Shown: positions 1-64,000 of the stretch, piece after piece
Layout of the letters: each line of letters starts with the position of its first letter
How positions within the stretch are numbered: the first letter of the stretch is position 1
Source: Rhodovibrionaceae bacterium
Lineage (GTDB): Bacteria > Pseudomonadota > Alphaproteobacteria > Kiloniellales > DSM-21159
Length of the DNA stretch: 64,000 nt
Assembly (NCBI GenBank): GCA_028279885.1
Contig: JANQMX010000060.1
Span: 62,001-126,000 of the forward strand
Reading direction: 5' to 3'
The notes under the pieces: generated by a model
Seen by the model: only the letters and a program-made list of their open reading frames with translations
Databases searched by the model: none
What the model was told of the DNA's origin: nothing
Position numbers and translations under genes: made by a program

Positions 1-329
1 TGAGCGAGTGCGATGGCGCTTGAGCTCGGGTCGAGGAAGAGGGACATGTCCTCCTGGATCAGCTCGACCGCCCGAGCGGCAATGCGATCCTTGGCGCCTC
101 TGTGGAGGCCCAGCCGTTCCGTGACGGGTTGCTCGATCAACAGGCTTGGCAGCACGGCGCCGCCATGAACGCGGCGTACGCTGCCCGCCTCTTCAAGAAG
201 CTTGAGGTCGCGTCGGATCGTTTCCTGCGAGACCTTCATCTGATCGGCCAAGGCCGGCACCGAGATCCGCCCCTGATCCTTCATCACGGTCATGATCTGC
301 GCGCGGCGGCCTTCACTGGTGATGGACAT
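1..329 (-). CDS. DeoR-family transcriptional regulator (partial, C-terminus outside window)
   Basis: The reading frame opens with ATG at 329 and runs off the left edge, so only the first ~109 residues are present. Residues 1-60 form a DeoR winged helix-turn-helix: RRAQIM, then a recognition helix with SQETIRRDL and the VRRVHGGA turn that ends this domain. The following stretch (AKDRIAARAVELI, then LDPSSSAIALA) matches the start of the DeoR sugar-isomerase-like sensor domain. It starts 7 bases after the amidase stop on the same strand, so the two are probably cotranscribed. DeoR proteins usually repress catabolic operons in response to a phosphorylated metabolite; the ligand here is unknown. 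Confidence 0.85.
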   Translation of the reverse strand, partial: MSITSEGRRAQIMTVMKDQGRISVPALADQMKVSQETIRRDLKLLEEAGSVRRVHGGAVLPSLLIEQPVTERLGLHRGAKDRIAARAVELIQEDMSLFLDPSSSAIALA

Positions 330-336
330 CAGGGCA

Positions 337-1776
337 CTACCCGCTTGTGTTGTCGAAGAGCGCAGGCGGAAGGCGATCGCGCCAGGGCATCAGGTGCTCT
401 ATCGCGGCGGCGAGTCGGAAGATGTCCGCCTCGCCGAACCGCGGACCCACGATCTGCAATCCGACGGGCAGACCCTCCGGCGTAAAGCCGCAGGGCAGAG
501 AGGCTGCCGGCTGCATCGTCAGATTGAAAGGGTGGGTAAAGGGTGTCCAATTCGCCCAGTCGACAAGACGGCCCGTCATTCGCTCGGGCGGCCCTGGTTC
601 ATCGGCCGCAAAGGGCAGTATTGGCATGGTCGGAAGCAGCAAGAGATCGATTTCTTCGAAGAGGGCTTCGACTTTGGCCGAGAAGTCGGCCCGGGATTTC
701 AGCGCGAAGAGATAGTCGCGCGCGGAGAAACGCTCACACTCGGATATCATCCGCGCAAGCCCGGGATCGAGCGCATCCGGCCGCGCCGCCGCAAGATCGC
801 TATTGGTATGCCCACGGCCGACTGTCCAGATGATCTCAAAGACATCCGTCATGTCAGGCCAATCAGGCTCGACTCGCGTCACCTCAACAGGCAAGGCTTG
901 TGCGATCCCGTCCACTGCAGCGGCTACGGTCTGCGCCACTACCGGGTCGACCGAAACGCCGAAGAGCGTCTCCGCGAAGCCTACTCGCAGCCTGTCCACC
1001 GGCTGCGAGCAAGCCTCGAGATAGCTTGTCGCTTCGGCGGGCAAGCTCAGGTGATCCGCGGGATCGGGACCTTTCAGGAGGTCGAACGCCAAGGCGCTGT
1101 CCGAGACCGAGAGGCTCATCGGCCCCACGCAACTGAGGGATTCCGTGGCGGACCAGGGCGCATGGGGGATGCGGCCCAGATGTCCCTTGAGAGCAAAGAT
1201 CCCGCAGAAGGCGGCGGGGATACGGACCGACCCGCCGGCATCGGAGCCGAGAGCCAGCGGCACCATTCGGGCGGCGACAGCCGCTCCGGAGCCTGAGGAT
1301 GACCCACCGCTCGTGAGGTCCGGATTCCACGGTGTCCGCGTGGCGCCGGTGAGCGGCGACCAGCCACTGCCGGTCCAACCCAGCTCCGAGGTGGTCGTTT
1401 TGCCGAGCGGGATAGCGCCGGTTGCCCTCAGCCGACGAACCACCGGAGCGTCTTGGCCGGAAACGGCCCTCTCGTAGAGCCGGCTACCGCGTTCCGTACG
1501 GGTGCCCGCCATGCCCATCAGGTCCTTGACGGCAGTCGGCACGCCTTCGAGTGGGCGCAGCTTTTTCCCCTGTGCTCTGGCGCGGTCCACCGCCTCGGCC
1601 GCGGCGAGCGCTTCATCTTCCCACAGCTGGCAAAAGGCGTTGACTGTTTTGTTGTGGTTTTTGATGGTTTCCAGGCATGATGATACAAGATCAACGCTGG
1701 TGGCCGTCCCGTTGCGAATCGCGGCCGCCATCTCTCCTGCAGTCATCTGGATTGAAGAATGTTCAGAAGTATTCAT
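337..1776 (-). CDS. Amidase (amidase signature family)
   Basis: A 479-residue cytoplasmic enzyme of normal length for the amidase signature family, which hydrolyses carboxamides to the acid and ammonia. The Ser-cisSer-Lys triad can be placed: Lys84 (TAVKDL), cis-Ser159 in the Gly/Ser-rich loop TSGGSSSGSG, and nucleophile Ser183 in GSDAGGSVRIPA. The spacings (75 and 24 residues) match those of known family members. There is no signal peptide. It lies upstream of a DeoR-type regulator and is divergent from a glutamine-synthetase-like gene, across a 152-base gap that should hold both promoters. The substrate cannot be read from sequence; context suggests an amide formed or used in amine catabolism. 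GatA is unlikely because no gatB or gatC is nearby. Confidence 0.9.
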   Translation of the reverse strand: MNTSEHSSIQMTAGEMAAAIRNGTATSVDLVSSCLETIKNHNKTVNAFCQLWEDEALAAAEAVDRARAQGKKLRPLEGVPTAVKDLMGMAGTRTERGSRLYERAVSGQDAPVVRRLRATGAIPLGKTTTSELGWTGSGWSPLTGATRTPWNPDLTSGGSSSGSGAAVAARMVPLALGSDAGGSVRIPAAFCGIFALKGHLGRIPHAPWSATESLSCVGPMSLSVSDSALAFDLLKGPDPADHLSLPAEATSYLEACSQPVDRLRVGFAETLFGVSVDPVVAQTVAAAVDGIAQALPVEVTRVEPDWPDMTDVFEIIWTVGRGHTNSDLAAARPDALDPGLARMISECERFSARDYLFALKSRADFSAKVEALFEEIDLLLLPTMPILPFAADEPGPPERMTGRLVDWANWTPFTHPFNLTMQPAASLPCGFTPEGLPVGLQIVGPRFGEADIFRLAAAIEHLMPWRDRLPPALFDNTSG

Positions 1777-1928
1777 ATTTTCAGCATCTTAAAGAGTGCT
1801 TCCGCTGCTTTCTTGGTTGAAGTCGTCCAACTGAAGCGGCGACGAATAAAGCACAAGCTCGTTTGACTGGAAATGTTAAAATTGCCTGCTTTCTATGTGG
1901 CTGATGATCGAGGAAAGGCGTTTCCTAC

Positions 1929-3293
1929 ATGACCAAGTCCAGCATGAACCCCTTTGCTGACTGCCTGACATCGGAAGACGTCTTATCAAAGATTGCTCAG
2001 AGTGACATCGAGCGCGTCCAGATCGGAATCTTCGACGTCGACGCCATCTTGCGATGGAAACGAGTGAGTCGCGAGAAGTTCGAGAAGCTGCTGACCGGGG
2101 GCTACAGCTTTTGCGACGTTCTCTACAAGTGGGACATCCTGGAGCAGCCTTACGGCTCGGAAGCCTATGGCGATGCGCCGGCGAAGATCGATCCCACCAG
2201 TGGACGGCTTTCTCCAGACACGGCGAAGGAAGCGCTCTTCATCGCCGACTTCCTGGGCCCGTTGGGTGAGCTGAGTGGAAGGAACCTGCTCGCGCAACAG
2301 ATGGAGAAAGCGGCGACGCAGGGTCTTCGTGTGATCAGCGCCTTCGAGTACGAGTTTTTCACATTCGAGGAAACGCCTCAGAGCATCCGGACGAAAAGAT
2401 ATCGCGATCTCACGTCGTTTCAGCCTGAGAACCGCACCTATTCCGCACTCGCGCCAGCGGTCAACGACGGTCTCTTCGACCTCATAGAGGGGTATCTGAA
2501 CGAAGCCGACATTTGGCTCGACAGCATGCACAGCGAGCTCGGGCCGGGATGCTTCGAGTTTCCTCTGGCTGCGACGGAAGGTCTGCGCTCGGCCGACAAT
2601 GCGGCCCTATTCCGACTGTTCGTTCGCATCTGTCTTCAGCGGCGCGGGCTCATGCCGGTGTTCATGGCCAAATGGTCCGACGATTGGCCGGGCCAGTCCG
2701 GCCACCTTCATCTGTCGCTGCGTGATGACGCTGGCAGGGCAATCTTTCACGATCCGGACGACCCGCAAGGCATCTCCGAGACTTTGCGTCATTTCGTCGG
2801 TGGCGTGACGCATCTGTTGCCGGAAGCATTGGCGCTTTGCAGCCATACGGTGAATGCCTACCGGCGTCTCGTGCCGGGCGCCTGGGCGCCAGTCGCCAGC
2901 ACGTGGGGCATCCAGAACCGGACGGCGGCGGTCCGGGTGATTCCCGGCGGCGCAGCGGCCACGCGCATCGAGTTCCGCGTGCCTGCGGCCGATGCCAACC
3001 CGCATTTGACGCTCGCGCTTCTGCTTGGTGCCGGCCTCTGGGGCTTGGAGAACAAGATCAGCCCGCCGCCGGCGATCGAGGAAACCACCTATGACCGAGT
3101 GTTTCCGCAAGAACAGCGTTTTCCGCGCACGTTGCTCGAAGCCGCCGAGCGGCTCGCTGACAGCCAGGTGGCGCAAGAGATCTTCGGCAAGGCCTTTATC
3201 GAGCACTTCGTCAGTACGCGTCTCTGGGAGGATCAGAAGGTCAGAGGACGCGTCAGCGAGGTCGAGCTCGAGCGCTACTTCGAGGCGTTTTGA
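1929..3293 (+). CDS. Glutamine synthetase family protein (gamma-glutamyl-amine synthetase type)
   Basis: A 454-residue protein with the GS catalytic fold. The sequence shows EYEFFTFEE (first glutamate loop), ELGPGCFEF (metal-binding Glu), SGHLHLSL (the GS GxHxHxSL nucleotide loop), NAYRRLVPG, and the RIEFRVPAADANPHL segment, equivalent to the RxExRxxDxxANPYL signature. ATG 1929 follows an AGGAAAGG ribosome site. The N-terminal domain is divergent from housekeeping GlnA, and there is no adenylylation-type neighbour such as glnB. Position next to an acetylpolyamine-deacetylase-like gene and an amidase suggests it glutamylates an amine (PuuA-like) instead of making glutamine. That substrate assignment is inference. 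Confidence 0.85.
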   Translation: MTKSSMNPFADCLTSEDVLSKIAQSDIERVQIGIFDVDAILRWKRVSREKFEKLLTGGYSFCDVLYKWDILEQPYGSEAYGDAPAKIDPTSGRLSPDTAKEALFIADFLGPLGELSGRNLLAQQMEKAATQGLRVISAFEYEFFTFEETPQSIRTKRYRDLTSFQPENRTYSALAPAVNDGLFDLIEGYLNEADIWLDSMHSELGPGCFEFPLAATEGLRSADNAALFRLFVRICLQRRGLMPVFMAKWSDDWPGQSGHLHLSLRDDAGRAIFHDPDDPQGISETLRHFVGGVTHLLPEALALCSHTVNAYRRLVPGAWAPVASTWGIQNRTAAVRVIPGGAAATRIEFRVPAADANPHLTLALLLGAGLWGLENKISPPPAIEETTYDRVFPQEQRFPRTLLEAAERLADSQVAQEIFGKAFIEHFVSTRLWEDQKVRGRVSEVELERYFEAF

Positions 3294-3319
3294 GCCCAAC
3301 ATCCAGCAGGGAGCGACCT

Positions 3320-4423
3320 ATGGCGACCGGTTTTCTTTGGCATGAGCGTTACATGTGGCATTCCACCGGGATTGCGGCCGGGCAGATCCCGGCCGGTGGC
3401 TATGTCGAGCCTGACAATCACATCGAGAGCGTCCCTTCGAAGCGGCGCTTCCGGTCTCTGGTCGAGGTGTCCGGTCTGATCGAGCAGCTCGCTCCCCTGG
3501 CGCCGCGTTACGCAGACGAGGAGGAGCTGCTGCGCTTTCATACGCGCGACTACCTCGCAGCGGTGAAATCGATGAGCGATGCGGGATACGGCGACGCCGG
3601 CGAGTTGGCTCCGATCGGTCCCGACAGCTATGACATAGCGCGCTTGTCCGCTGGCGGTTGCATCGTAGGACTCGACGCCGTGCTGGAGGGGCACGTTCGC
3701 AACGCTTACATCCTCAACCGCCCGCCCGGACATCACGCCGAAGCCGACCAAGGTCGCGGGTTCTGCATTTTGGCCAATGTGGTGATTGCCGTTCTCCATG
3801 GGATTGCCGAAAGGGGCCTCCAGCGCGTGGCGACCTTCGATTGGGACGTGCATCATGGCAACGGCACGCAGAAGGCCTTCTACGATCGCGACGATGTCCT
3901 GACGATCAGCGTGCACCAGGACAACTACTATCCGCAGGACAGCGGCGCCATGGATGAGCGCGGCGATGGAGCCGGTCTAGGGTACAATATCAACGTGCCG
4001 CTCCCTGCCGGTTCGGGCCACGAAGCCTACGTCGAAACGGTCCGCCGGGTTGTCGTGCCGGCGCTCGAACGCTTCCGCCCCGATGTCATCGTCGTCCCCT
4101 CCGGCTTCGATGCAAGCGCGATGGACCCGCTCGGCCGGCAAATGTGCATCTCCGATACCTACCGGGAGATGACCAGTCTGCTGATGGAAGCTGCAGACCG
4201 ACTCTGCGAGGGGCGGCTCCTCATGTGCCACGAGGGTGGCTATTCGCAGGTCTATGTGCCGTGGTGCGGCCTTGCGACCGTCGAAACACTGTCAGGTCAT
4301 CGCACGCCGGCCGAGGATCCCTATCTCCCGGACTATCTGGCAACGCTGGCTGGCCACAGCCTTCAACCTTGGCAGCGGGAGGTCATCGACCGTGCCGCGG
4401 CCATGATCGGCGATATCAAATAA
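3320..4423 (+). CDS. Histone deacetylase family protein / acetylpolyamine amidohydrolase-like
   Basis: A 367-residue zinc amidohydrolase of the HDAC superfamily (class II-like). The active-site elements are complete: PGHHA with tandem His138/His139, DWDVHHGNGT with zinc ligands Asp176 and His178, third ligand Asp264 in SGFDAS, and the transition-state Tyr307 in HEGGYS. I chose ATG 3320 because GGGAG lies 6 bases upstream; an upstream TTG at 3290 would overlap the preceding stop and has no ribosome site. In bacteria these enzymes commonly deacetylate acetylpolyamines or small amides. The gene follows the glutamine-synthetase-like gene by 26 bases and is probably cotranscribed, giving deacetylation followed by gamma-glutamylation of an amine. 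Confidence 0.88.
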   Translation: MATGFLWHERYMWHSTGIAAGQIPAGGYVEPDNHIESVPSKRRFRSLVEVSGLIEQLAPLAPRYADEEELLRFHTRDYLAAVKSMSDAGYGDAGELAPIGPDSYDIARLSAGGCIVGLDAVLEGHVRNAYILNRPPGHHAEADQGRGFCILANVVIAVLHGIAERGLQRVATFDWDVHHGNGTQKAFYDRDDVLTISVHQDNYYPQDSGAMDERGDGAGLGYNINVPLPAGSGHEAYVETVRRVVVPALERFRPDVIVVPSGFDASAMDPLGRQMCISDTYREMTSLLMEAADRLCEGRLLMCHEGGYSQVYVPWCGLATVETLSGHRTPAEDPYLPDYLATLAGHSLQPWQREVIDRAAAMIGDIK

Positions 4424-4492
4424 CCATCGTGCCCGGGCCAGGCCATCGCGAAGATCATGAACGGAGATCGATAGTTGTCGCCGGAAAGACCT

Positions 4493-4858
4493 TTAGCCGC
4501 CGACCAGCATGCGCTTGACGCGGTCCAAGAGGACATCGGGTGACTCGTCTGGGCGATCCAGCCGGATGTATTTCAGGGTCCGGTCGTCGTCCGCGAAGAA
4601 GTACAGGAAGGCAACCGGCTCCTCGTCGAACTGGGCAACGTCGTATGGCAGATAGCGCTCCGGAACAATGGAGTTGGGGTAGGGGACAGCCTGTTGCGTA
4701 AGGCGCCAAACCGAAGCATGGGGAGCGCGATCGCCTGACCCTGGCGGGAGAGGGCAGGCGAACAGGCGAGGCCCCAGCGCTCTTATGGCCGCGGCAAGCG
4801 GGCATGACAGGCGCCGCTCAAAGACAGAGGCCGACGCTGCTGCCAGCGCCGGCCTCAA
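4493..4858 (-). CDS. Unknown short protein or remnant of a longer gene
   Basis: I do not recognise this frame. It covers most of the 4424-4876 gap. Its last ~65 codons (from VPYPNSIVPERYLPYD through YFFADDDRTLKYIRLDR to the LVGG end) look truly coded: codon third positions are G/C-rich and the composition is mixed and globular. The first ~50 residues (Ala/Arg/Pro-rich) look like non-coding shadow, so the true start may be internal, or the gene may be a 3' remnant of a larger one. It ends 71 bases after the convergent deacetylase gene and begins 18 bases before the phosphatase stop, on the phosphatase strand. No function is proposed. Confidence 0.35.
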   Translation of the reverse strand: MRPALAAASASVFERRLSCPLAAAIRALGPRLFACPLPPGSGDRAPHASVWRLTQQAVPYPNSIVPERYLPYDVAQFDEEPVAFLYFFADDDRTLKYIRLDRPDESPDVLLDRVKRMLVGG

Positions 4859-4876
4859 ACAACAACTCAGAAGTCC

Positions 4877-6745
4877 CTAGTCGCGGGTCGGCGCAAGATC
4901 ACCGATCGCGTTGCGCAGCAGACGGCCGAAGAGCGTGGCATACTGCATGCGGTAGGCGTCGGTGTTGTCGAAGCGCGCCGAGAAGCGGCTCTGCAGCAGG
5001 CTCGCATTGGCGCCCTGCGCGCGCGAGATGATGCCGCCGGCAACGTCCGCGCTCGAGGGGTAGCTCAGCGCGAAGCGCAGACGGTCCACCTGGATCGAGC
5101 CCTCGGTGCTGCCCGTGCCGTCCTCGAGCGGACGGAACCGGAACAGAGCATCCGGCTCGGCCTTGAACGGCGGGAAGACATCGCGGCCGCCCAGACCGTC
5201 GAGCGGGTTGGGCAGGAGCTCCTCGCCCGGCAGCTCGGTGCGGTTGGCCGCGACGGCGCCGACCGGCCGGTCCTCGTCCGATGAGCGGTTGACCGATAGG
5301 ACCTGCATCGCACCGCCATCGCTGTCGGCCGCCGTCAGGATCATCGTCGGGAAGCTGTCGTCGCTGTTTCTGAACAAGCCGCGACGCTGCTCGAGGGCGC
5401 GCAGTTCGCGGATCACATCATCCGAGCGCTTAAGGGCGCGCAGGGTGCCGATGCCGTTGGTGTTGTTGGGCATGTTGTCGGTCGACTCGACCTCCATGAC
5501 CATGTGGAACGGCAGGTTGGCCTGGTTGGCGCGCCGATCGAGAATGATCGCAGCCATCCGAACCAGCTCGCGCGGGCTCGGCGGGTTGACCGAGTTCGGG
5601 GTGTTGAAGGCACTCTGGTCCTGTTCCGGGCCCCAGTCGCCATCCGGCGTGCCCCAAAGCACGAGGTCGCCGATCTTATCGAGCGCCAAGTCCTGCGGCA
5701 TGCGACGGACTTCGTCCGGGATCGGCGTCGTGGCGCTGCGCACCAGGCCGGCAGCGCGCACACGCTCCTCGGGCTGGTCGTTGAAGATGTCATCGGCGGC
5801 GAAGACACCCAGGACTTTCGGTGCATAGGTCGGGTCGTTGCGCAGCTGGCGGAAGAGCTGCTGATACTGGCGGCGGGTGCGGATGACGACGTATCCATCA
5901 TCAGCGGCTTCCTGCAGCAAGTTACGGCTGTCGTCCCGGGTCGGGCCGTTCTCGACGATCGCCTCGTCCGGGGTCATGCCGTCACGCACGTCCTCGGCAG
6001 CACCGATGGCATCAAAGTGGACGAAGCAGTCCAGGCGGGGCCTGTTGAGCGTCAGGCGACGCTCGCCGCAGTAGGGCGTGCCCTCGGGCAGGAAGAAGCG
6101 CTCACCGCCTCCGAGGATCACGATCGGGTCAGCATCTTCGCCATCCGTGATGTCGCAGTCGGCGTTCGGGTCGTCCTGCGCATAGGTGGTGCCATCCATC
6201 GTCTGCTCGAAGGGGCAGGTGCGCGGGCCGTTGAAGCCGGGACGCCCGCCGAGCAGCTGAAGCGACTGGGCCTCGGGCTCGCCGCGGGTGTTGGTCTCGG
6301 CAAAGAAAGCACCGGTGCCCGGCTCGCCGGCGATGTCACCGTCGTTGACCAGGCCGGTCGGGTGCCCCCGGTTTGCGGCCTCCCGCGAAATCGAGCCCGG
6401 GTAGCCCGACAGCGACAAGATCTCGCGGCCGTTGTCGCGGCCGTAGGAGTTCGGGCCTGTGACTTTGTAGCCGAAGGCGTGGGTCGTGGCGCCGCCGTTC
6501 GAGGTTCCGGTCAGGCGATCGGCCATGTGGCCGCGATAAATGGCCATCCAAGGCAGCCGATCCCACTGCAGGAATCGGTCGGCACCTTCCCAGTACATGC
6601 GCGCGGCATTCCACTGCTGCAGCGCGGAGCCGTCCGGGTGGAAGAACACGACGTTACCGATCTCTAGCTCTTCAGCTTTGACGCTGGATACGATGGCAGT
6701 CGTCGACATTGCCACTGCCATAGCGATCGCAAGGCGGCGATACAT
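4877..6745 (-). CDS. Alkaline phosphatase family protein, exported, with non-canonical metal site
   Basis: A 622-residue exported protein of the alkaline phosphatase fold. The signal peptide (about residues 1-24, ending VKA) follows ATG 6745, chosen because AGGAGG sits 9 bases upstream; in-frame codons further 5' would place that ribosome site inside the gene. By-eye alignment with E. coli PhoA gives Asp38 for metal ligand D51 (HPDG), Ser82 in TSNGGAT for nucleophile S102, Glu418 for E322, Asp423 for D327 and Asp474 for D369. The histidines H331 and H370 align with Asn427 and Ser475, and H412 appears lost from SSADVAGG. The metal set therefore differs from the PhoA zinc site. It is divergent from the type II secretion genes, which may export it. 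Confidence 0.8.
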   Translation of the reverse strand: MYRRLAIAMAVAMSTTAIVSSVKAEELEIGNVVFFHPDGSALQQWNAARMYWEGADRFLQWDRLPWMAIYRGHMADRLTGTSNGGATTHAFGYKVTGPNSYGRDNGREILSLSGYPGSISREAANRGHPTGLVNDGDIAGEPGTGAFFAETNTRGEPEAQSLQLLGGRPGFNGPRTCPFEQTMDGTTYAQDDPNADCDITDGEDADPIVILGGGERFFLPEGTPYCGERRLTLNRPRLDCFVHFDAIGAAEDVRDGMTPDEAIVENGPTRDDSRNLLQEAADDGYVVIRTRRQYQQLFRQLRNDPTYAPKVLGVFAADDIFNDQPEERVRAAGLVRSATTPIPDEVRRMPQDLALDKIGDLVLWGTPDGDWGPEQDQSAFNTPNSVNPPSPRELVRMAAIILDRRANQANLPFHMVMEVESTDNMPNNTNGIGTLRALKRSDDVIRELRALEQRRGLFRNSDDSFPTMILTAADSDGGAMQVLSVNRSSDEDRPVGAVAANRTELPGEELLPNPLDGLGGRDVFPPFKAEPDALFRFRPLEDGTGSTEGSIQVDRLRFALSYPSSADVAGGIISRAQGANASLLQSRFSARFDNTDAYRMQYATLFGRLLRNAIGDLAPTRD

Positions 6746-6754
6746 GAATGCGGA

Positions 6755-6760
6755 CCTCCT
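6755..6760 (-). promoter_or_regulatory. Ribosome binding site that fixes the phosphatase start
   Basis: A perfect AGGAGG on the minus strand, 9 bases before ATG 6745. It argues against the in-frame ATG 6766 or TTG 6769. Confidence 0.8.
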
Positions 6761-7041
6761 GATCATCAAGTTTTAGGGGAGCGCGCTCGTGCGCTTTGAG
6801 AGCACGCGTTCATGCGCGCTTCGAACCGGTAACGCTGGAATGTGATAGCCGTGTAAGCAAAACCGAACAAATTTGCGAAATATTTATTAAGGTGATACGA
6901 GAGCTATATTGCATAGTACACAAGAAAAGCATCAAATAGCGCTTGAGCTAAAGTATTAACGATACGCCAGTGTTGATATAATTTAAAATTTCATAGAATT
7001 GTGGTTGAGATTTTCATAGACTCTGAGCGCACCTCAACGCC
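6761..7041. promoter_or_regulatory. AT-rich divergent promoter region between phosphatase and gspK
   Basis: About 280 bases, distinctly more AT-rich than the flanking genes, especially 6850-7020. It must hold the promoters for the minus-strand phosphatase and the plus-strand gspK. I see no convincing consensus -35/-10 pair and no clear Pho box here. Confidence 0.5.
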
Positions 7042-7998
7042 ATGGACATTGGCCCGGTGGTGAACGAACCAAGCAAGCGGGACAGCGGCGTCGCGCTTCT
7101 CATCGCGATCTGGGTCCTGGCGCTGGTCGCGACCATTGCCCTCGTCGTCACGCGCGACGCTCGTACCTCCGCGATGATCGCCGGCAACGAACGCCTCGCG
7201 GTCGAGGCGCGGGCAGCAGCCGAGGCGGGAATCGAACGTCTCGCCCTGACCTTGCTCGCCGAGGCAGCGGGCGGGCGCCTCACGCCTTCGGCAGCAGAGA
7301 AAACGCTTCCCCGGCGCCATACCGGCAACCGCTCGAGCGGCATCGCGCGGGAGGGTGCCACACTCCCGGTGCTCGGTGGTGGGCAGGCCGTCGCGCTCGA
7401 TGGCCGGCGCTATCGCCTCTCCTTCGGCGAGGCGTTCCTCGTCCTCAGCGCACAGGCGGAAACCGGGAAGGTCGATCTAAACCGCGGCGACGAGACGGTG
7501 CTGCGCACTCTGTTTCAGCAGTTCGATCCGGATGAGGGTCCGGCGGCGGCCGAGCGGGTCCTGGCGCGACGGGCGCGGCCCGCCGGCTCACGGGTGAGTC
7601 CTTGGCGGCTGCGCGCCGAGCATTTCAACCAGGTCTCCGATCTCGCCCGCCTCGGTATCGTGTCCGCACCACTCTATGCACGGCTCGCGCCCTACCTGAC
7701 CGTCACCGGCCAAAACCCGCTGCCCGATCCGCTCACCGCCCCGCGCCCGGTGCTGGCCGCGATGGCGCTTAGCCGCAGCGTCAGGGACGAGATAGAGAGC
7801 GTTCGCGGCGCGCCACCACGCCCGCGCGATTGGCGCGAGGGGCTGATCCTGACGCTCCGCGCCGAGGCGGTGCTACCGGACGGGACCCGCGCTGAGGCGC
7901 GCGCACTTACACGCATTTCGTCGTCGGCAACCGGGTCTCTAACGTACCTGGAGAGAGACGCATACGCCTATCCGACGGCGTGGGTACCATCCCAATAG
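7042..7998 (+). CDS. gspK: Type II secretion system minor pseudopilin GspK
   Basis: A 318-residue GspK, the large minor pseudopilin at the tip of the T2SS pseudopilus. The prepilin site is SG|VALL near residue 16, followed by a hydrophobic helix (LLIAIWVLALVATIALVV). As is usual for GspK, the conserved Glu at mature position 5 is absent. The large soluble domain contains GKVDLNRGDETVLRTLF and a helical insert typical of T2SSK. ATG 7042 has only a weak ribosome site. The gene stands alone on the plus strand, converging on gspJ with 33 bases between stops, which is unusual because gspIJK are normally one operon. Confidence 0.85.
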   Translation: MDIGPVVNEPSKRDSGVALLIAIWVLALVATIALVVTRDARTSAMIAGNERLAVEARAAAEAGIERLALTLLAEAAGGRLTPSAAEKTLPRRHTGNRSSGIAREGATLPVLGGGQAVALDGRRYRLSFGEAFLVLSAQAETGKVDLNRGDETVLRTLFQQFDPDEGPAAAERVLARRARPAGSRVSPWRLRAEHFNQVSDLARLGIVSAPLYARLAPYLTVTGQNPLPDPLTAPRPVLAAMALSRSVRDEIESVRGAPPRPRDWREGLILTLRAEAVLPDGTRAEARALTRISSSATGSLTYLERDAYAYPTAWVPSQ

Positions 7999-8031
7999 GC
8001 TTGCAGCGGGGTCTATAGCGAAGAGGTCGGG

Positions 8032-8679
8032 TTAGCGTCGCACAAGCGGCGCGGCGCCGAGGCGCGCGACGAAGCCAGGCTGGCGTGCTGGGCGCTGCGC
8101 AAGCGGCGTGTCATCGGCCCAGTCGAGGTCGAGCGCCACGAGCATCGGCAGCGCCGTGCGCCCTGACCAGACCGACTGCCAGCCCATCAGCGGGAACTCG
8201 TTTTCGCTACCCTCAGCCACAACCGGGCCGAAGTACCGAAAGCGCGCGCCCGAGAGCCCCTCGACCAGAACGGTGCTCAGCGAGTCGGCGTTGAGCGTGG
8301 GGCTTGCATGTCCAAGCGGGGCAGCCCGAAGCATCAGCCGGTCGCCAGCCAGGTGCAGTTCGACCAGGAAGTCGCCAGGCGGCGCCACCGCAGCCGGCAG
8401 CGGCGCGGCGAAGATCACGCGGTCCGGTGAGCCGGTGAAGAGGATCGCGGGTTCCTGATCCACCTGGGCGCGCAGTGGGATCGGCCGCGCCCCGTCGAGC
8501 AAGCGGCGCACCGCCTTCAAGGCCTGGCTCGTCTCCGTCGCCGCCATTCCGGTCGCGTCCCCGCGCTCCCAGGCGGCGAGGCCGAAGCGGAGGCCCCCCG
8601 CTGCCATCACACCGATAAGGCCAAGCAGGGTCATCGCCACCAAGAGCTCAAGCAACGTGAAGCCGGCGCGTGGGCTCAC
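8032..8679 (-). CDS. gspJ: Type II secretion system minor pseudopilin GspJ
   Basis: A 215-residue minor pseudopilin. The N-terminus MSPRAG|FTLLELLVAM is a type IV prepilin leader with the conserved Glu5 of the mature protein, followed by one hydrophobic helix. The rest is a beta-rich soluble domain of GspJ length. It begins 4 bases inside the end of gspI (ATGA-type overlap), so the two are translated together. With GspI and GspK it should form the trimeric tip of the pseudopilus. Confidence 0.85.
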   Translation of the reverse strand: MSPRAGFTLLELLVAMTLLGLIGVMAAGGLRFGLAAWERGDATGMAATETSQALKAVRRLLDGARPIPLRAQVDQEPAILFTGSPDRVIFAAPLPAAVAPPGDFLVELHLAGDRLMLRAAPLGHASPTLNADSLSTVLVEGLSGARFRYFGPVVAEGSENEFPLMGWQSVWSGRTALPMLVALDLDWADDTPLAQRPARQPGFVARLGAAPLVRR

Positions 8680-9071
8680 AGCCAGCCCTCCGGTACCGGG
8701 CCGATACGCAGGCTCTCAAGCGCAATCGCCGCTTCGCCGGATCCCGGCGGCAGCGCCTCGACGCGCAGATGCCATGGCGCGCGGGCGAGCAACGCCCAGA
8801 GTTCTGTCTCCCCCTGTCTGACAGGCTGCATGGTCACGCGGGCACGCCAGCCGTCGACGAGGGCGATCTCCTCGGTCCCGCGGCGCATCGGTAGGTCCGT
8901 CCCGATGCGCGCAAGTGTGCTCTCAGCATGCGCCGCGGCGGCCAGTACCTCGGCCACGCGGTCCTGGGTGCGCGCAGCGCTGCCGAGGCCCGGATAGGCC
9001 GCGCCGAGAACGAGCGCGATGATGACGAGGGCCACCAAGACTTCCAGCAAAGTGAAGCCGCGGCTGTTCAC
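8676..9071 (-). CDS. gspI: Type II secretion system minor pseudopilin GspI
   Basis: A 131-residue minor pseudopilin, normal for GspI. The GTG start at 9071 gives MNSRG|FTLLEVLVALVII, a prepilin peptidase site with Glu5 and a hydrophobic stem. The rest is a short alpha-beta domain (ARIGTDLPMRRG, then GWRARV). It is first in the short minus-strand gspI-gspJ pair; its GTG overlaps the TGA of a small upstream frame (9068-9217). Confidence 0.83.
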   Translation of the reverse strand: MNSRGFTLLEVLVALVIIALVLGAAYPGLGSAARTQDRVAEVLAAAAHAESTLARIGTDLPMRRGTEEIALVDGWRARVTMQPVRQGETELWALLARAPWHLRVEALPPGSGEAAIALESLRIGPVPEGWL

Positions 9072-9217
9072 GAGGCGCTACGGGGCTCTTCCGCCCCCTC
9101 CACGCGGCGCACGGCGCCGGCGAACCAGTGCAACAGCAGACTGTCGCGACGCTCGCCCGTGACTTGCGTGGCCTCTCCGGCAGCGGCGCTGCGCAGTACG
9201 TGGATTGCCACCGCCAT
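9068..9217 (-). CDS. Possible small protein coupled to gspI
   Basis: A 49-codon frame from ATG 9217 whose TGA overlaps the GTG of gspI (GTGA), the same coupling used elsewhere in the cluster. The frame is open further 5' to a stop at 9287-9289 with no obvious better start. A second frame nearby begins MTMSDDCGTAAADRM at 9303 and stops inside this one, so the pair could be one ~80-residue gene broken by a frameshift. I do not recognise the protein. Confidence 0.3.
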   Translation of the reverse strand: MAVAIHVLRSAAAGEATQVTGERRDSLLLHWFAGAVRRVEGAEEPRSAS

Positions 9218-9289
9218 CAGGAGCTCGAGCGCGGTGAGCGAGGCCTCAGGCTTCGCCGCATCCGGTCGGCAGCCGCGGTACCGCAGTCA

Positions 9290-9675
9290 TCGGACATGGT
9301 CATACTCACTGCTAGATCGCGAGCTCGATTATGCTTGGAAGGGCGAGGCCGACAAAGGAGATAGTGACTGCCACGATCAACCCAACCACCGTCGCCACGA
9401 CTGGCTGGCCCCAATCCCGAATCAACGCCAATGCTAGGGCGCTTTGCGATCATATTGAAGCATTCCGACGGGCTCCCGTTCCTTTTAATTGGGGTCCGTT
9501 CTCATCCCCTGTTCGGCATTCGCGCGACATTTGGCTGTCACGAAAGAATGCTAGGTACACACGCTGGGTCATAGCTTCGATCTGTGACGAAATCTGTGTG
9601 CCATGCGGATGTTGGCCGATCGCAGTGTCGGTTTTTGCACGTAACGACTACGTCTAGAGTGAGACGGCCATATCA
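9290..9675. promoter_or_regulatory. Gene-free region upstream of gspO, with CTGT-type repeats
   Basis: About 390 bases between the gspI-side small frame and gspO. It should hold promoters for both directions. Three CTGT-beginning heptamers are present: CTGTCAC at 9535, CTGTGAC at 9582 and CTGTGTG at 9594, the last two spaced by 12 bases. They resemble Pho-box half-sites (normal period 11), but the match is imperfect. Nothing else is recognisable. Confidence 0.3.
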
Positions 9676-10416
9676 GTGCTCTCTCTTTCCTCGCTTCTGA
9701 TTGCCCCGTTGGTGGGGAGTTTCATCGGCCTGGTCGTTAGCCGTGCCGGAAGCGGCCGTGGCATCGTCTTCGGCGGCTCGCGCTGTGACCACTGTGACCG
9801 GCGACTGCAGCCACGCGACCTTGTGCCCCTGTTCTCCTGGGCCTTGAGCGGTGGCAAAAGCCGCTGCTGCCGACAGCCGATCACGGCGCTTTATCCGCTG
9901 GTCGAGCTGGCCGCCTTCGCCGTGGCGCTTTGGGCTGTTGCGGTGACGACAGGCCCCATTGCCATTGTCAGCCTGGCGCTCGGCTGGACCCTGCTAGCCC
10001 TCTCGCTCATCGACTTCAGAAGCTACCGCCTGCCGGACGGCGGCACCTTGCCGCTTATCCTGGCCGGCTTGGCACTGTCCGCCATCGGCGAAACCGGACC
10101 GCTCTGGCTTCACCTGCTCGGCGCGGCGGCCGGCTATGCCGCCCTTGCGGGGATTGGCGCGCTCTATGAGCGCCTGCGCGGTGAGCCGGGCCTGGGCCTC
10201 GGCGACGCAAAGCTGCTGGCGGCGGCGGGCGCCTGGCTCGGGCTGCAAGCGCTGCCCTCGGTCATGCTCATCGCTTGCCTCTCCGCACTCGCGATGGCCG
10301 CTGTTCTGGCGCGGCTGCGCGGCGAGTTGGGCTGGCGCTCCGCCATTCCCTTCGGCCCTGCGCTGGCCTTGGGCTTCTGGATCACCTGGCTCTATGGGCC
10401 GCTGCTGCTTGGCTGA
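9676..10416 (+). CDS. gspO: Prepilin peptidase GspO (A24 family)
   Basis: A 246-residue polytopic membrane aspartyl peptidase that cleaves the leaders of GspG-K and methylates the new N-terminus. The catalytic aspartates are in LIDFRSYRLPD and GLGLGDAKLL (the GxGDxK motif). The cytoplasmic zinc loop starts with CDHC, but the second pair reads SRCCRQ, i.e. CC and not CxxC, so zinc binding may be altered. About six to eight membrane segments follow. The GTG start at 9676 is the most plausible one. It leads the plus-strand T2SS operon, 48 bases before gspE. Confidence 0.88.
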   Translation: MLSLSSLLIAPLVGSFIGLVVSRAGSGRGIVFGGSRCDHCDRRLQPRDLVPLFSWALSGGKSRCCRQPITALYPLVELAAFAVALWAVAVTTGPIAIVSLALGWTLLALSLIDFRSYRLPDGGTLPLILAGLALSAIGETGPLWLHLLGAAAGYAALAGIGALYERLRGEPGLGLGDAKLLAAAGAWLGLQALPSVMLIACLSALAMAAVLARLRGELGWRSAIPFGPALALGFWITWLYGPLLLG

Positions 10417-10464
10417 ACGCCAAGAGCGAAACGCGCAAGAAAGGCAAGAAAGCAAGCAATCACC

Positions 10465-12156
10465 ATGTTGTCGCCGGACGCGTCACTGCTGGACCCGATG
10501 GAACGCTTGGGCGCGCTGCTCTGTGAGGAGGGGCGGCTGGACGCGCAGCAGCTGAACCGCGCAACACGTGTCGCCATCGAGACGGGCGAGCGTCTCGACA
10601 ACGTGCTCTGCCGCCTGGGGCTGGTGGAGGAGCGCGATATGGCCGACGCGCTTGCCAAAACGCTGGCCATGGATCGGGTCGGGCCAGAGAGCTTCCCGAA
10701 CGACGGAGAGCTGATCGAGGCTCTCGGACCGCGCTTTCTGGCCAGTGCCTGCATCCTGCCCATCGAGGAAGGGCCTGCGGGCATCCGCATAGCCATGGGC
10801 GACCCGCTGGACCGCTCGGCAGCAGATGCCGTGGCGCTCAAGCTTGGCCGTACGGTGGAACCCTGCGTCGGAGCCCCTTCCGAGATCGAGGCGGCGCTGG
10901 AGCGCTTGAGCGAGCGCGAAACCAGCCTGGATGAGCTCGGCGCCGATGTCGTGGGTGGCGAGGAGGACATGGCCGCGGACGTTGCGCGCCTGCGCGACCT
11001 GGCCTCGGAAGCCCCCGTCGTTCGCATCGTCAACCTGATCATCCGCAAAGCCGTCGAGGCGCGTGCCTCGGACATCCATATCGAGCCCTTCGAGCAGAGC
11101 CTGAACGTGCGGCTGCGCATCGACGGCGTGCTGCGCAAGATCGATGCGCCGCCAAGCCATCTGCGCGCCGCCGTGATCTCGCGCATCAAGATCATGGCCA
11201 AGCTCAACATCGCCGAGCAGCGCCTGCCGCAGGACGGGCGCATCAAGATCGTGGCCGCCGGCCGCGAGATCGACATGCGCGTGGCGACCTCCCCAACCTT
11301 GCACGGCGAAAGCGTCGTCATGCGGCTGCTCGACCGCTCGGGTCTGGTGCTCGACTTCGAAGGTCTCGGCTATGACGCGGGCTTGCAGTCGCAGATCATT
11401 CCGCTCATCGAACGGGCCAACGGCATCCTCCTGGTGACCGGTCCGACAGGCAGCGGCAAGACCACGACGCTCTATGCGGCGCTGTCGCACCTGAACGACG
11501 AAGAACGCAAGATCGTCACCATCGAGGATCCGGTCGAATACCAACTCCCAAACGTCGCGCAAATTCAGGTGAAGAGCCAAATCGGCCTGACCTTCGCACA
11601 CGGCCTGCGCTCCATCCTGCGCCAGGACCCGGATGTCATCATGGTCGGCGAGATTCGCGACCTGGAAACGGCACAGATCGCCGTGCAGGCCGCGCTGACC
11701 GGGCATCTCGTGCTGGCCACCCTGCACACGAACTCGGCCGCCGCTGCCATCAACCGCCTGCGCGACATGGGGGTGGAGGACTATTTGATCATGGCCACCT
11801 TGGTCGGTGTCTTGGCCCAGCGGCTCGTGCGCCGCCTTTGTCCAGCTTGCGCCACCCCGGACGACCGCGCGCTTGCCGAGCGGCTCGCGCCGGATGTGCC
11901 GCCGGAACGCTTCCTGGCGCCGCAGGGCTGCCCGGAATGTCGCGGCAGCGGCTACCGCGGGCGCACCACCATCGTCGAAGTGTTGCCCGTGGTCGACAGC
12001 ATCCGCCGCGCCGTGCTGGCACGGGTGGGCCAGCACGAGTTGGAGGACATCGCCGTCGCCAACGGCATGCAGACCATGCGCAACAACGGTATCGCCAAGG
12101 CTGCGGCTGGGGAGACCTCCCTGGCCGAAGTGCTTCGGGTTTCGGCGGAGGCTTAG
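10465..12156 (+). CDS. gspE: Type II secretion ATPase GspE
   Basis: A 563-residue hexameric ATPase that powers pseudopilus assembly at the inner membrane. An N-terminal T2SSE_N domain covers about residues 1-150. The catalytic domain has Walker A GPTGSGKTTT (~327-336), the Asp box TIEDPVEY, Walker B (DVIMVGEIRDLETA) and the His box GHLVLATLHTNSA. A zinc-binding insert carries RRLCPAC and GCPECRGSGYRGR, giving four cysteines. ATG 10465 starts 48 bases after gspO. The stop is followed one base later by the gspF start, so the genes are tightly coupled. Confidence 0.95.
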   Translation: MLSPDASLLDPMERLGALLCEEGRLDAQQLNRATRVAIETGERLDNVLCRLGLVEERDMADALAKTLAMDRVGPESFPNDGELIEALGPRFLASACILPIEEGPAGIRIAMGDPLDRSAADAVALKLGRTVEPCVGAPSEIEAALERLSERETSLDELGADVVGGEEDMAADVARLRDLASEAPVVRIVNLIIRKAVEARASDIHIEPFEQSLNVRLRIDGVLRKIDAPPSHLRAAVISRIKIMAKLNIAEQRLPQDGRIKIVAAGREIDMRVATSPTLHGESVVMRLLDRSGLVLDFEGLGYDAGLQSQIIPLIERANGILLVTGPTGSGKTTTLYAALSHLNDEERKIVTIEDPVEYQLPNVAQIQVKSQIGLTFAHGLRSILRQDPDVIMVGEIRDLETAQIAVQAALTGHLVLATLHTNSAAAAINRLRDMGVEDYLIMATLVGVLAQRLVRRLCPACATPDDRALAERLAPDVPPERFLAPQGCPECRGSGYRGRTTIVEVLPVVDSIRRAVLARVGQHELEDIAVANGMQTMRNNGIAKAAAGETSLAEVLRVSAEA

Positions 12157-12157
12157 G

Positions 12158-13378
12158 GTGACCGTGTTCCGCTATCGCGCCCTTTCGAAGTCCGGCGAGA
12201 TCGTCGTCGGCACCATAGACATGCCCGACAAGGAGTCAGCCGTCGCCCGCCTCCGGGCCGGCGGCCATCTTCCCATTCATCTGGATGCCGAGCGCAGCGG
12301 CGGCCTGATGGCGCTGCTCAATACTGAGATTACACCGCGCGACGCCCTCAGCACCAAGGACCGCATCGTTTTCACGCGCTCGCTCGCGACCTTGACCGGT
12401 GCCGGCCTGCCGCTCGACCGGGCGTTGGAGATGGCCGGCGAGCGGGGCGGGCGACGCGCCGTGCGGACCGTCTCGGGTCGATTGCTTGAAGCCGTACGCG
12501 GCGGCTCCGGGCTAGCCAGCGCGTTAGATCGCGAAGCCTCTGCCTTCCCGCCGCTCTACCGCAGCCTGGTGCGGGCCGGGGAGGCGGGCGCAGCGTTGGA
12601 GAATACCTTGGCCCGGCTGGCCGACACCCTGGAGTCCAACGCCAAGCGCCAGAGCGAGCTGCGCTCGGCTATGATCTATCCGGCCTTTCTGGTCGTCACG
12701 GCCATGGGATCGGTCGCCATCTTGCTGGCCTACGTGGTGCCGACTTTCGAGCCACTGTTGCGCGATGCCGGCGTCGAGCCGCCGGCCCTGACGCAGATTG
12801 TCATCGCAACCGGACGGCTGGTCGAGCATTATTGGCTCTTCCTGCTCGCCGGACTCGCCGGGCTCGTCCTGACAATCATGCTGCTGCTGCGGGTGCCGTC
12901 CGTGCGGCTGAGATGGCATCGCCTGGCGCTCTCCATTCTCGTCGTTGGGCGGCTGTGGCGCGAGTTCGAGACGGCTCGACTGACGCGGCTGCTCGGCACG
13001 TTGCTGGAAAACGGCGTTGCCCTGCCGGCCGCCTTGCGACTGACGCGCGATGCGCTCGGCAATGCTGCTTTCGCGGATGAAGTCTCCCGCGTGATACCGG
13101 AAGTCGAGGCGGGCCGCGGCGTTGCCGACCCGCTGCGCGAGGGCGCCATCCTCCCCGATCTCGCCCTGCAGCTGATCTACATCGGTCAGGAAAGCGGGCA
13201 GCTCCATGACATGCTGCTGAAGACAGCGGACATCTTCGATGACGAGGCCAAGCGTGGCTTCGACCAGGTCTTGGCAATCCTCACACCGGCCCTGACCCTG
13301 GTCATGGGTGTGCTCATCGCGTTGATCATCTCGTCGATCTTGTTCGCGCTCTTCAGCATCAACGAACTGGCAATCTGA
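12158..13378 (+). CDS. gspF: Type II secretion inner-membrane platform protein GspF
   Basis: A 406-residue GspF with two T2SSF domains (about residues 60-190 and 265-390) and three membrane helices, the last near the C-terminus (LTLVMGVLIALIISSILFAL). The start is the GTG at 12158, one base after the gspE stop; the frame is open far upstream through gspE, but that part is shadow. The N-terminus FRYRALSKSGEIVVGTI is the standard beginning of GspF, and repeats such as LPLDRALEMAGE and VALPAALRLTRDALGN mark the two domain copies. Confidence 0.93.
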   Translation: MTVFRYRALSKSGEIVVGTIDMPDKESAVARLRAGGHLPIHLDAERSGGLMALLNTEITPRDALSTKDRIVFTRSLATLTGAGLPLDRALEMAGERGGRRAVRTVSGRLLEAVRGGSGLASALDREASAFPPLYRSLVRAGEAGAALENTLARLADTLESNAKRQSELRSAMIYPAFLVVTAMGSVAILLAYVVPTFEPLLRDAGVEPPALTQIVIATGRLVEHYWLFLLAGLAGLVLTIMLLLRVPSVRLRWHRLALSILVVGRLWREFETARLTRLLGTLLENGVALPAALRLTRDALGNAAFADEVSRVIPEVEAGRGVADPLREGAILPDLALQLIYIGQESGQLHDMLLKTADIFDDEAKRGFDQVLAILTPALTLVMGVLIALIISSILFALFSINELAI

Positions 13379-13387
13379 AGAGGCAGA

Positions 13388-13852
13388 ATGACGAACCCGA
13401 CAACAGCACAGCAGCCAACAGACCAGGCTGGTCGGAAAGCGCGCAAGGAAGGCGGTTTTACCCTGCTCGAGCTTCTTGTTGTGACGACCATCCTGGTCTT
13501 GCTGGCCGTCGCCACCGGCACCGTTGTGATCAACTATCTGGGACGCGCAAAGACCGATGCCGCGCGATTGCAGATCGATCAGATCGAGGCTGGGCTCGAT
13601 CTGTTCCGCCTGGACGTCGGCCGTTATCCGACGCAGCAGGAGGGTATCACCGCACTTGTCGCCGCACCGGGAGGGCTCGACAGCTGGCGCGGCCCCTACG
13701 TCCGCAAGCAGGCGGCCCTGACGGACCCGTGGGGGACAGAGTTTCAGTATGTCTTCCCCGGCCGCAACGGGACTTACGATCTGTTTTCCTACGGCGCCGA
13801 TGGCACCGAGGGGGGAGAAGATGAAGCCGCGGACGTCAAGAGCTGGGAATAG
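13388..13852 (+). CDS. gspG: Major pseudopilin GspG
   Basis: A 154-residue major pseudopilin. The prepilin site is KEGG|FTLLELLVV with Glu5, after a 23-residue leader that is longer than the usual 6-10. The GspG hallmarks follow: LDLFRLDVGRYPTQQEG, GLDSWRGPYVRK, DPWGTEFQYVFPG, and a C-terminal acidic loop (GADGTEGGEDEAADV) that binds calcium in this family. It is the main subunit of the pseudopilus. It sits 9 bases after gspF; its end overlaps gspH by 32 bases. Confidence 0.95.
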   Translation: MTNPTTAQQPTDQAGRKARKEGGFTLLELLVVTTILVLLAVATGTVVINYLGRAKTDAARLQIDQIEAGLDLFRLDVGRYPTQQEGITALVAAPGGLDSWRGPYVRKQAALTDPWGTEFQYVFPGRNGTYDLFSYGADGTEGGEDEAADVKSWE

Positions 13853-14273
13853 CGCGGACGGCTTCACGCTGCTGGAGATGCTGGTCGTGATAACCATCGT
13901 CGTGATGCTGGCGGCTGCCTTGCCGGGTCTGCGGTTCGGCACTGACCAAAGTCACGAGGAGGCTGTCCGAGAGATTCTCTCGACCCTCCGCCAGGCCCGC
14001 GCCGAAGCAATTCGCAACGCTGAGACGACAGCAGTCGTCTTCGATCTCCAGCAACGGCGCTTCGGCATGCCGGGCCGGGAAAGAGAGCTTGCGGCCTCAA
14101 TCAACCTGACACTGCGCACAGCCCGAGAAACGCGTTTGGCCACTGGAGAGCGGAGCATCGTCTTTTTTCCCGACGGCAGCGCCAGTGGCGGCAGCATCCG
14201 GGTCGAAAGGGGGCAGGAGACCAGCACGATCAACGTGCGTTGGCTGACCGGCGTCATCAGGCAGGACGGATGA
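13821..14273 (+). CDS. gspH: Minor pseudopilin GspH
   Basis: A 150-residue minor pseudopilin. The start is ATG 13821, inside the end of gspG, with GGGGGAG just upstream. The leader ends NSADG|FTLLEMLVVITIVVMLAAALP, with the conserved Glu5 and hydrophobic stem. The soluble part contains LRQARAEAIRNAETTAVVFD and RSIVFFPDGSASGG, which match the GspH/FimT domain (strand-rich, ending in a GG-containing hairpin). Confidence 0.88.
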   Translation: MKPRTSRAGNSADGFTLLEMLVVITIVVMLAAALPGLRFGTDQSHEEAVREILSTLRQARAEAIRNAETTAVVFDLQQRRFGMPGRERELAASINLTLRTARETRLATGERSIVFFPDGSASGGSIRVERGQETSTINVRWLTGVIRQDG

Positions 14274-14283
14274 GGCCGACACC

Positions 14284-14397
14284 GTGACCAGCGTCTCGAC
14301 GCTCCACAAGACGAGCCGTGCACGCGCCGACAGCGGTTTGGCGAGGCCCGACCTCTCTGTGCCAATCACCTTGGCCGAAGCGGTTTGGCAGCCATGA
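14284..14397 (+). CDS. Possible small protein between gspH and gspL
   Basis: A 37-codon frame from GTG 14284 whose TGA (in CCATGA) overlaps the gspL ATG at 14394. The overlap is the only evidence for translation. No ribosome site or known domain is seen. It may instead be a leader for gspL coupling or simply non-coding. Confidence 0.2.
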   Translation: MTSVSTLHKTSRARADSGLARPDLSVPITLAEAVWQP

Positions 14398-15524
14398 ACC
14401 GAGGCTCGCCCGACAATCCCAGTGCGGCGGCGATTGGAGGACTGCGGGCCAATGCGCTTAGCCTTTCTGGCGGGTCGCTCGTCGGGCGCTTCTTCCAATG
14501 GTGGGGCAGCGAACTGGCGGCACTTGTCCCAGGGGGACTCAAGCGCATCCTGCATCCAAGCAGGCCGGCGCTGCTGGCCCGCGCCGAAGGCCAAACCATA
14601 TGTCTCGAGCAGGATAAACGGGACCAGCGCGATGAGCTAGGGAGCCTGCAGGATCTCCCCGCGCGCGCGCTGCAACGCTTCCAGCGGCAGCAGCGAAAGA
14701 AGCGCCTCGACGTGGTGCTTGTCGCCCCGCCGGGCCGCTACGTCACACGGTCGGTCAGCTTCCCTCTCACTGCGGAGCGCGACCTATCCGGCATCCTGGA
14801 CTACGAGATCGAGCGCCTGACTCCCTTCTCGGCCTCGGAACTCTACTACGATGTCAAAGTTGTCGAGCGCGACCGGGAAGCCGGCCGCCTTACGGCCGAG
14901 CTCGTCTTCGTTCGCCGCGCCGACTTCGCCGACGCCGTGACGGCAATTCAACAGAGCGGCCTCGCTGTCGACGGGCTGGATGTCGAGGCGCCGCAGGGCA
15001 CCCTGCGGCGCTTGAATCTGCTGCCAAGGACAGTCAAGCGCAGCGGCGGCTTCGGCCGTGGCCTGGCTATCGTGCTGATCTGCAGCCTCGTTTGCCTCAC
15101 CCTGGCTTGGGCCGGGCTGAACCTGGTTCAGAAGGAGCAACGCTTCGAGGAGCTGAGCGACGCTCTCTTCCAGGTCAGGCGCGCGGCCATCGCCATGCAG
15201 GATGGGGGTCAAAGCGTGGCGCCCGACGATGCGGTGGCCTTCGCGGCCTACAGCTTGAAGCAAGACCGTATAATGGTGAGCGAGGTGGTTGCGCTGGTCA
15301 CGGAGCTCCTACCGGACGGCACTTGGCTCGACCGCTTGAGCATCGACAACGAAATCGTCGAAATGAGCGGATACTCCGGGAACGCCGCCGCCTTGATTGA
15401 TCGCTTCGAGACGCACCCGGCCTTCCTGGAGCCGATTTTCCGCTCGCCGATCACCCGGGAAAATGGCCGGGAGCGCTTTGCGCTAGCGATTCGTATCGCG
15501 CCTTTGCAGGAGGCGACGGAATGA
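14394..15524 (+). CDS. gspL: Type II secretion platform protein GspL
   Basis: A 376-residue bitopic protein linking GspE to GspM. The cytoplasmic actin-like part is short and divergent (VVLVAPPGRYVTRSVSFPL, GILDYEIERLTPFSASELYYDV); the membrane helix is near residues 223-242 (GLAIVLICSLVCLTLAWAGL), and a PilN-like periplasmic domain follows (LPDGTWLDRLSIDNEIVEMSGYS). This PilN-type architecture is common in alphaproteobacterial systems. ATG 14394 overlaps a small upstream frame; TTG 14385 is an alternative. The end overlaps gspM by 4 bases (ATGA). Confidence 0.85.
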   Translation: MNRGSPDNPSAAAIGGLRANALSLSGGSLVGRFFQWWGSELAALVPGGLKRILHPSRPALLARAEGQTICLEQDKRDQRDELGSLQDLPARALQRFQRQQRKKRLDVVLVAPPGRYVTRSVSFPLTAERDLSGILDYEIERLTPFSASELYYDVKVVERDREAGRLTAELVFVRRADFADAVTAIQQSGLAVDGLDVEAPQGTLRRLNLLPRTVKRSGGFGRGLAIVLICSLVCLTLAWAGLNLVQKEQRFEELSDALFQVRRAAIAMQDGGQSVAPDDAVAFAAYSLKQDRIMVSEVVALVTELLPDGTWLDRLSIDNEIVEMSGYSGNAAALIDRFETHPAFLEPIFRSPITRENGRERFALAIRIAPLQEATE

Positions 15525-16072
15525 GCCCTCTCGTCTCCCGCGCGGCTGCTCTGGCCCTCGCTCTTGGCCTTCCCGCCCTGCTGTTGTTCGGCGCCGTGCT
15601 GCCGCTGCAGGAACGCTTGCAGACACTCGACGAGGAGATCGTTGGTCTGGAGGAGCAGATTGCGCGGTTTCAGGAACAGCTGACCCGTGCGGAGCCGCGG
15701 ACCCAGATCGAAATCCTGGACACTGCACTGCTGGCTGGCGCGTCCGAGGCCTCAGCCGCTGCGCAGTTGCAGGACCTTGCCGACCGCGCCATCGCTGCAG
15801 CCGGCGGCGAAGTGGAGAGCATCCGCGTCGAGCAGACGCGGCCCTTTCAGGACGGAACCGATACCGTGCAAGTGCCGATCACGGTCGAGTTGACGGCTGA
15901 CATGCCGGCTCTCCAGCGGCTTCTGCACCGGGTCGAAAGTGGCACGCCCTACCTCTTTGTCGACCGGCTTGCGGCACGAGCGCTGCGCCGCGGCAGCGAT
16001 TCGGACGCTGCCGTCGAAGTGTCGCTTAGTCTTCAAATCTCTGGGGTATACCAACCCTCGAGGGAGCCGTGA
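15521..16072 (+). CDS. gspM: Type II secretion platform protein GspM
   Basis: A 183-residue bitopic protein: one N-terminal membrane helix (about 8-28), a coiled-coil (LQERLQTLDEEIVGLEEQIARFQEQL), then a ferredoxin-like periplasmic domain with GTPYLFVDRLAARAL and VSLSLQISGVY. This is the T2SSM_b form. ATG 15521 overlaps the gspL stop. It should pair with GspL in the inner-membrane platform. Confidence 0.85.
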   Translation: MSPLVSRAAALALALGLPALLLFGAVLPLQERLQTLDEEIVGLEEQIARFQEQLTRAEPRTQIEILDTALLAGASEASAAAQLQDLADRAIAAAGGEVESIRVEQTRPFQDGTDTVQVPITVELTADMPALQRLLHRVESGTPYLFVDRLAARALRRGSDSDAAVEVSLSLQISGVYQPSREP

Positions 16073-16126
16073 CGGTGATGCTCTTGAACGCTTCATGACC
16101 GGCAACGGTCACCGGAAAGGAAACGG

Positions 16127-16792
16127 GTGAAACCGATGAAACTCGGCCTGTTCAATCTCGCGGCCGGCGCAGCCTGCCTCCTGGTCGGCATCCAGGCGGC
16201 GGAGCTCTGGTCGGCTCCAACTGGCTTTACCGCCCTGCCGGCACAAGCGGCGGCCGTCCAAGAGCCGCCTCGCACCGAGCAGCTCCGCTTCGAGGCACCG
16301 GACTTGGCGGTCTTCGCGGAGATCGCCGAGCGGCCACTCTTCTCGCCGGATCGGCGGCCGCCCGAGCCCAAGGTCGCGGTTCTGGAGAAAGCCGAGAAAC
16401 TTGTGGTCCGGGCCGCGGTCCCCGCCGAACGACCGCTCCAGATCGTTGTGCTTGGCGTGGCCTCAACCAGCGACGTGCAAAGCGCGATTATCCAAGTCGA
16501 CGGCGCCGTTTCGGAGCTGCTGCGCTTAGGCGAAAGCCTGGAAGGCTGGACCCTCGCCAGCATCGAACAAGAGGCTGTCGTCTTCGCCCGGGATGAAGAA
16601 AGAGTGACGGCTCTGCTCGGTGAGATCGCCGAAGTGAAGGTGCCGGATACCGACGGCTCTTCCCGCTTAGAGCGGAGAGATGCGGCGGAGCACGGGGCTG
16701 CACGCCTTTTGCCGGCCTCCGCTGCTGGTTCGGGCGCAGGGGGCAGCTTCGTGCGCAGCATGGATTTCCAAGACAGGCTTGACGAGGACTAG
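16127..16792 (+). CDS. Type II secretion GspN/GspC-like protein
   Basis: A 221-residue protein with one N-terminal membrane helix (about residues 6-24) and a periplasmic domain with AEIAERPLFSPDRRP near residue 67, the sequence typical of the GspC homology region and of the short GspN-like proteins in alphaproteobacterial clusters. A second segment (IVVLGVASTSDVQSAIIQ) continues the HR fold. No PDZ or long C-terminal domain is present. As there is no other gspC here, it probably connects the platform to the secretin GspD. GTG 16127 follows GGAAAGGAAACGG; ATG 16136 is an alternative. Confidence 0.65.
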   Translation: MKPMKLGLFNLAAGAACLLVGIQAAELWSAPTGFTALPAQAAAVQEPPRTEQLRFEAPDLAVFAEIAERPLFSPDRRPPEPKVAVLEKAEKLVVRAAVPAERPLQIVVLGVASTSDVQSAIIQVDGAVSELLRLGESLEGWTLASIEQEAVVFARDEERVTALLGEIAEVKVPDTDGSSRLERRDAAEHGAARLLPASAAGSGAGGSFVRSMDFQDRLDED

Positions 16793-16846
16793 GTGTGTTC
16801 AGGCGCCGGTGAGGCAGCGCCACGCTCTTTCAGGTGGGAAGGCAAG

Positions 16847-19054
16847 ATGACAAGAATAGGTGCAAGGGTCATGTTGATCGCCGCGTCGATCGCATTGGCC
16901 GGCTGTGAAACGATTGGACCGCTCTGGCCCGAGAACCCGGACAACTACGTCAGCTATAGTCGCGTACAGGATCCCAACGATCTGCAGAACGGGGTACCGA
17001 GCCAAGAAAGCGAGGCCGATCGAGCGGCGAGTGAAGATGCCTATCTGGCCGAGATCGACGACCTGTCGGGTCTGGACGAAGAGGAGCAGGAGCCTGCGGT
17101 CAGCGGCTTCATCCAGCTGGGCTGGCCCGGCGAAACGCTGGTCGGCAGCGGTCTCGGCAACCCGGCCAGCGGTGAGGGCTCGGATATCGCCCTCGACTTC
17201 GAAGGGGCCGACCTGGCAAGCGTCATCAAGGTAATCATGGAGGATGGCCTCGGCGCCAGCTACGTCCTCGACCCACGTGTCTCGGGCACGGTGACCCTGC
17301 GCACCAACGGTCCGCTGTCCAGAGCCGACATCCTGCCGACGCTGGAAGAAATCCTGCGGCTCAACAATGCCGCGATCGTCGAGCGCAACGGTGTATTTCG
17401 CATCATTCCGCGGGAGGAAGCCGGCCTTTCCGCTCCGTTGCTGTCAGCACAGGAAGCCCAGGTCAGGGGCTTGACGGTCCGTGTGACGCCGCTGCGGTTC
17501 GTTTCGGTTGAGGAGATCGCCGACATTCTGGAGAGCCTGGCGCCGGTCGCCGGTGCCATTCGCTATGACCGGAGCCGAAATCTTGTCTTCACCATCGGTA
17601 CGGCAGCCGAGCAGGCGACCATACTGGATGCGCTCTCGGTGCTTGACGTCGACTACTTCGCGTCTCGCTCCTTCGCCCTCCGCCCCTTGCGTGAGGCGGA
17701 AGCCCAGCCGGTGGTGGACGAACTGACGGCCGCCTTCGCCAGCCCATCGGGCATCGCCAGCACGGCCATCCGATTTCTCCCCGTCGAACGCATGAACGCC
17801 GTTCTGATGATCGCCGAGGATAGCGTCCTGCTCGACGACGCCATGGTGCTGACCCGAAATCTCGACCAGGACAGCGGAGAATCCGCCAGGCTACGGGTCT
17901 TTCCGGTCTCCAATCGTCGGGCCGCCGACTTGGCCATCCTCCTCGGCGATGTCTTCGGAGCCGAAACGTCGCTCGGCCCTCAGGGTGGCTCCGACCCGCT
18001 CAGCCCGAGCCTGACGCCGGAATTCGGCCGAACGGATGCCGACCCGGGAACCGACGTTGTAACCGCACCGGACCTGGCGGACACGGCCCCGACGCCCTCC
18101 CCAGGCGCCGGGCCGCTTGCCGGCGGACTTGGCGGAGGCGGCGGAGGTGGCGAAAGCGGCGTTCTTCGTATCGTGGCCGACGAGGCGAGCAATTCGCTGC
18201 TGGCTCTTGTGACCGGAGAAGGCGCGCGCGCCATGCGCCGAACGCTTCGCCGCCTCGACACGCAGCCGCTCCAAGTCATGATCGAGGCCACGCTTGTCGA
18301 GGTCACGCTGAACGAGGAGCTCGACTTCGGCGTCCGCTGGTTCTTCGAAAGCGGGGACTTCAGCTTCGACTTCGGCGATGCGGCCGGAACGGGGGCAGCA
18401 AGCGTGCTGCCGGGATTCAATGCCGCTTTCCGCACGTCCGACGCGCAGGTCACCATCTCGGCGCTGGATGCGGTCACGGACGTCAAGATCCTCTCTTCGC
18501 CGACCTTGATGGTCATGGATAACGAAGAAGCGCGTCTACAAGTCGGCGACGACGTGCCGATCGTCGTGCGGTCCTCCCAGTCGACAGATGACCCGAATGC
18601 GCCGATCGTGACGGAAGAAGAGTTCCGTGAGACGGGGGTCATTCTGAATATCCGGCCGCGGGTGAACGCGGCCGGAAACCTCTCACTGCAAATCCGCCAG
18701 GAGGTCTCCAGCGTTGCGCCGACAACCGGCACGGTCAATCCGACCTTCAACCAGCGGGTCGTCGAAAGCACCATTCTGGTCAACAGCGGCGAGACGATCG
18801 CTCTGGCCGGCTTGATCGAAGGCGAGTCGGGACTCCGCCGTGACGGCCTCCCCGTTCTCTCTCGGCTGCCGCTGATCGGTCCGCTGTTCGGCGTCACCGA
18901 GCGCAGCGGCGACCGCAACGAACTGATGATCCTTATCCGGCCCTTCGTGGTCCGCGATCAGAGCGAGGCGCGCGCGGCGACCAACGAGCTGCGGCGCAAA
19001 TTGTCCAGTCTCGATGAGACGGTGTTCAGCGAGGGGGCCAAGAGAGAAGAGTAG
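16847..19054 (+). CDS. gspD: Type II secretion secretin GspD (lipoprotein form)
   Basis: A 735-residue outer-membrane secretin. ATG 16847 (after GTGGGAAGG) gives a signal ending in LAGC at residues ~18-21, a lipobox, so the protein is probably lipidated and may not need a separate pilotin. N0/N1-type domains follow (IALDFEGADLASVIKVIMED; VRGLTVRVTPLRFVSVEEI), then N2/N3 with a Gly-rich linker (GGGGGGGES), then the secretin core (MIEATLVEVTLNEELDFGVRW, VTDVKILSSPTLMVMDNEEA, VNPTFNQRVVESTILVNSGETIALAGLI). It closes the operon, 54 bases after the GspN-like gene. Confidence 0.93.
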   Translation: MTRIGARVMLIAASIALAGCETIGPLWPENPDNYVSYSRVQDPNDLQNGVPSQESEADRAASEDAYLAEIDDLSGLDEEEQEPAVSGFIQLGWPGETLVGSGLGNPASGEGSDIALDFEGADLASVIKVIMEDGLGASYVLDPRVSGTVTLRTNGPLSRADILPTLEEILRLNNAAIVERNGVFRIIPREEAGLSAPLLSAQEAQVRGLTVRVTPLRFVSVEEIADILESLAPVAGAIRYDRSRNLVFTIGTAAEQATILDALSVLDVDYFASRSFALRPLREAEAQPVVDELTAAFASPSGIASTAIRFLPVERMNAVLMIAEDSVLLDDAMVLTRNLDQDSGESARLRVFPVSNRRAADLAILLGDVFGAETSLGPQGGSDPLSPSLTPEFGRTDADPGTDVVTAPDLADTAPTPSPGAGPLAGGLGGGGGGGESGVLRIVADEASNSLLALVTGEGARAMRRTLRRLDTQPLQVMIEATLVEVTLNEELDFGVRWFFESGDFSFDFGDAAGTGAASVLPGFNAAFRTSDAQVTISALDAVTDVKILSSPTLMVMDNEEARLQVGDDVPIVVRSSQSTDDPNAPIVTEEEFRETGVILNIRPRVNAAGNLSLQIRQEVSSVAPTTGTVNPTFNQRVVESTILVNSGETIALAGLIEGESGLRRDGLPVLSRLPLIGPLFGVTERSGDRNELMILIRPFVVRDQSEARAATNELRRKLSSLDETVFSEGAKREE

Positions 19055-19286
19055 CGGGGCGAGCTCCATTCGGATCCCGATCGTTGTCGAGAAGGACATA
19101 CACTCCGACTAGAACGGTCGTGATCGTGAATAGAAACGCGTTGATCTGGATGGTCGATCTGCCCGCCATCGCAGAGCAGTGTTCGGAGAGCCCCCATCCA
19201 TGGTCATCACGCTCTGCACGGTGATCAATTTGACTTGATGGTCACTCAATGAGACTGCTTGGGTGCCTGTCTGGGAGGGGGCCGAC

Positions 19287-20147
19287 ATGAGAACCGCATA
19301 TCTCGCAACGTTCTTTTTGCTTGCCGCACCAGCTGGCGCACAAACTGTCATTGCGACCGACGCGGGTTTTCCCGAAGGCCCAGTCATAGTCGACAACGTG
19401 CTTCACTGGGCGGAGTACGGATCAAATCGCATCCGTACCTGGGATGGTGAGACCGTGGCGACCTTGGCCGACTTGCCCGGCTGCGGGCCATCGGCCGTGG
19501 CACCCCTCGGGGACGACTTGGCGGTGACGTGCTACGATGACGGCACCGTTGCTCGGATCGGGCGAGATGGCGCGGAGGTGGCGCGCTACGATACCGATGT
19601 TGACGGCAAGGCTTTGATTGGCCCGAACGATTTCACGCCGGCTGCGGACGGGGGGCTTTGGATGACCACCTCGGGTCCGTGGGAGTCGGCCCCCATCGTG
19701 GGTGCCGTCTACCATCTCGCGCTTGATGGGGCGCTGACGCAAGCGGCCGACGACTTGCACTATGCCAACGGGATCGCGCGTTTGCGCGAGCGCCTGTATG
19801 TGAACGAAAGCGAGGCGGGACGCGTGATTTCCTTCGCTGTAGAGGGGACGACGCTATCGGACCGCAGGCTCTTCGCGCGCATAACAGACCTTGACCCCGA
19901 AGCCGGGGCATACCCCGACGGGCTGAAGGCCGGACCGGACGGCAATCTGTGGATCGCAAGCTTCGCAACGGGAACCCTCGTGATCGTCGATCCCGCAGGA
20001 GGACATGTGAGGACAGTGGTCGTGGATGCACCGACAGCCCCGAACCTCACCTTCTCAGCGGATGGCACGACGGCCTATGTTGCCGTGGTCGATGAAACGA
20101 CCGAGCCTCCCTATGCGGGCAGGATTATCTCTGTCCCGATAAACTAG
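19287..20147 (+). CDS. Exported SMP-30/gluconolactonase-like beta-propeller protein
   Basis: A 286-residue protein with a Sec signal peptide (MRTAYLATFFLLAAPAGA) and a six-bladed propeller of the SMP-30/gluconolactonase/LRE family. The metal residues typical of this family can be placed: Glu30 (FPEGP), Asn114 (GPNDF), Asn161 (YANGI) and Asp211 (YPDGLKAGPDGNLWIA). ATG 19287 follows GGGAGGGGGC; an upstream GTG at 19263 is less likely. The family includes lactonases, but many exported members have no known substrate. It appears to be a single-gene unit between the T2SS operon and a convergent sigma-factor locus. Confidence 0.82.
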   Translation: MRTAYLATFFLLAAPAGAQTVIATDAGFPEGPVIVDNVLHWAEYGSNRIRTWDGETVATLADLPGCGPSAVAPLGDDLAVTCYDDGTVARIGRDGAEVARYDTDVDGKALIGPNDFTPAADGGLWMTTSGPWESAPIVGAVYHLALDGALTQAADDLHYANGIARLRERLYVNESEAGRVISFAVEGTTLSDRRLFARITDLDPEAGAYPDGLKAGPDGNLWIASFATGTLVIVDPAGGHVRTVVVDAPTAPNLTFSADGTTAYVAVVDETTEPPYAGRIISVPIN

Positions 20148-20213
20148 GGGCGTCGCTTCCGAATTGAGCGGGCGGCTCTCGAAGAGCTGCTGCTTCCGAC
20201 AGAGCCGAGGCTG

Positions 20214-20654
20214 CTAGCCCGGTGTGGCATTCGCCAGGCGGCGGCGGTCTTCGGCCGAGAGCTGGGGCAGTACTTCGATCATGAAGTCGTCGATGCTGTT
20301 CATGAAGTCTGCCATGAGCGGTGGCCTCATTTCGCGCAGACGCTGCATGGCTTCGAGGTCCAGTGGCTCGGCGCTGGCCAGCCGACGAACCTCGGTATGG
20401 GCATTGGCCAAGGCGTCGCGTCGCGCGGCAATCTCGGCCCGGTGCTTCTCGAAGGTCCTGCGAAAGACAGCCTCTCCCTCGGAGGACAGCTTGCTGGCCA
20501 TACGCTCCATAAAGGCCTCCGGCTCAGGAGGGAAGGCGGTCGGGCGTTCGAGGTAAAGCGACACGCCCAAGGCGATGAGAAAGAAGTTCGACGCGAGAGA
20601 GCAAAGGAAGGCGAGACGGAGCCAGCGCTGCGCCAGCATATTCTTCCAGATCAT
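20214..20654 (-). CDS. Periplasmic heavy-metal-sensor-like protein (CnrX/ZraP-type fold)
   Basis: A 146-residue membrane-anchored protein: a helix at about 12-34 (LAFLCSLASNFFLIALGVSLYL), then an all-helical periplasmic domain (EAFMERMASKLSSEGEAVF, FEKHRAEIAARRDALANAH, LREMRPPLMADFMNSIDDF) matching the heavy-metal-resistance family. It lies 3 bases after the anti-sigma candidate, in the order sigma, anti-sigma, sensor, as in cnrH-cnrY-cnrX. The sensor would tell the membrane anti-sigma when to release the sigma factor. It has few His, so metal sensing is uncertain. Confidence 0.7.
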   Translation of the reverse strand: MIWKNMLAQRWLRLAFLCSLASNFFLIALGVSLYLERPTAFPPEPEAFMERMASKLSSEGEAVFRRTFEKHRAEIAARRDALANAHTEVRRLASAEPLDLEAMQRLREMRPPLMADFMNSIDDFMIEVLPQLSAEDRRRLANATPG

Positions 20655-20657
20655 GAT

Positions 20658-21104
20658 TTAACCGAGCAGGTTGGACGCCGATGCCAAATTGAAGAGATCA
20701 AACTCGTTGGCCCCGTACGGCAGATACTTCATCAAGATCAATCCAACAAGAACGCCGGCGACCGTCCCGCTGCACATGGCAACGAGTTCCCTAGGTACCG
20801 GCCAGATCAGCCGCAGAAGCCAAGGGCGACCGTCCTCATGCTCTGTCTCGATCTCCCTGTCCTCAGCCAAGCCGGCCTGGTGCTCGGCGACCCGGCGCAT
20901 GATGCGGTCGGTCAATGCGGACTCGACCGCAGGCATCGCGTCCGGCGCGAGGGCGGCATCCAGCGATTGGGCTTGCTGCAACAGCGCGCGTGCCGCCGGC
21001 TCATGCGATAGCAGCATCTCCGCTGAGCGTGCCAGCGCATCCGGCCAGCGGCTTAAATCCCCACCATATGTGTCGAGCGCGTCCTGGAAGCGCTCAAGAG
21101 TCAT
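20658..21104 (-). CDS. Putative membrane anti-sigma factor
   Basis: A 148-residue protein with a cytoplasmic helical region (MTLERFQDALDTYGGDLSRW, then ARALLQQAQSLDAAL) and one membrane helix at about 106-126. ATG 21104 overlaps the end of the sigma gene and has AGG 6 bases upstream; ATG 21122 is an alternative. Overlap with a sigma gene, a single membrane span and a CnrX-like partner downstream all suggest it holds the sigma factor at the membrane. It lacks the HXXXCXXC zinc motif of ZAS anti-sigmas. Confidence 0.65.
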   Translation of the reverse strand: MTLERFQDALDTYGGDLSRWPDALARSAEMLLSHEPAARALLQQAQSLDAALAPDAMPAVESALTDRIMRRVAEHQAGLAEDREIETEHEDGRPWLLRLIWPVPRELVAMCSGTVAGVLVGLILMKYLPYGANEFDLFNLASASNLLG

Positions 21105-21765
21105 CAAAGACCTGTCGGGCATCGACCTTCATTCTGTTCAGAATCCCCCGCAAGTTCTTGCGGCCACGTTTCAATAGGGATTCCACGGCGTTGGTCGTCG
21201 TGTCCAGCAATTCCGCCAATTCGCGGGCGGTATAACCCTCATGGTAGTACATAATTAGGGCCAAATACTGTTGTTCAGGTAGTTTCGACATCGCGGACCG
21301 CAAGCGCGCGACGATCTGTTCGTGATGAATTGTTGCGACGGCATCGTCGCTCTCGTCCGCCGGCTCCGCGTCGTCCTTGAGCTCCTCCTCGCGCCGGCGG
21401 CGCTTGACGTCAAGGCAGCAGTTGAAGACCACGCGGTGCAGCCAGGTCGAAAAGCGCGCGCCTTCGTTGCGCCAATCCGCCCGCTTTATCCAGACCCGGA
21501 GAAAGGCCTCCTGTACGGAGTCCTCCGCCCGTGCGTGGTCTCCCAGGATGCGCAGCGCAAGCCGGTGCATGCGCTGCACGTGACGTTCCACCAGCAGCCG
21601 ATAGGCCGTCTCGTCGTCGCCTCGGACGCGCTCCATCAGCGTCTCGTCCGACAGCGATGCCAACTCGGACGACACTGTCGTGACCGCGCGGCTCTCGATC
21701 TCTCGTCGCGTCTCGCTGTCGCGACGAGACCCAAGATCAAGCAACGTCAATGCCGTTTGCGCCAT
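21094..21765 (-). CDS. ECF-type RNA polymerase sigma factor
   Basis: A 223-residue sigma-70 family factor with regions 2 and 4 only. Region 2: YRLLVERHVQRMHRLALRI, EDSVQEAFLRVWIKRADW, FSTWLHRVVFNCCLD. Region 4: MSKLPEQQYLALIMYY, then ELAELLDTTTNAVESLLKRG. Start ATG 21765 is likely; a start further 5' (to 21828) lies within fliS. Even so, the gene overlaps the end of fliS by 29 bases, so it can be reached by transcription from the flagellar genes. It overlaps the anti-sigma gene by 11 bases. The length and partners resemble CnrH-type ECF factors. Confidence 0.87.
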   Translation of the reverse strand: MAQTALTLLDLGSRRDSETRREIESRAVTTVSSELASLSDETLMERVRGDDETAYRLLVERHVQRMHRLALRILGDHARAEDSVQEAFLRVWIKRADWRNEGARFSTWLHRVVFNCCLDVKRRRREEELKDDAEPADESDDAVATIHHEQIVARLRSAMSKLPEQQYLALIMYYHEGYTARELAELLDTTTNAVESLLKRGRKNLRGILNRMKVDARQVFDDS

Positions 21766-22177
21766 GAGCCGTTCCGATGGTTCCCGATTGTGCGCCCGAT
21801 GTTTGGGCCAAGACTTCGGCCCAGGCATCGCGAACCACCGCGACCTGCCGAATGACCGAGTCGATCCGGGCCAGGGGATCCGTCTGCCTGGGCACCGCGA
21901 GGGTTTGGAAGGATAGGCCGTTGTAGTAGCGCAGCAGGGTCGCGCTGACCTGCTTGCCTCTCTGGTGGTCGAGATTTGCGGCCAGCATCTCGAAGATCAT
22001 GGCTGTGCGCCGAAGAGACTCGAACGCGTCATCGAAGTCCGCTTCCGACCACTGCCTGCGCGCCTCCGTCAAGCGGCCGATTGCCTGATCGTAAAGCTCG
22101 ATTGCCGCCGCAACACCGGTCAGCGGCGCGCGAGAGCTCTGATAGGCGCGCAAAGCGGATTGATGACCTGGGTTCAT
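21737..22177 (-). CDS. fliS: Flagellar export chaperone FliS
   Basis: A 146-residue FliS-like chaperone that binds the flagellin C-terminus before export. It starts at ATG 22177 with GGAGAAGGA upstream; a longer version has no ribosome site. Family features: ALRAYQSSRAPLTGVAAAIELYDQAIGRL (the conserved helix with tyrosine and membrane-facing small residues), then a four-helix bundle. The C-terminal ~20 residues are extra and overlap the sigma gene. It follows fliD by 37 bases. Confidence 0.8.
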   Translation of the reverse strand: MNPGHQSALRAYQSSRAPLTGVAAAIELYDQAIGRLTEARRQWSEADFDDAFESLRRTAMIFEMLAANLDHQRGKQVSATLLRYYNGLSFQTLAVPRQTDPLARIDSVIRQVAVVRDAWAEVLAQTSGAQSGTIGTAHGANGIDVA

Positions 22178-22214
22178 CTCGCATCCTTCTCCGGGCAATC
22201 TCTGGGCAATGCCG

Positions 22215-23885
22215 CTAGTCGTCGGTTTCAAACAGGACGTTGAGGTGGTCTTTCAGGCGGTTGGCTTCGGCGATCTGGTTTTCCAGATAGGCGTAGTATT
22301 CGATCAGCCTCTGACGGTGGTCCTCGGCCCGCCGCTCGATGTCGGAGACCTGTTGCTCCATCGCCTCGATGCCGTCTTCGGCGGCTTCGATGGCAGCCGG
22401 GATCTGGCCGTCGTCGCCGTTCCCATAGGCCGAGAAACTGTTGTAGAGCCGCTCGGCGAGCCCACGAGAGATCTCGATGTCGATGGAGGTCGCCTGCTCG
22501 CCGGTGAAAACCAGCACAAGACCTTCGTACTCGGTGCCGTCGGCGCCGATCAGGCGGGTGCCGTCGACGGTGAACAGGCTGCTGTCGCCGTTCACCGATG
22601 CGGAGACGGCGTTGCCGTCCGCATCCACCGCGATGTCCAGCGTGAAGCTCTGCTCTGCCGGGCCGTCGCCGTTGCGCAGCACGTCGATCTCGTTCGAGCT
22701 GGCGGTCATCTGGAACTGGAACAGGGCTTGGACGCCCTCCAGGTCGGCCACCATTGCCTCTTCCAAGGCCGCGTTGTCGATGACGAGGTAGTTGTTCTCG
22801 TCGAAGGTGATGCCTATGTCGGCCAGCGATGCGATGCCTGTGGAGTCGTTGCCGGTCGCCAGGATGGAGGAGACCTGGGCGCTCAAATTACGCAGCAGCG
22901 TGTCGCCGAACAGGATCGCGTCCTCCGACACCTCGCCTTCCGCGCCGACTTCCTGATTGCGCAGCACAAACTCGCGGTAGGCGTTGTAGCTTTCCACGAA
23001 GCTGTTGATGTCATCGATGGCGGTGGAAAGATCGCTCTCCACATCCATCTGCAGCGTGGTGCCCGGCTCGGCGCCGTAGAGATAGAAGGTGACGCTGTCC
23101 AGAATGTCGTCGATCTCGTTGCTGTCGCGGGTGATCTCGACGCCGTCGAGCCGGACGATAGCCGATTGCGGGGGCTGAAGCTCGTTCGCCGCAGTGCCAT
23201 CAGGCTGGATGACGCCGAGGCCTTGCATCACGCCGCCGCTGTTGTCGGTGACCGAGATGGCCTTTGCGGTGTCGTCTGCCGTGAGAACGAGCTGAAAGAC
23301 GCCCTCGCTGACCTTGATGACTGACGCCAAGACCCCGGTATCCTCGCTTTCCACATTGATCGCGGCCGCAATATCGTCGAGCGACATGTCGGCCGATACG
23401 GAGATGGTGGCGTCGGTCGCGCCTTGGGCCGAAAGGGTGAAGCTTCCGGTCAGACCGAGCGCCTGATCTCTGCTGGTCATGTCGCCGCTGGCGATCTTGT
23501 GCGCCTCGGCGATTTGCACGATCTCGAGATCGTAGCTGGCCAGTTGCGCATCGTCCTCGACGGTCACGCCCAGCAGATTGTTCGGATCGCTGCCGCTGTT
23601 CGAAGACAGGAAGGCAATCTTTTCGCCGAAGGCGTCGTCGCCGCCGTCATCCGGATTGCGCAGCGAGGCCACAGAGCTTGCCACCGCGTTGCTGAGATCC
23701 TGCATCTCTTCGTAAGCGGCGACCCGGCTCTCTTCCTCGGCGATCTCGACTTCCAGCCGGTCGGCTGGCGCCAAACGCTGCTGCACCGCGCTCTCGATCA
23801 GCGCTTCGCTCTCGAGGTTGGAGGTTGAGATGTAAGTCGTCGATCCGGGCGATGTGCTGCCGTTCGTACCGCTGATGTCACTCAT
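22215..23885 (-). CDS. fliD: Flagellar filament cap protein FliD
   Basis: A 556-residue FliD (hook-associated protein 2). The N-terminal FliD_N region (about 10-115; ESALIESAV-like helix, then EEESRVAAYEEMQDL), the central D2-D3 strands, and FliD_C (about 330-545) with SYNAYREFVLRN, LGDTLLRNLSAQVSSIL and a long C-terminal coiled-coil (AIEAAEDGIEAMEQQVSDIERRAEDH) are all present. The cap drives flagellin folding at the filament tip. It lies between flagellin and fliS on the minus strand, 138 bases after flagellin. Confidence 0.92.
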   Translation of the reverse strand: MSDISGTNGSTSPGSTTYISTSNLESEALIESAVQQRLAPADRLEVEIAEEESRVAAYEEMQDLSNAVASSVASLRNPDDGGDDAFGEKIAFLSSNSGSDPNNLLGVTVEDDAQLASYDLEIVQIAEAHKIASGDMTSRDQALGLTGSFTLSAQGATDATISVSADMSLDDIAAAINVESEDTGVLASVIKVSEGVFQLVLTADDTAKAISVTDNSGGVMQGLGVIQPDGTAANELQPPQSAIVRLDGVEITRDSNEIDDILDSVTFYLYGAEPGTTLQMDVESDLSTAIDDINSFVESYNAYREFVLRNQEVGAEGEVSEDAILFGDTLLRNLSAQVSSILATGNDSTGIASLADIGITFDENNYLVIDNAALEEAMVADLEGVQALFQFQMTASSNEIDVLRNGDGPAEQSFTLDIAVDADGNAVSASVNGDSSLFTVDGTRLIGADGTEYEGLVLVFTGEQATSIDIEISRGLAERLYNSFSAYGNGDDGQIPAAIEAAEDGIEAMEQQVSDIERRAEDHRQRLIEYYAYLENQIAEANRLKDHLNVLFETDD

Positions 23886-23943
23886 CGATGAGACGCCTTA
23901 GAAGGGTTGACGCAGGCAGATCAGATACACGAGGCCAGGAGGT

Positions 23944-24000
23944 GCCCCCGCGTGCGGGGGCGAGAGATGCCGGTCTTCGGGCTTATTGGTCTTCGGCATC
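23944..24000. terminator. Two inverted repeats between flagellin and fliD
   Basis: The first is a perfect 7-bp stem with a 4-base loop (GCCCCCG-CGTG-CGGGGGC, 23944-23961). The second is GATGCCG/CGGCATC around a 20-base loop (23967-24000), whose arms also contain the direct repeat GGTCTTCGG. Neither is followed by a clear T-run on the minus strand, so they may cut flagellin read-through into fliD or stabilise the flagellin mRNA instead of ending it fully. Confidence 0.4.
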
Positions 24001-24023
24001 CCTGTCCTCCCGCCGCGCGCGGC

Positions 24024-24851
24024 CTAACGCATGAGGTCCAAGAGCCGCGAAGACATGTTGTTGGCGTGCGCCAAGGCCGAGATACTGGCACTGGTCAGCA
24101 CTTCGGCCGAGGAAAGCCGGCTCTGCTCTTCGGCGACATCGACATCCATGATGGCCGATTGCGCCGCATCGAGGTTCTCGATCGAAGTGTCGATCACCTG
24201 ACCGCGGTAGTCGAAGCGAGACATCTGGGCACCGAGCTCGGCGCGTGCCGTCGAGACGGCGTCGATGGCGACGTCGATGGCGGCCGCTGCGGTTTCCGCG
24301 TTGGCCGCGGTCGTTACGTCCGTGCCGGCGACCGTGAGGGTCGTGGTATCGAGGCTGCCGATGGTGACCGTCAGCATATCGTTCGTCACATCGGTGCCGA
24401 CCAGGAAGTCGACGCCCGCTGCGTAGGCGGAAGAGCCATCGAGCAATGATTGCCCGTTGAAGCGCGTGCCAGTGGCGATGTCGTCGATTTCTTCGATCAA
24501 CTGCTGGTATTCGGCGTCGATGTAGGTTCGCTCGGTGTCGGTCACCGCGCCGGACAGCGATTGCGCCGACAGCGACTTGAGGCGCTGCAGGATGTCGGAG
24601 ATGCGGGCGGCGCCACCGTCCGCGGCCTGCAGGATCGAAGAGCCGTGCGAGGCGTTGGTCGAGGCTTGCTGCAGGACGGTTACGTCCGACTGCACCCGGG
24701 TGCCGACGGCGAGGCCGGCGGCATCGTCGGAAGCTTGGGTGATGCGCGATCCGCTCGCGAGCTTCGAGATCGAGCTCGCCTCCATGTCGGAGTTGACGTT
24801 CAGATAGCGCAGCGCCGAGTTGGCGGCGGTATTCGTCGTGATGACAGGCAT
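24024..24851 (-). CDS. fliC: Flagellin
   Basis: A 275-residue flagellin. The conserved D0/D1 N-terminus (NTAANSALRYLN, then SGSRITQASDDAAGLAVGTR) and C-terminus (SRFDYRGQVIDTSIENLDAA, SALAHANNMSSRLLDLMR) pack into the filament core; only a short variable middle (about 140-205) lies between, so the exposed D2/D3 domains are nearly absent. Short flagellins are usual in alphaproteobacteria. It is the first gene of the minus-strand flagellin-fliD-fliS set, with a long upstream region. Confidence 0.95.
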   Translation of the reverse strand: MPVITTNTAANSALRYLNVNSDMEASSISKLASGSRITQASDDAAGLAVGTRVQSDVTVLQQASTNASHGSSILQAADGGAARISDILQRLKSLSAQSLSGAVTDTERTYIDAEYQQLIEEIDDIATGTRFNGQSLLDGSSAYAAGVDFLVGTDVTNDMLTVTIGSLDTTTLTVAGTDVTTAANAETAAAAIDVAIDAVSTARAELGAQMSRFDYRGQVIDTSIENLDAAQSAIMDVDVAEEQSRLSSAEVLTSASISALAHANNMSSRLLDLMR

Positions 24852-25517
24852 GCGTGTTCTCCTACGTCGGTGCCAGCTGGCCTACATGAGCGGTCGGCAG
24901 GCAGGGTTTCGCATGAAGGCGATGCGCCTTCCGAAGGCTTCAACGCGGGATAGGTCGCTTTCCTGGCGCAAATTTTTCGGACATCGTCGAGATTTCTGTC
25001 CGGACGCGATAGGACAGGACGCCAAGGCGAAGCTGAAAAGCTCGGATTTCTCCCGTTCTCAGACTGGTCTCTGGTCTTTGATTTGGGTCGCTCGCGTCGC
25101 CGATGCTGCGCTTCCACATCAGTGGGCTTCGGCCAACCCTTCTACCTGAAGGCGTGTTGCAATGCCTGCCCTGGGCGGCGACCAGGGGCGGGGATGGCTT
25201 ATGAACGAGGCTGCAGCCGTGCGAACGCCCTCGCGGGCCGTTCCTGCCCGCTATCAACCTTATCGCATAAAATGCGAGAAATTTCACCCGGAAAGCGGCG
25301 GCGGAATCTCATAAAGTATTGCAATTAATGCATTTTTATTAACCATGTTTGGTAGTGACCTGCCGCCGCGCGATCGTTGACAAGGCACCGCGCGAAGCCG
25401 TTCCGTCGCCTGCCATGCGACGGCTCTTTTGCTCCCGCTCCAAAAAAAGCTGCGCCAGGATTTCGCGTTTGGCTCGTGTAACCGCGGTGAGAACCGAAAA
25501 ACGGGAGCACAGGTGTC
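24852..25517. promoter_or_regulatory. Divergent control region between flagellin and flgD
   Basis: 666 bases without a credible gene. It must carry promoters for flagellin (minus) and flgD (plus). The stretch 25260-25345 is AT-rich and contains TGCAATTAATGCA. TTGACA occurs at 25377, but no -10 is at the right distance. I could not find a convincing sigma-54 (GG-N10-GC) or sigma-28 site by eye. Confidence 0.4.
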
Positions 25518-26174
25518 ATGGAAATCGTCGCGACCAACAGCCAGTCGACCACGAGCAATGCGTCTCAGGCGAACGACCAGCTGTTCGAGGACTATGAGGC
25601 CTTCCTGCAGCTGCTCACCACGCAGCTTCAGCACCAGGATCCGCTCGATCCCATGGATACGGCCGAATACACCGATCAGCTGACGCAGTACGCGATCCTC
25701 GAACAGAATGTCGCCACCAACGACAACCTCGAGCAGCTCATCGGCCTCACCACGACGAGCACCAATACGGCCGCGCTGCAGTACATCGGGCAAACCGCCG
25801 AGATCGACAGCAACTACGCCATGCTGTCCGACGGCAGCGCGACCTGGAGCTACAGCCCCAGCGAGACGACGGCCGAGGTCTCGCTGATCGTGCGGGACCA
25901 GGACGGACGCCAGGTCTACGAGGAGAGCGGCGAGACCGGCATAGGCAAACAGATCTTCGTCTGGGACGGTCAGACGAACCGCGGCAGCACGGCAGCCAAC
26001 GGTATCTACAGCCTCGAAGTCGTTGCCAGCGATCGAAACGGTGAGGCGGTCGCCACCGAGGTGACTTCCTTCGGAGAGATCACCGGCGTGGATACGACCG
26101 ACGGCGACGTCGTCTACGTCGTCGGCGAGCTTCGCGTCAGCGAAGCGGCGCTCCTCGGCATCGGGAACGACTGA
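25518..26174 (+). CDS. flgD: Flagellar hook-capping protein FlgD
   Basis: A 218-residue hook scaffold protein. The N-terminal capping region has DYEAFLQLLTTQLQHQDPLDPMDTAEYTDQL (the FlgD signature), and the C-terminal tudor/FnIII-like part has VRDQDGRQVYEESGETG and FVWDGQTNRGSTAANGIYSLEV. It forms the temporary cap under which FlgE assembles. It is first in the plus-strand hook operon and precedes flgE by 62 bases. Confidence 0.94.
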   Translation: MEIVATNSQSTTSNASQANDQLFEDYEAFLQLLTTQLQHQDPLDPMDTAEYTDQLTQYAILEQNVATNDNLEQLIGLTTTSTNTAALQYIGQTAEIDSNYAMLSDGSATWSYSPSETTAEVSLIVRDQDGRQVYEESGETGIGKQIFVWDGQTNRGSTAANGIYSLEVVASDRNGEAVATEVTSFGEITGVDTTDGDVVYVVGELRVSEAALLGIGND

Positions 26175-26236
26175 GTCACGTCACGGGTAAGCCGGAACCG
26201 GCGCCCATCGCAACCCGCATAGAAAGGTGAACTACG

Positions 26237-27505
26237 ATGAGTCTCTATGGCGCCATGCAAGCGGCGGTCTCCGGCCTCAATGCACAGAGCCAGACGCTCG
26301 CCATCATTTCTGACAACATCGCCAACTCCAGCACCACCGGCTACAAGACCACCCAGGCCAGCTTCAGCAGCCTGGTGACCCAGCAGTCGGCGTCGAGCCA
26401 GTACTCCGCCGGCGGCGTCTCGGTCACGGGGATGCAGAACGTCACCGAGCAGGGCCTGATCGAGGCGACCTCCTCCAGCACCCACATGGCGATCGACGGC
26501 AACGGGCTCTTCGTCGTTACCGACGCCAATGGTGACTACTTCTACACCCGCGACGGCGAGTTCGAGATCGACGACGAAGGCTACCTGAGAACCAATGACG
26601 GCTACTACCTCATGGCCTACGAGCTGGACGACAACGGCAACCCCGTCGGCGGCAACTCGAATGACTTGGCGAGCTTGAGCCGGGTCAACGTCAGTGACGT
26701 CACCGGCACCGCAACGGCCACCCAGTCGATCGAGCTGGAAGCCAACTTGCCGGCCGATGCGGCAATCGGCGACACCTTCGACACCACGGTGCAGATCCAC
26801 GACAGCCTCGGCGTGGCTCAGAATCTCGGGCTGACCTGGGAGAAGACCAACGCCAATGAGTGGAGTCTCTCCATCGACGATCCCAACTCGCCGAGCGACA
26901 GCGCTGTCACCACCGGCACGATGACCGGCGGCCCTTACACCCTGACCTTCAACCAGGACGGCACCTTGGCGACTGCCGTGCCCGCGCTCGACTTCACCGT
27001 CACGGGTTGGACGTCAGGCGCTGCCGACAGCACCATTTCGCTGGATCTCGGAACGCCGGGCAGCGCCGATGGCATCACGCAGTTCGCCTCGGATGACGGC
27101 GATGCCGACTTTCAGCTCTACGCCATCGAGCAGGACGGCGCGCACTACGGTCAGCTGAGCTCGGTCGAGATCGACGAGGACGGCACGGTGGTTGCCCACT
27201 TCGACAATGACGACGCGCGCGACATCTACGAGATCCCAATCGCGACCTTTCCCAACGAGAACGGGCTGCAGCGGCACAGCGGCAACGCTTACTCCGCGAC
27301 CCAGCAGTCGGGCGCCTACTTGCTGAGCTCGGCCGGCGATGCCGGTGCCGGCACCATCGTCTCCGGCGCCTTGGAAGCCTCCACCGTCGATATCGCCGAC
27401 GAGTTCACCCGCATGATCGTTGCGCAGGAAGCCTACTCGGCCGCATCGCGCGTCATCACCACCAGCGACGAGATGATGAGCGAACTGCTCAACATCGTCC
27501 GCTAG
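26237..27505 (+). CDS. flgE: Flagellar hook protein FlgE
   Basis: A 422-residue hook protein. It begins MSLYGAMQAAVSGLNAQSQ with ISDNIANSSTTGYKTTQASF, the rod/hook N-terminal motif, and ends with the matching C-terminal helix (FTRMIVAQEAYSAASRVITTSDEMMSELLNIVR). The middle holds a FlgE D2 domain. AAGGTG lies upstream of ATG 26237. It is in operon order between flgD and two small genes. Confidence 0.95.
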   Translation: MSLYGAMQAAVSGLNAQSQTLAIISDNIANSSTTGYKTTQASFSSLVTQQSASSQYSAGGVSVTGMQNVTEQGLIEATSSSTHMAIDGNGLFVVTDANGDYFYTRDGEFEIDDEGYLRTNDGYYLMAYELDDNGNPVGGNSNDLASLSRVNVSDVTGTATATQSIELEANLPADAAIGDTFDTTVQIHDSLGVAQNLGLTWEKTNANEWSLSIDDPNSPSDSAVTTGTMTGGPYTLTFNQDGTLATAVPALDFTVTGWTSGAADSTISLDLGTPGSADGITQFASDDGDADFQLYAIEQDGAHYGQLSSVEIDEDGTVVAHFDNDDARDIYEIPIATFPNENGLQRHSGNAYSATQQSGAYLLSSAGDAGAGTIVSGALEASTVDIADEFTRMIVAQEAYSAASRVITTSDEMMSELLNIVR

Positions 27506-27524
27506 GCCGAGAGGAGCAGCGGCT

Positions 27525-27866
27525 ATGTCATCCGACAAATTGCGGGCTTTGGCGCCTCTGCCTGACCGGGCGATCCGCGCCGCCGCCGGCAAGGACGCGG
27601 TTCGCCTGGCCCACCGGGTGGCCGGCGCCATTCGTCGAGCGGAGTCCATCCTGGCAGCGGCCCACGAGGCCGCCGAGATCGGCGATCACGTTGCCAGACG
27701 TGAAGCGCGGCGCCTTGCCCTGGCCGAAGCGGACGCGCTGCAGCGGCTCTCCGAACAGTTGGCCGAAGCAAGCCGCGAGGTCGCCGATACCCTGGCTCTG
27801 ACCTCACGCGCCATGGCGGCTTCGCAGGCCTATCGCGGCTGCGAGCATGGCGGTGCGACCCGATGA
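27525..27866 (+). CDS. Unknown small helical protein in the hook operon
   Basis: A 113-residue, Ala/Arg-rich, all-helical protein with no signal peptide or membrane segment. GAGGAG precedes ATG 27525 and its TGA overlaps the ATG of the next gene, so it is very probably translated. Heptad-like repeats (RVAGAIRRAESILAAAHEAA; RLALAEADALQRLSEQLAEA) suggest a coiled-coil. Placement between flgE and a FlgN-like gene suggests a flagellar accessory or chaperone, but I do not recognise the family. Confidence 0.65.
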   Translation: MSSDKLRALAPLPDRAIRAAAGKDAVRLAHRVAGAIRRAESILAAAHEAAEIGDHVARREARRLALAEADALQRLSEQLAEASREVADTLALTSRAMAASQAYRGCEHGGATR

Positions 27867-28402
27867 ACAGTCTACCAATCACCCAAGACAGAGAGGATGG
27901 TTCGATGACAGCGATGCTGAAGGATTACGAAGCGGCAACCCCCCAGGTGGACGGTCTGGACGAGTCGGAGCGTTTCGCCGGCTCCTACGTCGAGTTCCTG
28001 GCTTCGGTCCGGGGTCTGGAAGAGCTTCTGAAGCGAGAAAACGCGCTGCTCCGCGCCGGTCAGGCGCAGGAGCTGGATGCGCAGTCCGACCGCAAGCAGG
28101 AATTGGCCGGCCCGCTGCGCGCGCTCTTCGCCAAGATGCTGGAAAGGCCGGAGTTCCTGCAGGGCGAGGACAACGCCAATCGCAATGCTCTGGTTGAGCG
28201 TATCAAGCAGGTCCAGAAGCTGCTGAGCGAAAACCGACTGCTGCTCAATGCGTCGAAAGTTGCGACCTATCGGCGGATCGAGGCGGCGGTCGAGGCGCGC
28301 CGGCAATTGGCGGGCGCAGGCCAGCGCTACGAGAGCTCCGGTGCTTGCGATGCAGGTCACGGCACTGCGCTCCGCAGCGCCGTCATGAGCCGCAAGATCT
28401 GA
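27863..28402 (+). CDS. FlgN-like flagellar export chaperone
   Basis: A 179-residue helical protein just upstream of flgK and flgL, the substrates of FlgN. Length, coiled-coil pattern (GLEELLKRENALLRAGQAQELD, then NALVERIKQVQKLLSENRLLLNASKVATYRR) and position fit FlgN, which holds FlgK/FlgL before export. ATG 27863 overlaps the previous stop; ATG 27905 with AGAGG upstream would give 165 residues and is equally possible. Confidence 0.65.
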   Translation: MNSLPITQDREDGSMTAMLKDYEAATPQVDGLDESERFAGSYVEFLASVRGLEELLKRENALLRAGQAQELDAQSDRKQELAGPLRALFAKMLERPEFLQGEDNANRNALVERIKQVQKLLSENRLLLNASKVATYRRIEAAVEARRQLAGAGQRYESSGACDAGHGTALRSAVMSRKI

Positions 28403-28436
28403 GCGGCGCGACCAAGAGACCGACGAAGGCAGCACC

Positions 28437-30182
28437 ATGTCGCTCAGCGCCTCCCTCTCCATTGCCTCGAGTGGCCTGTCGGCAACGCAGAGTCAGATCA
28501 AGACGGTCTCCAACAACATCACCAATGCGGACGCCGCCGGTTATACCAAGAAGACGGCGGCCACCGAGAGTCGGGTCATTGCGGGGCAGGGGGCTGGCGT
28601 CAATGCCGCCGAAGTGACCAGCGCCGTCGACAAGACCCTGCTGCTTCAGCGCAACCAGGCCGCAAGCGAGGCTGGCGAGGCAGCGGTCGTCGCCAGTTAC
28701 ACGGACTCGCTGCAGTCCTCGTTGGGTTCGCTCAGCGGCGACAGCTCCCTGTCTGACTCGGTCGACGGGCTGGTGACGTCCTTGGATGCCTTGGCGATTG
28801 CGCCGGACAGCAGCAGCGACAAAGCCATCGTCGTCGACGAGGCGGAGCGGCTGGCGAACGAGATCAATCAGCTTTCCGATGAGATCCAGACGCTGCGGGG
28901 GCGGGCAGACAAGGAGATCGCCGATTCCGTGGAGGACGTGAACGCGACCTTGCACCGTATCGATGAGCTCAATGAGCAGATCGCCGACAACGAAGCGCGA
29001 GAGCGTTCTACGGCCGACTTGGAAGACCAGCGCGCCATGGCACTCGAAAGCCTGTCGCGCGAGATGGACATCACCTACTTCACCAACTCGAAGAACCAGG
29101 TGCAGATCTACTCCGCCGGCGGCACACCGCTGCTGGACAGCCAGGTTCATGAGCTGGAGTTCAATGCGGCATCCAGCGTCGAGCGGGCCGTCACCTATGA
29201 CCCGGGCGGCGGCAGCGGCCTGTCGGGCATAACGGTGAACGGTCAGGACATCACGTCGGAGATCGGCTCCGGTGAGATCGGCGGTTTGTTGACCTTGCGT
29301 GACGACACGCTGGTGGATCGCCAGGCCGAAGTCGACGAGCTGGCAGAGACCCTGGCGGACTCTGTCAACGCAGCGCACAACCAAGGCACCAGCGTGCCTG
29401 CCTCGGCCAGCCTGACGGGAACGACGCAGGTCGTCGGGACGGATGCCTTCGCCGGCAGTGGGACCGTCCGCATCGCCGTGGTGGACGCGCAAGGAACTGT
29501 TCAGCAGACGGCGGACCTCGATCTCTCGCTTTATGCCACCTACGACGACTTTGTGGCGGCGGTTGATGCTATTCCCGGACTCTCGGCCTCGATCGACGGC
29601 CAAGGCCAGGTGACCCTGGCCGCCGACGATCCGCAGATGGGCCTGAGCATCAACGAGATGGACAGTGCCGTCGGCGCCGACGCCAAGGGGCTGTCCGATC
29701 ATCTCGGCCTCAATGACCTTTTCGTCGTCGATGGCGGCGGGCGAATTTCGGTGCGTCAGGACATCTCCGACAATCCGGATCGGCTTGCCACGGCGACGCT
29801 GAGCAACGCGGCCGGTCTCGCCGTCGGCGACGCCGGGGCCGCGAGCGGCGATGCCAGCACCACCGAGGCGCTGGTGGCCGCACTCGCGGGCGATCAGTCT
29901 TTCGATGCCGCCGGTCAACTGGGGGCGCAGAGCGAGTCTATCGGCGGCTACGCGGCCGAGCTGACGGCTTCGATCGCGCGGGAGGCCGACAATGCGGACG
30001 CCAGTGCGCAAAGCGCCAACCTGATCTACGACAACCTGATGGCGGCCATCGCAGAACAGTCCGGGGTCAACCTGGACGAGGAAACCGCCGAACTGAGCAT
30101 CCTGGAGAACAACTACTCCGCCATGGCGAACGTCATCCAAGTCATTCAGGAGATGTACGACTCGCTGATGGCGATGGTGTGA
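28437..30182 (+). CDS. flgK: Flagellar hook-associated protein FlgK
   Basis: A 581-residue HAP1, the first junction protein between hook and filament. N-terminus MSLSASLSIASSGLSATQSQ with VSNNITNADAAGYTKK is the hook/rod motif; a long coiled-coil (NEINQLSDEIQTLRGRADKEI, HRIDELNEQIADNEARER) and the C-terminal D0 (SGVNLDEETAELSILENNYSAMANVIQVIQEMYDSL) are typical FlgK. GAAGG precedes ATG 28437. It is followed by flgL at 20 bases. Confidence 0.95.
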   Translation: MSLSASLSIASSGLSATQSQIKTVSNNITNADAAGYTKKTAATESRVIAGQGAGVNAAEVTSAVDKTLLLQRNQAASEAGEAAVVASYTDSLQSSLGSLSGDSSLSDSVDGLVTSLDALAIAPDSSSDKAIVVDEAERLANEINQLSDEIQTLRGRADKEIADSVEDVNATLHRIDELNEQIADNEARERSTADLEDQRAMALESLSREMDITYFTNSKNQVQIYSAGGTPLLDSQVHELEFNAASSVERAVTYDPGGGSGLSGITVNGQDITSEIGSGEIGGLLTLRDDTLVDRQAEVDELAETLADSVNAAHNQGTSVPASASLTGTTQVVGTDAFAGSGTVRIAVVDAQGTVQQTADLDLSLYATYDDFVAAVDAIPGLSASIDGQGQVTLAADDPQMGLSINEMDSAVGADAKGLSDHLGLNDLFVVDGGGRISVRQDISDNPDRLATATLSNAAGLAVGDAGAASGDASTTEALVAALAGDQSFDAAGQLGAQSESIGGYAAELTASIAREADNADASAQSANLIYDNLMAAIAEQSGVNLDEETAELSILENNYSAMANVIQVIQEMYDSLMAMV

Positions 30183-30202
30183 GGATAAAGGGGTAAGAGG
30201 AC

Positions 30203-31105
30203 ATGGAACGAGTCGCCAGTTTCAGCCATCAGCGACAGCTGATCGCGCAAGCCATGAGCGTTCAGACGAAGGTGGCCACGGCACAGGTCGAGGTGGCCAG
30301 CGGCCAGAAAGCCACCGACTATAAGGGCGTTGCCTCGAACACGCGCCTGCTGGTGACGCTGGAGGGCGAGCTCGAGCGCGCCGAGCGCTATATCGACAAC
30401 GGCAACGTCGTCTCCGCTCGTATCGAGACGAGCTACGATGCCGTCTCCCAGATCGTCAACATCGCGACCGATGCCCGGGTCTGGCTGAGCGAAGGCCTCT
30501 CGGGGACGGGCAATGTCGCGACCTTCAACCAGCAGGGGCAGTCCGCTCTCGAAGAGATCGCCAGTCTGCTCAACACTCAGCAGGACGGTCGCTATCTCTT
30601 CGGCGGCGACCAGACAGATCAGCCGCCGATCGACCTAAGCACCTATCCGCCGGCGACCACGCCCTCGACGGCGGACGTCTCCTACTACCAAGGCGACGGC
30701 GAGATCGCGTCCTATCAGGCCTCTCCGGACCTGAGGATCGACTACGGCGTCACAGCGGACAGCGCAGGCTTCGAGAAGCTCATGCGGGCCATGAACCTGG
30801 CCGCCAACGCGAGCAGCGATCCGGTCGATACGGCCGCGCTGGAGGAAGCCTACGATTTGACGACAGAGGCGCTCGACGACCTCTTGGTCGAGCAGACCAA
30901 CCTTTCTCTGGCTGCCGACAAGGTGGAGCGGGCGATCGACACCAACCTGGACTATCAGCTCTACAGCCAGGCTCTGATCGAAGACCTGAAGAATGTCGAT
31001 ATCGCGGAGGCCTCGGCCAAGCTGAGCTCCTACGAAGCCCAGCTCGAAGCCTCCTACAGCGTTCTCAATATCCTGAACCGCATGTCGCTCGTGGACTATC
31101 TGTAG
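30203..31105 (+). CDS. flgL: Flagellar hook-associated protein FlgL
   Basis: A 300-residue HAP3 that adapts the FlgK ring to flagellin. The N-terminus (QAMSVQTKVATAQVEVASGQKATDY) and C-terminus (SKLSSYEAQLEASYSVLNILNRMSLVDYL) resemble flagellin D0/D1, as expected, and LLNTQQDGRYLFGGDQTDQPP is the FlgL middle motif. AAGAGG precedes ATG 30203. Last gene of the hook operon; it converges on the LysR gene. Confidence 0.93.
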   Translation: MERVASFSHQRQLIAQAMSVQTKVATAQVEVASGQKATDYKGVASNTRLLVTLEGELERAERYIDNGNVVSARIETSYDAVSQIVNIATDARVWLSEGLSGTGNVATFNQQGQSALEEIASLLNTQQDGRYLFGGDQTDQPPIDLSTYPPATTPSTADVSYYQGDGEIASYQASPDLRIDYGVTADSAGFEKLMRAMNLAANASSDPVDTAALEEAYDLTTEALDDLLVEQTNLSLAADKVERAIDTNLDYQLYSQALIEDLKNVDIAEASAKLSSYEAQLEASYSVLNILNRMSLVDYL

Positions 31106-31189
31106 AGGACGAGGAGCCAAGTCGGCGCTGGACGTCGCTTGTCGCGTTACGAAAGTGGGAGAGGGGTGGCTGCACGCTTTGAGGCGGCG

Positions 31190-32092
31190 CTAACGGGACA
31201 GCCTGTTGGGATTGCGAAAGCTGGTGACCTTCATCGCCGCCTCGGCGACGATCACGGGGAGTGGCGATACGGGCTTCTGAGCGCAGGCAACGAAGAAGTC
31301 CAGCGGCGGCATCGACGGTTGGACGTCCAGAACGCAGAGCTCGCCCGTCGCAATGGCGTCCGAGAAGATGCTGGGAGGGAGCAGGCTGACCCCAAGGCCC
31401 GACGCGGTCAATGCAAAGACCACGTTGAGGCTGTTGCAGTAGTACATGCGATTTGGGTTCGCGTTGTTCATGGTGAACCAACGCTCGATGTCTTCGTGCA
31501 AGCTCGATGCCTTGGGCAGAGATATGATCGGAAACTGCTCCAGGTCGTGCGGTGACAGCACGCTACGCTGATGCTCGAGCTTCGGGCTGGCCATCCAGCA
31601 ATAGTCGATGCTCCCCAAATGATGCCAGTCCAGGCCGATGTCGAGTATCGGCCCCGGGAGCATTACGATATCGTGCTCGCCGGCAGCCAGCTTAGCCCAG
31701 AGATCCAAGGTGAGGCCGATCTCCAGTTCCAGGACGACCTGCGGATAGGCCTCGTTCATGTGAGCGACCAGTGTCGGCAACCAGGTCAACGCGATCGTCT
31801 CGGTGGCGCCCACGCGGATGCGCCCGGACAGCGTGCTGCGATCTCCCATCCTGATGTGAATCGTCGAAGCGAGATTCAACATGCTCTCCGCATAATCGAA
31901 GAGATCGCGCCCTTTGGATGTCAGGTGGGCGCGTCGGCTCGCCGTATCGAACAGCGTCACGCCCAGGTCTCGCTGCAGCTCCCGAATTCGCATGGAGATC
32001 GCCGGCTGGGTCGTGTTCAGCGTCTTTGCCGCAGCGCTGTAGCTGCCAAGGCGGACGATCCAATAGAAGGCTTCCAGTTGCCTCAGTTCCAT
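31190..32092 (-). CDS. LysR-family transcriptional regulator
   Basis: A 300-residue LTTR. Residues 1-60 are the winged helix: MELRQLEAFYWIVRLGSYSAAAK, TLNTTQPAISMRIRELQRDLG. The periplasmic-binding-like effector domain covers about 90-290. It is divergent from the TRAP transporter operon with a 171-base gap, the usual arrangement for an LTTR that activates the neighbouring operon in response to its substrate. Confidence 0.92.
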   Translation of the reverse strand: MELRQLEAFYWIVRLGSYSAAAKTLNTTQPAISMRIRELQRDLGVTLFDTASRRAHLTSKGRDLFDYAESMLNLASTIHIRMGDRSTLSGRIRVGATETIALTWLPTLVAHMNEAYPQVVLELEIGLTLDLWAKLAAGEHDIVMLPGPILDIGLDWHHLGSIDYCWMASPKLEHQRSVLSPHDLEQFPIISLPKASSLHEDIERWFTMNNANPNRMYYCNSLNVVFALTASGLGVSLLPPSIFSDAIATGELCVLDVQPSMPPLDFFVACAQKPVSPLPVIVAEAAMKVTSFRNPNRLSR

Positions 32093-32263
32093 ATTATCAG
32101 TCTAGCTTATGAATAATAATAATAAAACATAATTAGTCATGATAAGAAAAGTGTGCTGCTATTGGCTCGCACAGGTCGGGAACCAACCCGGCCGTGCTGA
32201 GCCGGCGCCGATGGTCGACACCTTTCGAGTTACGGCGCTGCGACAGCTATAGGGAGAAGTGCA
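32093..32263. promoter_or_regulatory. Divergent promoter region between lysR and TRAP operon
   Basis: A strongly AT-rich patch at 32095-32150 contains an (AAT)n run and the inverted repeat TTATG (32107-32111) / CATAA (32128-32132), plus outer arms CTTAT (32106) / ATAAG (32143). It fits a LysR-type binding site, but the exact operator cannot be fixed by eye. GGGAGAAG at its right end is the dctP ribosome site. Confidence 0.5.
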
Positions 32264-33295
32264 ATGAAGACAGTATTGAGCAGGCTTGCCCTCATGGGGG
32301 CCTTCGCGCTGACGTCGGCATTCGGCGTGAGCGGCGCGAGCGCAGTGACGCTTCAGATGAATCATCAGATGCCCGCGACGGCCGTCGGATCGAAGGTCGA
32401 TCAGTGGTTCGCCGACGAGATCGAGAAGCGGACCGGCGGTGAGGTGAAGATTAAGATCTTCTGGTCCGAGGGCCTGGGCAAGGCCAATGAAACTCTGTCG
32501 CTGCTTCAGTCAGGGGCGATCGACATGGCTGGCCTTTCACCCGGTTACTTTCCGGCTCAGCTGCCGCTGTTCACGGCGCCCAACTCCTTTCCTATGGCGA
32601 TCGACAATATCGATCAGGCCAGCACCCTCATGGACCGGCTGGTCCGGGAGGTTCCCGGCTACATGGAAGAAGCGCGGGAGAACGGTCTGCGTCCGCTGTT
32701 CTTTCACGTGCTGAATCCGTACCTCCTGGTCTCCGTAGAGCCCATTACCACCCTTGACCAGATGCAGGGCGTCAAGATGCGCACCTGGGGGTCGCACATG
32801 CCGCGCATGGTGCAAGCCGCAGGGGGGACAGCCGTGACACTCAGCCTGCCCGACATCTACGAAGCGCTTTCGCGCGGCGTTGTCGACGCAGCCCCCTTCG
32901 CGGTCGACCTGGTTGTGACCTACAACATCTTCGAAGTGGCAAAGAACGTCAGTCAGATCACGCTTTGGGATGGTCCGACCTGGGGGGTGTGGATCAGTGA
33001 AGCCGGCTGGTCGAAGCTCACGCCCGAACAACAGGAAATCTTCAAGACGGTCGCGGAGGAAGCTCGGGTACGCGATCTCGAGGCCGTCAGGGCGGCCGCA
33101 TCAAGCTCGAAAGAGCTGCTCGTCGAGAAGGGCGTGGCGTTTCATGAGTTCTCGGCCGCTGATGCGCAAGCCTGGAAGGGGGCACTGCCCGATTTCTTTG
33201 CCGAGTGGATTGTCGAGATGGAGGCGCGCGGCAAGGGCGAGGCGGCCCGTCAAGCCACGACCATCTGGACCGAAGTCGTCAGCACGGTGAACTGA
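32264..33295 (+). CDS. TRAP transporter solute-binding protein (DctP family)
   Basis: A 343-residue periplasmic binding protein with a Sec signal (about residues 1-27, ending ASA). DctP features include SLLQSGAIDMAGLSPGYFP, GLRPLFFHVLNPY, the signature segment LDQMQGVKMRTWGSHMPRM (with the Arg that normally pairs with a carboxylate), and WGVWISEAGWSKLTPEQQ. It delivers an organic acid to the DctQM permeases that follow. The first Arg of the usual KxR(x) pattern is present, so a carboxylate ligand is likely, but its identity is not clear. Confidence 0.92.
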   Translation: MKTVLSRLALMGAFALTSAFGVSGASAVTLQMNHQMPATAVGSKVDQWFADEIEKRTGGEVKIKIFWSEGLGKANETLSLLQSGAIDMAGLSPGYFPAQLPLFTAPNSFPMAIDNIDQASTLMDRLVREVPGYMEEARENGLRPLFFHVLNPYLLVSVEPITTLDQMQGVKMRTWGSHMPRMVQAAGGTAVTLSLPDIYEALSRGVVDAAPFAVDLVVTYNIFEVAKNVSQITLWDGPTWGVWISEAGWSKLTPEQQEIFKTVAEEARVRDLEAVRAAASSSKELLVEKGVAFHEFSAADAQAWKGALPDFFAEWIVEMEARGKGEAARQATTIWTEVVSTVN

Positions 33296-33306
33296 TGCAG
33301 GTCGAA

Positions 33307-33328
33307 GGGCTGGCCGCAGTGCCAGCCC
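33307..33328 (+). terminator. Hairpin after the TRAP binding-protein gene
   Basis: A perfect 8-bp stem with a 6-base loop (GGGCTGGC-CGCAGT-GCCAGCCC), 12 bases after the dctP stop, followed by a T/C-rich stretch. Hairpins here usually raise binding-protein over permease expression by attenuation or 3'-end protection. Confidence 0.6.
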
Positions 33329-33364
33329 TCGTTCCTTCCACGGTCTGACAATTGGTATCGCAGC

Positions 33365-33868
33365 ATGCCCAGCAGGAATCGGCTTTATCGATTGAATCGC
33401 GGTGCGGCGATGGTCGCCGGCCTCGCGCTGTTCATGATGATGGTGATTGGCGCCGCCGATGCCTTTTTCACCAAGGCACTGTCGCTGCCGCTTCCGGGTG
33501 TCTACGAGCTCACCGAGACACTGATGGTGATGAGCGCCTTTCTGGCGTTGGCCTTGGCTCAGGCGAATCGTGGCCACATCCGGGTGACCCTCTTCGTCGG
33601 CCTGCTTGCGCCTCGCCTTCGCACGTTTTTCGATGTGGTCGGCAGTGTCCTGACCGCGGTGCTCTTCGTCGGTATCGCCTGGTTTGGCTGGGTGTCCGCG
33701 GTGCACAGTTTCAACGTCGGTGAATTCTCGCCGGGCTCCTTGCCGCTTCCTCTATGGCCGGCCCGGCTGGCGCTCGCGATTGGCGCCAGCTTCATGGTGA
33801 TCCAAAGCCTCGCCGACCTGGCTCACGATCTGGGTGTCCTGTTCGGACGCCGACCCGCTCGGGCATAG
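33365..33868 (+). CDS. TRAP transporter small permease (DctQ family)
   Basis: A 167-residue inner-membrane protein with four helices, the length and pattern of DctQ. ELTETLMVMSAFLALALAQANRGHIRV is the family motif region. It pairs with the DctM subunit, which starts 9 bases later, to form the sodium-coupled TRAP translocator. Confidence 0.88.
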   Translation: MPSRNRLYRLNRGAAMVAGLALFMMMVIGAADAFFTKALSLPLPGVYELTETLMVMSAFLALALAQANRGHIRVTLFVGLLAPRLRTFFDVVGSVLTAVLFVGIAWFGWVSAVHSFNVGEFSPGSLPLPLWPARLALAIGASFMVIQSLADLAHDLGVLFGRRPARA

Positions 33869-33877
33869 GGGCGATCG

Positions 33878-35191
33878 ATGGATCCGCTTACGATCGGGTT
33901 TGTCGCCGTCGGCTGCCTGTTTTTCTTCCTGGCCATCGGGCTGCCGGTCGCAGTGGCCATGGGCATTGTCGGCGTGGGCGGCATGTATGTGGCCTTTGGG
34001 CAAGCCTTCGCCTTCGGTCAGTTGAAGACTCTGCCCTATGCCGTAACCAGCAACTACGGCTATGCGGTCCTGCCGCTTTTCGTGTTGATGGGTGTCTTCG
34101 CAAAGTCCGCCGGTATCACCGCGGAGGTGTTTCATGCGGCGGACCTTTGGTTACGGCGCGTTCGTGGCGGGCTTTATCTGGCTGTGATCGCCGGCTCAGC
34201 CGCCTTCGCTGCGGTTTCGGGTTCGACCGTCGTCAACGCCGTCGTCTTCACTCGGATCGCCTTCCCCGAGATGCTTCGCTTCGGCTACTCGCGCAGCCTC
34301 TCCATCGGATCGATCGCCGCCTCCGGGTCGTTCGCCGCGATGATCCCGCCCTCGCTGACGATGGTCATCTACGCGATCATTACGGAACAGTCGATCGGCC
34401 GTCTCTTCATTGCAGGCGTGGTGCCGGGCGTGCTCACCGCGGTGGTCTATGCGGTGGGCACCATGATGCTGGTCCGCATCCGGCCCACTCTTGCTCCCGA
34501 GGTTGGCAAGGTGGTTCCTCTGGCCGAGAAGCTTCGTTCGCTCAACAGCGTCTGGAGCGTCCTGTTGCTGGTCGGCCTCGTATTGGGCGGCATCTACGCC
34601 GGCTGGTTTCCACCCTCCGCTGCCGGTGCGGTCGGGGCCTTTGGTGCCTTCGCCATTTGCCTGCTGCGCTTCCGAACCCGCCTAAGGGGTTGGTTCTTGC
34701 CGGCCCTGGCCGATGCCACGGCAATCAGTTGCGTCATCTTCACGATCCTGATCGGCGGTTTGCTCTTCTCGCGCCTGATCGTTGCGACGGGTGTGGTTGA
34801 CAGTTTTGTCGGCGGCATCACCAGCGTAGCCGACAGTCAGACAACCTTCCTGATTCTCGTCGCGGTCATGTACCTGATCATGGGCTGTTTCCTCGACACC
34901 ACATCGATGATGGTCATCACGCTGCCGTTCATCTTCCCCGCGGTCGTGCACTTCGACATCGACCCCATCTGGTTTGGCATCGTCCTGGTGAAACTCATCG
35001 AGATATCGGTGATCACGCCGCCGGTGGGCCTCAATCTCTTCGCGGTCATGAGCGCGGTCGATCGGGACACCACCTTCCTGCACCTCGTGAAGGGGGTGCT
35101 GCCCTTTCTGATCATGGAACTGATGGTGCTGGCGATGCTCATTGCCGTGCCCGCGCTCGCGACTTGGCTTCCGGAACAGATGGTGCGCTAG
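33878..35191 (+). CDS. TRAP transporter large permease (DctM family)
   Basis: A 437-residue membrane protein with about 12 helices, the catalytic part of the TRAP system. Typical segments: AAISGSAAFAAVSGSTVVNA-like (AVIAGSAAFAAVSGSTVVNA), MIPPSLTMVIYAIITEQSIG and GCFLDTTSMMVITLPFIFPAV. The signature ITPPVGLNLFAVMS near residue 385 confirms DctM. ATG 33878 follows GGGGCG; the gene is followed after 46 bases by the acyl-CoA ligase. Confidence 0.93.
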   Translation: MDPLTIGFVAVGCLFFFLAIGLPVAVAMGIVGVGGMYVAFGQAFAFGQLKTLPYAVTSNYGYAVLPLFVLMGVFAKSAGITAEVFHAADLWLRRVRGGLYLAVIAGSAAFAAVSGSTVVNAVVFTRIAFPEMLRFGYSRSLSIGSIAASGSFAAMIPPSLTMVIYAIITEQSIGRLFIAGVVPGVLTAVVYAVGTMMLVRIRPTLAPEVGKVVPLAEKLRSLNSVWSVLLLVGLVLGGIYAGWFPPSAAGAVGAFGAFAICLLRFRTRLRGWFLPALADATAISCVIFTILIGGLLFSRLIVATGVVDSFVGGITSVADSQTTFLILVAVMYLIMGCFLDTTSMMVITLPFIFPAVVHFDIDPIWFGIVLVKLIEISVITPPVGLNLFAVMSAVDRDTTFLHLVKGVLPFLIMELMVLAMLIAVPALATWLPEQMVR

Positions 35192-35237
35192 CCGCGGTCT
35201 ATCCCCCAATTGAGACGAGCGACGAAGAGGAGACACG

Positions 35238-36914
35238 ATGGTACAGGACGCTGCACAGAAGACACTGCAGCAAAAGGCTGGTTTGGCGTGGGACGAACAG
35301 AGCTCTTCCTTTCGTATTCGGATACCGCAGAAAGCCAACATCGCGGCCGATACCGTGGGGCGGCATGCGCAGGGTGCCAAGCGCAATTCGACGGCGCTGA
35401 TCTTTGAGAATCTCGAGGGTCAGGTTTCTCAGTGGACTTTTGCCGAGGTCGACGAGCAGGCCAATCGTCTGGCGGCTGCGTTGAGGCGTCGCGGCTTGGG
35501 CCGCGGCACACGGATTGCCGTCCACACTGGCCTGAGACCGGAAACGGCGATTGCGCACATGGCGATCCACAAGTTGGGCGGCATCGTGGTGACGCTTTCC
35601 CAACTCTACGGCTCCGATGCTGTCGGCCATGTGTTGAACCACTCGGATGCGGCCGCGATCATCACCCAAGATAGCGCCTGGCAGCGCTTCCGTGAGCAGC
35701 ACTTTCCGGCGTTGGCGCATTGTATCGTCGTCGGGCAGGCCGCCGCCGGAGAGATACCCTTCGAAGCCCTGGTGGAGGAGCCGGCAGGGGATTTCGAGCC
35801 TGCCGAAACTCAGGCCGACGATCCTGCCCTACTGATGTACACCTCGGGATCGACCGGAATGCCGAAAGGCCTGCTGCACGGCCATCGCATCCTGCACGCC
35901 TACAGTCCGACCGTTTCGATGTTCTATAACCTGGAGCTCGATGAGCCGGACCTGGTCTGCTGGACCCCGGCGGACTGGGCTTGGGTCGGCGGACTGCTCG
36001 ACCTTCTGCTGCCGGCCTGGGAGCACGGCCAGACGGTCGTTACGAGCGAAAGTCGCTTCAATGCCGAGTGGGCCTTCGCGTTCATGGAACGCCACGGCGT
36101 CACACACAGCTTCATGACACCGACCGCGCTGAAGCGTTTGGCTGAAATCCGCAATCCGAAGGCCCGATGGGATATCACGCTGCGGACGGTTTGCACCGGC
36201 GGCGAGGCTCTTCCGGCCGAAACCTGGAAGTGGCTTCAGGGTGAGCTTGGCGTGTGCTGCAACGAGTTCTATGGCCTCACCGAGTTCAACCATCTGATCG
36301 GCTGTTGTCAGGCGCTCTATCCTTCGTTGCCGGGGTCCATGGGTAAGGCCTTTCCTGGCCACACCGTTGCGGTCGTCGACGAGGATGGGCGAGAGGTGCC
36401 TGACGGCGAGGTCGGACAGATCGTGGCCCGCGACGACGATCCGGCCCGGTTCTTGGGCTACTGGAAAAACCCCGAGCTGACCGAGGCGATGCAGCTTGGG
36501 CAATGGCTCAAGACGGGCGACCTCGCCAAGCGGGACGCCGCGGGTTACTTCTGGTACCAGGGGCGGGCGGATGATCTGATCAAGACCGCTGGCTATCGCG
36601 TCGGGCCGGGCGAAGTGGAGAATGCTCTGCTGAAGCACGACGATGTTGCCGAAGCGGCCGTCATTCCCAGCCCGGACGCGGGCCGCGGCAGCATTATCAA
36701 GGCGCTGGTACGCCTCAAGACGGGGGCGGCGGCGAGCGACGACCTGAAGCTCAGCCTGCAGGACATGGTCAAGCAGAACCTTGCTGCCTACAAGTATCCG
36801 CGGGAGATCGAGTTCGTCGAGAGCTTCCCTCTGACGAGCTCGGGGAAAATCAATCGGAAAGCCCTGGCGCTGGAAGAAAGGCAACGCAAGCTCGGCGGTG
36901 CCGAGCGTCCATGA
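35238..36914 (+). CDS. AMP-dependent acyl-CoA synthetase
   Basis: A 558-residue ANL-family ligase that activates a carboxylic acid as acyl-CoA via an acyl-AMP. The P-loop YTSGSTGMPKG is near residue 201; the A5 motif EFYGLTEFN, the A7/A8 hinge (WLKTGDLAKRDAAGYFWYQGRADDLIKTAGYRVGPGEVE) and the C-terminal lysine loop SSGKINRKAL are all intact. It resembles acetyl/propionyl/medium-chain ligases of the AcsA type. ATG 35238 has GAAGAGGAG upstream. Following TRAP uptake genes, it probably activates the imported acid; its stop touches the thiolase-like start. Confidence 0.9.
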   Translation: MVQDAAQKTLQQKAGLAWDEQSSSFRIRIPQKANIAADTVGRHAQGAKRNSTALIFENLEGQVSQWTFAEVDEQANRLAAALRRRGLGRGTRIAVHTGLRPETAIAHMAIHKLGGIVVTLSQLYGSDAVGHVLNHSDAAAIITQDSAWQRFREQHFPALAHCIVVGQAAAGEIPFEALVEEPAGDFEPAETQADDPALLMYTSGSTGMPKGLLHGHRILHAYSPTVSMFYNLELDEPDLVCWTPADWAWVGGLLDLLLPAWEHGQTVVTSESRFNAEWAFAFMERHGVTHSFMTPTALKRLAEIRNPKARWDITLRTVCTGGEALPAETWKWLQGELGVCCNEFYGLTEFNHLIGCCQALYPSLPGSMGKAFPGHTVAVVDEDGREVPDGEVGQIVARDDDPARFLGYWKNPELTEAMQLGQWLKTGDLAKRDAAGYFWYQGRADDLIKTAGYRVGPGEVENALLKHDDVAEAAVIPSPDAGRGSIIKALVRLKTGAAASDDLKLSLQDMVKQNLAAYKYPREIEFVESFPLTSSGKINRKALALEERQRKLGGAERP

Positions 36915-38096
36915 ATGACCACTGATGTCCTTGTTCAAGGCGGCAGCGTGCTGCCTTTCTGCCGCCGCAAGGACGGCAGCGGCCTTCGGGATTGGGCTCG
37001 TCAGGCCGCTCGGGAGGCGTTGAGTGACGCCCGACTGTCAATGGCGGACATCGACGCGGTGGTGGTCGGTTACGAAAGCGACCACCTGGCGCTGCAGCTC
37101 AGCCTCGGCGCTCTGCTCTGCGACGAGATAGGCGCGGTTCCCCGCGGGCTACAGCGCGTCGAATCCGGTGGTGCCAGCGGCGCGGCAGCGGTTCGTGCAG
37201 GATACCTGCAGATCAAGGCAGGCGCTGCACGCTCGGTTCTGGCGCTCGGCATCGAGCAGGCCGCAAGTCACCTCGCCTCCGAAGACGTCGGATTTCTCTA
37301 TGGCTTATCCTTCGATGCGGACTTCGAGGGCTATGCAGGTGCGACGGCACCGGTTCTTTATGCACTCTCCATCGCCGAGCACATGGCGCTGTTCGGAACC
37401 AGTGAAGAAGACATGGCGCTGGTTTCGGTAAAGAACTTCGCAAACGCCGCAGATAACCCTTGGGCCCATCGGCGACGGCCGGTGACCGTCGACGAGGTGC
37501 TGGGGTCGCCTTTCGTGAGCGCACCCTATAAGCGCCTGGACTGCAGCCCCTTGAGCGACGGTACGGCGGCCGTAGTCCTGGCGGCGGCGGACTGGGCACC
37601 TGACGTCGCGCGTCCCCGGGTGCGGCTGGCTGCCAGCGCTTGTGCCACCGATCACGTCCGCCTCGGTGACCGTGCGGCCATCCACCGCTTCGCGGCGAAG
37701 GCCATGGCGGCGGACGCCTGTTACCGTCAGGCCGGGATTGCCGATCCTTTCCAGGCTCTAGCCTGCGCGGAGCTCTACGACGCCTTTTCGGGCGCCGAAC
37801 TGCAAGCTGTCGAGGACCTCGGACTCGCGGCGCCCGGGAAGGCGGCGACGCGTCTGAAAGAGGGCTGCTTCGATGCGGACGGGGAACTGCCGATCAATGT
37901 GTCGGGTGGTCTCATTGGCCAGGGCGCTGCGCCCGGAGCAACTGGCGTCGCACAAGTGGTCACGGCAGAGAGAATCCTGACGGGCCGCTATTGGCGCGCT
38001 GTCGAAGCGGCCGCTTCTCGCCGGTTTGCCCTGACCGAGGCCCATGGTGGCATTGGAACGGTCTCGATCGTTCACGTGCTGGAGCGCACTGCATGA
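36915..38096 (+). CDS. Thiolase-fold protein (SCP-x/Ltp2-like) without thiolase catalytic residues
   Basis: A 393-residue member of the SCP-x-type thiolase family. The normal acylating Cys is replaced: RVESGGASG at 81-89 has Gly86 where thiolases have Cys. The His of the usual HDAF is Tyr288 (AELYDAF), and the His of GHPxGATG is Ala338 (GAAPGATG). The fold is otherwise intact (NVSGGL, GATGVAQVV). In Ltp2-type retroaldolases, known partners of DUF35 proteins, a Tyr replaces this His and the Cys is lost. The next gene is a DUF35 protein overlapping by ATGA, so an aldol-type C-C cleavage of an acyl-CoA is more likely than thiolysis. Confidence 0.75.
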   Translation: MTTDVLVQGGSVLPFCRRKDGSGLRDWARQAAREALSDARLSMADIDAVVVGYESDHLALQLSLGALLCDEIGAVPRGLQRVESGGASGAAAVRAGYLQIKAGAARSVLALGIEQAASHLASEDVGFLYGLSFDADFEGYAGATAPVLYALSIAEHMALFGTSEEDMALVSVKNFANAADNPWAHRRRPVTVDEVLGSPFVSAPYKRLDCSPLSDGTAAVVLAAADWAPDVARPRVRLAASACATDHVRLGDRAAIHRFAAKAMAADACYRQAGIADPFQALACAELYDAFSGAELQAVEDLGLAAPGKAATRLKEGCFDADGELPINVSGGLIGQGAAPGATGVAQVVTAERILTGRYWRAVEAAASRRFALTEAHGGIGTVSIVHVLERTA

Positions 38097-38545
38097 GCGA
38101 TGGTGGCAAGGATGGGGACGCCTTCCGCTTGCTGCTCGCGACGGAGTTCTCCTATGCCCACAGCTTTGGCGAACTGGCGCCCTTCTTTCGCGGTCTCGAG
38201 GAAGGGCGGTTGCTCGCCACGCGCTGCCGGGTGTGTGGAAAGGCGTTCTGCCCACCGCGTCTTCTCTGTCTCTGTGGCGCATCTGCGTACGAGTGGTTCG
38301 AGACCAACGGTGCCGGTGCGGTGCGCCAAGTCACGACAACTGCGGTTGGGACCAGGTCGCTGGGTGTCGATCAGGACGCTGTCTTCGGGTTCATCGCGAT
38401 AGACGGTTGCAGCAATCTTCTGTTCGCCCGCCTGGCAGCGACGGATGAACCGTACCGCGCCGGAACTCGGGTGCAGCTTCTGGCACCGAGCGGGCCTCTG
38501 ACTCATCCGATCCAGCAAGCGCTGTTTCAGGCGGAGCTTGGCTAG
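38093..38545 (+). CDS. DUF35 OB-fold/zinc-ribbon acyl-CoA-associated protein
   Basis: A 150-residue protein: zinc-ribbon with TRCRVCGKAFCPPRLLCLCGA (four cysteines in CxxC and CxC-type spacing) at about 40-62, then an OB fold (GAVRQVTTTAVG, FGFIAIDGCSNLLFARL, AGTRVQLLAP). The start ATG 38093 overlaps the thiolase-like stop (ATGA), so the two products are made together. DUF35 proteins form complexes with thiolase-fold partners and present acyl-CoA substrates. The next gene starts immediately after its stop. Confidence 0.85.
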   Translation: MSDGGKDGDAFRLLLATEFSYAHSFGELAPFFRGLEEGRLLATRCRVCGKAFCPPRLLCLCGASAYEWFETNGAGAVRQVTTTAVGTRSLGVDQDAVFGFIAIDGCSNLLFARLAATDEPYRAGTRVQLLAPSGPLTHPIQQALFQAELG

Positions 38546-39718
38546 ATGGGCAAGCTTAAAGAACTTGCTGCCGTTCTTTTGCTCAACCTCTTCCTCGGCA
38601 CTCTCTATGCCTGGAGCGTGATCGCGAGGGCGCTTGAAGGGGAGTTTGGGATAGGTCGCGTGGAAGCGAGCAGCGTCTTTTCCCTGGCGACGTTCTGCTT
38701 CGTCCTGGCGATGCTCTTCGCGCCCAAGGCCTACGGCCGGCTCAGCGCCCGCGGTCTTGCCTTCATCGCTTGCGGGATGGCGGCCGGTGGTTTGGCACTT
38801 GCCGCGACGGTTAAGGGCTTGCCCGCGCTCCTTTTTGGCTATGGCGTTTTGTTCGGTCTGGCCAACGGCGTCGGCTATGGCCTCTCGCTGCAGGTCGCCA
38901 CGCAGGTGACGCCTAAAAGGAGAGGCTTGGCCGTCGGATCAGTCGTGGCCGCCTATGCCGGCGGCGCAATTGTCGCGGCGGCGTTGCTAGCTTGGGCGGC
39001 AGCGGCCTGGGGGATCGACAGCACGCTTACGATGCTCGCTGTCTGCTTCCTGTTTCTCGCGGTGTTGTGTCCGCTGTTGCTCTGGGCCTCTGGTGCCACA
39101 TCGAGCGGACCGGAGACAAGGCAGCATGCTGCCGCACCGGAGTGGCTTGGCCGTACGTTTGTACTGCTCTGGATCGGCTACGCGTTGGGGGGCAGCGTTG
39201 GGCTCTTGATGATTGGTCACGCGGCCGCACTGGTCGAGTCGGTGAGAGGCAGCGAGGAACTCATCGTTCTCGGTGCGGCTTTCGTCGCCAGCGGGAACTG
39301 GATGGGACGCTTCTGTGCGGGGTGGGCGAGCGACTACATCCCAGTCCGTCAGGTTTTGTTGGTGGCACTGCTGCTTATCACCGGCGCCTTGTCGATGGTG
39401 CTCACTGTCGGTTCACCAGCCACAGTGATTGCGGCCTTGGCTGTTGTGGGCGCCGGTTACGGTGTTCTCGCGAGTGCCTATCCTATTGCGGTCGGCAGGT
39501 ACTTCGGCCCGAGTAAGGTCGGAGCGATCTACGGCAAGCTCTTCACTGCCTGGGGTGTGGCCGGCATTGCCGGTCCATGGATCGCGGGCTGGATGTTCGA
39601 AGCGACGGGGAGCTACCGCGAGGCCTTGTTGGTGGCCGCCGCCGCATCCGTTGTCGCTGTGCTGGTGACGGCGATGCTGCCGAGGACTGGTCAAGAGCAA
39701 GCGCCGGCGCGGCCATAG
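38546..39718 (+). CDS. MFS transporter, OxlT (oxalate/formate antiporter) family
   Basis: A 390-residue 12-helix transporter. The N-terminal NLFLGTLYAWSVI is the OxlT-family signature; the loop RLSARG and the second-half AGWASDYIPVRQ match MFS A-motif positions. It starts at the base after the DUF35 stop and ends the operon. It may move a carboxylate product or substrate of the upstream CoA-dependent steps. Confidence 0.85.
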   Translation: MGKLKELAAVLLLNLFLGTLYAWSVIARALEGEFGIGRVEASSVFSLATFCFVLAMLFAPKAYGRLSARGLAFIACGMAAGGLALAATVKGLPALLFGYGVLFGLANGVGYGLSLQVATQVTPKRRGLAVGSVVAAYAGGAIVAAALLAWAAAAWGIDSTLTMLAVCFLFLAVLCPLLLWASGATSSGPETRQHAAAPEWLGRTFVLLWIGYALGGSVGLLMIGHAAALVESVRGSEELIVLGAAFVASGNWMGRFCAGWASDYIPVRQVLLVALLLITGALSMVLTVGSPATVIAALAVVGAGYGVLASAYPIAVGRYFGPSKVGAIYGKLFTAWGVAGIAGPWIAGWMFEATGSYREALLVAAAASVVAVLVTAMLPRTGQEQAPARP

Positions 39719-39807
39719 CGCGCGGCACGACCCAGAGAACAACCTCTGCGTCGGCCTCAAAAGGCCCTTCGATGCTTGTCCGCGGTCGCTGGTCATGGCG
39801 AGTCAAC

Positions 39808-39836
39808 TTGACATCTAAAATCTGAAATTTTAGATT
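39808..39836 (+). promoter_or_regulatory. Promoter with palindromic operator before the KARI-like operon
   Basis: TTGACA at 39808-39813 (perfect -35), 17-base spacer, then TAGATT at 39831-39836 (4/6 of a -10). A perfect 9-bp inverted repeat, ATCTAAAAT-CTGAA-ATTTTAGAT (39813-39835), covers the spacer and -10. A dimeric repressor bound there would block RNA polymerase. The likely binder is the GntR/FCD protein coded at the end of the same operon. Confidence 0.7.
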
Positions 39837-39904
39837 TTATATCAGTACAAAACAGAACCTTCTCGGTATCGCTCTCAACGGCGAGGGAATGAGGAAGAAG
39901 CGGC

Positions 39905-40894
39905 ATGACGGATTGGTTTTTCGATGATGACGGTGATCTGAGCCTGTTGGACGGCAAAGTCGTGTGCGTATTCGGTTATGGTAACCAAGGCCGCTCACAG
40001 GCGCTCAACATGTTCGACAACAATGTCGAGGTCATCGTGGGCAGCCGCAGCGACTTGTCCGCTGAGCAGGCGAGGGCGGATGGATTGGCGGTCTATCCCA
40101 TTGCCGAGGCGGCGCAGCGAGCCGACGTGCTCTTCCTCCTGGTCCCTGACGAGGTGATGCCGGATATCTACGAGGAGGCGATCGAGGCAAACCTGAAGGA
40201 AGGCGACACGCTGGTTTTTGCCAGCGGCTACAACATTCATTTTGGCTACATCAAGCCGCCGGCCACGGTCGACGTCGTGATGATCGCGCCGCGCATGATC
40301 GGCAAAGGCGTCCGCGATACTTTTCTGAGCGGTACCGGCTACCCGAGCCTCATCGGGGTGCACCAAGATGCATCCGGTGAAGCGCTGGCGCGCACGATCG
40401 CACTGTCCAAGGCGGTCGGCTCGACAAGGATGGGTGTCATCATGTCGAGCTTCGAAGAAGAGACGGTCGTCGATCTCTTTGCGGAGCATTGGGGCTTTCT
40501 CTACGCCGTCCGACGCGCCTACGAGGTGTTGCGCGAAGCGGGATGCAGTCCGGAGGCCATCCTGCTTGAGCTCTATGCCTCGGGCGAAGGTGTCGAGACT
40601 GCGCGGGCCTATCGCGACATCGGGCTCTGGCACCAGATCACTCTTCACTCGCGGACCAGCCAGTACGGTCAGGAGGTCGTGGCGGCGCTCTCGCCTGAGC
40701 AGGAAGAGGCAGACAAACGCCACCTGCGCGGGCTTGTGGACAACATAAAGAACGGTGCCTTCGCCAAGCAGTGGCACGAGGAACAGCAAAACGGCGCCAA
40801 GACCATGAGCAGGGTTCGCGAGCGCAACCTGACTCACCCAATGATTCAAGAGGAGCGGAAACTGTACAAAACGCTGGGCAGGATCTCGGAGTAG
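39905..40894 (+). CDS. Ketol-acid reductoisomerase-like NAD(P)-dependent protein with altered active site
   Basis: A 329-residue class I KARI homologue with the N-terminal Rossmann domain (GYGNQGRSQA at 24-33) and the knotted C-terminal domain. Compared by eye with Pseudomonas KARI, catalytic residues are changed: the His of FAHG is Ser107 (FASGYNIHF), the Lys of APKxPG is Arg130 (APRMIG), and one magnesium Glu is Ser226 (ELYAS). Asp190, Glu194 and Glu222 remain. It is therefore unlikely to make branched-chain amino acids; no ilv gene is nearby. It leads an operon with an ABC transporter and GntR regulator, suggesting reduction of the imported compound's derivative. GAGGAAG precedes ATG 39905. 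Confidence 0.75.
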   Translation: MTDWFFDDDGDLSLLDGKVVCVFGYGNQGRSQALNMFDNNVEVIVGSRSDLSAEQARADGLAVYPIAEAAQRADVLFLLVPDEVMPDIYEEAIEANLKEGDTLVFASGYNIHFGYIKPPATVDVVMIAPRMIGKGVRDTFLSGTGYPSLIGVHQDASGEALARTIALSKAVGSTRMGVIMSSFEEETVVDLFAEHWGFLYAVRRAYEVLREAGCSPEAILLELYASGEGVETARAYRDIGLWHQITLHSRTSQYGQEVVAALSPEQEEADKRHLRGLVDNIKNGAFAKQWHEEQQNGAKTMSRVRERNLTHPMIQEERKLYKTLGRISE

Positions 40895-40979
40895 CAGCGC
40901 CGATCATCCAGTTGACGAGTCCGGCACAGCACAGGCGTTAGCAAAACAAAATACCAAAATCGTCAGTGGGAGGAACGCT

Positions 40980-42236
40980 ATGTTTGCGAAATCGATCAGG
41001 ACAACTGGCGCAAGCTTATGTCTCGCAGCCGCACTATCGCTTGCGGGGCCCAGTAGTGCATTCGCCGGTAAAGAAGTTGACAGCGACTGGCCGAACATGA
41101 CCTGGGAGGAAATCCTCGCCGAGGCAGAAGGTCAGACCGTGAACTGGTACATGTGGGGCGGCTCGGACATCATCAATTCCTACGTCGGAAACTGGGTCGC
41201 CGCGCAGGTCAAGGAACGCTACGGCATTACGCTCAAGCGCATCGGCATCGACAGCACGGTCGATGCCGTCAACAAGGTTCTCGGTGAAAAGGAAGCGGGT
41301 GTCTCTCGTGGCGGTAGCGTCGACCTGATTTGGATCAACGGCCGTAACTTCCAGACCATGAAACAGGGGGGCATGTTGTTCTGCGACTACATGCAGAAGA
41401 TGCCCAACGACCAGTACATCAACTGGGACGATCCGACGGTTGCTTTCGATTTCGGCATACCTGTCGATTTCTGTGAAGTGCCCTGGGGCCGGGCTCAGAT
41501 GGTGATGGTGTATGACCCCACCCGCCTAGAGAATCCGCCGAAGACGATCCCCGAGCTGATTCAATGGGTGAAGGACAACCCTGGCCGCTTCACCTATCCA
41601 GCGCCCCCCGACTTCACCGGCATGTTCTTCGTCAAGCATGTTCTCTATAGCACCGCAGGGACGTACGAACCCTTCATCGGGCCGTTCGATCAGACGGTCT
41701 ACGACGACGTGGCGCCGCAGCTCTGGTCAACGCTAAACGACATGGCGCCGGCACTCTGGCGCCGAGGAGAAACCTATCCGGCCGACCGCGCGGCGCTGCA
41801 TCAGCTGTTCGCCAATGGGGAGATTGATTTCACCGTCGCGACGCATCCTGATTCCGTGGGCAAGGACATCGACAAGGGTACCTTCCCGCCGACGACGTCA
41901 AGCTATGTGCTCGACGACGGCACGGTAGGCGACGTCCACTACGTGGCGATCCCCTACAATGCCGCGCACAAGGCGGCAGCAATGGTCGTCGCCAACTACC
42001 TGATCTCGCCCGAAGCTCAATTGGAAAAGGCAAAGCCCTCGGTTTGGGGCGTGCGCACGGCGCTCGATTTGACGCGCCTGCCGGATGAATGGCAGCAGCG
42101 ATTCATCGACCTGCCGCGCCATCCCGCGGTGGTCAGCGATGCCGACCTGGCGCGTGCCGCGCTTCCTCAGCCCAATAGCGAGTGGGTCAAGCCGTTCGAG
42201 GATGGCTGGCGCAAGAACGTAGCAGCCAAGAACTAG
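40980..42236 (+). CDS. ABC transporter substrate-binding protein (YnjB-like)
   Basis: A 418-residue periplasmic protein with Sec signal (about 1-29, ending AFA). The fold is that of extracellular binding proteins for polyamines, iron or thiamine, and NWYMWGGSDIINSYVGNWVAAQVKERYGI near residue 53 is the YnjB-family opening. GGGAGG precedes ATG 40980. It is the receptor for the two permeases and ATPase that follow, the same order as ynjBCD. The ligand is unknown; the E. coli system's ligand is also unclear. Confidence 0.85.
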   Translation: MFAKSIRTTGASLCLAAALSLAGPSSAFAGKEVDSDWPNMTWEEILAEAEGQTVNWYMWGGSDIINSYVGNWVAAQVKERYGITLKRIGIDSTVDAVNKVLGEKEAGVSRGGSVDLIWINGRNFQTMKQGGMLFCDYMQKMPNDQYINWDDPTVAFDFGIPVDFCEVPWGRAQMVMVYDPTRLENPPKTIPELIQWVKDNPGRFTYPAPPDFTGMFFVKHVLYSTAGTYEPFIGPFDQTVYDDVAPQLWSTLNDMAPALWRRGETYPADRAALHQLFANGEIDFTVATHPDSVGKDIDKGTFPPTTSSYVLDDGTVGDVHYVAIPYNAAHKAAAMVVANYLISPEAQLEKAKPSVWGVRTALDLTRLPDEWQQRFIDLPRHPAVVSDADLARAALPQPNSEWVKPFEDGWRKNVAAKN

Positions 42237-42249
42237 TCATCTTGCGGAC

Positions 42250-42278
42250 GCCCGGGCATGGATGGTCTGTGCCCGGGC
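42250..42278 (+). terminator. Strong hairpin after the ABC binding-protein gene
   Basis: A perfect 9-bp inverted repeat, GCCCGGGCA ... TGCCCGGGC, around an 11-base loop, 13 bases after the binding-protein stop. No T-run follows, so it likely protects the upstream mRNA end or attenuates read-through into the permeases. Confidence 0.6.
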
Positions 42279-42381
42279 TTCGCAAAGCTCCGCGGCCGCG
42301 GCCATTTGGAGACCTCGAGACCTAAGCTGCCGACAGTCTCCATAGGTAACGTATCGCCCTCCTGTCGGTTCGGAGTGCTGC

Positions 42382-43242
42382 ATGTCCAGCCGTTTCAAGA
42401 TATTGCTCTTGCTGACACCGGCCTTGTTCGTGATCTGCGTGCTGTTTCTCGGCGGTCTGGGTTTGGGCTTGGCGCGAAGCTTCAACTACATGCCGGTCAT
42501 CGGACTGACGGAGCCCAGTTTCCACGCCTATATCGCGGTCTTTACCAATCCTGAATTCTACCAGTCGCTCGGGCTCTCTCTTTACATCTCTATCACATCG
42601 ACGGTCATCTCCACTGTGCTCGCCGTTGCCTGCGCTTTGCTTCTGCGCGAGAGCTTTGCCGGGAAACGAACCGTCACTTTCCTGTTCCAGCTGAACCTGA
42701 CGATACCGCACGTCGTCGGTGCGGTAGCGATGCTGTTTCTGCTGTCTCAGAGCGGCTTCCTCGCCCGCATCGGCTATCTGTTCGGTATCATCGATCAGCC
42801 AAGCGAATTCCCCGAGATGATATACGATGACTATGCCATCGGTATCATCCTCCAGTACGTCTGGAAGGAAACGCCGTTCATTGGCCTGATCGCGCTCGCC
42901 ATCCTCCAATCCATGGGCGACGACTACGAGTCGGTGGCGCGCTCGTTGGGGGCCAACCGCTGGCAACGGTTGTTCTATGTCATCATCCCGCTGATCACGC
43001 CGGGCGTCATGCGCGCATGCATCGTTGCCTTCGCTTTCACCTTCGGGGCATTCGAGGTGCCCTATCTGATCGGCAAGACCTATCCGACGGTGCTGCCGGT
43101 GCTGGCCTATCAGAGCTACACCGATGTCGATCTGACCCTTCGGCCCGAAGCTATGGCGATGGCCCTGGTCATCGCCCTTATCAGCACGATCCTCATCGTT
43201 GCCTACCTGCGCGTTTCGCGTCGTTTCGTGAGGTTTGACTGA
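42382..43242 (+). CDS. ABC transporter permease 1
   Basis: A 286-residue inner-membrane permease with six helices and the binding-protein-dependent EAA loop near residue 175 (YESVARSLGANRWQRLFYVIIPLITPG). It pairs with the next permease and resembles polyamine/iron-type ABC permeases. GGAGTG precedes ATG 42382. The 145 bases before it hold the hairpin that follows the binding-protein gene. Confidence 0.9.
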   Translation: MSSRFKILLLLTPALFVICVLFLGGLGLGLARSFNYMPVIGLTEPSFHAYIAVFTNPEFYQSLGLSLYISITSTVISTVLAVACALLLRESFAGKRTVTFLFQLNLTIPHVVGAVAMLFLLSQSGFLARIGYLFGIIDQPSEFPEMIYDDYAIGIILQYVWKETPFIGLIALAILQSMGDDYESVARSLGANRWQRLFYVIIPLITPGVMRACIVAFAFTFGAFEVPYLIGKTYPTVLPVLAYQSYTDVDLTLRPEAMAMALVIALISTILIVAYLRVSRRFVRFD

Positions 43243-43243
43243 C

Positions 43244-44104
43244 ATGGTTCTGGCGGGTCTGCGTGAGGTGGCCGCTGAGGGCGGGAGCAGGGCGCTTTGG
43301 AGGCGAAGAAGCCTGTGGCGGTGGCTTGCGATCGGGCTCCTTCTGACCTGGCTCATCCTGCCGCTTGTCCCGCTTGTGATCTGGTCGTTCAGCTTCAGTT
43401 GGTTTTTCCCAAGCACGCTTCCCTCGCGCTGGGGGATGAGGGCGTGGGAGTATGCCTTCTCGCCGACGGCGAGCGTGCTTCCGGCGCTATGGGACACGAT
43501 CGTGATTGCCGGCGGGACGGTGTTCCTATCGCTGCTGATCGGGGTTCCTGCCGGGCGAGCCTTGGGGCTTCATGTTTTTCGCGGCAAGCGGATTGTCGAG
43601 TTCCTCGTCATTGCGCCGACGATCGTGCCGCCGCTCGCCGTGGTGCTCGGCATCCATGTGGTGTTCATCCGGCTTGGCTTAGCCGATACCGTGATCGGCG
43701 TCATTCTGGTTCATCTGATACCGGTCCTGCCCTACGTGACCCTTGTGATGACCGGGGTGTTCGCGAACTACGATCCGGAGTTCGAGGATCAGGCCCGATC
43801 GCTGGGGGCCGGTTGGGTGAGGACCATCTGGTACGTCATGCTGCCGGCCATCTTTCCGGGACTCATGGTCGCGGGGCTGTTCGCCTTTCTGATTTCCTGG
43901 AGCCAATACGTGATCACGCTCCTCATCGGCGGCGGCCAAGTGCAAACGCTTCCGCTGCTTCTCTACTCTTTCGCACGCAGCGGCGATAACGCCCTGACCG
44001 GCGCCCTGTCGGTGATCTTCATCTTGCCGGGGCTGCTTATGCTGTTGCTCACATCCCGTTTCCTCACCGGCAGGAACCAAGTCATTGGAGGCATTGGGCG
44101 CTGA
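43244..44104 (+). CDS. ABC transporter permease 2
   Basis: A 286-residue six-helix permease with EAA loop FEDQARSLGAGWVRTIWYVMLPAIFPG near residue 183. ATG 43244, one base after the permease 1 stop, with GAGG 10 bases upstream, is preferred to the TTG at 43235. The stop overlaps the ATPase ATG (TGATG), so transporter subunits are made together. Confidence 0.9.
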   Translation: MVLAGLREVAAEGGSRALWRRRSLWRWLAIGLLLTWLILPLVPLVIWSFSFSWFFPSTLPSRWGMRAWEYAFSPTASVLPALWDTIVIAGGTVFLSLLIGVPAGRALGLHVFRGKRIVEFLVIAPTIVPPLAVVLGIHVVFIRLGLADTVIGVILVHLIPVLPYVTLVMTGVFANYDPEFEDQARSLGAGWVRTIWYVMLPAIFPGLMVAGLFAFLISWSQYVITLLIGGGQVQTLPLLLYSFARSGDNALTGALSVIFILPGLLMLLLTSRFLTGRNQVIGGIGR

Positions 44105-45150
44105 TGACACATGTTTTGCTCAAGGGCCTCACACTTTGCTACGAGGGCCAGCACACGCCGGCGCTGGAGGCAGCCGATCTGGACATCGAAGACGGCAAGC
44201 TGACCGCGTTGCTTGGGCCTTCCGGCTGCGGCAAGACGACGACCATGAAGCTGATCGCCGGCCTGCTTAAGCCGACGGCAGGGGATATCTGGTTCGACGG
44301 CCGCTCGGTGCTCCCGATCTCGGCGGAGAAGCGCAAGACGGCGATGGTGTTCCAGAAGCACTTGCTGTTCCCATACATGACCGTCGGTGAGAACGTCGCC
44401 TTCGGTCTCAAGATGCGGGGCATCGACAGTCGCCTGCGCGCCCGGATGGCTACCGAGATGCTTGATATGGTAAAGTTGCCTGGCATGGAGGACCGCAAGC
44501 CGAACCAGCTTTCGGGTGGTCAGCAGCAAAGGGTAGCGCTGGCTCGCGCCTTGGTCATCCAGCCGGATGTTCTCCTGCTCGACGAGCCGCTGAGCGCGCT
44601 CGACGCACACCTGCGCGATGAGATGCGCGACTTGATCCTCTCCATCCAACGCAGATTGGGGATCACAACGGTCCTGGTGACCCACGATCAGGAGGAAGCC
44701 GTTGTTCTGGCTGATCGGATTGCCGTTATGTTCGACGGACGGATATGCCAGTACGACGAGCCTGCGGTCTTCTATGATCGGCCGAGTTCCATCCAGATCG
44801 CGCGGTTTTTCGGTGCGCGAAACCTGCTTTCGGCGCACATTTCGGATGGCGTCGCTGAAACCCGGATCGGCAGATTTGCGGTGCAGCGCGGTATCGTCCA
44901 AAGTGGTCGCGGCACGCTGACCATTCGACCGGAAGCGATGGTCATCGGCAATAGCGGCGCCAACGGGATTTCAGCCCGGGTGACAGCGCGAATCTATCTT
45001 GGAACGCAGGTAAGGGTGCGGTTTGAGGTTGACGGAGAGTCCTTGGAGGGCCTGTTCCCCCCAGATGTGATGCCCCAGGTCGAAGAGGGGAAATCGGTCG
45101 ACCTCATGCTTCCGCCGAAATCGATATGGGTGATGCCAGGTGAAGCTTGA
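44104..45150 (+). CDS. ABC transporter ATP-binding protein
   Basis: A 348-residue ATPase. Walker A GPSGCGKTT (38-46), Q-loop (MVFQKHLLFPYMTV), signature LSGGQQQRVALARAL (~137), Walker B VLLLDEPLSALD (~157) and H-loop VLVTHDQ are intact. The C-terminal ~100 residues form a TOBE-type OB domain (GTLTIRPEAMVI, LGTQVRVRFEV), as in PotA/UgpC-type importers. It overlaps permease 2 by 1 base and the GntR gene by 11 bases. Confidence 0.93.
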   Translation: MTHVLLKGLTLCYEGQHTPALEAADLDIEDGKLTALLGPSGCGKTTTMKLIAGLLKPTAGDIWFDGRSVLPISAEKRKTAMVFQKHLLFPYMTVGENVAFGLKMRGIDSRLRARMATEMLDMVKLPGMEDRKPNQLSGGQQQRVALARALVIQPDVLLLDEPLSALDAHLRDEMRDLILSIQRRLGITTVLVTHDQEEAVVLADRIAVMFDGRICQYDEPAVFYDRPSSIQIARFFGARNLLSAHISDGVAETRIGRFAVQRGIVQSGRGTLTIRPEAMVIGNSGANGISARVTARIYLGTQVRVRFEVDGESLEGLFPPDVMPQVEEGKSVDLMLPPKSIWVMPGEA

Positions 45151-45892
45151 GCGTTCAGAGCTTGAGGCCAGGCGCCGTGGTAAAGCACAGGATAGCGCCG
45201 GCAAGATTCATGTGCCGACCGTGCGCGACGAGGTCTACGAGCTGCTGCGCGAGCGGATCCTGACCTCGAGCCTTCCGGAAGGGACCCGAATTGATCTCAA
45301 GGAGCTTGCGGTAGACCTTGGTGTGAGCGCCACGCCGCTCAAGGAGGCGATCCAGCGGCTGCAAGCCGAAGGATTGCTGGTCGTGCAGCCTCGGCGAGGA
45401 ACATTCGTCGCGACGATCGACGAAGAGGAGGTCAAGGAAGGTTTTGAGGTCCGAAAGTTTCTGGAATTGGGCGCCGCGGAGATTGTCGTCGAGACGATAA
45501 CGGACAGCGACCTTAAAGAGCTGGACGCTATTCTGCAGGAAACCGAGCAACTCCTCACCAGAAAGAGCTACCAGGTTATCTTGCCTCGCTTCATTGCGCT
45601 CGATGGCCTGTTTCATGAGAAGATTATTGGGGCAACCCACCACCGTCTTCTCATCGAGCACTATTCGAACATCAACACGCTTCTGCACGTCTCGCGCATC
45701 CGGCGGCGCTTCGAGCGGGAGGACTCCCTCAAGACGGTGACCGAGCATAGGCATATCCTGGATGCGTTGAAGCGTCGCGACGAAGCGGCCCTCAAGGCTG
45801 CGATCCGTGAGCATATCGACGGTGGGCTGGCGCGGGTAAACAGCGCGCTGGGTCAACCCGATGACGTTCCGTCCGGGGGCAGAACCCGCTAG
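45140..45892 (+). CDS. GntR-family regulator with FCD domain
   Basis: A 250-residue regulator: GntR winged helix at about 15-80 (VRDEVYELLRERILTSSLPEG, LAVDLGVSATPLKEAIQRL, GLLVVQPRRGTFVA) and an all-helical FCD ligand domain. Metal-binding type residues are in LDGLFHEKI, TEHRHILDAL and AAIREHIDGG. GTG 45140 lies inside the end of the ATPase gene. It most likely controls its own operon through the palindrome at 39813-39835 and responds to the transported compound or its product. Confidence 0.88.
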   Translation: MKLERSELEARRRGKAQDSAGKIHVPTVRDEVYELLRERILTSSLPEGTRIDLKELAVDLGVSATPLKEAIQRLQAEGLLVVQPRRGTFVATIDEEEVKEGFEVRKFLELGAAEIVVETITDSDLKELDAILQETEQLLTRKSYQVILPRFIALDGLFHEKIIGATHHRLLIEHYSNINTLLHVSRIRRRFEREDSLKTVTEHRHILDALKRRDEAALKAAIREHIDGGLARVNSALGQPDDVPSGGRTR

Positions 45893-46239
45893 ATGCTTGC
45901 TCTCCAGCTGTTGGGCCTTTGCCAAGGCCCGGCAAAACGGCGGGACATCCATCCAAGCTGATCGTACATGCACCGCTGTTCATGCTGCGCCGAACTGGTG
46001 CCGCTTAGGCGCGAGCAAGGACGGAGCACGCTTTGCAGCGTAGACGCTGCAAGCTCCTGAGCGCGCGGATTGCGCACCTCCTTCTGACCGATAGCTGTAA
46101 CTGAAACCAGTCAGAAGTTTCCCAGAGTCTTAACAATGCGAAGCGGCCCGAGGGGGGTAGGTTCGCCCGGCTGTTGCCGAGAACGAGCAGCTTTCTCGGC
46201 CGATCTTCCTGAAACCATTCTCAATTGGGGAGCTTTGAG
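45893..46239 (+). other. Gene-free stretch before the giant secreted protein
   Basis: 347 bases with no credible gene. A perfect hairpin, GGGCCTT-TGCC-AAGGCCC (45913-45930), 20 bases after the GntR stop, may end the upstream operon although no T-run follows. The right half must hold the promoter of the giant gene; CTGAAACCAGTCAG near 46102 is a small inverted repeat. GGGGAG at 46227 is its ribosome site. Confidence 0.5.
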
Positions 46240-49200
46240 ATGGCGCGTAACCTCAACGGTGCGACTCTGGGTACGGCAGACGAGACGGGCATTCCGCGCA
46301 TCGACGGAAACGATACCTCCCTGTTTCGGTTTTCGGCTTTCGCGCCCGATGAGGCGCTGCGCCTGGTGCCGGGGACTGAAGCGCCCGAGCCGATCTCGAC
46401 CTGGGCCCTCGGCCTGGACGTCTACATCGAGCGGCCCAGCGAAACCTTTGTCAGCCTCTTTCAGACCGGTGAGGGCGACGGCGATCTCTTCCTGCGCGAC
46501 AACGGCGATGGCACCGCCGGGATCGGAGTGAGCGGTGTGTACGATGGTGCTGTGGCGTTCGATGCCTGGAACCGCATCGTCGTGACCGTGACTGAGGAAG
46601 GCGGCAACGCGGTCTTGCGCACCTACGTCAACGGCGGTCCTGTCGGGACCCAGGACCTCGGCGTAACCGACCGTTGGGATATCGATCCGACACTGGGCCT
46701 GAAACTGTTCAACGACGACAGCGGCGAGACGGCGGCCGGCGCCGTGTCCTCTGTGTTCTTTTCCACCGACGTGCCGAGCCCGGCGGAAGTCGCCGGGCTG
46801 TTGGCGACGGTTCCGACGGCTGACGCGGCAGGATTCTTCCCCGTGCAACCGACGCAGTCGGCTGTGGAGATCAATTTCGACAACCAGGACGTCCAGCCCC
46901 GCTATGGCACGGCGGACGTAGTCCTCGATGGCTTGGGCTTCCAGACACCAGCCGTGATCGGCGACAGCGCCATCGCCTTCTCGACCCAGTTCGGCATCGA
47001 CGGACCCGGCGGCGCGGACATCGCGGTTCTCGACTATGCGGGCTACACCCCGAGCGAAGGCGTTCTCGTCGAACTGCCGCTGCTCTCATCGGATCTCTCC
47101 ACCTACACCGCCGTCTGGGACATCCGCTTTGACGAGCTTGCCGGCTTCCAGTCGCTCCTCCAGACCGACGTGAGCCAGGGCGGCGATGGCGAGCTTTTCA
47201 TCCGCAGCGATGGCGGCATCGGCATCAACGGAGACTATGACGGGGCCGTCTCGGTCGACACCTGGCACCGCATCGCCATCACGGTAGAGGACCAGAACGA
47301 CGGTACGGCCATCCTGTCGAAGTACCTCGACGGTGCCTTCCTCGATAGCCAGACCGTGAGCGCCGACCGCTTCACTCTATCGGCCGAAACCGGCTTTCTG
47401 CTGCTGAGCGACAACGACCGCGAGACCTCGACGGGCTTTCTGGGGCACTTCGGGCTTTCGGAAGAGGTGCTCGACGCCTTGGAGATCGCCGCGCTTGGCG
47501 GGCCGGACGGCGACGGGCCGTTCGAGGCGGTTGACCCCGGCGGGACGCGCAGCCTGACGCTCAACTTCGACTCGAGCTTCCGGCCCTACGACAGCCAGAC
47601 TGGCTCGGTGCTGGTGTCCCTCGACGGCGGTGCGTTCACCTCGCTCTTGACCCTCGATACCTTGACGGTGCCGGGCGGCTCCAGCGCGCTGACCCGCGTC
47701 GACGAGGCCGTTTCGCTCAACTTCGAAGTGCCGGAAGCCACCGAGACGGTCAGCTTCCAGTTCGCTTACGAGAGCGCGGACAATGACTGGTGGTGGGCGG
47801 TCGACAATGTGTCGCTCACGGAGAACGGCTCAGCCCTGTTCTCGGAGGATTTCGAAGGTCTGCCCCTCGGGCCCTTCGTGTCGCCGGGCGAGAGCGGCGG
47901 CGATGGCACCGACTGGACCAATGTCGCGCCTGACGGTTGGAACCGCGACAACACGACCACCCCAACCGGCGGCGTCGTTGAGTTCGAGGGTTGGACGTTC
48001 CTCGACAAGAACAGCTGGGTCGCGACCGCTGGCGATCAGGCGCGCGCGCAGTTCACCCTCGGTGAGGGAATCGTGGCCGTGGCCGACGGCGACGAATACA
48101 GCGATCTCGGCGCCATCGGCAGCGACTCCATCAACGTCCTCTTGGCCACGCCGGAAATCGCCCTTCCCGCGAGCGGCGGCGACTCACCCGCGGTGGGGGA
48201 CGAGGGGGTGCCGACCTATCAGATCGGCTTCGACAACTATGAGCCGACGGTCGAGTTCGGCTTCGGCGAGGTCGCGGTGATCGATGAGGACGCCGAGGCA
48301 CCCTTCCAGGACAACATCAACGACCTGCTGATCACCGAGGGTGGGGCACCGACCGAGATTGACCTCGCGGCGGCCTTCGGCGCCGGCGCCACGAACTTCT
48401 CGGTCACCACCTCCGACGGCAGCCTTGTCGACGCGGAAATCGACGGCACGACGTTGAGGCTGAGCGGGCTGGACCTCGGCCACTCGGATATCACGGTCAC
48501 CGCCCAGGCGGAGAACGGTGCGGAGCTCGTCGAGAACTTCCGCGCCATCGTCGCCGGCGAAAACGCCTACGTCTTTGCGATCATTCCTGACACGCAGGAT
48601 TACACCTCCAACCCAGGGATAGCCGAGACCTTCGGCAATATGACCGACTGGCTGGTTGAGCAGAAGGACAGCCTGGCGATCCAGCATGCGATCCATGTCG
48701 GTGACATCGTGCAGTTCGGCGCGGAGGGCCAGTGGGAGATCGCCGAGGATGCCATGGAGCGGCTGGACGGCGAGCTCTCCTACACCCTCGCCATCGGCAA
48801 CCATGATCAGCAGCGCCCGGGATTCTCCTCGGCCTTCAGCTTCGAGACCGACGTCGACACCTACTTTACGCCGGAGCAGGTGGGCGCGACGGCAGCCCAA
48901 GGCGGCGGAACCTATGACGGCTTCGACGTGGGCGAGGATACCTTCCAGAACGGCAATACCTACGCGGACTCGATCCGAAACCACTACACCACGCTGACCA
49001 CGCCGGACGGCACCGATTGGCTGATCTTCAGTCTCGAGTTCGGCATGCCGGATGACGTCCTGCGCTGGGCCTCGGAGGTGATCGAAGATCACCTGGACCA
49101 CCGCGTTATCATCGACACGCATTCCTGGAATGGCGGTGACGGCCGCGTCACGCCCACGACCGAGCCGCTCAACACTGACAACGGCGGCTGGGGTTATGCG

Positions 49201-52200
49201 ATCCGCGACAACCCGCGGGGCGTGAACGACGGCGAGGATGCCTGGCGGGAGTTCGCCTCGAAGTATCCGAACATCACCTTCACCTTCAACGGTCACAACT
49301 TCATGGGCGGCGCCGAGACCGTGGTGAGCTATGGCGCCGGCGGCAATCCGGTCCACCAGGTCTTCGTGAACTACCAGAACGGCGCTTGGGCCGGTGTCGA
49401 GGGTGTCGGCACCAACGGTGGCAACGGCGCGATGCGCTTGATGGTGATCGATCCGGACAACGACCGGGTGACGACCCACACCAAGCTTGTCGAGCTCGAC
49501 AGCTACTACGACGAATTCCCGGACCACCAGGAAGTCTTCGAAGGAGTCGACCTCGGTACGCCCGAGCAGATCGCCATTGCAAAGGCCGGCGAGACCATGA
49601 CGGTCACCGGCGACGGCATCTCGGCAACGGTCGAGCTCGACCCCTCCGCGACCATCGGCGATACGGCCGGTGCCACTTTCGAGTGGTTTGCAGCCGATGG
49701 CGAGAAGCTGGGCGAGACCGATGGCGGCGTGCTGTCGGTCGACCTCAAGACCGGAACAAACCGCCTGTTGTTGGAGGTCACCGACCAGAACGGCAATGTG
49801 TCGACCGACGAAAAGGTGGTGATCGTCGAGGCACCGGACGCGCTCTTGACCGAGACCTTCGACGACGGCGATTTGGCGGGATGGGGCTCGCCCGCGGGCG
49901 ACCCCGGCGATCTCTTCGACCTCGGCACCGATCTCGGCTTCTCGCTGCCGTCGATCGGCGGCGTGGCGCAGATCCCGATCACGCTGCAGTTCGACTCGAG
50001 CTTCCGGCCCTATGACGCCATGACCGGCGAGGTGATGGTCAGCTTTGACGGCGGCCAAAGCTTTTCGACGCTCTTGACGCTCGACACGAACACGGTCCCA
50101 GGCGGCACCAGCTCTCTCGACCGCGCGAACGAGGAGGTCACCCTCGAGGTCTTGGCCCCGAGCAGCGCCAGCGACATCCAGTTCGCCTGGCGTCTCAGCC
50201 AGGCCGACAATGATTGGTGGTGGGCGATCGACAACGTGGAGGTCACCACGGGCCTGCCGGACGTCGGACAGACGCTTCTCGTCGAGAACTTCGACGGCCT
50301 GCCGCTACAGGATGTCGTCGACGAGCCCGCACCGGATCCCAACCGCCCGGTCTGGACTCCGACACCGCCGGCCGACTGGACCCAAGATGTCGCGCCCACG
50401 ACCTCGCAGGGAACCACCGAGTGGCAAGGTTGGACCTTTGCCGACAAGGATTTCTGGATCTCGGTCGCGGGCAACCAGGCCCGCGACACCTTCGCGCTGG
50501 GCGAGAACACGGTCGCCATCGCCGACCCCGACGAGTGGGACGACAACAACGACGGCGCGGCTGGCGACACAGACGAGTTCGACAGCACCCTCAAGACTCC
50601 CGCAATCGACATCACCGGCATCGGCGGCGGTCAGCCGGCCGGGAGCGAGGCTGGCATCGTCAGGGTGGCGCCGCTCTCCGGTGTCGAGGGCCTGTTGGTG
50701 ACGCCGACGAGCTCCACCGGCGAGATCGACACATACACCTTGATCTTCGACATCCTTCTCACGGAAACGACCCAGAGCTTTACCTCGCTCTTCCAGACCG
50801 ACGTGACCAACGGGGGCGATGCCGAGATCTACCTGCGCAACGACGGCGCCACGGCCAGCATCGGCATCTCGGGCGACTATGACGGCGCACTGACCTACGG
50901 CGAATGGGGCCGGCTCGCGCTGGTCTTCGAGACCGACGAGAACGGCCAGCAGTCTCTCTCCAAGTACCTCGATGGCGTCTTCCTCGACAGCCAGATCGTG
51001 GACAGCGACGTCTCCGACGGCTCGCGCTGGACGATCGACGCAGATCAGGGCTTCCTGCTGTTCTCAGAGCCGAACGGTTTCACCTCGGAGATCTTCACGA
51101 ACGCGCTGCACTTCACGCCGGAGGCGCTGGATGCAGCGACCATCGCCGCGCTTGGCGGTGTCGATGTCGACGGGCCGGTGGATGCTGCCGCCAACCCGGA
51201 GGCTTTCCAGTTCAACTTCGATGGCGCGCTCGACAGCCTCGACTACGGCACTGCAGGTTTAGCGCCGGTCAGCCTGGCCGGACCGGACGCGACCTCCTAC
51301 CTGGTCAAGGGCTCCATCTTCGGCAATCCCAACGGCGAAGGCGAGGCGGCGCTCTATCAGCAGTCCAACGGCGCGAACGAGATCCTCGTGTGGCTCGGCG
51401 AAGGCGCAGAGAGCTGGAGCGACTACGTCTTCGACATGGTGGTGGAGCCCGCCGACAACGACACGATCGGTGCGGTGTTCTACTACCAGGATGACGAGAA
51501 CCACTATCGTCTGACCCTGGACCAGGAAAACGATACCCGGACGCTCTCGAAGTTCGAGGACGGTGTCGAAACGGTTCTCGCCACGGAGGCGGGGTCCTAT
51601 CGTCACTTCGCGGCGCAGGACCTGCGCATCGCGGTGCTGGGCAGCGAAATCGTCGTCACGCTGGACGACGAGCTCTTGTTCGATGGACCGGTGAGCGACG
51701 CAAGCCCGCTTGCCGGCGGCACCGTCGGGGTGCTGTCGCAACTGATGGACCGCGTGATCTTCGACAACATCTCGGTCAATCCGATCGACCTGGCGGCGCG
51801 CGCGCTGACGTCCGAGCCCTCCGGCCGCTGGGTCGCGGACCTTGACGGCGATGGGACCGCCACGGTGAACCTGACCGCGGCGGCCAGTCTCTCGGCCGCC
51901 GGCGTGGCGTCTTATGAGTGGCTGGTCGACGACGAAGTCAAGGCGACCGGCGAGGCGGCAGCGCTCACCCTGGCGCCGGGCGAGACCACGGTCACGCTGC
52001 GGGTCACCGATGCCAATGGCGCGACATCCGAGGACCAGATCACCGTCGCGGTCGCCGACAACCGCGCCATCCTGGCGTCGGACGACTTCGAGGACGGCAA
52101 TTTTGCCGGTTGGACCATCGTGGACGAAGGTACACAGGAAGGTCCCTCTGACTGGCAGGTCGTGGGGGGCGAGCTGGTGCAGGCCTCCGACATCCAGTCT

Positions 52201-53022
52201 GACCAGCAGGGCACCGGTAGCACGGCGTTCTCCGAAGGCGGCGACGGGCCCTTTATCCTGCGAGATGGCACATACGCTCTGTGGGACGACACGGCCGCTC
52301 TCGAATGGACCGACTACGCCTTCGAGGCAACGCTGACGCCGAACGACGACGGCGGGATCGGAGTGCTGTTCCGATACTCGGACCCAGACAACTACTACAA
52401 GCTCGAGGCGGATACGCAGACCGGACTGGTGATGCTCACCCGACACCTCGACGGCCGAGAGACCATCCTGGCCCGCGGCTACGACAACTATACCCCGGGC
52501 GAAGAGCAGCATTGGCGGGTTGAGGTCGAGGGCGGTGTCATCACCCCGTACATCGACGGCAAGAAAGTCTTCGGTACCGAGATCGAGGACCGGACCTTGG
52601 ACAGCGGTACAGTGGGTCTTTACGCCTGGGCCTCGGAAGATCTCGCCTTTGACGATGTGTTGGTGACCGAGCTTGGTGAAGCGTCAGGTGTCACCGAGAT
52701 CGTCGGCACCGACGGCAATGACCGCCTTGTCGGCACCGACGGTGACGACATTCTCAACTCCCTTGGCGGCCGCTCCGATGTCCTGACTGGCCTCGACGGC
52801 TCAGACATTTTCGACTTTTCGGACACGACCAGCAACGGCGTTCGCGAGGTCCGGCGCATTACCGACTACAACGAAGAGGAAGACAGCATCCTCCTCGGCC
52901 CGGACGTGGAGGTCGACCGCGTGCGGGAGACGGGCGTGGGGACGCTCCTGTACCTCGACGGCGACCAAGACCTCATCGTCCTGGAAGGTATCAGCGGCCT
53001 CTACAGCGATGGGTTCTTCTAG
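46240..53022 (+). CDS. Giant secreted calcineurin-like phosphoesterase with LamG-type repeats and RTX tail
   Basis: A 2260-residue protein without signal peptide, starting at ATG 46240 (GGGGAG 7 bases upstream). Order: LamG-like unit (~50-190); second LamG-like unit (~285-430); a block beginning FDSSFRPYD (~440-640); a metallophosphoesterase domain (~775-1090) with IPDTQDY, HVGDIV, AIGNHD, DTHSW and FNGHNF; an Ig-like stretch (~1100-1200); a second FDSSFRPYD block (~1250-1440); a third LamG-like unit (~1500-1650); two further concanavalin-like units (~1690-1850, ~2020-2150); and a short RTX tail (~2153-2190: GTDGNDRLVGTDGDD) plus C-terminal cap. The RTX tail and lack of a leader indicate type I secretion, and the matching exporter is coded 3.7 kb away. 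It probably hydrolyses phosphoesters outside the cell. Confidence 0.88.
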   Translation: MARNLNGATLGTADETGIPRIDGNDTSLFRFSAFAPDEALRLVPGTEAPEPISTWALGLDVYIERPSETFVSLFQTGEGDGDLFLRDNGDGTAGIGVSGVYDGAVAFDAWNRIVVTVTEEGGNAVLRTYVNGGPVGTQDLGVTDRWDIDPTLGLKLFNDDSGETAAGAVSSVFFSTDVPSPAEVAGLLATVPTADAAGFFPVQPTQSAVEINFDNQDVQPRYGTADVVLDGLGFQTPAVIGDSAIAFSTQFGIDGPGGADIAVLDYAGYTPSEGVLVELPLLSSDLSTYTAVWDIRFDELAGFQSLLQTDVSQGGDGELFIRSDGGIGINGDYDGAVSVDTWHRIAITVEDQNDGTAILSKYLDGAFLDSQTVSADRFTLSAETGFLLLSDNDRETSTGFLGHFGLSEEVLDALEIAALGGPDGDGPFEAVDPGGTRSLTLNFDSSFRPYDSQTGSVLVSLDGGAFTSLLTLDTLTVPGGSSALTRVDEAVSLNFEVPEATETVSFQFAYESADNDWWWAVDNVSLTENGSALFSEDFEGLPLGPFVSPGESGGDGTDWTNVAPDGWNRDNTTTPTGGVVEFEGWTFLDKNSWVATAGDQARAQFTLGEGIVAVADGDEYSDLGAIGSDSINVLLATPEIALPASGGDSPAVGDEGVPTYQIGFDNYEPTVEFGFGEVAVIDEDAEAPFQDNINDLLITEGGAPTEIDLAAAFGAGATNFSVTTSDGSLVDAEIDGTTLRLSGLDLGHSDITVTAQAENGAELVENFRAIVAGENAYVFAIIPDTQDYTSNPGIAETFGNMTDWLVEQKDSLAIQHAIHVGDIVQFGAEGQWEIAEDAMERLDGELSYTLAIGNHDQQRPGFSSAFSFETDVDTYFTPEQVGATAAQGGGTYDGFDVGEDTFQNGNTYADSIRNHYTTLTTPDGTDWLIFSLEFGMPDDVLRWASEVIEDHLDHRVIIDTHSWNGGDGRVTPTTEPLNTDNGGWGYAIRDNPRGVNDGEDAWREFASKYPNITFTFNGHNFMGGAETVVSYGAGGNPVHQVFVNYQNGAWAGVEGVGTNGGNGAMRLMVIDPDNDRVTTHTKLVELDSYYDEFPDHQEVFEGVDLGTPEQIAIAKAGETMTVTGDGISATVELDPSATIGDTAGATFEWFAADGEKLGETDGGVLSVDLKTGTNRLLLEVTDQNGNVSTDEKVVIVEAPDALLTETFDDGDLAGWGSPAGDPGDLFDLGTDLGFSLPSIGGVAQIPITLQFDSSFRPYDAMTGEVMVSFDGGQSFSTLLTLDTNTVPGGTSSLDRANEEVTLEVLAPSSASDIQFAWRLSQADNDWWWAIDNVEVTTGLPDVGQTLLVENFDGLPLQDVVDEPAPDPNRPVWTPTPPADWTQDVAPTTSQGTTEWQGWTFADKDFWISVAGNQARDTFALGENTVAIADPDEWDDNNDGAAGDTDEFDSTLKTPAIDITGIGGGQPAGSEAGIVRVAPLSGVEGLLVTPTSSTGEIDTYTLIFDILLTETTQSFTSLFQTDVTNGGDAEIYLRNDGATASIGISGDYDGALTYGEWGRLALVFETDENGQQSLSKYLDGVFLDSQIVDSDVSDGSRWTIDADQGFLLFSEPNGFTSEIFTNALHFTPEALDAATIAALGGVDVDGPVDAAANPEAFQFNFDGALDSLDYGTAGLAPVSLAGPDATSYLVKGSIFGNPNGEGEAALYQQSNGANEILVWLGEGAESWSDYVFDMVVEPADNDTIGAVFYYQDDENHYRLTLDQENDTRTLSKFEDGVETVLATEAGSYRHFAAQDLRIAVLGSEIVVTLDDELLFDGPVSDASPLAGGTVGVLSQLMDRVIFDNISVNPIDLAARALTSEPSGRWVADLDGDGTATVNLTAAASLSAAGVASYEWLVDDEVKATGEAAALTLAPGETTVTLRVTDANGATSEDQITVAVADNRAILASDDFEDGNFAGWTIVDEGTQEGPSDWQVVGGELVQASDIQSDQQGTGSTAFSEGGDGPFILRDGTYALWDDTAALEWTDYAFEATLTPNDDGGIGVLFRYSDPDNYYKLEADTQTGLVMLTRHLDGRETILARGYDNYTPGEEQHWRVEVEGGVITPYIDGKKVFGTEIEDRTLDSGTVGLYAWASEDLAFDDVLVTELGEASGVTEIVGTDGNDRLVGTDGDDILNSLGGRSDVLTGLDGSDIFDFSDTTSNGVREVRRITDYNEEEDSILLGPDVEVDRVRETGVGTLLYLDGDQDLIVLEGISGLYSDGFF
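47566..47588 (+). repeat. Copy A of the FDSSFRPYD coding repeat
   Basis: Start of a ~600-base internal duplication of the giant gene; the first ~20 bases are nearly identical to those at 49990. The two protein blocks (~440-640 and ~1250-1440) share FDSSFRPYD, TLDT, VPGG, ADNDWWWA(V/I)DNV and the GWTF-DK segment. Confidence 0.8.
49990..50012 (+). repeat. Copy B of the FDSSFRPYD coding repeat
   Basis: Second copy of the duplicated block, on the far side of the phosphoesterase domain, so that domain sits between two near-copies. Confidence 0.8.
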
Positions 53023-53079
53023 ATAGGGCGGTTCAGACGCAATCCGGCAGCACGCGTGAAGTGACGAGAGGAGAAAAAG

Positions 53080-53595
53080 ATGAACAGACTCCAAGCGGCC
53101 ATCCTTGGCCTGTTCCTGGCAATCGGCTCGTCACAAGCAGCGGCCGTTCCCATTGATACCTCCGACTTCGACAGCCAAACGCGGCTTGTGGAGACAACGG
53201 GCTCTGTCGTCTTCGACGGCTTTGCTGACATATTCTTTGCGTCCGATGTCGGGTCGACTGTCAGCGTCGATTCCTTCCTGGTGTCGGACCCCACGAATGC
53301 GTCTCTCGATTTCGTTGACCTGCCGAGCATCCTCTCGCCGGCCACCGCTGTGTCGATCATGGAGGAGATCGTCGAGTTCTTGTTTGAGGACGGCGACGTT
53401 GGCTATTTGCTCATTGTCGATGTGACCGGCCAGGGCGTCGATTTCACGGACGCAACATCCTTCGTCGACAGCGATGCCCTGATCACGCTGGACGAGTTGA
53501 CCCGCGCGGCACCGCTGTCGGTCCCTCCCACGCTTCCATTGTTGATGGCCGGTATCGCGGGCCTTGCGCTCGTCCGGCGCACGCGTCTGTCTTAG
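53080..53595 (+). CDS. Exported VPLPA-CTERM sorting-signal protein
   Basis: A 171-residue protein with a Sec signal (about 1-21, ending QAAA) and a C-terminal sorting tripartite tail: SVPPTLPLLMAGIAGLALVRR, i.e. VPxxLP, a membrane helix and basic residues. This is the VPLPA-CTERM type of PEP-CTERM, recognised by an exosortase-like enzyme. The middle is acidic, with LSPATAVSIMEEIVEFLFEDGDVGYLL. No exosortase is in the window. GAGGAG lies upstream of ATG 53080. Function of the mature protein is unknown. Confidence 0.75.
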   Translation: MNRLQAAILGLFLAIGSSQAAAVPIDTSDFDSQTRLVETTGSVVFDGFADIFFASDVGSTVSVDSFLVSDPTNASLDFVDLPSILSPATAVSIMEEIVEFLFEDGDVGYLLIVDVTGQGVDFTDATSFVDSDALITLDELTRAAPLSVPPTLPLLMAGIAGLALVRRTRLS

Positions 53596-53640
53596 AGCCT
53601 TGGCTGGCCAGACCGCCATCGAGCGTGGGGACGAGGCCTC

Positions 53641-55200
53641 TCAGTCGTAGCCGAACGCCTTTATCATCGGCTCGAGCCGGTGCATGTGAGGCTCGAGGTG
53701 CTGGCGATAGTGCCGCCAGCGCCCGATCGAGTCTGTGTGTATGGGCCGGCGCACTTCGGAGTGCGTCGGTGAATTGACATGCTTGTCTATGATCTGGGTC
53801 CGATAATCCCGAATGCGCTCGTCCCAGGACAAACCGACGGCTTCGAGGGAACGACGGGCTTGCTGCTCGAAGTCGGCGACCACGTCTTCGTAGCGCACCT
53901 CAACCCAGGTATCGGCGTCGAGTAGATCGCGATACCGCAGCCACGTCTCCATTTCGAAGCGATACATCTCACAGGCCGTCTCCCAACTGAGCAGCATGGC
54001 ACTCGTTTCCGTGAGACGAAACATGCGGAGAACGCAGCTGACGATCACGTCCCGTGGATCACGCTGGGCAACGATGAAGCGGGACTCTCCGAAGAGGCGC
54101 AGCAAGCCGGGCAGCAAGGAGGTGTGGTTCGGGTTCTTGTCTAGGTGGACGCGGCCGGACAAAGGTTCTCCAAGCGCGGCTTCCATGTAGTCGATGTACC
54201 GCGTTCTTTCCCGTGCAATCGTGTCGCGGGGGATGGCGTTCAGCGTTTCGACCGTGAGCGCGCCACCGCCGGCCTTGCACAAGCGGGGAAAGATATCTCG
54301 GCTGAAGACAACCCGTTCGGGAGAAGCGACCAGACCGGGGTGGGCGTCGAGGGATCGTTCCAGCAAGGTGGTCCCGGAGCGTGGAAAGCCGATGAGGTGC
54401 GCGATGCCGGAGCAGCGAGGGCCGGGCTCGAATGCCGCGCTGCGCCAAGACTCGATGCTTCGGCGAGTTAGTCGCTCCGACAGCCGACCGAGTGCGGCGT
54501 TGTTCGCCCGGGCTCTTGCGATGAGCTGTCTGGTAAGGGGAAGGCCAAGGACGAGGGTATGCGCCTGTCCGATGGCTTGCGCCGCAGCTTCGTAGTCGCC
54601 CTCGGCATCTCGAATGTAGCAAAGCTCTGCCCAGGCTTCGGCTTGGATGCGGACATCAAGATCGTCTTTTGCCAGTGAAGAGAAGATCGTTTCGGCATCT
54701 TGCAGTTGACCCTTTCGTCGCAAAATGCGCCCACACACAAGCTTGGGCTCCGGCGCACTGGGGGCATCGCGAATACAGGCTTCGATGGCGGCGAGAGCAT
54801 CTTCGAGCCGCCCGGATTGCTCATAGAGCACAGCCAATTCGGCCCGGATGGCTGGCGGGACTTGTTCTTGCTTCTCCAGCAGTTCGATCGCGCGCTGCTG
54901 GCGGAAGATCCGAGCGTAGCTTTGGGCGATCACCGGGGACACGCGACGGTCATCGCCCCCCAGGCGACTGGCCTTTTCTAGCAATGTCTCGGCACGCGCA
55001 ATCTCGTGCCGACCGCCGAATGCGCGCGCGGCCTCAAGAATGGCGCGAAGGTTCCCCGGCCGTTCACGGAGCGCCATGTCGAAGGCATCGAGCGCCGAGT
55101 CGAGTTCGTGCTTGGCCCAAAGCGCGCGCGCCTTGTGGAGCGTGCTGAAATCCGACAGCTGCTCGGCAGAAACAGTCATCCACAGGCCATCCCGAGCCAT
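53641..55200 (-). CDS. TPR-repeat sulfotransferase family protein
   Basis: A 519-residue protein: TPR-like helical repeats over about 15-245 (HELDSALDAFDMALRERPGN, AVLYEQSGRLEDALAAIEAC, ILRRKGQLQDAETIF), then a sulfotransferase domain with the PAPS 5'-phosphosulfate loop IGFPRSGTTLLE (270-281) and a 3'-phosphate motif near FIVAQRDPRDVIVSCVLRMF. These TPR-sulfotransferases may sulfate proteins, glycans or lipids. ATG 55200 has GAGG directly upstream; ATG 55179 is an alternative. It stands between the giant RTX protein and the type I exporter but is not an obvious part of either. Confidence 0.85.
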   Translation of the reverse strand: MARDGLWMTVSAEQLSDFSTLHKARALWAKHELDSALDAFDMALRERPGNLRAILEAARAFGGRHEIARAETLLEKASRLGGDDRRVSPVIAQSYARIFRQQRAIELLEKQEQVPPAIRAELAVLYEQSGRLEDALAAIEACIRDAPSAPEPKLVCGRILRRKGQLQDAETIFSSLAKDDLDVRIQAEAWAELCYIRDAEGDYEAAAQAIGQAHTLVLGLPLTRQLIARARANNAALGRLSERLTRRSIESWRSAAFEPGPRCSGIAHLIGFPRSGTTLLERSLDAHPGLVASPERVVFSRDIFPRLCKAGGGALTVETLNAIPRDTIARERTRYIDYMEAALGEPLSGRVHLDKNPNHTSLLPGLLRLFGESRFIVAQRDPRDVIVSCVLRMFRLTETSAMLLSWETACEMYRFEMETWLRYRDLLDADTWVEVRYEDVVADFEQQARRSLEAVGLSWDERIRDYRTQIIDKHVNSPTHSEVRRPIHTDSIGRWRHYRQHLEPHMHRLEPMIKAFGYD

Positions 55201-55382
55201 CCCTCCTCAAAACGACCAATGGGCTTTCTGGGTCATGCACAACATCAGCGCAAAATGGCCTGCGGTCTAGACGCATAGCGACTGAGGAGGGCGAAGCCCG
55301 ACACCCTTCTCATTCCTCTGAGATCTATAGGTGCCACACCCGCCGATACTATCGCCAAATACATGAAACAAATCAGAAGGCT

Positions 55383-56735
55383 TTATTGTTCGCGCAGGCT
55401 GCGCTCGAGGGTCTCGCGCAAGGGCTGGAGCAGATAGTCCAGCAGCGTCCGATCTCCGGTGGTGATGAAGACCTCCGCCGGCAGGCCCGGCGTCAACTCG
55501 ACTTCTGGAGCCACGCTGTTGAGGCGCTCGCGATCGACCTCGACCTTGGCCAGGTAGTAGAGCGTACCGGAGCGTTCATCCTCCAGCGCGTCCGCCGAGA
55601 CATGCGTGACTCGCCCATTGATGCGCATCAGGTGGCGCTGTGGGTAGGAGGGAAAGACGACATAGGCCGACAAGCCGATACGGACGTCGTCGATGTCATG
55701 GGGCGAGACATGGGCGTCGATGATCAGCTTGTCTTCCGCCGGCACGATGTCGAGCACCGCTTCGCCGGGGGCGATGACGCCGCCGGTCGTCTTGTGTCTC
55801 AAATTGATGACCGTGCCGTCCACTGGGGCGACGATCTCCGTACGATCGACGCGGTCGAGACTCTCCTTGAGCCTCTCCTCGACCTCGAGGCGCTCGGCCC
55901 GAACGGCCGAGAGTTCCGAGGCGACCTCTTCAAGCCGCTCGGTTGTGATGTTGAGGATGGCGAGTTCGGTCTCTGCGATCGCCTCCTGAGAACGGGCGAT
56001 GTTGGCGACGAGTTCGCCTTCGGTGCCGACCAGTTCCGCTTCGGCGCGCTGGAGCGCTAGGAGGCGCGGCTTGCGCTCGTAGCCGCGGCGAACGAGCCGT
56101 TCGACCATCGTGATCTCCTCACGGATCAAGGCCGCCTGCCGCCGTGTTCCGGCGAGCTGTCGCTGCGCCCCGGCGATCTGCTTGTCGAGCTGGGCACTGC
56201 GCTTCTTGAGGATCGCCCGACGGCTCTCGTCGTTGGCCGCGCGGGTCGCGAATTCGTCCCGCTGCTGCGCAAGGATCGCCCGGACCTCCGAGTCCGCGGT
56301 GTTCTTCAGCGCAGGGTGGGAAAAGGCGATGGCCGCGGTGCCGCTGCGCTCTGCATCCAGCCGCTGTTCCTGCGCGGCCAGCGTTCTGAGGCGGTTGGTT
56401 AGAGCATCCGCTTCGACCTTGGCGGCGACCCCTTCCAGAATGACCAGCCTGTCGCCGGCGAGGACCGTATCGCCTTCGCGAACCACGATCTGGCGAATAA
56501 TCCCGCCTTCGAGATGCTGCACGGTTTGGCGGCTTCCTTCAGGGCTCACCACGCCCGTGGCGATGGCGGCGCCGGACAGCGGGGCCGTTGCGGACCAACC
56601 GCCGCCAACGACAAAGAACAGAACGATGACCGAGACGCCGACCCAGAAGCTCGCTTTGAGCTCTTTTCTGAGCGGCCGCACCGGGCGGGGCGAAGGGGGA
56701 CCCAGTACCGCTTCGACGATATCCTTGCTGCTCAT
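55383..56735 (-). CDS. Type I secretion membrane fusion protein (HlyD family)
   Basis: A 450-residue adaptor. One N-terminal membrane helix (about 32-52), a lipoyl/barrel half (GIVSPEGS-like VVSPEGSRQTVQHLEGGIIRQIVVREGD), a long coiled-coil hairpin (about 110-290) and the second half (APVDGTVINLRHKTTGGVIAPGEAVLDIVPAED) with the family end LLDYLLQPLRETLERSLREQ. The true start is ATG 56735, overlapping the exporter stop by 4 bases; the longer open frame is shadow. With the ABC protein and a TolC-like channel (not in this window) it should export RTX proteins. Confidence 0.92.
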   Translation of the reverse strand: MSSKDIVEAVLGPPSPRPVRPLRKELKASFWVGVSVIVLFFVVGGGWSATAPLSGAAIATGVVSPEGSRQTVQHLEGGIIRQIVVREGDTVLAGDRLVILEGVAAKVEADALTNRLRTLAAQEQRLDAERSGTAAIAFSHPALKNTADSEVRAILAQQRDEFATRAANDESRRAILKKRSAQLDKQIAGAQRQLAGTRRQAALIREEITMVERLVRRGYERKPRLLALQRAEAELVGTEGELVANIARSQEAIAETELAILNITTERLEEVASELSAVRAERLEVEERLKESLDRVDRTEIVAPVDGTVINLRHKTTGGVIAPGEAVLDIVPAEDKLIIDAHVSPHDIDDVRIGLSAYVVFPSYPQRHLMRINGRVTHVSADALEDERSGTLYYLAKVEVDRERLNSVAPEVELTPGLPAEVFITTGDRTLLDYLLQPLRETLERSLREQ

Positions 56736-58546
56736 GACTGGCCTCCACTGGAGCCGGCTCCTGACTGCCCAGACGATGGTAGAGCTCCTCCGCGAGACGC
56801 ATCGGGCTTGAGCGAAGCCGGGGCGCCCTTGCCTCCCTGGGCAACCCGCAAGGGCCTGAGGTTGGCGAAGACCTCTTCCCGCAGGCCGAAGGCTTCCATC
56901 CGGCCCTCGCGTAGAAGCAGCACCTTGTCGACGGGCGCAAGAAGGCGCGGCTGATGGGTGACGACGACGACCGTCGCGCCCCAATCCTTGGCTTCTTGCA
57001 TGGCTGTGATCAGGGCCTGCTCGCCTTCGCTGTCCAGGCCGGCGTTGGGCTCGTCGAGGATAATCAGGCGCGGCTTGCCGTAAAAGGCTCGCGCCAAGGC
57101 AATCCTCTGGCGCTGTCCGCCGGAGAGAAAGGCGCCGTACTCGCCGATTTCCGTTTCGTAACCCTCCGGCAGTCGCAGAACGAGCTCGTGCACACCGGCC
57201 GTCTTGGCGGCTTCGACGACCGCGCCGGCATCGTAGCGGGGGCTCAAGCGCGCGATGTTGTCGCGCACACTTCCGGCAAAGAGCTCGACGTTCTGCGGCA
57301 GATAGCCGACGTGCCGCCCCAGTTCCTCTGAAGGCCAGTGAAAAACATCTGCGCCGTCGAGGCGGGCGTGGCCTCTTGTGGGTTGCCAGATGCCAACGGC
57401 GATCTTGCATAAGCTCGACTTGCCGGCGGCCGAGGGACCGATCACCGCCAGCGCTTCACCCGGCTCGATGACGAAGGAGATCCCTTGCAGAACCATCTGG
57501 TCGCGGTTTTTCGGCACGAAGAAGACGTTCTCAAGGGTGAGACGACCTTGAGGCGCCGGGAGCTGCATGCGCGGTGGCCGTGGTGGCGCGCTGTCCAGAA
57601 GCAGGCGCAGCCTTCCGTAAGCGTCGCGCGCGGCGATGAGACTCTTCCAGCCGCCGATCAGATGCTCGACCGGCGCCAACGCGCGGCCGAGCAGAATCGA
57701 GGCCGCAATCATGCCGCCCGGCGTCAGCTCGGCCTGTAGCACGAGGTAGGCGCCGGTGCCCAAAATCGCGATCTGAACGAACAGCCGGAAGAACTTCGAG
57801 AAGCCGACCAGGGCCGCGTTTCGGTCGCTGGCTTGGACCTGAAGGTCGAGTGCCTCTCCGTGGCGGCCGCACCAGGACGCGAGAAATCCTGGCAGCATGC
57901 CCATGGCATGGAAGACATCTGCATTGCGAATGGCGATGTCGGCCCGGCGCGTCGTAGCGATGGCCAGCTTGTTGGACTCTGTCAGCAGCACGCGGGAGAC
58001 ATGCTCGTTCAGCAGCGCGGTGGCGAAGAGAATGATCGCCGCGATCGTGGCGATGGTGCCCAGCAAGGGATGCAGCAGCCAGATCACGGCGAGGAAGACC
58101 GGCACCCAGGGGGCATCGAGCACCGCGCCAACCCCGGGTCCGCTTAGCACGCCGCGAATGGTGGAAAGGTCGCGCAGCGGCTGCGCACCGGCGAGCAGGC
58201 CGGAGGCTGCGCCGCGCATGCTGGCCTCGATGAACTCCGGCGCCAGCCTGCGTTCGAACCAGCCGCCGACCCGCGCCAGCACCCGAGCGCGTACCGCTTC
58301 GAGCACGCCCATGATCAAGACGGCAACCCCGGCAATCAGAGTCAGAACGAGGAGGGTTTCGACGCGCCCACTTGCCAGGACCCGGTCGAAGGTCTGCATC
58401 ATATAGATGGGCGATGTCAGGATCAGTAGATTTATGGAGAAGCTGAAAAGGCAGAGCATCGGCACGGCGGCACGGCATTGCCGAAGCGCCGCTCTCAGCG
58501 GCAGCCCGGCGTCGTCACGCACTTTCGTCTCATCGACCTTGCGCAT
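56732..58546 (-). CDS. Type I secretion ABC transporter (PrtD-type)
   Basis: A 604-residue half-transporter: six-helix membrane domain (about 30-290), ATPase with Walker A GPSAAGKSS (370-378), signature LSGGQRQRIALARAF (474-488) and Walker B LIILDEPNAG. No C39 peptidase domain is present, so it is the PrtD/AprD class that exports leaderless RTX substrates. The ~35-residue C-terminal extension is Gly/Ser/Pro-rich. GAAGGA lies upstream of ATG 58546. Likely cargoes are the RTX proteins at 46240-53022 and 59747-61375. Confidence 0.93.
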   Translation of the reverse strand: MRKVDETKVRDDAGLPLRAALRQCRAAVPMLCLFSFSINLLILTSPIYMMQTFDRVLASGRVETLLVLTLIAGVAVLIMGVLEAVRARVLARVGGWFERRLAPEFIEASMRGAASGLLAGAQPLRDLSTIRGVLSGPGVGAVLDAPWVPVFLAVIWLLHPLLGTIATIAAIILFATALLNEHVSRVLLTESNKLAIATTRRADIAIRNADVFHAMGMLPGFLASWCGRHGEALDLQVQASDRNAALVGFSKFFRLFVQIAILGTGAYLVLQAELTPGGMIAASILLGRALAPVEHLIGGWKSLIAARDAYGRLRLLLDSAPPRPPRMQLPAPQGRLTLENVFFVPKNRDQMVLQGISFVIEPGEALAVIGPSAAGKSSLCKIAVGIWQPTRGHARLDGADVFHWPSEELGRHVGYLPQNVELFAGSVRDNIARLSPRYDAGAVVEAAKTAGVHELVLRLPEGYETEIGEYGAFLSGGQRQRIALARAFYGKPRLIILDEPNAGLDSEGEQALITAMQEAKDWGATVVVVTHQPRLLAPVDKVLLLREGRMEAFGLREEVFANLRPLRVAQGGKGAPASLKPDASRGGALPSSGQSGAGSSGGQS

Positions 58547-58620
58547 GACGCTGATGGTCCTTCATGTCCTCTGCCTTTTCCTCACTCCCGCATGCACAGA
58601 AGCGGCGGGGAGAAGAAAGG

Positions 58621-58650
58621 GAGGGGGCGCCTATGGCCGAGCGCCCCCTT
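58621..58650 (-). terminator. Intrinsic-type terminator after the paralogous exported genes
   Basis: On the minus strand, AGGGGGCGC-TCGGCCATAG-GCGCCCCCT, a perfect 9-bp stem and 10-base loop, followed by a T/C-rich run. It lies 80-110 bases after the 58729 gene stop and separates it from the exporter genes. Confidence 0.7.
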
Positions 58651-58728
58651 TAGTTTGCTAGACGGACGGAGTGCTCCGGCCGACTAAGCGAACCGATTGC
58701 AAGACGCACATCGCCGGCGTGGTGATGA

Positions 58729-59100
58729 TCAATTGGTGCTACCGGCGAAGTCATCCGTTGCCGCCAAGGACTCGGAGAACGCGAAAGCGCCGAACTCGTC
58801 CACCTGGGCGAAGGTATCGGTCTCGGCCAGAGCATCGAAACCGAGCGCGTCGGCGGAGGCTTCAGCCGTCGCCAGGCGACCATCGATGTTGACGTTGGCA
58901 TCGACGTCCTTGTCGACGTCGAGGAAAACGAACTTCTCAATGTTGACGTTCTTCAAAATGATGGTGTCGAACTCCACCATGCCGGCAGCGGTCACCTTAT
59001 CGAGCGCCGTCTCGCTCAAGACGATGGGTTCGTCGGCGTTTGCGGCGCCCGCCATGGCGAGCAGGCCGACACCGGCCAAGAGTGCAAGGGTTCTTTTCAT
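58729..59100 (-). CDS. Small Sec-exported protein with LDxVTAxG motif, copy 1
   Basis: A 123-residue protein with a Sec signal (about 1-27, ending ANA|DE) followed by PIVLSETALDKVTAAG, then an acidic repeat-poor region with FLDVDKDVDANVNIDGRL and a C-terminal segment FAFSESLAATDDF. ATG 59100 follows GGAGGATGAG. It is clearly a duplicate of the next upstream gene; LATAEASADALGFDAL and the following residues are identical. The conserved LDxVTAxG resembles the end of a double-glycine leader (LxxVxGG-like), but here it follows a Sec signal. I do not know a named family; function unknown. Confidence 0.75.
   Translation of the reverse strand: MKRTLALLAGVGLLAMAGAANADEPIVLSETALDKVTAAGMVEFDTIILKNVNIEKFVFLDVDKDVDANVNIDGRLATAEASADALGFDALAETDTFAQVDEFGAFAFSESLAATDDFAGSTN
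58761..58960 (-). repeat. Tandem duplication, copy 1 (coding)
   Basis: About 200 bases coding the C-terminal half of copy 1, closely matching 59195-59394 with a 434-base offset. Many exact runs are shared, such as CTCGTCCACCTGGGC. Confidence 0.85.
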
Positions 59101-59174
59101 CTCATCCTCCTTCAAAGCCGCAGGGGCAAAGCAGATAGTCCGAGGGACTGTCGCTCTTAGCCTCGGCGCCCCGA

Positions 59175-59534
59175 TTAGAAGTTGTTGTCCACGGCCGCCA
59201 AGGACTCGGAGAACGCAAAAGCACCGGTCTCGTCCACCTGGGCAAAGGTGTCGGTCTCAGCCAGGGCATCGAAACCAAGCGCATCAGCGGAGGCTTCCGC
59301 AGTCGCTAGCCGGCCATCGATGTCGACGAAGGCTTCGACGTCCTTGTCGACGTCGAGAAAGACGACCTTGTTGATGTTGACGGTCTTGAAGATGTCGGTG
59401 TCGAAGTCCACGGTACCGGCCGCGGTTACGCTGTCGAGCGCTGCCTCGCCCAGAACCACAGGTTCATCCGCACTCGCGACGCCGGAAAGAGCAAGCAGGG
59501 ATGCACCGGCAAGAAGTGAGAGCATCTTAGACAT
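59175..59534 (-). CDS. Small Sec-exported protein with LDxVTAxG motif, copy 2
   Basis: A 119-residue paralogue of the neighbour: Sec signal (about 1-22, ending ASA|DE), PVVLGEAALDSVTAAG, FLDVDKDVEAFVDIDGRL and FAFSESLAAVDNNF. AGGAGGG is 6 bases before ATG 59534; the longer open frame 5' has no ribosome site. It lies 74 bases upstream of copy 1 and is probably cotranscribed, with the terminator at 58621-58650 ending both. As with copy 1, the mature part is acidic and has a DxDxD-like stretch that could bind calcium. Function unknown. Confidence 0.78.
   Translation of the reverse strand: MSKMLSLLAGASLLALSGVASADEPVVLGEAALDSVTAAGTVDFDTDIFKTVNINKVVFLDVDKDVEAFVDIDGRLATAEASADALGFDALAETDTFAQVDETGAFAFSESLAAVDNNF
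59195..59394 (-). repeat. Tandem duplication, copy 2 (coding)
   Basis: The second copy of the block at 58761-58960. Differences are mostly at codon third positions, so both copies appear to be under selection at protein level. Confidence 0.85.
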
Positions 59535-59746
59535 TGTAATCCCTCCTATATGAATTCGCAGGTCGGTTCCTGGTGCAGGACAAGCCTGGTCGGAACGCCC
59601 TCCCGCCGAGCTATGGTCCGCCAAGCCGGCTCCCTTGCTCAATTTGAAGATAAGTGTGATCCACTTTTGGTATCTCCTTGGGCCCTCTCGGTTACGCCTT
59701 TAGATGCCATGGGTGGGCTGGTTCGCCGCTGCGGCATGCCCGCGTC

Positions 59747-61375
59747 TCAGACGAGGGGGGCGCCACCGTCGAAAATGAAGATGCTGTCGTTCACGATTGG
59801 AGGGTCGACGTCCACCAGGATCGTGGTGAAGAACTCGAGAAGCGGATCGTCGTCGACATCCCAGGCAACGAGAAAGTCTGGCTGCGTGGCGTTGCCTGCT
59901 CCACTGCCGAGCGGGAAGATCCTGGCCATGCTGAAGTCCACGCCGAGGGCGCTGACGTCGAGCTTGTCGATCCCGCCACCGTCAAAGCCCGTAACGATGT
60001 CGGTCGTCTCGAAAAGGAAGGACACATCGACCATGCGGTCGGTGTAGACCACCACGTCCGGGTCGCCGTCGTGCTCGAGATTGATGGTATCCGGATCGGC
60101 CCCGCCGGTGATCGTGTCGCTGCCTCCGCCTGGGTCGATGAAGTCGGCCCCGGCCCCGGTATTGATGTCATCGTTACCGTCAGAGAAGAAGGAGGTGTAG
60201 ATGGTATCGGAGCCCGACAGGGTTCTTACGGTATTGTTGCCGCCGGCATCGATCACCTCGTTGTCGCCGCCGCCGAGATCGATGATGTCATCACCGAGAA
60301 CCCCAGGGACAAAGTTGATAACCCTGGCTCCCGGCAGGAGGTCTGCATCGTCAAGCGTGATCGAAACGTCGGACAGGACCAGGTCGTCCCCCTGATCGCT
60401 CGCTGATGCCGTCGATCGAATGTTGTCGTTGCCGCCCCGGTCAACGACGTAGTTGTGTGCCTCGAAGCCGAAGCCTTCCAGACCGAGCAGGGGCAACAAC
60501 GCGAAGGTCTCGGAGTCGGCGCCGTCGAGAACGCCGTTGAAGTTGGAGTCCTCGCCGAGATCGAGAACGCCGTTGCCGTTGGCATCCTCGTCCTTGAAGC
60601 CGCCGCGCACCTCGACGAAGTCGTCGCCCGTGCCGACAACGAACTCATCATAGTTGTCGCCGCCGCGCACTATGTTGTTGCCATTGCCGGCATCGATGAT
60701 GTTGCGTCCGTCGAAGGCGTTGATATTGTCGTTGCCGTCCCCCGTGTTGACGATGTCGGTTCCAACGAACGGAGACGCAAAGCTGGTCGTCGCCAGCAAG
60801 GTGATGGTGTTGTTGCCGCCGAGATCGGTGATGATATTGTTGCCGCCGGTGTCGGTGACCCGGTCGTTTCCCAGACCAAGGTAGATCCTGTCGTCGCCGT
60901 CGCCGGTATTGACCCGGTTGTTGCCTTCCAGATCGATGATCGTGTCGTTGCCGCCGCGGCCAAAGATCCGGTCGTTGCCGTCGAACTCGGTGTCGATGCC
61001 GAAGAAGGCTGCATTGATCAGAACAGAGTTGAGTGTTTCGAGCGGTGTGTCCCAGAAATCGACTCCTCGATCGAGATCGTCCAGGGCATCCTCCAGGGCT
61101 GTCAGTGTCTCAATCAAATCCACTTGATCGACGGACAGGGGGAAGCCGAGGAAATCCAAGACCAGCGCAGCGTTGGCAGGAGTATTGTCCAGTCCAAATT
61201 TGAACGGGATTCCGACCACGCTAGCGACGACCGTTAGATCGATCTCGACTTGCGTGAAGCCCTCTTGGCGAAATCCAATTGCCTCGTCGGCACCGCTTCC
61301 CCGCAGAAAGTCGCCACGGCTCGAGTAGGGGCCCGAGCTGCTTGCCGATGACCGTGAGCTTGTGAACCTCGGCAT
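59747..61375 (-). CDS. RTX-like calcium-binding repeat protein
   Basis: A 542-residue protein without signal peptide. Repeats of GGNDxI/GGNNxI type (GGNDTIIDLEGNN, GDGDDRIYLGLGNDRV, GGNNIITDLGGNN, GNGNNIVRGGDNYDEFVVG) run from about 130-265 and again about 360-440 (DDIIDLGGGDNEVIDAGGNN, GGGSDTITGGADPDT). Many repeats have GGNN in place of GGND, a variant form. An EF-hand-like DEDANGNGVLDLGED lies between. ATG 61375 follows GGACAGGG. RTX repeats bind calcium outside the cell, and the exporter is coded 1.2 kb downstream on the same strand. No catalytic domain is recognised, so it may be structural or adhesive. Confidence 0.82.
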   Translation of the reverse strand: MPRFTSSRSSASSSGPYSSRGDFLRGSGADEAIGFRQEGFTQVEIDLTVVASVVGIPFKFGLDNTPANAALVLDFLGFPLSVDQVDLIETLTALEDALDDLDRGVDFWDTPLETLNSVLINAAFFGIDTEFDGNDRIFGRGGNDTIIDLEGNNRVNTGDGDDRIYLGLGNDRVTDTGGNNIITDLGGNNTITLLATTSFASPFVGTDIVNTGDGNDNINAFDGRNIIDAGNGNNIVRGGDNYDEFVVGTGDDFVEVRGGFKDEDANGNGVLDLGEDSNFNGVLDGADSETFALLPLLGLEGFGFEAHNYVVDRGGNDNIRSTASASDQGDDLVLSDVSITLDDADLLPGARVINFVPGVLGDDIIDLGGGDNEVIDAGGNNTVRTLSGSDTIYTSFFSDGNDDINTGAGADFIDPGGGSDTITGGADPDTINLEHDGDPDVVVYTDRMVDVSFLFETTDIVTGFDGGGIDKLDVSALGVDFSMARIFPLGSGAGNATQPDFLVAWDVDDDPLLEFFTTILVDVDPPIVNDSIFIFDGGAPLV

Positions 61376-61436
61376 ATCCCTGTCCTTTCCAGACTAGTCC
61401 GCCGCGCCTATCCCGAGCATGCCTTCATCGCTTGTC

Positions 61437-62426
61437 TCAGGGCGCATTGACGGTGACGATCGTTGTTGAAGAGTGCGTCCGTGCGATCGGTGGCGCGCTG
61501 TCGGTCGCGTCGATCAGACGGCTCATGGTGTTCGAGATCGTGATGACGATGTTGCCTGTCCCGGTCGCTCCCGTGATCGCCGCGCTCTCTTGCGAGACAG
61601 AACCGATGGCGATCGCCGTGCCGGAGATATGACCGCGGTCGACGGAGCGGCTTTCGTAGATCCGTCCCGTGACGACGGTCGCCACGGCAGGGTCACCGGT
61701 GGCGGTGGCCTCGGCCAGACCGACGATCGACAGGTTGCTCTCTCCGTCATTCAGCGACAGCAGCGCGGCCGCGGACCCTAGCGCTGCGTCGTCGGCTGAG
61801 GTGTGCGCGGCGATGTCGGCGGCAAGCGCCTCGGCATCGAGCTGTCCCAAGGTCTGTGCCAATGATATGCCGCCGCCGGTCGACAGGCCGTCAGCGGCCG
61901 CTGCGACTTCGAGGTCGTTTCCGGCAGCGCTGGTCGTGAGCAGCATGCCAGAAGACGTAAAGGACTCGTCCCCCGAGGATAGCGCGGTGCCTTCCGCGGC
62001 GACGCGCTCCTGCGTCATTGAGACGCTTGCCGCCGTCTCCGCCTGCGTAACGACGCTGCCGCCTCCAAGGCTCTCAGCCCCAAGCATGACGGCCTGAATG
62101 TCGGCGCCGTTCGCGGCGATCAGGTCTGTGAAGGCAATGCTCGCGGCGTCCAACTGGCCGACCGCAAGGGCCACGGCTTGGCCTTCGAGATCGGCGTGAG
62201 CTGCGCCGTTGTCGACCGAGGCCTCGGTCAAGGTTAGAGCTAGGGCCGCATCACCCGAGGCTATTGCCAGCGCACCACTCTCGGAGAAGGTGATGATCCC
62301 ACCGGCTGTCACGGTGTCGAGTTGACGGGCGGTAAGTGGAATGGGCTCGTCGGCCAGCGCACCTCCGGCCAGTAGCAGCCCAACTGCCGCTACAAGTCCT
62401 GCTGTATGTGCCGTTGCACCCCGCAT
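61437..62426 (-). CDS. Larger Sec-exported protein with LDxVTAGG motif
   Basis: A 329-residue protein with a Sec signal (about 1-25, ending ALA|DE), then PIPLTARQLDTVTAGG, the same motif and spacing as in the two small paralogues. The mature part is long, Ala/Ser/Thr/Gly-rich and low in charge, with loose repeats such as LAIASGDAALALTLTEAS and AALGSAAALLSLNDGESNL, and looks fibrous or beta-helical. GGAAAGGCGG precedes ATG 62426. The RTX gene starts 61 bases after its stop, so both are probably in one transcript. Function unknown; a surface or matrix protein is plausible. Confidence 0.75.
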   Translation of the reverse strand: MRGATAHTAGLVAAVGLLLAGGALADEPIPLTARQLDTVTAGGIITFSESGALAIASGDAALALTLTEASVDNGAAHADLEGQAVALAVGQLDAASIAFTDLIAANGADIQAVMLGAESLGGGSVVTQAETAASVSMTQERVAAEGTALSSGDESFTSSGMLLTTSAAGNDLEVAAAADGLSTGGGISLAQTLGQLDAEALAADIAAHTSADDAALGSAAALLSLNDGESNLSIVGLAEATATGDPAVATVVTGRIYESRSVDRGHISGTAIAIGSVSQESAAITGATGTGNIVITISNTMSRLIDATDSAPPIARTHSSTTIVTVNAP

Positions 62427-62622
62427 CGCAGTTCCGCCTTTCCATCAGCGGCGCCTGCGCTTTGTTCGCTGTGATCCACGCAGCCTGGCCCGCTGAAATT
62501 GGCTTAAGCTGTCTCTTAGCGTATCTCTTAGGGTGCTCTATGCATGACACGTCACAGTGGGTGTTGAGAAGCTCATCAATGGAAGTACGCCCATCGATGG
62601 CCTGCCGTGCAGCGCCAGCTCT

Positions 62623-62940
62623 CTAGCGGGGAGGGGATATCGAGCGGCTGCTTGTGCGCGAGGAAGCGCTGGACCTGGCGCCTCTTTCAATCGAGACCGT
62701 CACCGCGACGGACGCGCTCTCCCCGGTGGCGCGGGCGCGTGCCGAGGAGCGGGGTTTCCTTTGCCCCAGCGTGACATGCTCCTCAGCCTGGCCGTGGGCT
62801 TGGCGCGACGTCGATAGAGTCTCAGACTTCCCCAAGCCCGGCGGAGCTTCATCGGCCAAGACCTGCGCGATCACCGCGGTCGTTGCGATGATCGCGGCGC
62901 CAAGCAGAGCGCAAGCGATGAGCTGGCTTCTGTGTGCCAT
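62623..62940 (-). CDS. Small exported protein, unknown
   Basis: A 105-residue protein: ATG 62940 with AGGAA upstream, a signal-like helix (LIACALLGAAIIATTAVIAQVLA) followed by ADEAPPGLGK, and a polar Ser/Arg-rich tail (SSARARATGESASV, ISPPR). The ADE after the predicted cleavage site matches the three LDxVTAxG proteins nearby, but the motif itself is absent. The basic tail may be partly out of frame with the original gene; a frameshift is possible. Confidence 0.5.
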   Translation of the reverse strand: MAHRSQLIACALLGAAIIATTAVIAQVLADEAPPGLGKSETLSTSRQAHGQAEEHVTLGQRKPRSSARARATGESASVAVTVSIERGARSSASSRTSSRSISPPR

Positions 62941-63163
62941 GGCGTTTCCTGAATGGATCGAGCACCGTTCAACGCGCACTCTTGCAGATGAATCGATGCG
63001 CGCGTACCTCGCCTTTCGGAGAGGGCGTTCCTTCAGGCAGCTTGGCGCATCGCCTGCCCGGCTGGCTACAGCTTGAGCCGAGTCTTTAGCGACCTCTCTC
63101 TCTATCGGCCGCCAATCTAACGACAATGTCGCTCGCGGACGCGCCCGTGCCTTGAGTGATCCT

Positions 63164-63964
63164 TCACTGGCTCTTGGTTGAGCCGACCAACCTCATGGCA
63201 TAGAGGGCCGCTTGTGTTCTGTTGGTCGCCTTTAGCTTCTTCATAATCTGCCGGATGTGCACCTTCACGGTGCTCTCCTGCATGTTCAGCTCATAGGCTA
63301 TGACCTTGTTTGGGTCTCCGCGGCACAGATGGGCCAAGACTTGCTGCTGTCTTGGGGTAAAGTTGGGCGCATCGTCATCCTCTGCCGCGTCGTAGCCTGC
63401 GGGTGCAAGGTCTTCGAGATGAAGCTCGCCCGGCAGCGACGAGACTTGCTCCAGTGCATCGACCAGCGCGCCGGCCGGCAGAAAGATGCCGCCCGCACGA
63501 ACCAGGCGCAGAGCTTCCTTCACCACGGTCGCGGTCAAGGTTGTGGGGATGTAGCCGTTGACTCCTTGTTGTGCAGCCTGGGTTACTTGGCTGCCGTTGG
63601 TCCGATCGCCCAAAATGATGATGGGGCAGTCGCGGAAATTGTGCTTGAGCAAAAGAATACTCTCCCGCACCGGCTTATCGCCGATCGACTGAGCGGCGAT
63701 GTTCAGAACGACCAACTTGACGTCGGCGGCCATGTCGCCGCGCAGGCTCAGCAGATCTTCTGGCCCGGACAGCGGCACGACGACATAGTCTCTGGTTGCC
63801 GAACGAAAGAGCTGAGAGAACGACTCCCTGGTGAGGGGTCGTGGATCGAGCAATGCCAAGATGGGACGCTGGCTCGGTTCGGGCTTTTCAATATCCGCGA
63901 TTGGCCGAATTGCCGCGACCTTGTGCTCACCGGTTTGCTCTTCTGGTATCGCGTTGGAGATCAT
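63164..63964 (-). CDS. LuxR-family regulator with pseudo-receiver domain
   Basis: A 266-residue regulator: an N-terminal REC-like domain (~34-155) and a LuxR/FixJ HTH (~200-262: NFTPRQQQVLAHLCRGDPNK, ESTVKVHIRQIMKKL). The phospho-acceptor position is Asn88 (LVVLNIAAQ), and the conserved Lys at the end of strand 5 is Thr141 (YIPTTLTA), so normal phosphorylation is unlikely. This recalls VpsT/CsgD-type regulators of extracellular matrix genes. GGGGAGATACG precedes ATG 63964. It is upstream on the same strand as the LDxVTAxG/RTX genes and is their best candidate regulator. Confidence 0.85.
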   Translation of the reverse strand: MISNAIPEEQTGEHKVAAIRPIADIEKPEPSQRPILALLDPRPLTRESFSQLFRSATRDYVVVPLSGPEDLLSLRGDMAADVKLVVLNIAAQSIGDKPVRESILLLKHNFRDCPIIILGDRTNGSQVTQAAQQGVNGYIPTTLTATVVKEALRLVRAGGIFLPAGALVDALEQVSSLPGELHLEDLAPAGYDAAEDDDAPNFTPRQQQVLAHLCRGDPNKVIAYELNMQESTVKVHIRQIMKKLKATNRTQAALYAMRLVGSTKSQ

Positions 63965-64000
63965 TTTTCGTATCTCCCCTAGAGTCTCCCTATCTACACG

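Follow-up and report, generated by a model that had tools for sequence, protein, structure and literature searches.

The locus and its candidate regulatory site

The gene at 39905-40894 of the window (the whole stretch of 64,000 nucleotides that was analysed) encodes a paralogue of the class I ketol-acid reductoisomerases (KARI; IlvC). We refer to the paralogous clade to which it belongs as KARI2, a label of our own. The gene and the features around it are as follows.

39808..39836, + strand: promoter-like TTGACA-17-TAGATT, agreeing with the sigma-70-type consensus at 10/12 positions
39813..39842, strand not applicable: operator-like palindrome ATCTAAAATCTGAAATTTTAGAT (core ATCTGAAATTTTAGAT), which shares bases with the spacer and the -10 of the promoter
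39905..40894, + strand: KARI2, class I KARI paralogue of 329 aa, with Ser107, Arg130-Met131-Ile132, D190/E194/E222/E228, an insertion at ~225-226 and His248/Ser249/Ser252/Gln253
40980..42236, + strand: solute-binding protein of an ABC importer, YnjB-type (PRK11622, 489 bits, cut-off 203)
42382..43242, + strand: ABC importer permease 1 (BPD_transp_1), 57-61% identical to KARI2-linked permeases
43235..44104, + strand: ABC importer permease 2 (BPD_transp_1), 61-63% identical to KARI2-linked permeases
44104..45150, + strand: ABC importer ATPase with a TOBE domain, 52-55% identical to KARI2-linked ATPases
45140..45892, + strand: GntR/FCD transcriptional regulator, 36-43% identical to regulators beside KARI2 in other alphaproteobacteria

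A preliminary description of this DNA had placed the gene first in an operon with a YnjBCD-like importer and a GntR regulator, and this arrangement held: a binding protein, two permeases, an ATPase and an FCD-GntR regulator follow it. KARI2 probably heads the operon, because the sole promoter-like site of the region lies directly upstream of it and overlaps the palindrome. That site is the only sigma-70-type match in 39600-46200 and is to be read as a consensus match only, as shuffled sequences average 1.6 such sites. No acetolactate synthase or dihydroxy-acid dehydratase genes were seen near KARI2 in the annotated 35-46 kb of the window, consistent with the earlier statement that no branched-chain amino acid gene is near. 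Sugar-acid enzyme genes were likewise not found in the window's own KARI2 operon.

The palindrome is perfect, with arms of 9 bp; the GntR/FCD protein (45140-45892) is likely a local repressor, and the palindrome at 39813-39842 is presumably its site. Exact copies of ATCTGAAAT(A/T)T(C/T)AGAT lie 33-85 bp before KARI2 in the window and in loci L037, L045, L050, L051 and L052. The sequence is on the other strand beside KARI2 in L008 and has a two-mismatch form in L048, and it was not found near KARI2 in those checked loci that lack an FCD-GntR regulator. In L037, L045 and L052 the palindrome recurs (0-1 mismatches) ahead of TRAP genes. The shared palindrome supports joint control of importer and enzyme and is a candidate operator. 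It occurs once in the 5.6 Mb genome that contains the window, and thus a search for a GntR regulon revealed no co-regulated pathway genes.

Genes on either side of the operon were also inspected. Upstream of KARI2, 35238-38545 encodes an acyl-CoA ligase, an SCP-x-type thiolase and a small protein that is possibly of the DUF35 type. L044 has homologues of the thiolase and of the possible DUF35-type protein near KARI2, and L046 and L055 have thiolases there; the genes at 35238-38545 may thus share a pathway with KARI2. Downstream, 46225-53022 contains an ORF of 2265 aa in which inspection by eye suggests regions that are phosphoesterase-like or rich in repeats; its product is probably secreted.

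Family assignment and active site of KARI2

The window protein is a class I KARI by its domains and fold. Pfam domains KARI_N (4.9e-59) and KARI_C (3e-21) span the length of the ORF, and the Rossmann motif GYGNQGR is present. An AlphaFold (AF2) model built from the family alignment has a mean pLDDT of 96.2, and its 50 best Foldseek matches are all KARI-fold proteins (TM ~0.9), with the Sulfolobus/Saccharolobus solfataricus enzyme Sso-KARI at the top. The protein passes the curated ilvC model TIGR00465 (237.4 bits against a cut-off of 226.15) but falls below the cut-offs of PRK05479.1 (270 vs 336), PRK13403.1 and PRK05225.1, and it is 35% identical to canonical class I IlvC.

The preliminary description had proposed to look for a normal ilvC elsewhere in the genome and for a separate clade sharing the same substitutions and neighbors, and both were found. 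A canonical ilvC with the His, the Lys and the four acids lies on another contig of the same genome (G000:C8:11430-12383; L001). In a tree of 70 sequences, 53 KARI2 and 17 canonical proteins fell on opposite sides of one branch (SH-aLRT 100), and the substitutions and similar neighbors recur in the relatives. KARI2 is found in Alphaproteobacteria, Actinobacteria, Clostridia, Chloroflexi, haloarchaea, Sulfolobales and other taxa. A genome scan recovered at least 453 relatives, in the broad sense, in bacteria and archaea, of which 80 were retained; the scan targeted KARI2 motifs, and rare intermediates might have escaped it. Some Chloroflexi members (L077, L079, L086 and L099) have a C-terminal extension, in which an SCP2 domain was identified in L079 and L086.

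Most hosts of KARI2 also have an ordinary enzyme. A second KARI match was present in 25 of the 29 host genomes searched, and the 20 second copies that were retrieved all read as canonical IlvC; one further host, G064, has a second KARI of class-II-like length. S. solfataricus (6jcv matched at 100%) carries KARI2 twice, along with an ilvC copy in the canonical range that is 38% identical to P0001. Three archaea (G358, G348 and G327, the last two possibly incomplete) have KARI2 and gave no canonical IlvC or IlvD match. The genome of G358 is ~1.5 Mb, with KARI2 on its largest contig (1.496 Mb), and at least one archaeon has KARI2 without a detected canonical IlvC or IlvD. Judged from the sequences, KARI2 is a discrete, widespread and ancient sister family of IlvC that was previously blurred with it. 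We found no papers in the open literature (subscription journals were outside the search) that name the family as distinct from IlvC.

Active-site residues were counted in a MAFFT alignment of 157 sequences, 107 from the KARI2 clade and 50 canonical IlvC. Met131 and a two-residue insertion were used to define the KARI2 group and are thus not independent counts; the other positions played no part in that definition. The canonical catalytic lysine (motif APKGPG) is present in 50/50 IlvC and is replaced by Arg130 (motif APRMIG) in 106/107 KARI2 proteins. The canonical histidine (motif FAHGFN) is Ser107 in the window protein (motif FASGYN). Both replacements had been claimed before and are borne out by the alignment, yet Ser107 is not diagnostic of the clade, as position 107 varies within it (Ser in 85 and His in 22 of 107). 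Several further changes had gone unmentioned. Pro132, found in 50/50 canonical proteins, is lost in the KARI2 clade (Ile132 in the window protein, next to Met131), and the pocket residues His248, Ser252, Gln253 and Gln244 are polar, where IlvC has mostly Ile/Val, Ala, Glu/Lys and Met. The window protein carries the marks of the clade that it shares with Sso-KARI: the R-M of APRM, Ser226 in the insertion, His248, Ser252 and Gln253. Ser249, Thr251, the NAD(P) motif and the active-site acids are conserved across bacterial and archaeal members. Because it is conserved across phyla, the pattern of residues is not due to chance, and the fact that the changed residues are themselves conserved is not what decay would give.

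The metal site appears to be intact. The four acidic Mg2+ ligands (a pair in D-x3-E and a pair in the knot helix) all seem to be retained as D190, E194, E222 and E228: D190, E194 and E228 are found in 107/107 members, and position 222 is Glu or Asp in 106/107. The preliminary description was right that the NAD(P) site and the other acidic ligands remain, but its claim that Ser226 replaces a magnesium-binding glutamate is probably an alignment artefact. In the KARI2 clade the stretch from one metal-helix glutamate to the other is longer by two residues (~225-226), Ser226 sits in this insertion, and Glu228 pairs with the second canonical helix Glu both in the MAFFT alignment and in a profile-profile alignment made with hhalign. 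The metal helix is broken at 226-227 in the AlphaFold model of KARI2 (H216-225 / H228-238) and is continuous (221-250) in that of the same genome's own IlvC. We rejected loss of a Mg ligand on the gapped family alignment, the profile-profile alignment and the helix break.

Neighbors of KARI2 in other genomes

Neighboring ORFs were taken from a simple ORF caller, and loci of high GC content may hold wrong calls; we therefore limit the argument to genes confirmed by family searches or tblastn. Importers and regulators recur beside KARI2. The window's YnjB-type ABC importer adjoins KARI2 in three Acidimicrobiia (binding protein 47-49% identical, permeases 57-62%, and the ATPase, where present, 54-55%). 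Other importers beside KARI2 are TRAP/DctP systems in L008, L037, L045 and L052, TAXI-TRAP in L050 and L051, GntP in six loci, and MFS transporters in L090 and L102. In alphaproteobacterial loci, an FCD-GntR regulator homologous to that of the window is adjacent or divergent.

Genes for sugar-acid enzymes accompany KARI2 in only a handful of the loci examined. In L081, KARI2 lies between PfkB and FAA-hydrolase (FAAH) genes; the locus also encodes MR/MLE, RpiA, an aldehyde dehydrogenase and a D-xylonate dehydratase of the YjhG/YagF type (1194 bits, cut-off 808). L090 and L123 have D-threonate-kinase-like genes, which score below the equivalog cut-off, and PdxA-family genes, which clear the general pdxA model but not the one for D-threonate 4-phosphate dehydrogenase. 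A nickel-pincer isomerase and a KdgT-like transporter are also encoded in L090, and a TRAP binding protein in L123. On haloarchaeal plasmids, KARI2 is near two or three MR/MLE genes, SDRs and cupins, and in one case RraA. The Acidimicrobiia loci add a Zn-ADH, an aldolase, Dak1 and a nucleoside-hydrolase-like gene. Some loci have 2-hydroxyacid racemases or glycerate kinase (the latter in L037 and L121), and elsewhere the neighbors are hydantoinase A/B (marine Rhodospirillaceae), sulfatase and thiolase, or glycyl-radical-enzyme loci. Because neighbors differ strongly between clades, a single sugar-acid substrate common to all KARI2 proteins is not demonstrated; the thiC genes of S. solfataricus (below) and the SCP2 fusions of Chloroflexi count against it as well.

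A role in thiamine metabolism was also considered. YnjBCD is labeled 'putative thiamine transport' in some databases, and in S. solfataricus each KARI2 gene (L194, L195) is directly beside a thiC-type gene, a pattern that duplication of a thiC-KARI2 pair would give. We did not adopt this role, as thiC is absent from all other KARI2 loci examined. A literature search on the function of YnjBCD gave nothing useful.

Two loci deserve mention in their own right. In Faecalicatena orotica (L101, 3616-8939), a Wadjet-type defence cluster (JetA, SMC-like) lies just upstream of GntR-KARI2-GntP. On a plasmid of Rhizobium lusitanum (L042), a KARI-like gene in two pieces over two annotated frames lies beside AMP-binding and type I PKS genes, and may be a further KARI drawn into a biosynthetic cluster.

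Possible functions and comparison with known systems

We tentatively favor the view that KARI2 is a Mg2+-dependent, NAD(P)-linked (isomero)reductase of the KARI type, encoded in a catabolic operon under GntR control, whose substrate is a hydroxylated, sugar-acid-like carboxylate taken up from outside, and we give this view not quite an even chance. KARI2 would keep the fold, the NAD(P) site and the four acidic ligands of KARI around a changed, more polar substrate pocket. As in KARI, a 2-oxo or 2-hydroxy-3-oxo acid would be interconverted with a 2,3-dihydroxy acid, and the substrate, in place of acetolactate, would be a small hydroxylated (sugar-acid-like) carboxylate of a catabolic pathway. 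In the window, the adjacent ABC transporter might import this compound or its precursor, and the GntR/FCD protein might bind the palindrome upstream of KARI2 and keep the operon off as long as the compound is absent. We infer the direction of the reaction, the catabolic role, the class of substrate and the binding of the repressor; a hydroxylated carboxylate is favored because of the polar pocket and the sugar-acid neighbors taken together.

The earlier suggestion that a KARI fold has been reused for a different reduction or isomerisation stands in part. The separate clade, the genome's own IlvC, the recurring neighbors and at least one archaeal genome in which neither canonical IlvC nor IlvD was detected speak for reuse, but a crippled metal site is not supported, and the literature treats Sso-KARI, in which Ser and Arg are likewise found, as a KARI. 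We therefore think it likelier that KARI2 is an enzyme of the KARI type with another substrate than that its fold has lost the catalytic machinery. It is highly improbable that KARI2 is a degenerate protein without catalytic function, retained to bind a ligand or to regulate: although it departs from the canonical enzyme at two catalytic residues, its acids, NAD(P) motif, Ser249 and Thr251 are kept in bacteria and archaea alike, as are the changes themselves. A narrower form of the sugar-acid idea seems to us quite doubtful: that KARI2 alone carries out both the oxidation of a 2,3-dihydroxy (aldonic or branched sugar) acid and the movement of a substituent between its C2 and C3, as an oxidoisomerase that puts KARI chemistry to catabolic use in a pathway unrecognised so far and common to bacteria and archaea.

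Two other readings keep KARI2 as an active enzyme. The near-universal replacement of Lys by Arg, together with the pocket changes, could abolish alkyl migration, leaving a reductase of 2-oxo acids (or of the tartronate semialdehyde/hydroxypyruvate type) or a 2-hydroxy acid dehydrogenase for an imported acid. E. coli KARI mutants at the corresponding Lys reportedly lose isomerisation more than reduction (Tyagi 2005). The glycerate kinase and racemase neighbors would also suit such an enzyme, and known KARIs are promiscuous reductases that act on ketopantoate and other 2-oxo acids (PMC4353338). However, a simple reductase would not need the strict retention of all four metal ligands, including those of the two-metal isomerase step, and Sso-KARI has the same Arg and is described as a KARI. 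We consider loss of isomerisation unlikely, if a serious contender. KARI2 could instead be an ordinary KARI after all, a second, auxiliary isozyme for acetolactate that differs in cofactor use or in regulation and is placed in another operon. It passes TIGR00465, and its clade-mate Sso-KARI, which binds Mg2+ and NADPH, is treated in PMC8615647 as a cofactor-bispecific KARI (its reference 13, a 2019 JACS paper, has the effect of pH and cofactor bispecificity in its title). Since Sso-KARI carries both Ser and Arg, these substitutions alone are compatible with KARI activity. Against an isozyme are the failure of the remaining KARI models, the co-occurrence of canonical IlvC in most host genomes, the three archaea with KARI2 and neither IlvD nor canonical IlvC detected, the importer and catabolic neighbors in place of ilvBN, ilvD or leu genes, and the polar residues where the pocket would be hydrophobic. 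We thus regard an auxiliary acetolactate enzyme as rather improbable.

Proteins of the KARI2 family are annotated as enzymes of valine and isoleucine biosynthesis: RefSeq records carry ilvC and the matching GO terms, and the window protein passes TIGR00465. Such mislabeling distorts pathway predictions, for example of branched-chain amino acid prototrophy in archaea without detected IlvD or canonical IlvC, and the much-studied Sso-KARI structure stands for KARI2 and not for IlvC. Identifying the substrate of KARI2 would show how a reductoisomerase site with two metals adjusts to polar substrates, and a catabolic pathway could come to light.

Of the systems already described, Sso-KARI (PDB 6jcv/6jcz/6jd2, 'putative ketol-acid reductoisomerase 2') is like the window protein in being of the same tree clade, at ~45% identity, and in sharing Ser107, Arg130-Met131, the insertion with Ser226/Glu228 and the His248/Ser249/Thr251/Ser252/Gln253 pocket. 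According to the PDB titles, its structures include Mg2+, NADPH and one other ligand. Unlike KARI2 of the window, it is encoded beside thiC (twice) and outside any ABC operon. Class I IlvC (P. aeruginosa type, and the genome's own copy) shares with KARI2 the fold, the NAD(P) motif, the four acidic ligands and the Ser and Thr of the substrate loop, but has Lys130, Pro132, His107, an uninterrupted metal helix and a non-polar pocket, and belongs to the other clade. BurG, a KARI-like enzyme of malleicyprol biosynthesis (PMC12790350; PDB 7pcc-7pct), has the same fold and is a precedent for recruitment of a KARI to different chemistry. In contrast to KARI2, BurG acts in a biosynthetic assembly line, and it is 33-34% identical in the fold search and a weaker hit than canonical KARIs in the sequence search. 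We rejected a BurG-like natural-product enzyme because of this distance and because the neighbors are an ABC importer and GntR, with no sulfonium-acid PKS/NRPS cluster.

Tetronate and aldonate catabolism (DtnK, PdxA2, YjhG) uses gene families that lie beside KARI2 in L081, L090 and L123, and its 2,3-dihydroxy acids are analogues of the product of KARI that carry additional hydroxyl groups. We know of no such pathway that uses a KARI homologue. The reaction of D-apionate oxidoisomerase (ApnO; neighbors apnL/oiaX) resembles that of KARI in reverse.

Follow-up and report, generated by a model that had tools for sequence, protein, structure and literature searches.

Three neighbouring genes of a marine-type Rhodovibrionaceae bacterium encode acidic proteins in which a Sec signal is directly followed by a short common segment, the tag, that has the features of a double-glycine leader. 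We consider it probable that these proteins belong to a Fap/Fil-like export system, the substrates of which would carry a Sec signal and then a second leader, double-glycine-like and cleaved in the periplasm. At the level of sequence, the tag, the signals, the catalytic residues of a neighbouring C39 peptidase, the relationship of a second neighbour to FapF and the conservation of the island are established, as are the recurrence of such tags beside peptidases of this kind and the way in which the tag dialect follows the peptidase tree. The window is a stretch of 64,000 nucleotides (contig JANQMX010000060.1, positions 62,001 to 126,000), and the features of the island are collected in Table 1.

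A tag that follows a Sec signal, accompanies dozens of such peptidases and varies with them allows the question of the FapD substrate to be tested directly. It can also serve to find, by sequence, unknown matrix proteins that lack homology in their mature parts. Finally, two leader signals in series may explain the export of an entire class of surface fibres in bacteria.

Table 1. Island genes and tags in the window, and neighbouring genes in locus L007 (G000:C17:125000-144000; the window ends at C17:126000)
Feature	Position	Strand	Remarks
HlyD-type periplasmic adaptor, type I exporter	55383..56720	-	TIGR01843 E 9.7e-114, 381 bits, cut-off 209; start codon not exactly fixed, open frame extends to 57410
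PrtD-type ABC permease/ATPase, without C39 domain	56732..58546	-	TIGR01842 E 3e-208, 693 bits, cut-off 510
Tagged protein 1 (P0001, 123 aa)	58729..59100	-	residues 1-22 Sec signal, 23-39 leader, 40-123 acidic module; limits set by eye
Protein 1 tag LSETALDKVTAAG	58981..59019	-	spans -12 to +1 of predicted second cleavage
Tagged protein 2 (119 aa)	59175..59534	-	paralogue of protein 1
Protein 2 tag LGEAALDSVTAAG	59415..59453	-	
RTX protein (542 aa)	59747..61375	-	PF00353 E 2.6e-12; counterparts in both sister islands (L027, L028)
Tagged protein 3 (P0003, 329 aa)	61437..62426	-	similar signal and tag, unrelated long cargo
Protein 3 tag LTARQLDTVTAGG	62298..62336	-	
Small Sec-type exported protein, untagged	62623..62940	-	tag score -1.7; counterpart at same position in both sister islands, by eye
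LuxR-family regulator	63164..63964	-	counterparts in both sister islands
FapF-like protein	L007:1328-2581	minus	beyond LuxR gene, outside window
C39 (double-glycine) peptidase, FapD/FilB kind	L007:2578-3246	minus	outside window
Sec-less paralogue	L007:4163-5065	plus	outside window
Second RTX protein	L007:5314-6999	plus	outside window

Tagged proteins and their neighbours in the window

The tag, DEP-x-x-L-x4-LD-x-VTA-[AG]-G, occupies residues 23-40 of proteins 1 and 2 and residues 26-43 of protein 3. All three proteins are as the sequence-only reading had described them, Sec-exported and sharing an LDxVTAxG segment after the signal. Its account of two short acidic paralogues and one unlike, longer protein also holds. 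Proteins 1 and 2 are 77% identical across residues 1-117, and protein 3 aligns significantly with protein 1 at the tag only, where BLASTP aligns 23 residues, 13 of them identical (E 2e-5); the three remaining alignments have E values of 2.8 or worse. The parts after the tag measure 84, 80 and 287 aa, with a pI of 4.05 each and without cysteine, and the cargo shows a strictly alternating conserved pattern that would suit a beta fibre. Among the 59 genomes searched in the order, a full-length match of P0003 was found in the window genome only. A Pfam search of the tagged proteins up to E 1 gave no match, to DUF6160 or otherwise, and neither did NCBIfam up to E 1 for all three or up to E 10 for P0001 and P0003. 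The structure predicted for a tagged protein (A6) is of low confidence (pLDDT 52).

Double-glycine leaders have a hydrophobic residue at -12, L or M at -7, a hydrophobic residue at -4 and small residues at -2 and -1. The tag agrees at each of these positions: L-12, L-7, V-4, A-2 and A/G-1 are kept in 7/7 aligned tagged island proteins, and likewise in P0003. Searches of open-licence papers in PubMed Central brought up no description of this tag. Double-glycine leaders are typical of bacteriocins, and the tagged proteins might be bacteriocin-like or signalling peptides matured by a C39 enzyme rather than part of a surface matrix. This is very unlikely, since the parts after the tag are 80-287 aa long, acidic and devoid of cysteine, their alternating pattern is of the kind expected in a beta fibre, and a FapF-like protein and a link to FapE, both described below, point to a matrix.

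The RTX protein, type I exporter and LuxR regulator that had been proposed for the locus are all present, the exporter genes lying directly downstream of the tagged genes at about 55383-58546, outside the stretch to which the cluster had been assigned. The regulator does belong to the LuxR family; its receiver domain is a sub-threshold PF00072 match (14.4 bits, cut-off 30.2) and appears degenerate when read by eye. The RTX protein encoded in the window is likely a substrate of the type I exporter. In Pfam, the PrtD-type protein matches only ABC_tran, ABC_membrane and AAA_21 above cut-off, and the C39 domain of a C39-processing type I system was not found in it.

A C39 peptidase and a FapF-like protein beyond the window

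Two genes located 0.3-2.2 kb past the window end, on the same strand as the tagged genes, encode a FapF-like outer-membrane protein and a Sec-exported C39 peptidase. Their presence next door and the wide recurrence of this arrangement lend support to two earlier proposals, that the tag, which is similar to a double-glycine leader, serves in recognition or maturation, and that the locus is a surface-fibre type of system. These partner genes, which are decisive, lie outside the original window. A point against the proposed link is distance: ~3.2 kb separate the peptidase gene from tagged gene 3, and 6.0-6.5 kb separate it from genes 2 and 1.

The peptidase matches Pfam C39 (2.4e-13) and, below the cut-offs of both NCBIfam models, FilB (1.6e-30, 106 bits, cut-off 475) and FapD (NF058616, 2.2e-23, 82.7 bits, cut-off 330). 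Its signal peptide was called by eye, and residues Q57, C63, H152 and D168 are invariant in 14/14 aligned sequences. The sole solved relative found is 6mpz (E 2.7e-5). This stand-alone peptidase is the single C39 match of the genome (G000; E 1e-10 and 1e-12). The FapF-like protein matches NCBIfam FapF below cut-off (NF058560, 4.4e-12, 45.5 bits, cut-off 700), solved FapF 5o67 by phmmer (E 3.3e-5) and, above cut-off, Phenol_MetA_deg (6.6e-9). For its Pelagibius counterpart (A5), a model built from two alignment rows only, of low confidence (pLDDT 34), predicts a long helix and no barrel. The island is conserved in two related genomes, G050 and G045. In all three genomes the Sec-less paralogue begins M-GQV, and its G aligns to G40, just after the tag.

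From these features we infer cleavage of the leader, the cleavage position, export via the FapF-like protein and fibre formation, as follows. Sec would move the tagged protein to the periplasm, where signal peptidase would cleave at A-DE. The next 17 residues would then act as a double-glycine-like leader, recognized by the Sec-exported C39 peptidase, which would cleave before G40 or its equivalent. The cargo would exit through the FapF-like outer-membrane protein encoded beside the peptidase and probably form a beta-rich, amyloid-like surface layer. The type I exporter encoded alongside probably carries the RTX proteins and the Sec-less paralogue of the same module. With a two-step leader, a C39 cut and a FapF-like exit, the island would thus be a Fap/Fil-like export system.

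Alternatively, the tag might stay uncut and serve as a docking signal for a coiled coil of the FapF-like protein, or for the peptidase in a chaperone role. Indeed, passages of PMC5557850 mention inactive C39-like domains that chaperone the substrate in certain type I systems, and the FapE tags of canonical fap loci have GR or GK at their end, not GG. However, the peptidase retains Q, C, H and D throughout the alignment, passages of PMC5557850 report that the active site of FapD is required and that its mutation abolishes FapC secretion, and the Sec-less paralogue begins at the predicted cut in three genomes. Docking without cleavage therefore seems rather unlikely, and we retain the two-step leader as the preferred reading.

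Recurrence of the tag beside C39 peptidases

The comparison set is made up of 79 fetched C39 loci from Proteobacteria. Places in frames >700 aa (transporter type) were excluded from this set, and five of 48 places with frames <=380 aa were left out (G230:C24, G266:C1:967099, G238:C26, G100:C27, G347:C130). A FapF-like protein, detected with a model built from 7 of the 79 loci, lies <=6 kb from C39 in 77/79 loci, vs. 0/20 control regions and none in the window.

Tags were scored with a matrix (threshold score >=11), C39 being located by HMM in all 79 loci. Sec ORFs near the peptidase were positive in 31/124 cases in held-out peptidase clusters, vs. 2/220 controls, and in 15/65 cases in previously unseen class loci; 17/19 held-out peptidase clusters have a tag. 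The held-out loci of order and phylum had already been matched by a first regular expression, but their tags had not been used for training; the 20 class loci had not been seen before. This expression, superseded by the matrix, had matched 37/198 Sec ORFs in the near group vs. 6/93 in the far group, where three of the six were the island's own tags, in a count from which 9/59 loci were left out because the quick C39 finder missed them. On loci whose genes were unread beforehand, it gave 19/111 vs. 2/44 (p 0.03). A matrix from the island tags alone matched 6/296 near ORFs vs. 0/220 controls at a score of 10 or 12 (p 0.035); at scores of 4, 6, 8 and 14, near ORFs and controls did not differ significantly. 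No scan found a credible tag in 7/79 C39 loci.

A DNA pattern for [LM]DxVTA[AG][AG], which, owing to codon choice, does not pick up the tags of the window itself, was run over 385 class genomes. It matched 48 places in 45 of them, and all were inspected; the reversed pattern, as a control, gave 19 matches in 18 genomes (manual count). Candidates that a crude Sec filter also flagged among these places, in L211, L219, L229 and L232, were dismissed on visual inspection as frames of membrane or non-secreted type. The only convincing Sec-plus-tag proteins are two neighbours in G772, encoded 495 and 868 bases from the C39 match of that genome, contrary to the scatter in unrelated contexts that the sequence-only reading had named as evidence against itself. 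A match on contig C47 of the window's own genome was rejected as a tag, as it appears to be the end of a LysR-like frame.

The dialect of the tag requires 1 change on the C39 tree, vs. a mean of 14.2 for shuffled labels, none of 500 shuffles being as low; support for the VT clade is moderate (88/73), with long branches meeting. Unlabelled locus L192 was placed inside the VT clade and then found to have five VT-type tags, by a loose pattern that also matches 31/63 other C39 loci and 7/21 control stretches. The strict VT form gives 20 matches in 16 VT loci, 1 in 63 other C39 loci and 2 in 21 control stretches. A matrix without VT-type tags scores the window tags low (-0.4 for P0001 and P0002; 6.8 for P0003, a value equalled by 8/220 controls). 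Hence, what links the two dialects is their spacing, their place and the kinship of their peptidases rather than the score.

These results bear on two further explanations. The shared segment might be inherited from one protein family, have no processing role and have been moved onto new cargo by recombination; two of the three tagged proteins are close paralogues, and the third gene could have acquired its 5' end from a neighbour. A similar segment is nevertheless carried by other cargo beside C39 genes in many genomes, in a dialect that tracks the peptidase, which makes mere inheritance highly improbable. The tag might also be a type I exporter leader processed by the ABC protein, as its resemblance to double-glycine leaders and the PrtD and HlyD genes directly downstream would suggest. 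We give this almost no credence: the ABC protein lacks a C39 domain, the tagged proteins start with Sec signals, and PrtD lies <=8 kb from C39, inside the fetched stretches, in only 6/79 loci (the window's own PrtD, outside its locus, is not counted). For the same reasons a general tie of the tag to the type I exporter finds no support; nor does one to the LuxR type, found within the same limits in 8/79 loci only.

Relation to known systems

The two-step export proposed here recalls several known systems. Like PCAT- or microcin-type systems, in which double-glycine leaders are paired with C39-containing ABC exporters, the island has the leader spacing and the C39 catalytic residues. However, its leader comes after a Sec signal, its peptidase is separate and Sec-exported, and its ABC exporter has no C39. 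The exporter, adaptor and RTX proteins are shared with PrtD/HlyD type I secretion, a system that does not generally accompany the tag. Closer is the Fil 'putative pilus' system (FilA/DUF6160, FilB, FilC): FilB is the closest NCBIfam model of the island peptidase, FilA/DUF6160-type proteins beside such peptidases carry MDDAALSGVTGQ or LDDSALADVTGQ behind their Sec signal, and the C39 of these loci falls in the same clade as that of the island. Nevertheless, the island peptidase scores below the FilB cut-off and its tagged proteins lack a DUF6160 match.

Fap of Pseudomonas (FapA-F) likewise combines a Sec-exported C39 peptidase with FapF, and canonical-locus FapE (NF058559, 8e-104) contains LKDQELATLRGRY, which is double-glycine-like and spans residues 39-51 of the called frame. 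In contrast, the island peptidase and FapF-like protein remain under the curated Fap cut-offs, and no Fap model in NCBIfam, including those of the amyloid subunits FapB and FapC, matches the tagged proteins. Judged from its genes, the island would be a variant on Fap/Fil-type export, set apart by its VTAxG dialect and by its type I exporter, RTX and LuxR genes.

We lean slightly towards a more general view, in which Proteobacteria would use a two-step code: a Sec signal, then a double-glycine-like leader read by a periplasmic C39 peptidase coupled to FapF-like pores. At least two dialects (ELxxxRGG and LDxV[TVAS][AG]G, both in G151) would co-evolve with peptidase clades, FapE would be the FapD substrate, and the beta module of the island would have two ways out, Sec/C39/FapF and type I secretion, with the type I form beginning at the cut site of the Sec form. 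Passages of PMC5557850 (2017) call the FapD target unclear, and the 2018 review PMC6173800 calls the substrate yet to be determined; Fap proteins are described there as being without canonical C39 sequences. Passages of PMC5557850 also report FapE alone as completely processed at its N-terminus; against a cut at the leader, the gap published for FapE spans ~70 residues, which exceeds the leader. A passage of PMC10638192 asserts that FapD modifies FapC, contrary to PMC5557850. In canonical fap locus L078, a clear tag is found in FapE only, this FapE being itself in the training set; FapA, FapB, FapC and FapF have tag scores of -2.8 to 2.1.

Tagged proteins and their genetic island

As described by the sequence-only reading, three genes, all on the minus strand, encode a Sec signal ending in A-DE, a P-x-x-L-x4-LD-x-VTA-[AG]-G segment (hereafter the tag) and then cargo. 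Proteins 1 and 2 are paralogues (77% identity), and credible alignment of protein 3 with protein 1 is restricted to 23 residues at the tag. The post-tag cargo of proteins 1, 2, and 3 comprises 84, 80, and 287 residues, has a pI of 4.05 and is cysteine-free. Among the 59 genomes of the order searched, protein 3 has a full-length match only in its own genome; the one further match (E 0.0015) hits a tagged protein in genome G050 that belongs to the first kind. The RTX protein and PrtD-type ABC exporter claimed by the sequence-only reading are indeed neighbours, together with an HlyD adaptor, and domain search of the exporter gave no C39 domain. The LuxR regulator is also present, its supposed receiver domain being a weak match. 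The small exported protein of the three known islands carries no tag; by eye, it shows a V-x-V-T-V stretch and a similar end rich in serine and alanine. The window's longest open frame and a TPR and sulfotransferase protein adjoining the HlyD gene are listed in the table.

Coordinates of the features (bare numbers, window positions; L007, own-genome locus C17:125000-144000, which spans the window end; L027 and L028, sister islands; L078 and L083, other fetched loci)
Feature	Location	Strand	Remark
Tagged protein 1	58729-59100	minus	
Tagged protein 2	59175-59534	minus	
Tagged protein 3	61437-62426	minus	
Small exported protein	62623-62940; L027:6557-6913; L028:12534-12923		equivalent place in 3/3 islands, by eye
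Longest open frame	46225-53022	plus	2265 aa
TPR + sulfotransferase protein	53641-55200	minus	
Transposase OrfA-like gene	L007:3400-3831; L027:10660-11091; L028:8413-8778	plus; plus; minus	HTH_Tnp_1 in L007
Exported proteins with PEP-CTERM-like ends	L007:11574-12730	plus	downstream of island, by eye
Sec-less paralogue, Pelagibius litoralis	L028:7032-7964	minus	
FapA-type proteins with VT-like segment	L083:9440-9892; L078:9662-10099	minus	

A search of the source genome found a further relative past the window end. There, 0.3 kb past the end and on the strand of the tagged genes, lies a gene for a FapF-like protein with a Phenol_MetA_deg domain, matching solved FapF (5o67) at E 3.3e-5 and the FapF model at 4.4e-12, below the model cut-off. 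It is overlapped by four bases by a C39 peptidase gene, the one C39 match in searches of this genome. The peptidase has an apparent Sec signal and matches Pfam C39 (2.4e-13) as well as FilB (1.6e-30) and FapD (2.2e-23), the latter two below cut-off; Q57, C63, H152, and D168 are invariant across 14 aligned peptidases. Beyond the PEP-CTERM-like proteins, further similar N termini occur, by eye, up to position 14593 of L007.

C39 relatives in genomes G050 and G045 (75 and 79% identity) sit in an equivalent island: HlyD, ABC, three or two tagged proteins, RTX, small Sec protein, LuxR, FapF-like protein, C39, a transposase-type HTH gene, a Sec-less paralogue and a second RTX protein. The tagged family is accompanied by C39 and a FapF-like protein in all three islands known in this analysis. 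An 84,980-species scan for the family, using the peptide patterns ALAETDTF and GAFAFSES, which reach close relatives only, picked up two loci: one belongs to Rhodospirillales bacterium BBD 1991-14, the other to Pelagibius litoralis DSM 21314. The OrfA-like gene stands between C39 and the Sec-less paralogue in each island (likeness by eye in L027 and L028); the islands' ORF lists show no partner transposase gene, and it is possibly a domesticated regulator.

A predicted second cut

In all three islands, the Sec-less paralogue keeps the module, without signal or tag. It begins M-GQV-x-F, and its glycine aligns to G40 of protein 1, directly after VTA[AG]. Because the paralogue starts at this glycine, a cut is predicted between residue 39 and G40. 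Such a cut places L-12, L-7, V-4, A-2, and A/G-1 in the tag, the spacing of classical double-glycine leaders. Across ten sequences, all 17 invariant module columns (columns 40-74) are even-numbered and none odd, an alternating strand pattern that would suit a beta or amyloid-like fold. The C terminus is FIA, TIA or LIA in the Sec-less paralogues and DFEF[LIV] in the second RTX proteins, and these ends appear to resemble type I signals. By eye, a von Willebrand A-like stretch follows the complete module in the Pelagibius litoralis paralogue.

Most likely, the tagged protein is exported by Sec and cut by signal peptidase, C39 then cuts the second leader, and the cargo passes the FapF-like pore to assemble at the surface; RTX proteins and the Sec-less form would leave by type I secretion. 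The evidence for the steps shown is genetic and sequence-based, and both cuts, the export route and the fibre are inferred. The interest of the finding lies in a wider claim, that of a two-step leader code following the peptidase.

Tags near C39 peptidases and their two dialects

The 79 C39 loci comprise three islands, 16 loci from the order, 40 from the phylum (398-genome sample, 55 genomes matched at 1e-8, places in short frames taken) and 20 from the class (385-genome sample, 22 genomes matched at 1e-30); in two of the 79, the match lies in a stop-to-stop frame above 450 aa. A FapF-like protein, searched with a model built from seven of these loci, occurs within 6 kb of C39 in 77 of them (one a marginal fragment); 20 control regions and the window contained none.

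A 13-column tag matrix was made from 27 tags of already-read loci (pass, score >=11) and applied to Sec ORFs called by a crude in-house finder; controls were Sec ORFs lying more than 4 kb away from C39, together with 20 random regions and the remainder of the window. At the unseen class loci, 15/65 near Sec ORFs pass vs. 2/220 controls (p 5.5e-9), and 15 of the 19 loci having a near Sec ORF (20 fetched) contain a passing one. For held-out peptidase clusters (60% identity, entirely outside matrix training), 31/124 near ORFs pass and 17/19 clusters carry a tag (p 3e-13); training included, 31/37 do. Overall, 56/79 loci pass, or 57 counting the window's own tags, looser post hoc scans add 15, and seven gave no credible tag in any scan (L087, L103, L106, L111, L117, L184, L189). 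Tags are odd or absent at the C39 loci L198, L117, and L184. The first of these shows LSDAEMSEIVARG and has a long-branch peptidase, which leaves its dialect label unsure.

A matrix without VT-type tags (LDxV[TVAS][AG]G) did not recover the window tag, and one from island tags only was weakly significant (6/296 near vs. 0/220 controls; p 0.035 with either 10 or 12 as score, no significance with 4, 6, 8, and 14). For these reasons, loci were labelled VT or RG (ELxxxRGG type) and a C39 tree was made. In the first tree the label changes once (shuffled mean 11, 0/500 as low). A careful 77-row tree keeps the single change (shuffled mean 14.2, 0/500; 88/73 support, 88% of bootstrap trees), in a test inflated by near-copies, with long branches meeting in the tree and author-assigned labels. 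Genome G151 has two peptidases, one per dialect (L084 RG, L115 VT).

In the first tree, the VT clade also took in L192, a locus without a dialect label. Inspected afterwards, L192 proved to encode five Sec-type proteins with LDGTALDGVVAG, LGPAQLDEIVAG, LTADQLDEVSGG, LDLAALDRVVAG, and LGDADLDAVTAG, three within 0.5 kb of C39 and two at 4-5 kb. Together with LNAEQMDSVAAG in L196, they were found with a loose pattern that also matches 31/63 other C39 loci and 7/21 control stretches. A stricter VT form, composed after these tags had been seen, gives 20 matches in 11/16 VT loci, one in the 63 other C39 loci and two in the 21 control stretches; the islands' own tags, at a distance of more than 5 kb or not within the locus, are beyond its reach. 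L191 and L193 then each have several tagged proteins (3 and 4). An independent check used a DNA pattern for [LM]DxVTA[AG][AG], found at 48 places across 385 genomes (backward control 19, hand count): the only convincing Sec and tag proteins are two neighbours in genome G772, 495 and 868 bases from a C39 match.

Apart from the island, G050 (L044, with an RG-type tag) and G045 each contain a second C39/FapF-like locus, that of G045 being L041. PrtD and HlyD matches lie nearby in L044 and in L042 of genome G057.

Relationships with Fap and Fil systems

The island system would work similarly to Fap and Fil systems. However, strict membership failed for both: it is below the cut-offs with no FapB/C match for Fap, and below cut-off with no DUF6160 match for Fil.

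PMC5557850 describes the active site of FapD as essential, the FapD target as unclear, and FapE as the sole Fap protein to undergo complete N-terminal processing. Likewise, a 2018 review describes the FapD substrate as yet to be determined (PMC6173800). In disagreement with PMC5557850, a statement in PMC10638192 asserts that FapD modifies FapC. L078 is a canonical fap locus, with FapD and FapA above cut-off and FapE (NF058559) at 8e-104. Its FapE carries LKDQELATLRGRY, positioned at residue 39 in the called frame; this segment scores 28.7, a circular value since this tag belonged to the training set. The corresponding FapE segments of L079-L082 and L084, outside training, match the earlier regular expression. 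The matrix gives -2.8 to 2.1 for FapA, FapB, FapC, and FapF of L078, and 0.8 and 8.3 for two other FapA-like proteins. FilA/DUF6160 proteins adjoining FilB-like peptidases show LDDSALADVTGQ or MDDAALSGVTGQ directly after the signal. Finally, FapA-type proteins harbor an internal VT-like segment about 75 residues in (LSDSDFAGVTSG in L083), with low matrix scores.
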